DNA of 23,013 nt from a virus. The notes beneath the pieces are model-generated. The model had not been told where the DNA came from and made no database searches. It saw only the letters and a program-made list of their open reading frames with translations. The stretch covers positions 1-23,013 of the IMG/VR virus record IMGVR_UViG_3300020351_000017. One strand, written 5' to 3'. Below, in pieces: positions 1 through 23,013 of the stretch (the stretch's first letter is position 1; every line of letters begins with the position of its first letter). The position numbers and the translations under genes were made by a program.

Positions 1-135
1 TATCTCAATGAAACAGAAGAGGCAGTAAGTTTTTATTATTCAGTTGAGAATAGTCAAACAGGAATTAAAATAACTTTTGCAATAATATATATAATTGTTG
101 TTACATTACTTTTATTTTTATCTACATCTACATGA
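1..135 (+). pseudogene. ntrY: Fragment of NtrY-like sensor histidine kinase (bacterial flank), cut by the left junction
   Basis: Frame 1 is open from the window edge to a stop at 133-135. It reads an acidic stretch (ETEEAVSFYYSVENSQTG) followed by a hydrophobic helix (ITFAIIYIIVVTLLLFLS). This resembles the segment of alphaproteobacterial NtrY where the periplasmic domain ends (T-E-E/A-A-V ... G-I-x-I-T-F-A) and the second transmembrane helix leads into HAMP, PAS and kinase domains. The helix is broken off near base 105-122, where the sequence becomes the phage endolysin on the other strand; the last residues (TST, stop) are phage bases read antisense. NtrY is a membrane nitrogen-responsive kinase paired with NtrX. 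The family call rests on about 40 residues recalled by eye, so it is moderate; that this is bacterial and not phage is supported by the gene being overrun by the lysin reading frame. Confidence 0.55.
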
Positions 136-443
136 ATAAAAGTTTTTGCAATACCTACTCTATCAAATACTTTTAGTGCTGCTTCTAGTATTTCGTAACG
201 CTCCGCAGAGCCATTATAGCCTAGGTCTGCAGCCCAGCCATCTATATGGCTAGAACTAGGGGTGGCATTAATCGCAGCATTATGTTTTTCACATCTAATT
301 CCACTATTAATACGAATTCCTCTGTCCACAAGGTTTCTTACTAATTGTACTTTTGCGGCAAGCTCATCTTTAATGTTGTCTTTACCACATCCACACTTAC
401 ATGCATACTCTTCTCGGTCAAAATTAGCTGTTAGATTGCCCAT
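54..443 (-). CDS. M15-family peptidase (D-Ala-D-Ala carboxypeptidase/endolysin type), C-terminus replaced at junction
   Basis: Phage zinc peptidase of the Peptidase M15A/M15_3 type, expected to cut peptide cross-links of peptidoglycan for host lysis. Counting from the chosen start, the zinc-site pattern SxHxxGxAxD is H66 and D73 (SSHIDGWAAD), and the second pattern HxD is H104-D106 (FIHVDVD); an early CKCGCG stretch (residues 15-20) and NSGIRCEKHN (46-55) are also typical. The start at 443 is preferred over an upstream ATG at 500 because AAAGGAA precedes it by a normal distance and family homology starts there; it overlaps the upstream zinc-finger gene by about 20 bases. Family members usually end soon after the HxD motif with an aromatic tail; here the last 15 or so codons (TTIIYIIAKVILIPV) are antisense bacterial ntrY-like sequence, so the true C-terminus is lost. 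Last gene of the HU-zinc finger-lysin operon. Confidence 0.8.
   Translation of the reverse strand: MGNLTANFDREEYACKCGCGKDNIKDELAAKVQLVRNLVDRGIRINSGIRCEKHNAAINATPSSSHIDGWAADLGYNGSAERYEILEAALKVFDRVGIAKTFIHVDVDKNKSNVTTIIYIIAKVILIPV
100..125. other. Left phage/bacterial junction
   Basis: Around this position the plus-strand NtrY-like membrane helix stops making sense and the minus-strand M15 peptidase begins to. The run of T-rich bases at 107-123 fits both parents: it reads LLLFLS on the plus strand and DKNKS on the minus strand, so the breakpoint may carry several bases of shared sequence. No direct repeat, tRNA end or integrase lies next to it. The exact base cannot be fixed by eye. Confidence 0.55.
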
Positions 444-837
444 AATCAATTCCTTTCTTTTGAGAGTAACGACATTCTTTACTACAATAAAGTCTGTCAT
501 AACGTTTAGCTAGGAATTTAGCTCCGCATCTAGCACAATTCTTTTCTACTTGTTCTTTTTGTCTAGATATAAGACGTTGCCTATTCTCTCTTATAGTTCG
601 GCATTCAATAGAACAAGTAACTCTACCAGCTGACGGGACGGTATTATCACATTCACTACATTTGTTTAGATCTGCTCCAATACGATGAAATTTAACTTCA
701 TCCGTAACCTCATCAGCTAAACCTCGTTTAAAATTACGCCAATGAATATTCGAGAGCTCTTCTTTTGGAATGGTTGTTACATATTCAAGATTTCCATCCT
801 TGTCTGGTCTATAAATTTTAACATCGTAAATACTCAT
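424..837 (-). CDS. Small protein with two CxxC...CxxxC zinc fingers
   Basis: 137-residue phage protein without a recognised family name. The C-terminal half carries two similar cysteine clusters: C60-x2-C63-x11-C75-x3-C79 and C101-x2-C104-x13-C118-x3-C122, each ending in C-S-x-E-C, which suggests two related treble-clef-like zinc-binding fingers separated by a basic linker (residues 80-100, rich in R, K and Q). The N-terminal half (1-58) is acidic to neutral and lacks a recognised motif. The ATG is six bases from the end of the upstream HU-like gene and has no strong Shine-Dalgarno, suggesting translation coupled to HU; its 3' end overlaps the lysin start. A nucleic-acid-binding or late regulatory role is likely from the fingers, but this is inference. 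HNH nuclease residues (His-Asn-His) are not apparent. Confidence 0.75.
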   Translation of the reverse strand: MSIYDVKIYRPDKDGNLEYVTTIPKEELSNIHWRNFKRGLADEVTDEVKFHRIGADLNKCSECDNTVPSAGRVTCSIECRTIRENRQRLISRQKEQVEKNCARCGAKFLAKRYDRLYCSKECRYSQKKGIDYGQSNS

Positions 838-843
838 TTAACA

Positions 844-1113
844 TTAGTTAAGATTATGTTTAAATATTTTAGATGCTTTAAAAGTAGTAACCCTACGGGC
901 TTTAATTTCAGCGGGTTCTCCCGTTTTAGGATTACGTCCTATACGTTTAGGTTTGTTTCGTGCTGTAAATCTACCAAAACCACGAATTATTAAATCTCCA
1001 TCTATGATTCCTTGTTTTACTTCACGTAATACAACTTCTACAACTTTGTCGGCTTTGCTTACTGGTATTTCTAATAGATTTGCTATTTCTTGTATTAGAT
1101 CGGATTTTCCCAT
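844..1113 (-). CDS. HU/IHF-family DNA-binding protein
   Basis: 89-residue histone-like protein of the HU/IHF family (usual length about 90). The N-terminal helices start MGKSDLIQEIA; the saddle has GFGRF (residues 45-49) as in IHF subunits; the DNA-bending arm carries the signature GRNPKTGE (59-66), with the intercalating-type proline at 62; the C-terminal helix follows ARRVTTFKASK. The start at 1113 is supported by a near-perfect AGGAGGT ribosome site; the open frame extends 14 codons further but lacks homology. First gene of the minus-strand operon, with a sigma70-like promoter directly upstream (1147-1175). HU-type proteins bend and compact DNA; a phage copy could act in packaging, replication or transcription from late promoters. 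Family assignment is firm, role is inferred. Confidence 0.92.
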   Translation of the reverse strand: MGKSDLIQEIANLLEIPVSKADKVVEVVLREVKQGIIDGDLIIRGFGRFTARNKPKRIGRNPKTGEPAEIKARRVTTFKASKIFKHNLN

Positions 1114-1146
1114 GATACCTCCTATAGAATATGTAATAGTTGCGTT

Positions 1147-1175
1147 AATATACACACTAATGATAAGCTATTCAA
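1147..1175 (-). promoter_or_regulatory. Sigma70-like promoter for the HU-zinc finger-lysin operon
   Basis: Read on the minus strand, TTGAAT (1175-1170) is followed after exactly 17 bases by TATATT (1152-1147), a 4/6 and 5/6 match to -35 and -10 consensus. The predicted transcript starts near 1140, about 27 bases upstream of the HU start and just before its AGGAGGT. The 66-base divergent gap also must serve the plus-strand operon, but on that strand only a weak candidate (TTGCGT at 1140-1145 with GATAAG at 1162-1167) is visible. Known for phage N4: late genes are read by host sigma70 RNA polymerase helped by the phage single-strand binding protein. Confidence 0.5.
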
Positions 1176-1179
1176 TGCT

Positions 1180-1533
1180 ATGACTTCAGATAAATTTAGT
1201 TTTACCGATGAAGAATTTTTAAGAGTCGTAAACTCCCTGTGTCGAATTGATTTAGATGAAGATGAATTTACTCCATTAAAATCGATTAATGATACATTAA
1301 ATATGGACGAACTAGATAGTTTAAGCATGACCGTATTTTTTATTTGGATAGTTCATTTATTTGGGATCCCTGAACCCATTTTACAAGAGTTTGTTCGTAA
1401 ACGAGATTTTACTATTAGTAATATTAAAGAATTTGTAACTAAAGAGTCAACAAAAACATACTCTTATGCAGATATTAATGCACAGATTAACAAGGGAAAT
1501 TATAAGGGGAACTATTTTGGAGGCAGTACATGA
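1180..1533 (+). CDS. Acyl-carrier-protein-like phage protein
   Basis: 117-residue protein whose residues 10-90 align by eye with acyl carrier proteins. The phosphopantetheine-attachment motif is D46-S47-L48, followed by the recognition helix; the distance from DSL to the F-G-I at the end of that helix is the same 18 residues as in E. coli AcpP (DSL ... FDT). A C-terminal stretch (FTISNIKEFV) matches the ACP pattern T-[VI]-x-x-[AI]-[IV]-x-[YF]-[IV]. The recognition helix is unusually hydrophobic (MTVFFIWIVHLFGI) where bacterial ACPs are acidic, so it may have a different partner. The tail beyond residue 90 is extra. The start lacks a clear Shine-Dalgarno. First gene of the late plus-strand operon; its stop overlaps the next start (ATGA). 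It could be a real carrier protein or an ACP fold reused as a virion protein. Family call moderate. Confidence 0.6.
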   Translation: MTSDKFSFTDEEFLRVVNSLCRIDLDEDEFTPLKSINDTLNMDELDSLSMTVFFIWIVHLFGIPEPILQEFVRKRDFTISNIKEFVTKESTKTYSYADINAQINKGNYKGNYFGGST

Positions 1534-1874
1534 TATTTGGACATGCTAGTTTAATACAAGAAGGGGAAGCAGCGTTATTCTATAAATTTAGTAGGAAATT
1601 AAATGGATATATGATTGCGGGACTAATAGTTAATGATACTATAGAAGCTAAGCTAAACTTCGCTAAAGTATGGACATATTTTGTATCTGAAGTTGTTAGA
1701 GCAGATGACATTTATTGTTCAATTCCTATAGAAGGAGAACACTCTATGTTTAATAATTATTTAACCTATCATAGTGAAATAGATGGACTTAAGATATATA
1801 CAGTTGATAGTTTCCTTAAAAAGCAATATAGTAATTATGATAAACAAAGAGAAAGAGCCGGGAGTGACGCATGA
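1530..1874 (+). CDS. Uncharacterised small protein preceding the portal gene
   Basis: 114-residue protein of unknown function. It is a mixed alpha/beta sequence with a central hydrophobic strand pattern (YMIAGLIVNDTIEAKL) and a C-terminal basic, charged helix (FLKKQYSNYDKQRERAGSDA). It has no cysteine cluster, membrane segment or catalytic motif that I recognise. The ATG overlaps the upstream stop by four bases and is preceded by GGAGG; its own stop overlaps the portal start by four bases. The tight coupling between an ACP-like gene and the portal suggests a late or virion-assembly role, but nothing in the sequence proves it. Confidence 0.7.
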   Translation: MIFGHASLIQEGEAALFYKFSRKLNGYMIAGLIVNDTIEAKLNFAKVWTYFVSEVVRADDIYCSIPIEGEHSMFNNYLTYHSEIDGLKIYTVDSFLKKQYSNYDKQRERAGSDA

Positions 1875-3967
1875 GTGATACAAACATAGATGAAACTGTA
1901 GATCAAGTTGAAACTGATGCGTCTACTTTAGTTGAGTGGGAGAACCCTCCTAGTCTTGCTGATCTTAAATCTGATTACGAGGCAGCTCAAGTAGCTCATG
2001 ATGTTCATACCCAAGAAGTAGATAACTGGCTAAAAGTTTTAAATGGCGAGCAATCTATTAATACTAAGCAAGGCCGCTCCAAACTCGTACCGAAATTAGC
2101 TCGCAAACAAGCAGAATGGCGCTATGCGGCCTTATCCGAACCTTTCCTATCTACCGATGATTTATTTAACACCTCTCCCCAAACATTTGAAGATAAAGAA
2201 TCAGCTGTTCAAAATGGGATGTTGTTAAATTATCAACTTAATTGTCGTATGGATAAGGTAGCATTTATTGATGAATATGTTAGAACAGCAGTTGACGAAG
2301 GAACTGTAATTGTACGTGTTGGATGGGAATTTGAAGAGGACAAACGTACAATTTGGGAAGATGTTATGGAACCCCAGCCTATTATTGATCCTAATACTGG
2401 GCAACCAGCCATGGATCCTCAAACTGGTCAACCTGTAATGCAACCTGTTAAAGTAGGACAGAAGCAAAAAACTAAAACTATAACTATTAAGAATCAACCT
2501 GTATTAACAGTTTGTGATTATAACAATATAGTTTTAGACCCTACATGTGAAGGTGATATAGAAAAGGCTAATTTTGCTGTTTTTAGTTTTGAGACGTCTT
2601 TGTCTGAACTTAAAAAAGATGGTAGATACACTAATCTAGATGATATTAACTTTGAAAGTGCTTCTGTATTAGCTGAACCAGATCATGAAGTTAATTCAGA
2701 TGATACTGCTTTTACATTTAAAGATAGAGCACGTAAAAAAGTTATTGCTCGAGAATATTGGGGATTTTGGGATATTGATGATACAGGAGAAGTTAAGCCT
2801 TTTGTTGCGACATGGGTTGGTAGTACGTTTATTAGAATGGAAGAGAATCCTTATCCAGATAAGAAATTACCATTTATATTAGTTCAATACTTACCTAGAC
2901 GTAAGAATATCTATGGAGAACCTGATGCTGCGTTAATTGAAGATAATCAAAAGATAGTTGGAGCGGTTACTAGAGGTATGATTGATATTATTGGCCGTAG
3001 TGCTAACGGGCAACAGGGAATTAGAAAGGATGCTTTAGATGTAACTAATGCTCGTAAGTTTGAGCGAGGGGATGACTATAAATTTAATGCTAATGTAGAT
3101 CCACGTCAGGCATTTCATATGGAAGTTTACCCAGAAATCCCTAGATCAGCATTAGAAATATTAAATATGCAAAACAATGATGCTGAAGCATTGACTGGTG
3201 TTAAAGCATTTACTCAAGGTATTAGTGGTCAGGCATTAGGGGTTACGGCTACAGGAATTAGATCAGCCCTTGATGCTACATCTAAAAGAGAATTAGGAAT
3301 TTTACGTAGACTTTCTAATGGATTAAATCAAATTGGACGTAAAATAATTTCTATGAATGCAGAATTTTTAGATGATGAAGAAATGATTAGGATTACTAAT
3401 GAAAAGTTCGTTGCAATTAATAGAAATGATTTAGGAGGTAAATACGATATTAAGCTGAATATCTCTACTGCGGAAGCGGATGAACAAAAAGGTAGTGAAT
3501 TAGCATTTATGTTACAGACGATGGGTAATACTATGCCTCCTGAAATGAGTCAAATGATTTTAGCGGATATCGCTAAATTACGTAAAATGCCTGATTTAGC
3601 AAAACGCATTGCAGAATACAAACCACAACCTAATCCGTTAGTAGAACAAAAACAACAATTAGAAATAGCATTATTGCAGGCTCAAGTTCAAAACGAATCT
3701 GCTAAAGGCCAAGAAAATATGGTTGACGTACAACTTAAATCTGCTAAAACAGAAACTGAATTGGCTAAAGCACGGCAAATGCAAAGTGGTGCGGACTTAT
3801 CAGATCTTGATTTTGTTGAAAGAGAGTCTGGTGTTAAAGAAGCAAGAGAACTGGACTTTGAAGATGCAAAGCATGAACGAGCAATGGAAGCTAAAGAACA
3901 TGATAGAATGTCTGGTCTTGATAAAGCTGCATTCGATTCATTAACTAAAACCCCAGGAGGAGCATGA
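1871..3967 (+). CDS. Portal protein
   Basis: 698-residue podovirus-type portal, the dodecameric ring at the capsid vertex through which DNA is packaged and ejected. Supporting features are the length (N4 gp59 and P22 gp1 are about 725-763 residues), the N-terminal GRSKLVPKLARKQAEWRYAAL stretch and L-S-E-P-F typical of these large portals (about residues 73-98), a central beta-rich wing region, an alpha-helical part (about 350-480) and a C-terminal coiled-coil barrel with long charged helices rich in Q, E and K (about 575-690). An inserted tandem repeat lies at residues 173-190. It is followed by a small gene, a scaffold-like gene and the capsid gene, the usual portal-scaffold-capsid order (N4 genes 59-57-56). 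Start chosen at the ATGA overlap with GGGAG upstream. Confidence 0.85.
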   Translation: MSDTNIDETVDQVETDASTLVEWENPPSLADLKSDYEAAQVAHDVHTQEVDNWLKVLNGEQSINTKQGRSKLVPKLARKQAEWRYAALSEPFLSTDDLFNTSPQTFEDKESAVQNGMLLNYQLNCRMDKVAFIDEYVRTAVDEGTVIVRVGWEFEEDKRTIWEDVMEPQPIIDPNTGQPAMDPQTGQPVMQPVKVGQKQKTKTITIKNQPVLTVCDYNNIVLDPTCEGDIEKANFAVFSFETSLSELKKDGRYTNLDDINFESASVLAEPDHEVNSDDTAFTFKDRARKKVIAREYWGFWDIDDTGEVKPFVATWVGSTFIRMEENPYPDKKLPFILVQYLPRRKNIYGEPDAALIEDNQKIVGAVTRGMIDIIGRSANGQQGIRKDALDVTNARKFERGDDYKFNANVDPRQAFHMEVYPEIPRSALEILNMQNNDAEALTGVKAFTQGISGQALGVTATGIRSALDATSKRELGILRRLSNGLNQIGRKIISMNAEFLDDEEMIRITNEKFVAINRNDLGGKYDIKLNISTAEADEQKGSELAFMLQTMGNTMPPEMSQMILADIAKLRKMPDLAKRIAEYKPQPNPLVEQKQQLEIALLQAQVQNESAKGQENMVDVQLKSAKTETELAKARQMQSGADLSDLDFVERESGVKEARELDFEDAKHERAMEAKEHDRMSGLDKAAFDSLTKTPGGA
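2387..2440 (+). repeat. Tandem nine-codon repeat in the portal gene
   Basis: Two consecutive copies of DP[NQ]TGQP[AV]M (portal residues 173-181 and 182-190), followed by a further QPV. The unit is Pro/Gln/Gly-rich and lies between beta strands of the predicted wing, suggesting an exposed loop expanded by duplication. DNA copies differ at several third positions, so the duplication is not very recent. Confidence 0.75.
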
Positions 3968-4296
3968 GCGAATTACAACAAGTTGAAATTCAAATTGAAA
4001 TGGCAACTAAGATACGAAAATTAAGAGATAATTGTGTTAAATTAATGAGTACAAAAGAGTTTAAAGATGTTATTGAAGAAGGTTATTTTAAAGAAGAAGC
4101 GGCTAGGTTAGTTATGGCTAAAAGTTCCAATTTAACCGCAGATCAAAAAATACTAATTGATAATATGCAATATGGTATAGGAGCTCTATCTAATTGGTTT
4201 GAATCTGTTATGAGGCGTGGGGCTGAAATGGATCAAGCTATTGGAGAGCATGAACAAACTCGGGAAGAAATTTTAAGAGAAGAGGTACTTAAATGA
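3964..4296 (+). CDS. Small helical protein between portal and scaffold
   Basis: 110-residue, mostly alpha-helical, acidic protein of unknown family (MSELQQVEIQIEMATKIRKL start, EILREEVLK end). Its ATG overlaps the portal stop by four bases and its stop overlaps the scaffold start by four bases, so it is translationally coupled to both. By position it corresponds to N4 gene 58, between portal (59) and 57. No zinc site, signal peptide or membrane segment is seen. A chaperone, head-completion or scaffold accessory role is possible; this is only positional inference. Confidence 0.7.
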   Translation: MSELQQVEIQIEMATKIRKLRDNCVKLMSTKEFKDVIEEGYFKEEAARLVMAKSSNLTADQKILIDNMQYGIGALSNWFESVMRRGAEMDQAIGEHEQTREEILREEVLK

Positions 4297-5459
4297 CCGA
4301 TACTTCTTTAGGATTATCAGATCAAGAATTTTTAGAAAAAAATCCAGCTGACTTTTTCTCTGAAGAAGTTACAGAAGAACCATCAGCTGAAGAAAAATTA
4401 GATATAAAAGAAGAATCATCAGATCAAACTGATGAAACTGAAACAACCTCTGATACTGACATATCAGAGAGTAGTGAAGCACAGGAGCAAACTGAAGTAG
4501 AGACTGTTGACGAAGAAGTAAGCCAACCAACGGGGGATACCCCAGCGGAGCATGAACCTTTTAAAGATGGTGACACTACAGAATCTCTTGATACTAGTGA
4601 TTTAGACTCAACTGAAACAGAAGGGGATACCCAGGAAACTACCGAGTTTGATTACAAAAGTGCTTTTGAAAAGGTAACTAGTCCTTTCAAAGCCAATGGC
4701 GTTGACATGCAGGTTACAAAGCCCGAGGACATTATTCGTTTAATGCAAATGGGTGCTAATTATCAAAAGAAAATGAGCCAGTTAAAGCCCAATCTTAAGA
4801 TAATTAAAATGCTAGAAAACAATGAACTCCTTGATGAGGCAAAGTTAAATAACTTAATTGATCTAGCTAAAAAAGACCCTAAAGCCATCGCTACGCTAAT
4901 TAAAGAAAGTGACTTAGATCCTTTAGAGATCGACAAAGATGCACCTACGGATTACGAACCGACTAACTACTCTATTACCGATAAAGAGTACAATTTGGAT
5001 CGTATTTTAGATGAGATCAAAGAAACCCCCACATTCAATAAGACTATTGAGGTTATGACTAAGATTTGGGATATGGAAAGTAGAAGTGTTATTTCTGACC
5101 AACCTGAGATTATCACAATTCTTAATGCTCATATTGCAAATGGTGTTTATGATCAAGTTAATGCACGGCTTCAACAAGATAGGGCATTAGGTAAATTAGC
5201 TAATATTCCTGATGTTGAAGCGTACAGACAAACTGCTGAATTTATGCATAAAAATAAAATGTTTAAAAATCAGTCATCTGAAGCTCCTAGTGCATCAAAA
5301 GTATCAAGTAAACCTGATGAAAAGGCTACTGAAGATCGTAATAAAAAACGAAAAGCAGTAGCCCCCGTAAAGCAAACGACTGTTAAAAAATCTCCTTCTA
5401 ATGACGACTTTTTAGGTCTGTCCGATGAGGAATTTATGAAGAAGTATGCTGTACGGTAG
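4293..5459 (+). CDS. Acidic scaffold-like head assembly protein
   Basis: 388-residue protein with the build of phage scaffolds. Residues about 17-120 are low-complexity and highly acidic (E, D, S, T), the middle (about 125-330) is helical (KSAFEKVTSPFKANG ... MQMGANYQKKMSQLKP), and the C-terminal 60 residues are Lys-rich. It lies directly upstream of the major capsid gene, as scaffolds usually do. A notable feature is that nearly the same motif sits at both ends: LGLSDQEFLEK (residues 6-16) and LGLSDEEFMKK (374-384). Scaffolds are transient internal chaperones that bind the capsid protein, often through a terminal helix. I recognise the architecture, not a named family; N4 gp57 is the positional counterpart. 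Confidence 0.65.
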   Translation: MTDTSLGLSDQEFLEKNPADFFSEEVTEEPSAEEKLDIKEESSDQTDETETTSDTDISESSEAQEQTEVETVDEEVSQPTGDTPAEHEPFKDGDTTESLDTSDLDSTETEGDTQETTEFDYKSAFEKVTSPFKANGVDMQVTKPEDIIRLMQMGANYQKKMSQLKPNLKIIKMLENNELLDEAKLNNLIDLAKKDPKAIATLIKESDLDPLEIDKDAPTDYEPTNYSITDKEYNLDRILDEIKETPTFNKTIEVMTKIWDMESRSVISDQPEIITILNAHIANGVYDQVNARLQQDRALGKLANIPDVEAYRQTAEFMHKNKMFKNQSSEAPSASKVSSKPDEKATEDRNKKRKAVAPVKQTTVKKSPSNDDFLGLSDEEFMKKYAVR

Positions 5460-5485
5460 TTATCATTATTAACTAGGACAAGATT

Positions 5486-6796
5486 ATGGCTAACGAAAAT
5501 ATGTATAACTCCCCTTCTAGTACTGCTAGTGGGACTGCGTCAGATATAGGCGCACAAGCAAGAACTGATTATTATTTTAAGAAAGCCCTGATTGCTGTTC
5601 GGGATCGTATGTATTTCATGCCTTTGGCTGATGTACGTGCTATGCCTAAACATATGGGTAAAAAAATTAAGCAAGATGTATATGTTCCATTGCTTGATGT
5701 TTTGAATACAGGTGACCAAGGACTAGATGCAGCAGGTACGGCTTTAACTGCTGGTACATGGTCTGCGTGGAATGCTGCTGGTGTTCTACAAACTTCTTCT
5801 GCCGCTGATAGAGCTGCTGCTCGAACTGCAGCTGGTGTTGATGGCGAAGTAGCTCTAAATGACCAGAATCTTTACGGCTCTTCCAAAGATACTGGTACTA
5901 TTAAATCTAAAATCCCGACTCTCCGTGAAAACGGTGGTCGAGTTAACCGTGTTGGATTCACCCGTACGCAAATTGAAGGTGAATTGCTTAAACGTGGTTT
6001 CTTTACAGAGTACACTCAGGAATCAATGGATTTCGATTCTGATTCAGATTTGTTAATGCATATTACTGAGGAAGCTCTTGTTGGTGCTAATGAGTTGACT
6101 GAAGCAGAGCTTCAGGCAGATCTTATTACTAATGCAACTGCTAATGGTACAGCTTATTATTGTTCAGCTACTCCTGCCGTAACGACAGGTAGTAAATTGG
6201 ACGTTGATGAAGTTGTTACTTATAGAGATTTAATGAATCTTTCTATTGCTTTGGACGATAATAAAACTCCTAAGCAAACAAAGATTATTAGTGGTTCTCG
6301 TATGGTTGATACGAAGACTGTTAATGGCGGTCGTGTTATGTATGTAGGTTCTGAATTGATTCCAGTTCTCCGAGCTATGACAGACTTGCATAGCCAACCT
6401 GCATTTGTTTCTGTTGAGAAATATGCAGATGCTAGCAATATCATGAATGGTGAGATTGGTTCTGTTGATCAATTCCGAATCGTTGTTGTTCCAGAAATGC
6501 AGTTTACTGAAAACGGTGGTGCTTCTGCTGCTGATACAGCAGGTACTGGTGATAATGGTGCAGACATCTATCCAATGCTAGTTGTTGGTGATGGTGCTTT
6601 CACTACTATCGGTTTTCAAACTGATGGAAAGAGCGTTAAATTTACCATCAATCATAAGAAGCCTGGTAAAGAAATAGCTTCTTTGGATGATCCGTATGGT
6701 GAAGTAGGGTTCTACTCTATCAAATGGTACTATGGTTTTATGGCACTTCGCCCAGAACGTCTAGGAATTATCTGGACTGCCTTGGCAGCTGTATAA
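5486..6796 (+). CDS. Major capsid protein, N4-gp56 family
   Basis: 436-residue capsid subunit (N4 gp56 is about 400). Family features include the N-terminal YYFKKALIAVRDRMYF, the following PKHMGKKIKQDVYVPL (G-K-x-I/V-x-x-x-x-Y-x-P-L), the GFTRTQIEGELLKRGFFTEYT stretch before the long spine helix (TEEALVGANELTEAELQADLI), a surface loop with Cys-Ser, and a C-terminal domain with VVGDGAFTTIGF and a final aromatic strand (FYSIKWYYGFMALRPERLGII). It assembles the HK97-fold shell. AGGAC lies upstream of the ATG and a strong hairpin follows the stop, as expected for the most highly made late protein. GC content and codon use look richer than in neighbouring small genes. Confidence 0.9.
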   Translation: MANENMYNSPSSTASGTASDIGAQARTDYYFKKALIAVRDRMYFMPLADVRAMPKHMGKKIKQDVYVPLLDVLNTGDQGLDAAGTALTAGTWSAWNAAGVLQTSSAADRAAARTAAGVDGEVALNDQNLYGSSKDTGTIKSKIPTLRENGGRVNRVGFTRTQIEGELLKRGFFTEYTQESMDFDSDSDLLMHITEEALVGANELTEAELQADLITNATANGTAYYCSATPAVTTGSKLDVDEVVTYRDLMNLSIALDDNKTPKQTKIISGSRMVDTKTVNGGRVMYVGSELIPVLRAMTDLHSQPAFVSVEKYADASNIMNGEIGSVDQFRIVVVPEMQFTENGGASAADTAGTGDNGADIYPMLVVGDGAFTTIGFQTDGKSVKFTINHKKPGKEIASLDDPYGEVGFYSIKWYYGFMALRPERLGIIWTALAAV

Positions 6797-6813
6797 CCAA
6801 TAAAATATTCCGA

Positions 6814-6854
6814 CCTTTCCAGACCCGTAAGGGTCTGGAAAGGGAGGGATTTTA
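6814..6854 (+). terminator. Strong hairpin after the capsid gene
   Basis: A perfect 13-base-pair stem (6814-6826 CCTTTCCAGACCC pairing with 6831-6843) closes on the tetraloop GTAA (6827-6830), a GNRA-type loop. It starts 18 bases after the capsid stop. The T run behind it is short and set back (TTTT at 6850-6853), so it may be a partial terminator that lets some transcription into the polybasic genes, or a 3' stabiliser of capsid mRNA. Confidence 0.75.
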
Positions 6855-6870
6855 GATAAGGAATTAGACT

Positions 6871-7053
6871 ATGTCTATTATAGGTAAAGCGGCAAAACAT
6901 CTAGTAAAGAAAACAAAAGCTAAGAAAAAACCTAATAAGAAAACTAGAATAAAGAGAGCTAAAGCAAAAGCAAGATCTCGCTATAATCAAGACATGGACA
7001 AAGAATACAGGTATGAACGAGACAAATATAAATGGGGTAAAATGCCATTTTAA
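6871..7053 (+). CDS. Small polybasic protein (paralogue A)
   Basis: 60-residue protein with 23 Lys/Arg and 5 acidic residues. It begins MSIIGKAAKHLVKK, almost identical to the next gene's MSVIGKAAKHLMKK; then comes a Lys/Arg-Ala/Pro stretch (residues 13-40) and an aromatic, mixed-charge end (YRYERDKYKWGKMPF). AAGGAA precedes the ATG. It is the first gene after the capsid hairpin. The composition resembles DNA-condensing core or protamine-like proteins, so a packaged nucleic-acid-binding or capsid-lining role is plausible. No known family is recognised. The duplication and good ribosome sites argue it is real despite its size. Confidence 0.7.
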   Translation: MSIIGKAAKHLVKKTKAKKKPNKKTRIKRAKAKARSRYNQDMDKEYRYERDKYKWGKMPF

Positions 7054-7065
7054 AGGAGTATAGTT

Positions 7066-7332
7066 ATGTCTGTTATAGGTAAAGCAGCTAAGCATTTAAT
7101 GAAAAAGAAAAGTCGTAGCTACACTAAGAAAAAAGCTAGTAAGAAAACTAGAGTAGCTCGAAATAAAGCAAAAAAGCATAAAGATTGGGAACATGACTTA
7201 GCTTCAGAAGAATTTGCTTATAAAAATCCAGGACAACGAATACCCAGTAAGAAAGCACTTATAGGCAAAAAACCACCTAGTAAACGAGTAGATCCAAAAA
7301 GAAAAAAGAAACATGAAATAGATCTACCATAA
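7066..7332 (+). CDS. Small polybasic protein (paralogue B)
   Basis: 88-residue, strongly basic protein and tandem paralogue of the preceding one: the N-terminal 14 residues match at 12 positions, followed again by a KKASKKTRVARNKAKK-type block. It has an additional C-terminal half with a short acidic patch (DLASEEFAYKN) and another basic block (PPSKRVDPKRKKKHE). GGAG lies eight bases before the ATG, and the gap to paralogue A is 12 bases, so the two are co-translated. Likely to bind nucleic acid; possibly packaged in the head. No catalytic motif. Confidence 0.7.
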   Translation: MSVIGKAAKHLMKKKSRSYTKKKASKKTRVARNKAKKHKDWEHDLASEEFAYKNPGQRIPSKKALIGKKPPSKRVDPKRKKKHEIDLP

Positions 7333-7347
7333 TATAGGAGTACAGTT

Positions 7348-7665
7348 ATGCCAGTATGGGCAGTAATACCTAAATTTAGTAAGCTTGTATCTGCTGCAAT
7401 GAAAAAAGCAGGAGGTACTCCTGCAGCAAGACAGAAAGTTATAAAAGAAAACCCTAGCTGGTTTAAATATATGCCTGGAAAGGCTGGAAAAAAAGCAGGT
7501 AGTACACCAGCTAAAGCTAAACCTAAAGCGACAACAGCTAAAAAGGGAAAAGGTGGTTTTAGTGAAGTACAGTTAGAAAAATACAGAGACATGTATAGAA
7601 ACAGAAAGAATGATAAAAGATGGGATCGCTTATCCCCAGATATTAAAAACAAGCTATTAAAATAG
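7348..7665 (+). CDS. Third small basic protein of the cluster
   Basis: 105-residue basic protein. It starts with a short hydrophobic segment (MPVWAVIPKFSKLVSAAMKKAGG), then an Ala/Lys/Pro-rich linker reminiscent of histone H1 tails (residues about 44-72: AGKKAGSTPAKAKPKATTAKK), and a helical C-terminus (FSEVQLEKYRDMYRNRKNDKRWDRLSPDIKNKLLK). It has the same type of upstream site (TAGGAGTACAGTT) as paralogue B (AAGGAGTATAGTT), suggesting the leader was duplicated with the genes. The protein itself is only loosely similar to A and B. A role alongside A and B in the head is inferred from position and charge. Confidence 0.7.
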   Translation: MPVWAVIPKFSKLVSAAMKKAGGTPAARQKVIKENPSWFKYMPGKAGKKAGSTPAKAKPKATTAKKGKGGFSEVQLEKYRDMYRNRKNDKRWDRLSPDIKNKLLK

Positions 7666-7673
7666 GAGGAACT

Positions 7674-8306
7674 ATGGAAGATGTGAAGTTAACACCAATT
7701 GATCAAATGACTCAGGACGAACTCAAACAAGAGTTAAAAGAGTATGGAGTTGTGTTTCACCATAAAACAGGTCAAGCTAAATTAGCGGAATTACTAGCTG
7801 ATGTTAGAAAAAATCCTGAAAGCATGGTACAGGATTTTGATAATGAAGACGTAGCTACAGATCGCCCATATGAAGGCGGTAATCCTAATGCAAGTGAAGC
7901 TGCTATAGCTGCAGCTACTAAAGCAATGAAACGAACTGGAGAACAAGAAGCATTAAAATTAGTTCGTATTGTAGTTACTCCTAATGATCCACTTATGAGT
8001 AGTTACCCTGGCCTTATATTTACAGTAGGAGCTTCTGGCCTTAATAACGGAAGAATGATTAAGAAATTTGTTCCATTTAATAACGAAGAAGGCTGGCATG
8101 TTCCTAATATTATTTATAATCAGATAAAACATGCTGAGATGCAAAAGTTTAAAACTGTTACTCGTCCTAATGGTGAGAAAGTATTAGAGCCTTACATTAC
8201 TCAAAAATTTAACGTACGAGTATTGGATCCCCTTACTAAAGAAGAATTGGAAAGACTAGCTGCCGCTCAAGCAGCTAATCCAGCATTCCATACGGGAGAT
8301 AACTAA
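7674..8306 (+). CDS. Head-associated protein with N-terminal HeH/SAP-like motif
   Basis: 210-residue protein. Residues about 10-45 (MTQDELKQELKEYGVVF ... TGQAKLAELLADV) have the helix-extended loop-helix pattern of HeH/LEM/SAP motifs, which phages often place on small virion or DNA-associated proteins. Residues 95-190 form a predicted beta-rich domain (KLVRIVVTPNDP ... GLIFTVGASGLNNGRMIKKFVPF ... EGWHVPNIIYNQIKHAEMQKF), ending in a helix (LTKEELERLAAAQAANP). A strong AGGAGG precedes the ATG; the stop overlaps the next start as TAATG. Its place after the capsid genes suggests a head or neck protein. Family not named with confidence. Confidence 0.65.
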   Translation: MEDVKLTPIDQMTQDELKQELKEYGVVFHHKTGQAKLAELLADVRKNPESMVQDFDNEDVATDRPYEGGNPNASEAAIAAATKAMKRTGEQEALKLVRIVVTPNDPLMSSYPGLIFTVGASGLNNGRMIKKFVPFNNEEGWHVPNIIYNQIKHAEMQKFKTVTRPNGEKVLEPYITQKFNVRVLDPLTKEELERLAAAQAANPAFHTGDN

Positions 8307-8830
8307 TGGCTATTACTATTGCTGATTTAACTGCTGGAGTTGCTACTGATGCTAATAACGTAGTAACAGGTACAGGTGTATTTGATGATCTAATGGAAAC
8401 AGTAAATGCACATATGGCCGCTCAATTTAATTTAGGTCGTATTACTGGCAGTGACTACGCAACAGTGTATTTGACCGCTATGCAAGCAGCTGTTCAGCAA
8501 GCTGTAGCTTATGTAATAGGGATGCAAAAAGGCAATGCTGAAGAATCCCTACTTTTCCAAAAAGAAGTTACGGAATTTGCTCAAACTGAACAAAGTACTA
8601 AAACTGCCCCAACAACTACTTCTGTAGCAGGGAGAGCAAATAACTTGTCTACTGAACAAGCTAAAGGGTTTAAATGGAATGCCGATCAGAAATACCTTAA
8701 AACTCTATTAGACGCTTGGAGCGTAAATGTCTCAACTGCTGGTGTTGCCTCTACAGGTGTAGTTGCTCTTAATACAACTGGAACAGGTAATATTAATACG
8801 CAAATAACTAACGCAGAACCTACAGGATAA
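8306..8830 (+). CDS. Putative virion structural protein (174 aa)
   Basis: 174-residue protein starting MAITIADLTAGVATDANNVV. Residues 20-95 are helical (FDDLMETVNAHMAAQFNLGRI, then TAMQAAVQQAVAYVIGMQKG), the middle is Thr/Gln-rich, and the C-terminus (from about 140) is Ser/Thr/Val/Gly-rich, suggestive of beta structure. It has no enzyme motif. The composition and place between head genes and the large 938-aa protein suggest a neck or tail-attachment component. Translation is coupled to the upstream gene (one-base TAATG overlap). Unknown function. Confidence 0.65.
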   Translation: MAITIADLTAGVATDANNVVTGTGVFDDLMETVNAHMAAQFNLGRITGSDYATVYLTAMQAAVQQAVAYVIGMQKGNAEESLLFQKEVTEFAQTEQSTKTAPTTTSVAGRANNLSTEQAKGFKWNADQKYLKTLLDAWSVNVSTAGVASTGVVALNTTGTGNINTQITNAEPTG

Positions 8831-8835
8831 TAGCA

Positions 8836-11652
8836 ATGGGGTTTATTGCTAATATTTTTACCGCTATTGTTGATGTTGTTGTAGCGATAGTTGAAGCAGT
8901 TGTACAAGTAGTTGAGATGGTTGTGCAGTTAATTATGGTATTACTTGGGTGGGATGGGGGTTCCACCCAAATAATTGAGTATTACGAAGTTCAGAATATC
9001 CCCTTGTTTGATGATGTAGATAAGAAAAATCCCACCGCCTCCGCTATTCTTCAAAGTATCCTGGCAGATAAAGACTTAGTTAGTAGTCTTATTTATCATC
9101 TTGCGTTTCGTAGCCTTAAAGGAAACGTTAAAGAATTTATGGATTTTATTGACAATGGGAACTATTTTGAAAACTTTCCCGCAATAGAATCATATATTTT
9201 AACTATAGATTATGATGAAGTAACTGATGTATTAAATACTATTAATGGTGTCCCTTGTACAATTGAAAATGCGTATTTAAGAGCTTTATCAAAATCTGAT
9301 TGGGTTAAGTCTTGGTTACAAGATAATAAAGGATATGATGTAGGTCTTAATCGACTGGGTACCGAATATCGAGAAGTAACTACCACGCCTAGTATTCCTG
9401 CTGCGGATACTGTTAATGTCACGCCATCAGTAAATCATTTTCAAATAGATATAACTAGTGAAATGGCTACGTCAGACGATGTCTTAGTTGATATGCGGTG
9501 GTATGTTAATTTAAATACTATTGTGTATAATTCAGGCACAGACGACTATACTGTTGAAGCTTATAATGACGCTGGTGTAACAATAACCCTCCCTTATACT
9601 GTTCCATCACGACCGGGACAAGTTCATTATGTTGTAACTTATTATAGAGATGTGGATCCAAGTAGAATCTATCTATTTATTTATCAAGCAGGATCTGGAA
9701 CATATACAGATTTAGATACAATAGAGGATCCTATTGATATAGATGGCAGTACGCTTGAAGTTCTTCCCGCAGTTCCTTTAAGAATAAGTAATTCTAACTA
9801 CACTACATTTGGGGCAACTAAACAAGCAGCAATAGAAGATATATTAAAAATAATACATCTAGATGCAGCGGAAGTTCTAGACTCTATTTTAACTGACCCT
9901 GGAGTAGCAAGTAATCTAGGGGATATAGATAATATTTATGTAAATTTCGGTGTAAGAATGTGGGATACATCTCAAGCAGGTATGTCCTATTTATACAGAA
10001 TGTTTGAGAATTTATACCCAGCCCAAGGCACCACACAAGGAGATTATGATAATTCTCCAGCAGGGGATGATAAACCGCAGAATAATATCCTTACTTCGAC
10101 AGATGACAACGAATATGCATTTCAGTTTAGCTATATTACCTATACACATACCCCATTAATCGATATTGATGCTGATACTGGGAGTGTCGAAAATGGTATC
10201 TACTATTCAGATATGTCTAAATTTGGGGATGATGGACTATTAAAATATAACTACTATAGTTCCTCTGGTAAAGGGACGTATAACGTAGGGTATAAAGCGG
10301 ATAATTTAGATGAAGTACAGGATTTCTTAGATGGGAATGGGGTACCTAATCCTGGTACTACGTCTGGGGAAGCAACTAATTGGTTACAAGTAACTGAAAG
10401 AATGAGCTATAACAATCCTTCTCCTGTATTACAGGAATCTGATGGAAGTACTAGCTCATTAATATATCTAACTCCTGACGCAGTTTATGAAAATAATGGA
10501 TCTGGTGTATTACGCTTAGTTCAGCAAGCTTCAGAAGAAACAACTATAGGACAATCAATAACTTACTATTGCATTAAACCATCAGGATTAGATGCATATA
10601 CAGTTGCCCAGCCAATAGGTGCTTTAAAAGTTATTGATGGAGATACTGGTAAATTTAAAATGGTTAAATTTAACCTTGGGGCTCAACAGGATCTCATGGT
10701 TCCATTTATTCATACATTTATTAAGGATCTATCTCATGCCGAAGTTAGTAAATTATTTTTAGCAGGATGTCATGTATCTATCTATATAGCTCATTATGAA
10801 GTAATAGTCCACGCAGGCATGAGTTTTCTTACGGCCTTAGTAATGATTGTAGTTATTGTAGTTATAGTCGTAATTGCTTGGCCAACAATTAAAGCGGGTT
10901 TTGCAGCTATGAAGGCGGGTATAGCAAAATTAACATCAGCTGCACTAGCAGGAAACTTTTTAAGCGTAGCATGGACTATGTTTTTAGAAGCTATCCCTAG
11001 TATGCTTATAAAATTTGCTGCTCAGTATGTAATTCAGCTAGCAATTGAGGAGATAGCTAAGGATAACCCAGAATTAGCCATGATTCTTAATATCGTAGCC
11101 TCAGTAGCTATATCTATGTGGGATCCTGGCGTAACATTTGGGCCAACAGGTGCTCCTATAGGTACTTATGGGCATACAGGAGGAGCGACACTTGGAGCAG
11201 GAGGTGGTAGTTTAACTACGCCTTCACCTAGCACATCATGGAGTTTTAGATCTACGGGAATGAAATTTAAAAGTCTATCTTCTTTGACTTTTTTAGATTT
11301 AGCTGAAATAGCTACAAAATTTGTAACAGGTATAGGAAGTTTAGAATCTATGGCTGTAGGAGCTCTAGCTGAGACTTTAGCAGCAGATACCGCAGCATGG
11401 GGCGTAGAAAGAGCAAGTAAGTTACAGGAAATCAATGAAATGGAGAATTGGTTGGATAGTCGTAAAGCAGTGAATCTAGCACCAGTACTAACTGCACAAT
11501 GGAGAGTAGGAGGAGGACGATCTAATAATGGATTACCAGAAGGTATATCGGCTCCTGTGTATCTTGATGCTTGTATAGGAGCATATGTTCCTATGCGTAT
11601 TGATTCTACTTTTATGTATCCTTGGGATCATGATCCTTATGATTACGCATAA
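8836..11652 (+). CDS. Large virion protein with membrane-type segments
   Basis: 938-residue protein. Residues 3-39 form a long, almost uncharged Val/Ile-rich segment with scattered Glu (IFTAIVDVVVAIVEAVVQVV), and a second strongly hydrophobic helix spans about 663-682 (SFLTALVMIVVIVVIVVIAW), followed by more amphipathic helices to about 760. Between them (about 190-620) lies a beta-rich region full of Asp, Tyr and Thr. The C-terminal part has a Gly-rich linker (about 775-800) and ends with aromatic and Asp-rich residues (YPWDHDPYDYA). A protein of this size, conserved in the late cluster with buried hydrophobic helices, could be a tail/portal-vertex or ejection protein that enters the host envelope. 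I do not recognise the family. Start at 8836 has only AGGA upstream. Confidence 0.65.
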   Translation: MGFIANIFTAIVDVVVAIVEAVVQVVEMVVQLIMVLLGWDGGSTQIIEYYEVQNIPLFDDVDKKNPTASAILQSILADKDLVSSLIYHLAFRSLKGNVKEFMDFIDNGNYFENFPAIESYILTIDYDEVTDVLNTINGVPCTIENAYLRALSKSDWVKSWLQDNKGYDVGLNRLGTEYREVTTTPSIPAADTVNVTPSVNHFQIDITSEMATSDDVLVDMRWYVNLNTIVYNSGTDDYTVEAYNDAGVTITLPYTVPSRPGQVHYVVTYYRDVDPSRIYLFIYQAGSGTYTDLDTIEDPIDIDGSTLEVLPAVPLRISNSNYTTFGATKQAAIEDILKIIHLDAAEVLDSILTDPGVASNLGDIDNIYVNFGVRMWDTSQAGMSYLYRMFENLYPAQGTTQGDYDNSPAGDDKPQNNILTSTDDNEYAFQFSYITYTHTPLIDIDADTGSVENGIYYSDMSKFGDDGLLKYNYYSSSGKGTYNVGYKADNLDEVQDFLDGNGVPNPGTTSGEATNWLQVTERMSYNNPSPVLQESDGSTSSLIYLTPDAVYENNGSGVLRLVQQASEETTIGQSITYYCIKPSGLDAYTVAQPIGALKVIDGDTGKFKMVKFNLGAQQDLMVPFIHTFIKDLSHAEVSKLFLAGCHVSIYIAHYEVIVHAGMSFLTALVMIVVIVVIVVIAWPTIKAGFAAMKAGIAKLTSAALAGNFLSVAWTMFLEAIPSMLIKFAAQYVIQLAIEEIAKDNPELAMILNIVASVAISMWDPGVTFGPTGAPIGTYGHTGGATLGAGGGSLTTPSPSTSWSFRSTGMKFKSLSSLTFLDLAEIATKFVTGIGSLESMAVGALAETLAADTAAWGVERASKLQEINEMENWLDSRKAVNLAPVLTAQWRVGGGRSNNGLPEGISAPVYLDACIGAYVPMRIDSTFMYPWDHDPYDYA

Positions 11653-11659
11653 ATAGGTA

Positions 11660-11688
11660 ATGACAATTTATTTAAATAACGGTATTAT
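11660..11688 (+). promoter_or_regulatory. Sigma70-like promoter for the ejection-protein cassette
   Basis: ATGACA (11660-11665) and TATTAT (11683-11688) are separated by exactly 17 bases, 5/6 matches to both consensus boxes. Transcription would start near 11695, about 20 bases before the next ATG and upstream of its AGGAG. The spacer contains a perfect 12-base palindrome, TTATTTAAATAA (11668-11679), which could be an operator but may be chance in AT-rich DNA. This 62-base gap is the longest between coding regions on the plus strand after the capsid hairpin. Confidence 0.55.
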
Positions 11689-11714
11689 TAGGGTAATAAA
11701 GATAGGAGTTTGAT

Positions 11715-12608
11715 ATGGCAGAAAATAATATTCCTTTATGGCAACAATATATTAATCAATATGCCCGTAGAGCAAGTAGACCTACATGGGGCAGACCGCA
11801 ACAACCTCCTGGGTGGGAATATCTAGCTAATCCACAACAATCAATGCCCGCAGTGATACCCACAGATTCAGCAGGTTCATATAGTTGGGCAGATCAGAAC
11901 GCTTATTCTGTAAATCCACAAACAAAAGAAAGGTATTTACCTGGGTGGAAAGCGAATCCCTATAGTGCTACTGGTGGTGTGGATGCAAGAATGCCTAGCT
12001 ACTATGCAATGTCAGAAGGCGTAGTTCCAGATGATTGGAATTTCGGTGGTGGTGGTAGTGGTCGTGATAGATGGAAAAGTCTAGCAAGGCTTAGTGGAAA
12101 TCAAAATTTTCTTAACCTACCCACAGCAAATGAGCTAGCACAAACATACGGTAGTGCTAATATTGGTGGTAGTAGTTGGTTTGATACGGATACTGGTACT
12201 GGTACTGGTACTGGTACTGGTACTGGTACAACTAAGGATGAAGATGATCCAGATTTGTATGATCCATTTGATGTAGGTGAACCTTCAGTAGACCAGATGA
12301 GATCATCCGCTACAGGATTAATTGATCCCTCTAAGTATGGATCAGATTCAATATGGAGCGGGATTAAAGAGTGGACAGGCAAGAATCCAATGAAAGCTGC
12401 AGGTATTGGTTTAGATTTATGGAAACAAATAAACCAAAATAGAGCTTTGTCACAAAATAAAGCATATATGGATGATGTACGAAAAGCCATGGCATTTGAT
12501 CAAGCTGATGTAAATAGACGTTGGGATCTAACTATGAAAGACTACAATAGACGAGTAGCTTTAGATGATAAATTCTTAGAGTCTCAAAAATTACCTACAG
12601 CAGTTTAA
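11715..12608 (+). CDS. Putative internal virion / ejection protein (297 aa)
   Basis: 297-residue protein in two parts. Residues 1-190 are low in predicted structure, rich in Pro, Gly, Trp, Tyr, Asn and Gln, with a Gly run and the (Thr-Gly) repeat at about 160-173. The C-terminal 100 residues are helical, with a pattern IKEWTGKNPMKAAGIGLDLWKQ followed by N-x-x-A-x-x-x-N-K-A stretches as in small ejection proteins of T7-like phages (gp14-type). It begins a cassette of small protein, 688-aa protein and giant protein. It probably forms part of the channel through the envelope; this is inferred from architecture and order. AGGAG precedes the ATG and a promoter lies just upstream. Confidence 0.6.
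   Translation: MAENNIPLWQQYINQYARRASRPTWGRPQQPPGWEYLANPQQSMPAVIPTDSAGSYSWADQNAYSVNPQTKERYLPGWKANPYSATGGVDARMPSYYAMSEGVVPDDWNFGGGGSGRDRWKSLARLSGNQNFLNLPTANELAQTYGSANIGGSSWFDTDTGTGTGTGTGTGTTKDEDDPDLYDPFDVGEPSVDQMRSSATGLIDPSKYGSDSIWSGIKEWTGKNPMKAAGIGLDLWKQINQNRALSQNKAYMDDVRKAMAFDQADVNRRWDLTMKDYNRRVALDDKFLESQKLPTAV
12191..12229 (+). repeat. TACTGG hexanucleotide tandem array
   Basis: Six exact copies of TACTGG plus a partial seventh, in frame, encoding a Thr-Gly repeat within the 297-aa protein. Identical third positions in every unit indicate recent slippage-type expansion. Because the unit is six bases, copy changes alter linker length by two residues without a frameshift. Confidence 0.9.
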
Positions 12609-12618
12609 AGGAGTTATT

Positions 12619-12825
12619 ATGAGAGAACACATGTTAAATGCTTTACGAGCCTACTACACAGGGCATATTGAAAAGCATAAAATGAACATTGAAAATCTTA
12701 TAACGAATAATGTAGGTGTTGCAGAACACCCAGACCATATTGAAACTATATCGAAAGAAGTGGAATCCTTGGCTAAATACGATGAAATGCTACATATGGT
12801 AGATAAGTATTTTAGTCCAGAATAA
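12619..12825 (+). CDS. Small conserved-type phage protein (68 aa)
   Basis: 68-residue helical protein (MREHMLNALRAYYTGHIEKHKMNIENLI ... GVAEHPDHIETISKEVESLAKYDEMLHMVDKYF). It resembles a recurrent small protein of marine podo- and myoviruses with the pattern A-x-x-x-G-x-I-x-x-H-x-x-N-[IV]-x-x-[LY] ... [GV]-[IV]-[AG]-E-H-P-D, seen near structural or DNA-metabolism genes; function unknown. AAGGAG lies upstream and the gaps on both sides are about 10 bases, so it is part of the ejection cassette transcript. May be a chaperone or minor internal protein. Confidence 0.65.
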   Translation: MREHMLNALRAYYTGHIEKHKMNIENLITNNVGVAEHPDHIETISKEVESLAKYDEMLHMVDKYFSPE

Positions 12826-12834
12826 GGAGCTATC

Positions 12835-14901
12835 ATGGCAAGAACTAACTTACCAGGGAATATTTTAAAAAGCCTTAATACCAGATTATTAGGCAATTTA
12901 AAAAGTGGAGTTGATACTAATATCGACTTAATGCAGGGTCAAGCTAATCTAGCTGAGCAGGGAGTTCAACGATATGCAGATATCTCTGCACAGGATTTTC
13001 TTTCAGATATAGAAGCTGTTAATACGGGTGATCCTACACAGGATCTTTTAGCGAGAAATCAGTTAGTTCAACAAATGAAAGCAGACCCTGGTTTAATTGA
13101 TATGGGTAAAGTTAATGTAGGACTGAGAAATATTCGAAAACAAGCTCCTATTGATTATTTAAAAGGTCAAGAGGCACAAAAAGCATTTAAAACGCAACAT
13201 GATATTGACTGGGATACAAAGCACATGCGTGATCTTCCTAATCAATTTTTAGATGACGGTTCCGTAAATCCTGCTTTTCAAACAAGCTTAGAAAGTAATA
13301 TTGCCGAAGCTAGAAGAAACAATATTGCTATTCCTCAAGAAAAAGCTCTGTATCGAAGTATATTCGATAATGATCCCTTTACACTATCAGCAGATACGAC
13401 TACTACGTTAGAGAATCTATCAAAAGGTGGTGCAAAAGCATTTACTAAATCAGCACAAGCAGGTGTGATTAATAAAATAGCCGATAACATGGCTAAAAAA
13501 TATCCTGGAATAACAGACAGGTCTGTATTCAAAACTAGAGCAGGTACTTTACTAGCTAATTCTAAATACGGTCAAAATTTTACATTAGGAATTGCAGATG
13601 AAGCTACTGATACAATTGATACGCTTGCAATAGAACGAATGCAAAGTGATATAAGTAACGCTGCTCAGAATTATGGTAAAGGAACGGGAGAAGTCCTTGC
13701 TCAAAATAATAAAGTATATAGAGATAGTGTTAATGCTTTAATTACTTTTATGAATAAAAATAATATTGGAAGCGATCATCCAAACGCAAAAAATCTACAA
13801 GCTCCAATATTAAGAGCACTACAACGAGACGGCCTATCTTTAGACAGTGTTGTTAAAAACAATACTAGTTGGTTAGCAGAATTAAATAGTGGTGCAATTA
13901 AAGTTAGTACTGCACAAAGCATAAAAGGGGCAATACGTAGACACTACCAAAATCTATATCCTGAACTTACAGATGGTATTTTTGATCAGCACTACGACAA
14001 ACTCAAAAATAACGCAGGAAGTGGTATATCAGCAGCTATTACACAAGGAGCTGCGAATGCTGCAGCTAGGGCAAAGACTATTGCCATAGATATGAAGAAC
14101 AAAGAGGAATTCTGGTCAAGAGCGAACAGAGATGCAAATGCAATGGAGTATGAAACTGTTGAGGGTCATATTACTAGATCGTTAATGGAACAACTTAAAA
14201 GCGACTATAAAGATGAAGACTTTGACCCAGGTACTGGGATGGAACTTCAGGAATCAATAAGAAGGACTAAAAATCTATATGATTATGCTATAGGTCGAAA
14301 ACTTCCTGAAAGCGGCCCCGAAAGGGATGCTTATAATTTAGCTCTTAAACGAACAATGCTAAATAGTGTTACTTGGGACACAAAATTCACAGTCGGAGGA
14401 TATACTGTAGTAAAAGCTGATTTCGGAATGGTAGGCGCCCCAGGGAATATAAGTCCTGAATGGTGGGATAATTTTCCAAATAAAGTAGATCTGTATAATA
14501 GATTTAAAGAGAATATTATACCTGCTAACGCTCTTAGAAAAGCTGAGAAAAATGAAAGAAAACTTAAAGAAGGATCTAAAAGCCTAATAACGGCAACCAA
14601 TGACGCTCTTAAAAGTGTTAAATCACAAACACCACAAATATCAAAGTCTAGGGTTAGTTCTACTTATTCACAAGGTCTTGATCCACTATATCAATTTTCA
14701 CAAGGAGGAGTAGGAAATCGTTATCAACCATCTACTACTGGTCAACCAATTCCAAGTCAGAATACAGGAGGAACTCCGACTGCAAATCCAAACGTTGTAG
14801 AATTAGACAATGGAACCTTTCAGGTAACTTTACCTAATGGTAAGACGGAAATAATAAGTAGAGAAAAAATGGCAGCCTACACTCTAATGGGTAGGCAATA
14901 A
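12835..14901 (+). CDS. Internal virion / ejection protein (688 aa)
   Basis: 688-residue protein, mostly alpha-helical and Ala/Asn/Gln/Lys-rich, without membrane segments. Its size, order (after a gp14-like small protein, before a giant transglycosylase protein) and composition match the middle ejection protein of podoviruses (T7 gp15-type, about 750 residues). It opens with MARTNLPGNILKSLNTRLLG. The region about 590-650 is a Ser/Thr/Gln/Pro linker, and the last 38 residues (651-688) form a small beta-type module (VVELDNGTFQVTLPNGKTEI) that recurs inside the giant protein. AAGGAG precedes the ATG. Expected to be packed in the head and injected to form the DNA conduit across the periplasm; the assignment is by architecture and context. 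Confidence 0.65.
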   Translation: MARTNLPGNILKSLNTRLLGNLKSGVDTNIDLMQGQANLAEQGVQRYADISAQDFLSDIEAVNTGDPTQDLLARNQLVQQMKADPGLIDMGKVNVGLRNIRKQAPIDYLKGQEAQKAFKTQHDIDWDTKHMRDLPNQFLDDGSVNPAFQTSLESNIAEARRNNIAIPQEKALYRSIFDNDPFTLSADTTTTLENLSKGGAKAFTKSAQAGVINKIADNMAKKYPGITDRSVFKTRAGTLLANSKYGQNFTLGIADEATDTIDTLAIERMQSDISNAAQNYGKGTGEVLAQNNKVYRDSVNALITFMNKNNIGSDHPNAKNLQAPILRALQRDGLSLDSVVKNNTSWLAELNSGAIKVSTAQSIKGAIRRHYQNLYPELTDGIFDQHYDKLKNNAGSGISAAITQGAANAAARAKTIAIDMKNKEEFWSRANRDANAMEYETVEGHITRSLMEQLKSDYKDEDFDPGTGMELQESIRRTKNLYDYAIGRKLPESGPERDAYNLALKRTMLNSVTWDTKFTVGGYTVVKADFGMVGAPGNISPEWWDNFPNKVDLYNRFKENIIPANALRKAEKNERKLKEGSKSLITATNDALKSVKSQTPQISKSRVSSTYSQGLDPLYQFSQGGVGNRYQPSTTGQPIPSQNTGGTPTANPNVVELDNGTFQVTLPNGKTEIISREKMAAYTLMGRQ

Positions 14902-14933
14902 TCTACTAATCTAGATATGAATAACTCAGAAAT

Positions 14934-17900
14934 ATGGCACTTAAAGAAGAGCTACATAACGCAGACATTGTTCAAGCGTTAACTAATGGCGCAACTCCAC
15001 CAAAACCTTCCGCAAGAGACTCCCTTTTACAGACTAAAGCCGCTAGTTTAGCTAATGTACTAAATGCTAAACGCAATAGTGTCCATAATCTTAAAGCTAC
15101 TAGATTAGCACAGGTTATAAATCACAAATATGGTATGGGTGGGGCAACTCCCAATGTAGTCGGTACTAACAGTGATACTTTATCTACAGGTGAATTTGGT
15201 AATGTTACGTTTTCTGATAAAGTAAATCCAGACCCTGTAGTTACAGATGTAACAGCTGACCCTCTTACTACTCCTAAATCTTTTACAGAAGAAAATGAGA
15301 TTTTTACGGCTATAGATGGAGCTGCTGAAGAATTTGGACTTCCTAAAGCATTATTTCGTTCGTTAGTTTTTGAAGAATCAGGCAATAAACAAACTGCTAA
15401 ATCTCCAACCAATGTTAGAGGTATAGCTCAAGTAACACAACAAACCATGGAAGAAATGTTACCTGGTGGCGATGTAAATAATGCCGCTCATCAGTTGTAT
15501 GCTGGAGCTAAGTACTTATCTAAGCATGTTAATAGATGGAAACTTAAAGGATTTGACGAACGACAAGCTCAACAGTTAGCTGCTGCATCATATAATACTG
15601 GTTTTAGTCGTGTGCTGGAAGCTATTAAAGCAACTAAAAAAACTCATCCTACAATGCAAGAAATAGAAACTGCTGGTATTGCTCTATTTAAACAACGACC
15701 ATTTAAAGGTGGAGTTAAAGAAGGCCCTGGTGGAAAAAAAGTAGCTACCAAAAAACGTAAAGATCTTGATAGTTTTAAAGAAGGTATGGGGCATTGGAAA
15801 AAAATTCATTACAAAGATGGTGTATTACAAGATTTTACTAAACCTACTCCTCAAACACCGTTTGTTACAAAAATGCCAGAAGCAGTTGAGGAGACGTCCA
15901 AGCCAGTATCTAGTCAAACACATAAACCAGAAGACAAACCAACACCTCCTCCTATTAAAACAATTGATCCATCTGTTGATATTAGTGCTCCTGGTGGTAT
16001 TGCAAAGGCTGTACAAGAAGCTCCTCCTGCTGATGTAGATTTACGAGATACTGGGGCAGATCGTAGAAAAGCTGAAAGACTACAAGCACAAAGAAGAGAA
16101 TTTAAACGAATAGATGAACTTAGAAAAATTACTAATAAGGCAGATAAAGAAGAAGTTGTTTTAACACCTACTCACAAATTACCTCATCTTAAAGAGCACA
16201 AGCCTCCTACACCTATTACTAAACCTCCTAGTGTTGATATAGATAGAAGAGATCCAGGTAAAGACCGTGCAAGAGCAGAAAAACTGCAAGCAGAACAACG
16301 AAAATTTAAAAGAATAGATCAAGAACTAAGTAGCCGTAAAAAACAAAAGAAGTTTAGTGTGGATAGTCTTAGTGGTTATGGAGATTTTGCAACTGGACGT
16401 CAGGATCTTTCCGCAAATCAGTATTTAAATTCTGGTCTTGATACCATTATGGACAATGTCCAGACCAATAAAAAAATTATAGAAGATAAACATGATTCTG
16501 CTTATTTTGATAACAAACGTAAACAAGCTCTTACAAAGAGAGCAGAAATTATTTCTGATCCTAAAGGAACTTATCAACAACCTGCTGTTACTCCTGAAGT
16601 TCCAGAAACGGTACCAGAAGTAACACCAGAAGCAGTTCCGCAAATAGATGTTCCAGAGCCAGATATTTATAGTCCTCGATCTGTACCAAAAACAGTTAGT
16701 GAAAATATTTATAGTCCTGCTACTCCTCGCCCTGCTGAGGCTAAAACTTATGAGGATTTATACAGTTCTTACAAAACTCCTAATGAAGCACTGATTAAAG
16801 AAATTTATAAACTACCAGATTTTACTCCATCATCTCCAATAGTATCTGTAAATCGTAACTTAGTAGAATTACAAGATGGAACATATCGTCTACTTACACA
16901 AGACGGTACATGGATGCCTTTTAGCGATAAAATCGAAGCTCAAGTATTCATGGCTTATGATATTGCAAACTATCAAGCTAATCTTTTGGATCATCCTGAA
17001 GAAACATCAGTATCAGGAATGTACAATAAATTAGTAGGAGGTTTAGTTGATCCTGTTGAAACTATATTTCAAGGATTTGTAGGAGCTACAACTTTAACAG
17101 AACATATTAATGATCATAATAATAGACTTAAAGCTGGAAGTTTTCTGTCGTCTATTACACATGATCCTAATGATGAAATTACTCAGCAAGACAAATTAAA
17201 CTATTTAGCAATTCAAGAAAATAAAGGACTATCAGCTGAGTTGCAGGCATTTAAGGATAGTGAAAAGTATCAAGTAATTGCTACTTTAGATAAGGATGCG
17301 AAAGAAAACCAAGACCAACAAGCTAAGCTTAAAGAATTCTCTAAAATATGGCATGAAGCACATCCATATAATAGAAAATATATTGAAAGTGCTACTACAG
17401 CAATGCGTGTAATTGCTAAAGAGCATGGCAATGCGGCAGCAGCTTTAGAGCTATTTAAAGAATACAAAGGTACTCTTGCCCTACAAGGTCTTGATAGTTT
17501 TGGATATACGGTAGCATTAGTATATGGAAATATACCTGTCCAACTTGGGCTACTTACTGGCTTAGCTAGAGGCAGAACTAAGGCTAATATTGAGCAGTAT
17601 GTTGCCGAGCATGGTGAAAAGGCATTAACACCTGAAATACTTACGGATATTAAAATATTTTCTACTTTACAAGAAGTATCTGAAAAAGTAAGTGCAGGTA
17701 TAGTTGTAAAACAACTTAAATTAATCCCAGGATTAGGTGGTGCTGGTTTATGGGGCACACAGATAACGAATGGTGTATTGGCAACTATACATCCTACTGT
17801 ACGTACGTTAGGTAAAGTAGTATGGGCTCCTCCTAAAATGTTTGGTGCTGAGTTTGTACAAGGAACAACTAATTCAATGCTGGAACAAGCGGCATTACAG

Positions 17901-20900
17901 AAAAAAGTTGATATTGGTAAAGCAGCAGTTGAAGGAGGAATTCCAGAAGGATTTGCAGTTGGTACTATGGCACCAGCAATGGCAGTTGGAGGAACAGCCA
18001 AAGAGGTAACTAAAAAAGTTGCTAAAAAAGCATGGGATCCTTCTGGAAAGAAAGCAGCAGCTAAAACAGACAAAGCAACTAAACAAAAAATTGAAAATGA
18101 AATAAAGAGCACTCAAGAAAAAATAGAAAAAATTAAAAAGATGCAAGAAGCACCTTCTAATTTAAAATCTAAATTAGACGCTCTTACTGAACAATTAACT
18201 GATTTACAAGATGCTTATGATGAAATACCCAATCTACACGGTAAAACTTTAAGTTTACCTGGTCGACCTGGAAAACTGGAAACTACTAATACCTTACTGA
18301 AAAAGCTATATAAGCCTTATGAACAGTTAGTTTCAGATGGTGCCATGTCATTAGATGACGCTATCGAAGCAATGAATGATGATTTAGAAGCTGAAATAGA
18401 GAAAAGACTAGAAGAGAAAACTAATTTAGAAGAGCAACTGCCTGATCCAATCACACTTGAAGATACTGTTGAATATGTACAACATGAGGGCAAAGCAGTA
18501 CCTGTAGGGATTGGGGCAAGAAAAATGACTGAACTCTTAGAACTTGAACTCCAATTAGAAACAAAAATAGCTGAACATAAGAGTAATGTTGAAAAGATTA
18601 ATCAAAGTGACATACCTGGGCCGAAAAAACAGGAAGCTATTAAAATAGAAGAACAGAAACATGCTACATACCTAGAAGGAGCAATTAAAAAACAGGATAA
18701 ATTGCTTAATGAGTTGCAAGCTCCTCTTAACCCAACAATGCTCAAAGTCTATGAAAAACAATTAATAGACGTTAATGATAGAAGAACTAAGGTACTTGAA
18801 AATGAATCATATAAAGCAAGTCCTAAGTCTCCGACTATGCCAGGATCCGCAAATCCAAAAGGATTTAGGGCTGATGGAACAGGTAGAGATGTAGACAAAA
18901 TTTCAGATGAAGAAGTTGATGCTCAAATTACATTAATTAAAAAGATGAGCGAAGAAGAAGATCCAGATATTACGAATTTTGATCCAAGTGGAAAGTTTAA
19001 ACCAGGAGACGTAGTTCATTTAAATACAACTGATGAAGAATTACTTAAAAAAGGTGAACAAGGATTTGTTATTGAAACAATCCTAGGCAAACAAGAAAGA
19101 GATGGGAAGGTTCATGTAAAACTTGCAGGAGTAACTGAAACTGTCCCAATTGATTCATTAATATTTGGAAATAAACCACGAACTGATACAACTCCTTCTA
19201 CAAAATTAGATCATGTAGAGGCATTAATTGATAAAGATTTAACTGATGCACAGATTACAAAAGTACGAGAACAACTCTCAAAAGAAATAAAAGAACTAGA
19301 AGAAAAAATAGGAACTGGTAAGAGAGTTCTAGGGTCATTAGAAGATAGGCTTGATGAAATAGAAAAGTTAACTCCAGAAGAATTAGAAAAGAAATTAGCA
19401 GAAGCCAAGTCCCCAGATGACATAAAATTCTGGACAGCTAAACTTAATCAAAAAAGAATTCAAAAAGAAAGAGGTGAAAAACAAGACGCTATTGATAAAG
19501 ATATGGCAACGGTACATGAGGAAATTCTTGAAGGGGAGAGCAAGAAATTTAAAGGATTACATGCTTACTACACAGACATTGTAACAGCCCTTACTGAATT
19601 AACAGATCATGTAAAACTCACAAGACGACTTGAATCTCTTGTTTCAGATATGCGTACTCATGCTACTAATATAAACAATAAATTAAATGCATTTGATAAT
19701 GCCTATGAAATATTTACTAGTACTGGTAAAGCCGTAGCTGTTGTGGGTACTAAAGCTGAAAATAGTAGAGATATGACCTATGAAGTAGTAACAGATATGA
19801 CCGAGACTCAAATTGATGAAGCACATAAAAAGAAATTATATAATGGAAAATTTGCGTATGTTACAAAAATAGATAAAAACTCAGGTAGATTAATTGATAC
19901 GCTTGCTGGGGAAGTAAATTATGGTAATTGGATTATGGGGGTAGTTGAAGGACATAGAAATACTTCTATGGCTAAAAATGAATTCAATAAAGCCCGAAAT
20001 CTTGCTGAACACGAAGAAGTTTTAAGAAGATTAAAAAAAGCTAAAGATTCTCTTAAAGCACCTGAAATAGATGAAGCAACAATAGAGGGAATATCAGTTG
20101 AAGACATTCCTACAACTCCGACTGCTATTCTTAAAGAAAACCTAGAAGCTATTTTACAAAGAGGGTTGGAACTTAAAAAGAAAATAGACGAGGGTACAAT
20201 AACTCCAGAGGAAAAAAATGAACACGAATCTCTCCAACAAAGCTATATTGCTCTCAATAAAGAAATTCAAGGACGAGAAAAGATTGAAGGAGCAGAACCA
20301 GGAGAACAACTTGACCTTTTTCCAGAAGGTGAAGTCCCTGAAAGATCTGATGAACCACCTGGCCCAACTACTACACCTTTTGATGAGACTACTCCACCTC
20401 CTAGACCGGGTGAAAAAGGAGAGCAACTCTCGTTATTCGACAGATCTGCCGAAGATACAACAGAAAAAGGAACACAATTAAATCTGTTTCCTAATTTTAT
20501 TGAAGGCAGCAAACGAATATACAAAAGAGCTATTACAGGAGGTGTACTTAAAGTATTAGGCGGTAAATTAACGGCTACTAATTTAGAACGGCAGTTAAAA
20601 GTACTTGGTGCGTATTTTACAGACTTAGTTCAAATCGGATCCACACGACCTACATTAAAAGATGCTGTTAATACTCTGATGGATGAAGATTTTGATACTC
20701 AGGAATCGTTAGTTAATGCCTTAATGAATTTAGGTGTAACACAAGCATCGGCTGAAACATTATCTAAAAACTTTACGCATTTTAAAAATAGATATGATCA
20801 AGTTAGTTCTATAGATTTATCAAGAAAAGAGGTTGTAATACGGACGGTTAATAATGTTACAGACGTAGATAAAGATGGGAATCCTATTCTATGGAAAGTA

Positions 20901-22745
20901 GAAGAATTAAGTAGAGACATAAATGATGCATATGATAAAGATGGTCAATACACTAGAGTAAGTAGAGAGATTAAAGATGCATCTGGTAATATTCAGACCA
21001 CGACTAAGGTATTGCCTACATCTGAACTATTAAATGTTAGAAATCATGCTTTAAGAGCCCCGTTAACTTTACTTCTTCAAGAAGATCCTACTGGTAATAA
21101 CAATCAAGGTGTACTACCTAATCAGATAGTATTTACCATGATGTTAACAGCTATGTCTTTTAGACAACGTACCCCTAACAATAATAGATTTAAGGATAAC
21201 GACTTTGCAAAAGAAGCTTTTCTATATAGTGGTAAGAACCAAACACTTAATAGAAATGAAGATGAGGAACTTAATGACGTTGGTTTTGGGTACCATGATG
21301 CAGCTATGGATATGGGAAACCATGCTATTAGTATTTTAGATCTAAGAGCTAAAAAAATCCCTAAAGACAGTCCTATAGACCAAGTAGGAGCGGATCTATA
21401 TTTTGAACTCCTAGCTCCTGCACTTGGAATGATGGCCTTAGAAATTGCTCAAGGCACTGATAAAGGTGCTTATTTTTCTGTAGAGAAAAAATATTGGAAT
21501 TTTGATGATTACAATGAAAATAGGGCTTTTAACAATGCACCTACGCATGAAAAAGTCTCTGATAATGAAGAGATTAGAAAAAAATATCCAGAAGGTAAAC
21601 CTATACCATTAGAACAACAACAGCATTACTTACATATTAAAGTAGATGAAAATCAAAAATGGAACCAAAGTACTTTTGATGCCTTAGAAGAAATGAAAAG
21701 TATCTCTAAGGCTAATATGATTAATAGTCCTGGCCCTTTTCAAACTCCTCCTCCAATAAACCCATCTACAGGTACTTTTACAGAAGCTCCTAAAGGTGGG
21801 GAAGTTTATGAAACACTTAAAAGACTTCAAAATGTTGTATGGAGTAAATTAGAGTCCATGGATCTTGTGGCTGATTTACGAGACACAGATGTCTTGAAAG
21901 AGCTAATGGATGTTGAGGAGTTATACGAAACTACTGAGGATGGTGAAAAAATACAATTATTCCATGACGTTGAAATAGCCAGTAAAACATCTAGAAATAA
22001 TGGAATGCTAGATACTTTGCAGGAACTATTACAGGCATATGATCGTGGGGAATTAACAGCATTTCATTTAGCTTGGAAATTACAAAGCCACCATAGGTAT
22101 ATGCAGGTAGGTAAGATTAATCCTCAAAATAGTAAACTTACTAGAGGCTTAGTAGGTGCTTGGGGACTTAATAAAATTTCCGTAGATAATGAACAACAGT
22201 TTACTAATTTTAAATTAGCAATTAATGAAGCTTTTGCTGTAGAGAAAAAAGATTTAGTTGAATCAGAAGAAGCCTTTCAGAATATTATTAATCACTCAAA
22301 TAAATTTAAGATCAATATTGAAAATTCAATAGTTTTAGATCTATTTGCAGGTGTTGGCTCATTTGGTTTAGAGTGTCTCTCAAGAGGAGCTAAACATGTT
22401 ACTTTTGTAGAAAAGTATAATGGTGTTTTACCAATTTTAAAAAGTAATCTTAATAATTTAAATATGAGAGAAAAATATGAGATTATAGAGGAAGACTTAA
22501 TATCTAATTACTTTTTGAAAAAAATTCAGCTTAAATTCAATATCATATTTTTAGATCCTCCCTATAAAGAAAAAAGATTGTCAAATATTATTGATAATAT
22601 TTTTCAAGAAAAAATTCTCAATAAAGATGGGGTGATTATTGTGCATAGGCATAAAAAAGAAAATGATGAGTTTTCAAAAAATTTTAGAATTCTAGATGAG
22701 AAGAAATATGGAATATCGAAAATTATATTTGGAAATTTAAACTAA
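14934..22745 (+). CDS. Giant ejected virion protein: lytic transglycosylase + N4-type virion RNA polymerase (truncated), fused in frame to rsmD by the right junction
   Basis: 2603 codons; about the first 2445 are phage. In order: SLT transglycosylase domain at about 120-235 with E148-S149 (catalytic Glu), GIAQ at 163-166 and Y220-N221, as in T7 gp16; two 28-residue charged repeats (367-394, 435-462); a module shared with the 688-aa protein (640-680); helical amphipathic stretches (about 680-1030); coiled coils (about 1037-1110, 1200-1300, 1430-1500) with a small beta, KOW/SH3-like domain between (1354-1413); three QLxLF motifs (1792, 1831, 1848); then a region like the N-terminal part of N4 gp50 polymerases (about 1860-2430), with LRAPLTLLLQED and the T/DxxGR-type motif around R2388 followed by INPQ (2395-2398), as in T7 RNA polymerase (GRVY ... 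NPQG). The palm motifs are absent: after about 2445 the frame is bacterial RsmD. It would cut peptidoglycan, be injected and transcribe early genes. The start has weak ribosome binding. Confidence 0.75.
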   Translation: MALKEELHNADIVQALTNGATPPKPSARDSLLQTKAASLANVLNAKRNSVHNLKATRLAQVINHKYGMGGATPNVVGTNSDTLSTGEFGNVTFSDKVNPDPVVTDVTADPLTTPKSFTEENEIFTAIDGAAEEFGLPKALFRSLVFEESGNKQTAKSPTNVRGIAQVTQQTMEEMLPGGDVNNAAHQLYAGAKYLSKHVNRWKLKGFDERQAQQLAAASYNTGFSRVLEAIKATKKTHPTMQEIETAGIALFKQRPFKGGVKEGPGGKKVATKKRKDLDSFKEGMGHWKKIHYKDGVLQDFTKPTPQTPFVTKMPEAVEETSKPVSSQTHKPEDKPTPPPIKTIDPSVDISAPGGIAKAVQEAPPADVDLRDTGADRRKAERLQAQRREFKRIDELRKITNKADKEEVVLTPTHKLPHLKEHKPPTPITKPPSVDIDRRDPGKDRARAEKLQAEQRKFKRIDQELSSRKKQKKFSVDSLSGYGDFATGRQDLSANQYLNSGLDTIMDNVQTNKKIIEDKHDSAYFDNKRKQALTKRAEIISDPKGTYQQPAVTPEVPETVPEVTPEAVPQIDVPEPDIYSPRSVPKTVSENIYSPATPRPAEAKTYEDLYSSYKTPNEALIKEIYKLPDFTPSSPIVSVNRNLVELQDGTYRLLTQDGTWMPFSDKIEAQVFMAYDIANYQANLLDHPEETSVSGMYNKLVGGLVDPVETIFQGFVGATTLTEHINDHNNRLKAGSFLSSITHDPNDEITQQDKLNYLAIQENKGLSAELQAFKDSEKYQVIATLDKDAKENQDQQAKLKEFSKIWHEAHPYNRKYIESATTAMRVIAKEHGNAAAALELFKEYKGTLALQGLDSFGYTVALVYGNIPVQLGLLTGLARGRTKANIEQYVAEHGEKALTPEILTDIKIFSTLQEVSEKVSAGIVVKQLKLIPGLGGAGLWGTQITNGVLATIHPTVRTLGKVVWAPPKMFGAEFVQGTTNSMLEQAALQKKVDIGKAAVEGGIPEGFAVGTMAPAMAVGGTAKEVTKKVAKKAWDPSGKKAAAKTDKATKQKIENEIKSTQEKIEKIKKMQEAPSNLKSKLDALTEQLTDLQDAYDEIPNLHGKTLSLPGRPGKLETTNTLLKKLYKPYEQLVSDGAMSLDDAIEAMNDDLEAEIEKRLEEKTNLEEQLPDPITLEDTVEYVQHEGKAVPVGIGARKMTELLELELQLETKIAEHKSNVEKINQSDIPGPKKQEAIKIEEQKHATYLEGAIKKQDKLLNELQAPLNPTMLKVYEKQLIDVNDRRTKVLENESYKASPKSPTMPGSANPKGFRADGTGRDVDKISDEEVDAQITLIKKMSEEEDPDITNFDPSGKFKPGDVVHLNTTDEELLKKGEQGFVIETILGKQERDGKVHVKLAGVTETVPIDSLIFGNKPRTDTTPSTKLDHVEALIDKDLTDAQITKVREQLSKEIKELEEKIGTGKRVLGSLEDRLDEIEKLTPEELEKKLAEAKSPDDIKFWTAKLNQKRIQKERGEKQDAIDKDMATVHEEILEGESKKFKGLHAYYTDIVTALTELTDHVKLTRRLESLVSDMRTHATNINNKLNAFDNAYEIFTSTGKAVAVVGTKAENSRDMTYEVVTDMTETQIDEAHKKKLYNGKFAYVTKIDKNSGRLIDTLAGEVNYGNWIMGVVEGHRNTSMAKNEFNKARNLAEHEEVLRRLKKAKDSLKAPEIDEATIEGISVEDIPTTPTAILKENLEAILQRGLELKKKIDEGTITPEEKNEHESLQQSYIALNKEIQGREKIEGAEPGEQLDLFPEGEVPERSDEPPGPTTTPFDETTPPPRPGEKGEQLSLFDRSAEDTTEKGTQLNLFPNFIEGSKRIYKRAITGGVLKVLGGKLTATNLERQLKVLGAYFTDLVQIGSTRPTLKDAVNTLMDEDFDTQESLVNALMNLGVTQASAETLSKNFTHFKNRYDQVSSIDLSRKEVVIRTVNNVTDVDKDGNPILWKVEELSRDINDAYDKDGQYTRVSREIKDASGNIQTTTKVLPTSELLNVRNHALRAPLTLLLQEDPTGNNNQGVLPNQIVFTMMLTAMSFRQRTPNNNRFKDNDFAKEAFLYSGKNQTLNRNEDEELNDVGFGYHDAAMDMGNHAISILDLRAKKIPKDSPIDQVGADLYFELLAPALGMMALEIAQGTDKGAYFSVEKKYWNFDDYNENRAFNNAPTHEKVSDNEEIRKKYPEGKPIPLEQQQHYLHIKVDENQKWNQSTFDALEEMKSISKANMINSPGPFQTPPPINPSTGTFTEAPKGGEVYETLKRLQNVVWSKLESMDLVADLRDTDVLKELMDVEELYETTEDGEKIQLFHDVEIASKTSRNNGMLDTLQELLQAYDRGELTAFHLAWKLQSHHRYMQVGKINPQNSKLTRGLVGAWGLNKISVDNEQQFTNFKLAINEAFAVEKKDLVESEEAFQNIINHSNKFKINIENSIVLDLFAGVGSFGLECLSRGAKHVTFVEKYNGVLPILKSNLNNLNMREKYEIIEEDLISNYFLKKIQLKFNIIFLDPPYKEKRLSNIIDNIFQEKILNKDGVIIVHRHKKENDEFSKNFRILDEKKYGISKIIFGNLN
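16032..16319 (+). repeat. Two copies of an 84-base coding repeat in the giant gene
   Basis: Copy 1 is 16032-16115 (residues 367-394), copy 2 is 16236-16319 (residues 435-462). The 28-residue unit follows D-[VI]-D-x-R-D-x-G-x-D-R-x-x-A-E-x-L-Q-A-x-x-R-x-F-K-R-I-D, with 18 identical positions. Each copy is preceded by a Pro-rich stretch with K-P-P or A-P-P. It is probably a charged helix used twice as a docking or spacer element. Confidence 0.8.
20307..20489 (+). other. Three QLxLF motifs (sliding-clamp-binding consensus) in the giant protein
   Basis: QLDLF (residues 1792-1796, bases 20307-20321), QLSLF (1831-1835, bases 20424-20438) and QLNLF (1848-1852, bases 20475-20489). The bacterial beta-clamp-binding consensus is QL[SD]LF. 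Each sits after a Gly-rich turn (PGEQ, KGEQ, KGTQ) in a Pro/Glu/Thr-rich, probably unstructured linker just before the polymerase region. The pattern is seen directly; clamp binding is inferred. Confidence 0.6.
22255..22285. other. Right phage/bacterial junction
   Basis: Upstream, residues around NEAFAVEKKDLVESEEAF continue the polymerase-like sequence; downstream, from about NIINHSNKF, the sequence matches the RsmD pattern [KE]-E-[SA]-[IL]-F-N-I-[IL] preceding motif I. The breakpoint is therefore near 22275-22285. The reading frame happens to stay open across it. No inverted or direct repeats, tRNA end or transposase is found. Confidence 0.65.
22281..22745 (+). pseudogene. rsmD: rsmD 3' fragment: 16S rRNA (guanine966-N2)-methyltransferase, N-terminus lost
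   Basis: About 154 residues of an RsmD-type methyltransferase, which uses S-adenosylmethionine to methylate G966 of 16S rRNA in the small ribosomal subunit. Motif I is VLDLFAGVGSFGLECLSRGA (fusion residues from 2467), the acidic ribose-binding residue follows at FVE, and the catalytic motif IV is DPPY (fusion residues 2541-2544, FLDPPYKEK). A complete RsmD is about 180-190 residues and starts with MRI[IV]xGxxxGRxL; about 30 N-terminal residues are missing and replaced by phage polymerase sequence. Base composition falls and A/T runs increase compared with the phage part. Its stop overlaps the pgi stop on the other strand by 9 bases, typical of a streamlined genome. Family call strong; loss of the start is caused by the junction. 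Confidence 0.85.
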
Positions 22746-23013
22746 AATTTTCTTAGTCTCTTTTTTAATTAACTCAACAGCAGGTTGATTGTAGGGGTTT
22801 ATTTTCAAAGCTCTTCCAATTAAAATAGTTTCCAACATAAAAAAACAAAATAACTCACCTAAAGTTTTTTCATCCCTTTTTTTAATTTCAAAGCTTCTAA
22901 AAGGTATATTTTTTTTTGTAAAAACATTTTCCGTAGCTTTTTTTTGAGCGTAAGTAATATTTTGAATATTTTTGTTTTTAAGAAAATTTTGTGAGGGCAA
23001 AATAAATTTATTA
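22737..23013 (-). CDS. pgi: Glucose-6-phosphate isomerase, C-terminal part (runs off the right edge)
   Basis: About 92 C-terminal residues of phosphoglucose isomerase, which interconverts glucose-6-phosphate and fructose-6-phosphate in glycolysis. The evidence is the C-terminal pattern T-L-G-E-L-F-C-F-F-M-L-E-T followed by G-R-A-L-K-I-N-P-Y-N-Q-P-A-V-E-L, corresponding to the family's [LI]-G-x-L-[IL]-x-[FL]-[FY]-E ... N-P-[FY]-[DN]-Q-P-[AG]-V-E. The frame has no stop up to the window edge (reads NKFILPSQNF), so the TTG at 23000 is internal and the gene continues beyond 23013. Convergent with rsmD, with overlapping stops and no visible terminator. Chromosomal bacterial gene, AT-rich, consistent with a SAR11-like host. 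Confidence 0.85.
   Translation of the reverse strand, partial: NKFILPSQNFLKNKNIQNITYAQKKATENVFTKKNIPFRSFEIKKRDEKTLGELFCFFMLETILIGRALKINPYNQPAVELIKKETKKILV

Follow-up and report, generated by a model that had tools for sequence, protein, structure and literature searches.

A giant virion RNA polymerase with a lytic transglycosylase domain near its N-terminus, predicted in an uncultured N4-like podophage

The DNA analyzed here, referred to as the window, is the whole of IMG/VR virus record IMGVR_UViG_3300020351_000017 at its full length of 23,013 bases, and its features are collected in Table 1. The genes for the portal, the gp57-position protein, the major capsid protein, the gp53-, gp52- and gp51-position proteins and the virion RNA polymerase (vRNAP) follow one another in the same order and orientation as in N4, and the arrangement of the ejection cassette is also that of DEV. 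The portal is ~53% identical to the best phage matches listed, among them FSL SP-076 (Schitoviridae). Seven hallmark genes are given for Schitoviridae (PMC10654107), and the three of these that were sought, encoding the portal, the major capsid protein and the vRNAP, were all found on this contig, which is a fragment. An earlier note on this DNA had placed a giant protein at the end of an ejection cassette consisting of the 297-aa, 688-aa and giant genes; this order is present, except that a 68-aa ORF lies between the 297-aa and 688-aa genes. The 297-aa protein (window 11715-12608) contains a Thr-Gly repeat that seems to be length-variable or misassembled, because a second IMG/VR contig, L002, encodes 292 aa there. 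Beyond the giant gene, the contig L003 carries genes for a Holliday junction resolvase, a single-stranded DNA-binding protein (SSB) and a Sak4-like protein convergent with the vRNAP gene, and in N4 the genes for SSB and a Sak4-like protein occupy the corresponding position. Beside the resolvase and SSB genes, and likewise convergent with the vRNAP gene, L003 encodes a 2OG-Fe(II) oxygenase (14508-15089, minus strand; PHROG 61, E 4.1e-45; PF13640).

Table 1 Features of the window, with the evidence on which each assignment is based
Feature	Position	Strand	Basis
Endolysin candidate, peptidase M15, separate gene	54-500	-	PF08291 E 3.3e-13; PHROG 894 endolysin E 1.2e-27
Portal protein	1871-3967	+	Phage matches, ~53% identity
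N4 gp57-position protein, PHROG 2120	4293-5459	+	E 1.7e-104
Major capsid protein, PHROG 1357	5486-6796	+	E 2.1e-118
938-aa protein, N4 gp53 position, PHROG 2220	8836-11652	+	E 6.2e-51; gene order
297-aa protein, N4 gp52 / DEV gp73 position	11715-12608	+	Gene order
688-aa protein, N4 gp51 / DEV gp72 position; Pfam finds no SLT	12835-14901	+	Gene order vs N4 and DEV
Phage part of the giant ejection protein/virion RNA polymerase gene, 2,456 codons	14934-22301	+	3' side cut by contig chimera
SLT lytic transglycosylase domain, residues 127-237; E148 codon at 15375-15377	15312-15644	+	PF01464 and motif positions
Proline-rich stretch, residues 238-640, 10.7% P	15645-16853	+	Composition only
N-terminal portion of the vRNAP profile (365-611), weakly matched by residues about 972-1208	17847-18557	+	PHROG 2206
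Single-subunit RNA polymerase module, N-terminal half, residues 1521-2443	19494-22262	+	PHROG 2206; lineage core profile to 2po4 E 2.1e-10
R2388 codon, aligned to N4 gp50 R1421 (TX2GR motif), INPQ next	22095-22097	+	Alignment with 24 isolate vRNAPs
rsmD-type methyltransferase fragment, not phage, joined in frame by the chimera	22302-22745	+	PF03602 E 1.4e-32

The giant ORF runs uninterrupted from 14934 to 22745 (2,603 aa), but the phage sequence within it stops at 22301. The extent of 14934-22280 given earlier is corrected to these limits. The contig is a chimera with a clean break at 22301/22302, and the G+C content falls from 35% to 24% across this junction. Beyond it lies a fragment of a bacterial-type methyltransferase gene without its 5' part, such that ORF residues 2449-2599 match PF03602 (Cons_hypoth95), which we take to be the rsmD-type methyltransferase family, starting at profile position 33 (33-180 of 182). 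The whole of 22302-23013 is AT-rich DNA of bacterial type, in which the 5'-truncated rsmD-type gene is followed by a minus-strand ORF at 22737-23012. Up to 22301 the window is matched by L002 with 99.88% identity (no mismatch, two gaps) and by L003 with 99.97% identity (two mismatches); past that position the two contigs diverge jointly from the window and are 99.98% identical to each other over 10,493 bases. We rejected the idea that the phage had truly inserted into rsmD, because this would sever the vRNAP gene, yet the gene continues in both L002 and L003. The near-identical contig L003 carries the gene from residue 18 through the stop codon (4,621 residues), and joining its reading to the 17 residues at the start in the window gives a complete giant protein of 4,638 aa.

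The earlier note had read an N-terminal SLT domain and, far downstream, an N4-family virion polymerase from the residues E148, S149, GIAQ, YN at 220, and R2388 followed by INPQ. A position check found all of these to be correct, and profile searches bear out both assignments. The SLT family (PF01464) matches with an E-value of 7.7e-13 and 48.5 bits against a curated cut-off of 21.3, and for PHROG 342 (internal virion protein with endolysin domain) the match spans residues 126-316, with an E-value of 1.4e-11. The catalytic Glu of SLT transglycosylases sits in a Glu-Ser motif, which corresponds here to E148-S149 and is followed by GIAQ at 163 and YN at 220; the Glu-Ser motif is kept in all six aligned SLT domains, the window's included. 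The ~400 proline-rich residues that follow (238-640) are probably a flexible link between the SLT domain and the body of the protein. The weak similarity of residues about 972-1208 to the vRNAP family (Table 1) was obtained on the same gene in G002 (PHROG 2206, E 1.8e-5, 11.3 bits) and its window coordinates were converted by hand. The SLT and PHROG 342 matches, and that of PHROG 2206 to residues 1521-2443, are not due to chance.

The evidence for the polymerase comes from profiles, aligned residues and motifs. Within the part of the giant that the window encodes, residues 1521-2443 match PHROG 2206 (virion RNA polymerase) with an E-value of 3.3e-22, in agreement with the earlier claim of resemblance to N4-family polymerases, and the complete protein matches it with an E-value of 2.1e-144 in five stretches, the best of which extends to position 3388 of the 3406-position profile (365-611, 674-1419, 1445-1636, 1675-1983 and 2280-3388, as located in G002). 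In a MAFFT alignment with 24 isolate vRNAPs, R2388, D2568, K2694, Y2702 and D3196 align with R1421, D1556, K1667, Y1675 and D1948 of N4 gp50, which we take to be the catalytic residues of TX2GR and of motifs A, B and C. R2388, with INPQ next to it, thus falls on the TX2GR arginine, and the palm residues to be looked for in the full gene from related contigs are in place and in line with N4 gp50. The five N4 gp50 residues are common to the 24 aligned isolates, apart from a change of the tyrosine to phenylalanine in DEV, phCDa, Littlefix and KPP21. The giant does not keep the literal TX2GR, which many of the aligned isolates lack as well. According to a review, the N4 mini-vRNAP has TX2GR and motifs A, B and C, and mutants show their catalytic role (PMC4496689). 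The ExDGxxxG motif, which has been used for the vRNAP of Schitoviridae (PMC10654107), appears in the giant as ERDGTSNG. Moreover, an HExxH motif is located at 3573, in the C1 part of the C-terminal domain, as in N4 gp50, and a scan with patterns written for the four polymerase motifs from the alignment with the 24 isolate vRNAPs found all four, together with HExxH, in 9/9 full-length lineage proteins, including that of the window (read from L003).

Structural searches with sequence profiles point in the same direction. A core profile built from eight cores of the lineage matches three PDB entries at E-values up to 1 (2po4, 3q0a and 3c2p; best E 2e-10), which are distinct sequences all named virion RNA polymerase; nothing else was found at that threshold. 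The single giant protein has one PDB match, the virion RNA polymerase 11fw_A, which is best in the C-terminal domain (3.5e-7). Against this, PF21894 (N4_RNAP_helical) falls short of its 27-bit cut-off in the protein read from L003 (18.9 bits), although it passes it in the relative L031 (31.5 bits); the cut-off is a library threshold and not a defining biological trait. As to the cupped-hand polymerase fold, an AlphaFold2 model of the core (1,181 aa, eight sequences) is too poor to use, with a pLDDT of 49.6 and no Foldseek match at an E-value of 0.001 or better. At 4,638 aa the giant is longer than the vRNAPs of the published Schitoviridae reference genomes, whose range of 2,842-3,820 aa (PMC10654107) describes those proteins and does not exclude longer ones. 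At the level of sequence, we regard the domains, catalytic residues and gene order of the giant as established, and the interpretation of the earlier note, a transglycosylase merged with a polymerase, as supported.

Is this arrangement peculiar to one contig? Related uncultured vRNAPs were collected by pattern-based scans of viral contigs with polymerase queries and one L031-module query, which give an incomplete list. Near-copies were merged (window/L002/L003; L031/L062, 95% alike in the module; L068/L069; L073/L074), L057, L058 and L059 (79-82% alike) were counted separately, and L032, L060/L072, L071 and L075 were excluded because the start of the vRNAP is unreadable. Among the nine distinct vRNAPs that result, the window's included, an SLT domain is found at the start of six (the window, L056, L057, L058, L059 and L068), a different module, termed L031-type, in two (L031, with L062, and L066) and neither in one (L074, with L073). 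The L031-module query gave L062 and L063, and the L063 contig was found again by a polymerase query as L066. Nine complete vRNAPs of the lineage measure 4,255-4,994 aa. In a midpoint-rooted tree of 32 rows, from which L066, L068 and L074 are absent, eight lineage members lie together beyond a long-stemmed 100/100 branch. Scans of genome contigs with an Acinetobacter-phage vRNAP core and the lineage C-terminus (two short peptide patterns each) gave no relative. Of two phage hits, the one that was read, H1, is surrounded by bacterial chromosome genes, and CAKLQH020000021.1, filed as Acinetobacter phage MD-2021a, has bacterial chromosome genes in the stretch that was read.

In L074, whose N-terminus is the same in L073, no recognised wall hydrolase was found in vRNAP residues 1-800 or in the 822-aa neighbour. 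Because of L074, and because two further members carry an unrecognised module instead, the SLT domain must be regarded as dispensable across the group at large. That neighbour of L074 (516-2984) is unusually long, and Pfam finds nothing in it at an E-value of 0.1. The L031-type module is a conserved stretch of ~150 residues (AEG...VPFGQ...WF.EIYAPT) in the N-terminal region of the vRNAP, seen at L031 2622-3131, L062 5007-5510 and L063 5016-5513 without a recognised SLT. It has no convincing Pfam match (L031, L066), no PDB sequence match (L031) and, as an AlphaFold2 model (pLDDT 63.7), no Foldseek match at an E-value of 0.001. A second structural look at the L031-type model ranked MltF lytic transglycosylases first with a Z-score of 3.9, below the trust level of the tool, and listed MltC, the DLP12 endolysin, T4 lysozyme and a GH19 chitinase lower down among unrelated proteins; a lysozyme-like fold for this module is our guess from the model. 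In L071, an ORF at 559-9969 opens with a 2OG-Fe(II) oxygenase domain (PF13532, E 1.2e-10) and continues with most of a vRNAP; the vRNAP part resembles L074 from residue 1689 on, and the gene seems to be split after an upstream ORF.

For comparison, wall hydrolases were sought in 24 Schitoviridae isolates, which were hand-picked for diversity and not drawn at random (22 from 60 listed of 319 records, plus G7C and N4). Residues 1-800 of each vRNAP and the gp51 equivalents were scanned against all of Pfam, and whole records were searched for PF01464, PF00959, PF07486 and PHROG 2206. An SLT domain was found on the vRNAP of 0/24 isolates. In four of the 24 (C121, At2, nACB1 and Presley) SLT scores over the cut-off on an ORF of 570-665 aa beside the vRNAP, in one (phiCB2047-B) Hydrolase_2 lies on the neighbour of the vRNAP, and in two (Vibrio phages 1.026.O and 1.097.O) a T4-type lysozyme domain (PF00959), just over the cut-off, is located at the start of the vRNAP itself (W05:C1:22182-22472 and W11:C1:28405-28731, respectively). 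A recognised wall hydrolase therefore occurs on the vRNAP or its neighbour in 7/24, and none was found on the vRNAP N-terminus or gp51 equivalent in the remaining 17/24. Below the cut-off, SLT reaches 13.2 bits on the neighbour ORF of G7C and PF00959 reaches 13.9 bits inside the C121 vRNAP. The sole SLT match of Presley (W08:C1:61606-61848) is on a 600-aa ORF adjoining the vRNAP. Measured by longest ORF, the isolate vRNAPs span 3,022-4,101 aa, the origin-split KPP21 excluded, with 1.188.B at 4,101 aa.

The transglycosylase domain of T7 gp16 is N-terminal. As with the giant, the protein that carries it is the largest encoded by an ejection cassette of three genes (PMC9569702, PMC10925440), but the rest of the giant is polymerase; the PHROG 342 match is limited to profile positions 18-177 of 1235, and no homology to the body of T7 gp16 was found beyond the SLT region, with PHROG 342 confined to residues 126-316. 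N4 gp50 shares with the giant the polymerase motifs, the HExxH, the C-terminal domain family and the last place in the ejection cassette (PMC12633501; NC_008720), and differs from it in having 3,500 aa instead of 4,638 and no SLT in the N4 record; its first 800 residues and gp51 have no Pfam match at an E-value of 0.01. The isolates C121, At2, nACB1 and Presley, as well as ZC03, resemble the giant in having a wall hydrolase in the ejection cassette, but on a separate protein, which in ZC03 is an 831-aa lytic transglycosylase protein (ZC03_016) numbered next to the vRNAP (PMC11619397). In 1.026.O and 1.097.O (Pontosvirinae) the hydrolase is at the N-terminus of the vRNAP, as in the giant, but is a T4-type lysozyme and not an SLT. 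Closest by description is the Moraxella prophage protein DR90_1081 (WP_038519592.1), in which Iyer et al. 2017 report an N4-like RNA polymerase fused to a lysozyme/transglycosylase domain (PMC5512222). As described there, it combines an N4-like polymerase, a zincin-type domain and a wall hydrolase in one protein, as the giant does, and unlike the giant also has a predicted RNase (PBECR1). The Possum paper notes that vRNAPs are distantly similar to internal transglycosylases of the T7 type (PMC9569702). Given these three reports (PMC5512222, PMC9569702, PMC11619397), the fusion of a polymerase to a wall hydrolase is already known in kind, and the giant is not a first. A group of vRNAPs longer than 4,200 aa with SLT as its commonest, replaceable N-terminal module was not found described in the literature searched, which was mostly without subscription papers.

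How might such a protein function? We consider it quite likely that an uncultured N4-like podophage ejects the giant as its vRNAP and that this protein bears a lytic transglycosylase close to the N-terminus, its ejection and enzyme activities being those expected from N4, DEV and T7. By sequence, the chain runs from an N-terminal region through the SLT domain (127-237), the proline-rich link and a region weakly resembling the N-terminal part of N4 vRNAP to a Lys/Glu-rich stretch, the single-subunit RNA polymerase (core motifs 2388-3196), the HExxH region (3573) and a conserved C-terminal domain. By analogy with N4, DEV and T7, the giant would travel in the head and be ejected along with its two cassette neighbours, which may build a channel (PMC12633501, PMC10925440); in DEV, the two neighbours of the vRNAP make up a tunnel through the periplasm and a pore in the outer membrane (PMC10925440). 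For N4, the Abstract and the Discussion of PMC12633501 swap gp51 and gp52 between the outer-membrane complex and the tunnel, and the Discussion is followed here. The SLT domain would cut peptidoglycan along the ejection path, the ~400 proline-rich residues could let it act in the periplasm with the remaining chain elsewhere, and the polymerase would then transcribe early genes and help to draw the genome in. One molecule that both opens the wall and starts transcription, as the earlier note envisaged, is what these analogies suggest. According to the N4 authors, peptidoglycan hydrolysis is likely to be needed and the N4 ejection proteins seem to be without it; the cutter is left open and presumably acts in trans (PMC12633501). 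The wall-cutting activity missing from the N4 ejection proteins would here reside on the vRNAP, and the SLT domain would be the counterpart of the T7 gp16 transglycosylase.

An alternative hypothesis is that the chain, made in one piece, is later cleaved by the zincin-type domain that it contains (HExxH 3573) or by another protease, such that SLT and polymerase act separately. The HExxH is present in the window's lineage, N4, DEV and C121, and Iyer et al. suggest possible self-processing; however, a passage in that paper speaks of an unprocessed protein, citing work on the N4 vRNAP (PMC5512222), and we consider cleavage during maturation unlikely. It seems more unlikely still that the SLT domain does not serve entry at all and is a relic or has a role in lysis or head assembly. 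This would accord with L074, where SLT is not recognised, and with the N4 model, in which the vRNAP is expelled last, when the tunnel is already built (PMC12633501); an SLT on a protein expelled last would act late, and therefore either the order differs in this phage or the SLT domain does something else. However, the Glu-Ser motif kept in six aligned SLT domains speaks against this alternative, and the separate M15 endolysin candidate at 54-500 argues against an endolysin role. An assembly error of the kind seen at 22301 can be dismissed as the source of the fusion even though the contig is chimeric elsewhere, because SLT and the polymerase region share a single reading frame in L002 and L003 (in L003 over the whole gene from residue 18) and SLT also starts five other vRNAPs (L056, L057, L058, L059 and L068).

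An ejected vRNAP with its own transglycosylase is the preferred reading, and it invites a more speculative picture, which we offer as possible though doubtful. The vRNAP may be both a wall-opening tip and a genome-reeling motor, with the tethered SLT domain, or another module in sister phages, in the periplasm and the polymerase of the same chain in the cytoplasm, and with the N-terminal module exchanged to suit the wall of the host. Because a single chain would have to place SLT in the periplasm and polymerase in the cytoplasm, the vRNAP would emerge early or with the tunnel, not last.

The question left open for N4, namely who cuts peptidoglycan at entry, becomes testable, and since 7/24 isolates have a recognisable hydrolase on the vRNAP or its neighbour, it can be tested on cultured phage. 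The view that the vRNAP and T7 gp16 occupy the same place in the ejection machine is strengthened, and a deep group of vRNAPs of 4,255-4,994 aa is added above the reported reference range (PMC10654107). The fusion of SLT and vRNAP recurs in this little-studied group of uncultured phages, and it bears on how such phages pass through the cell wall.
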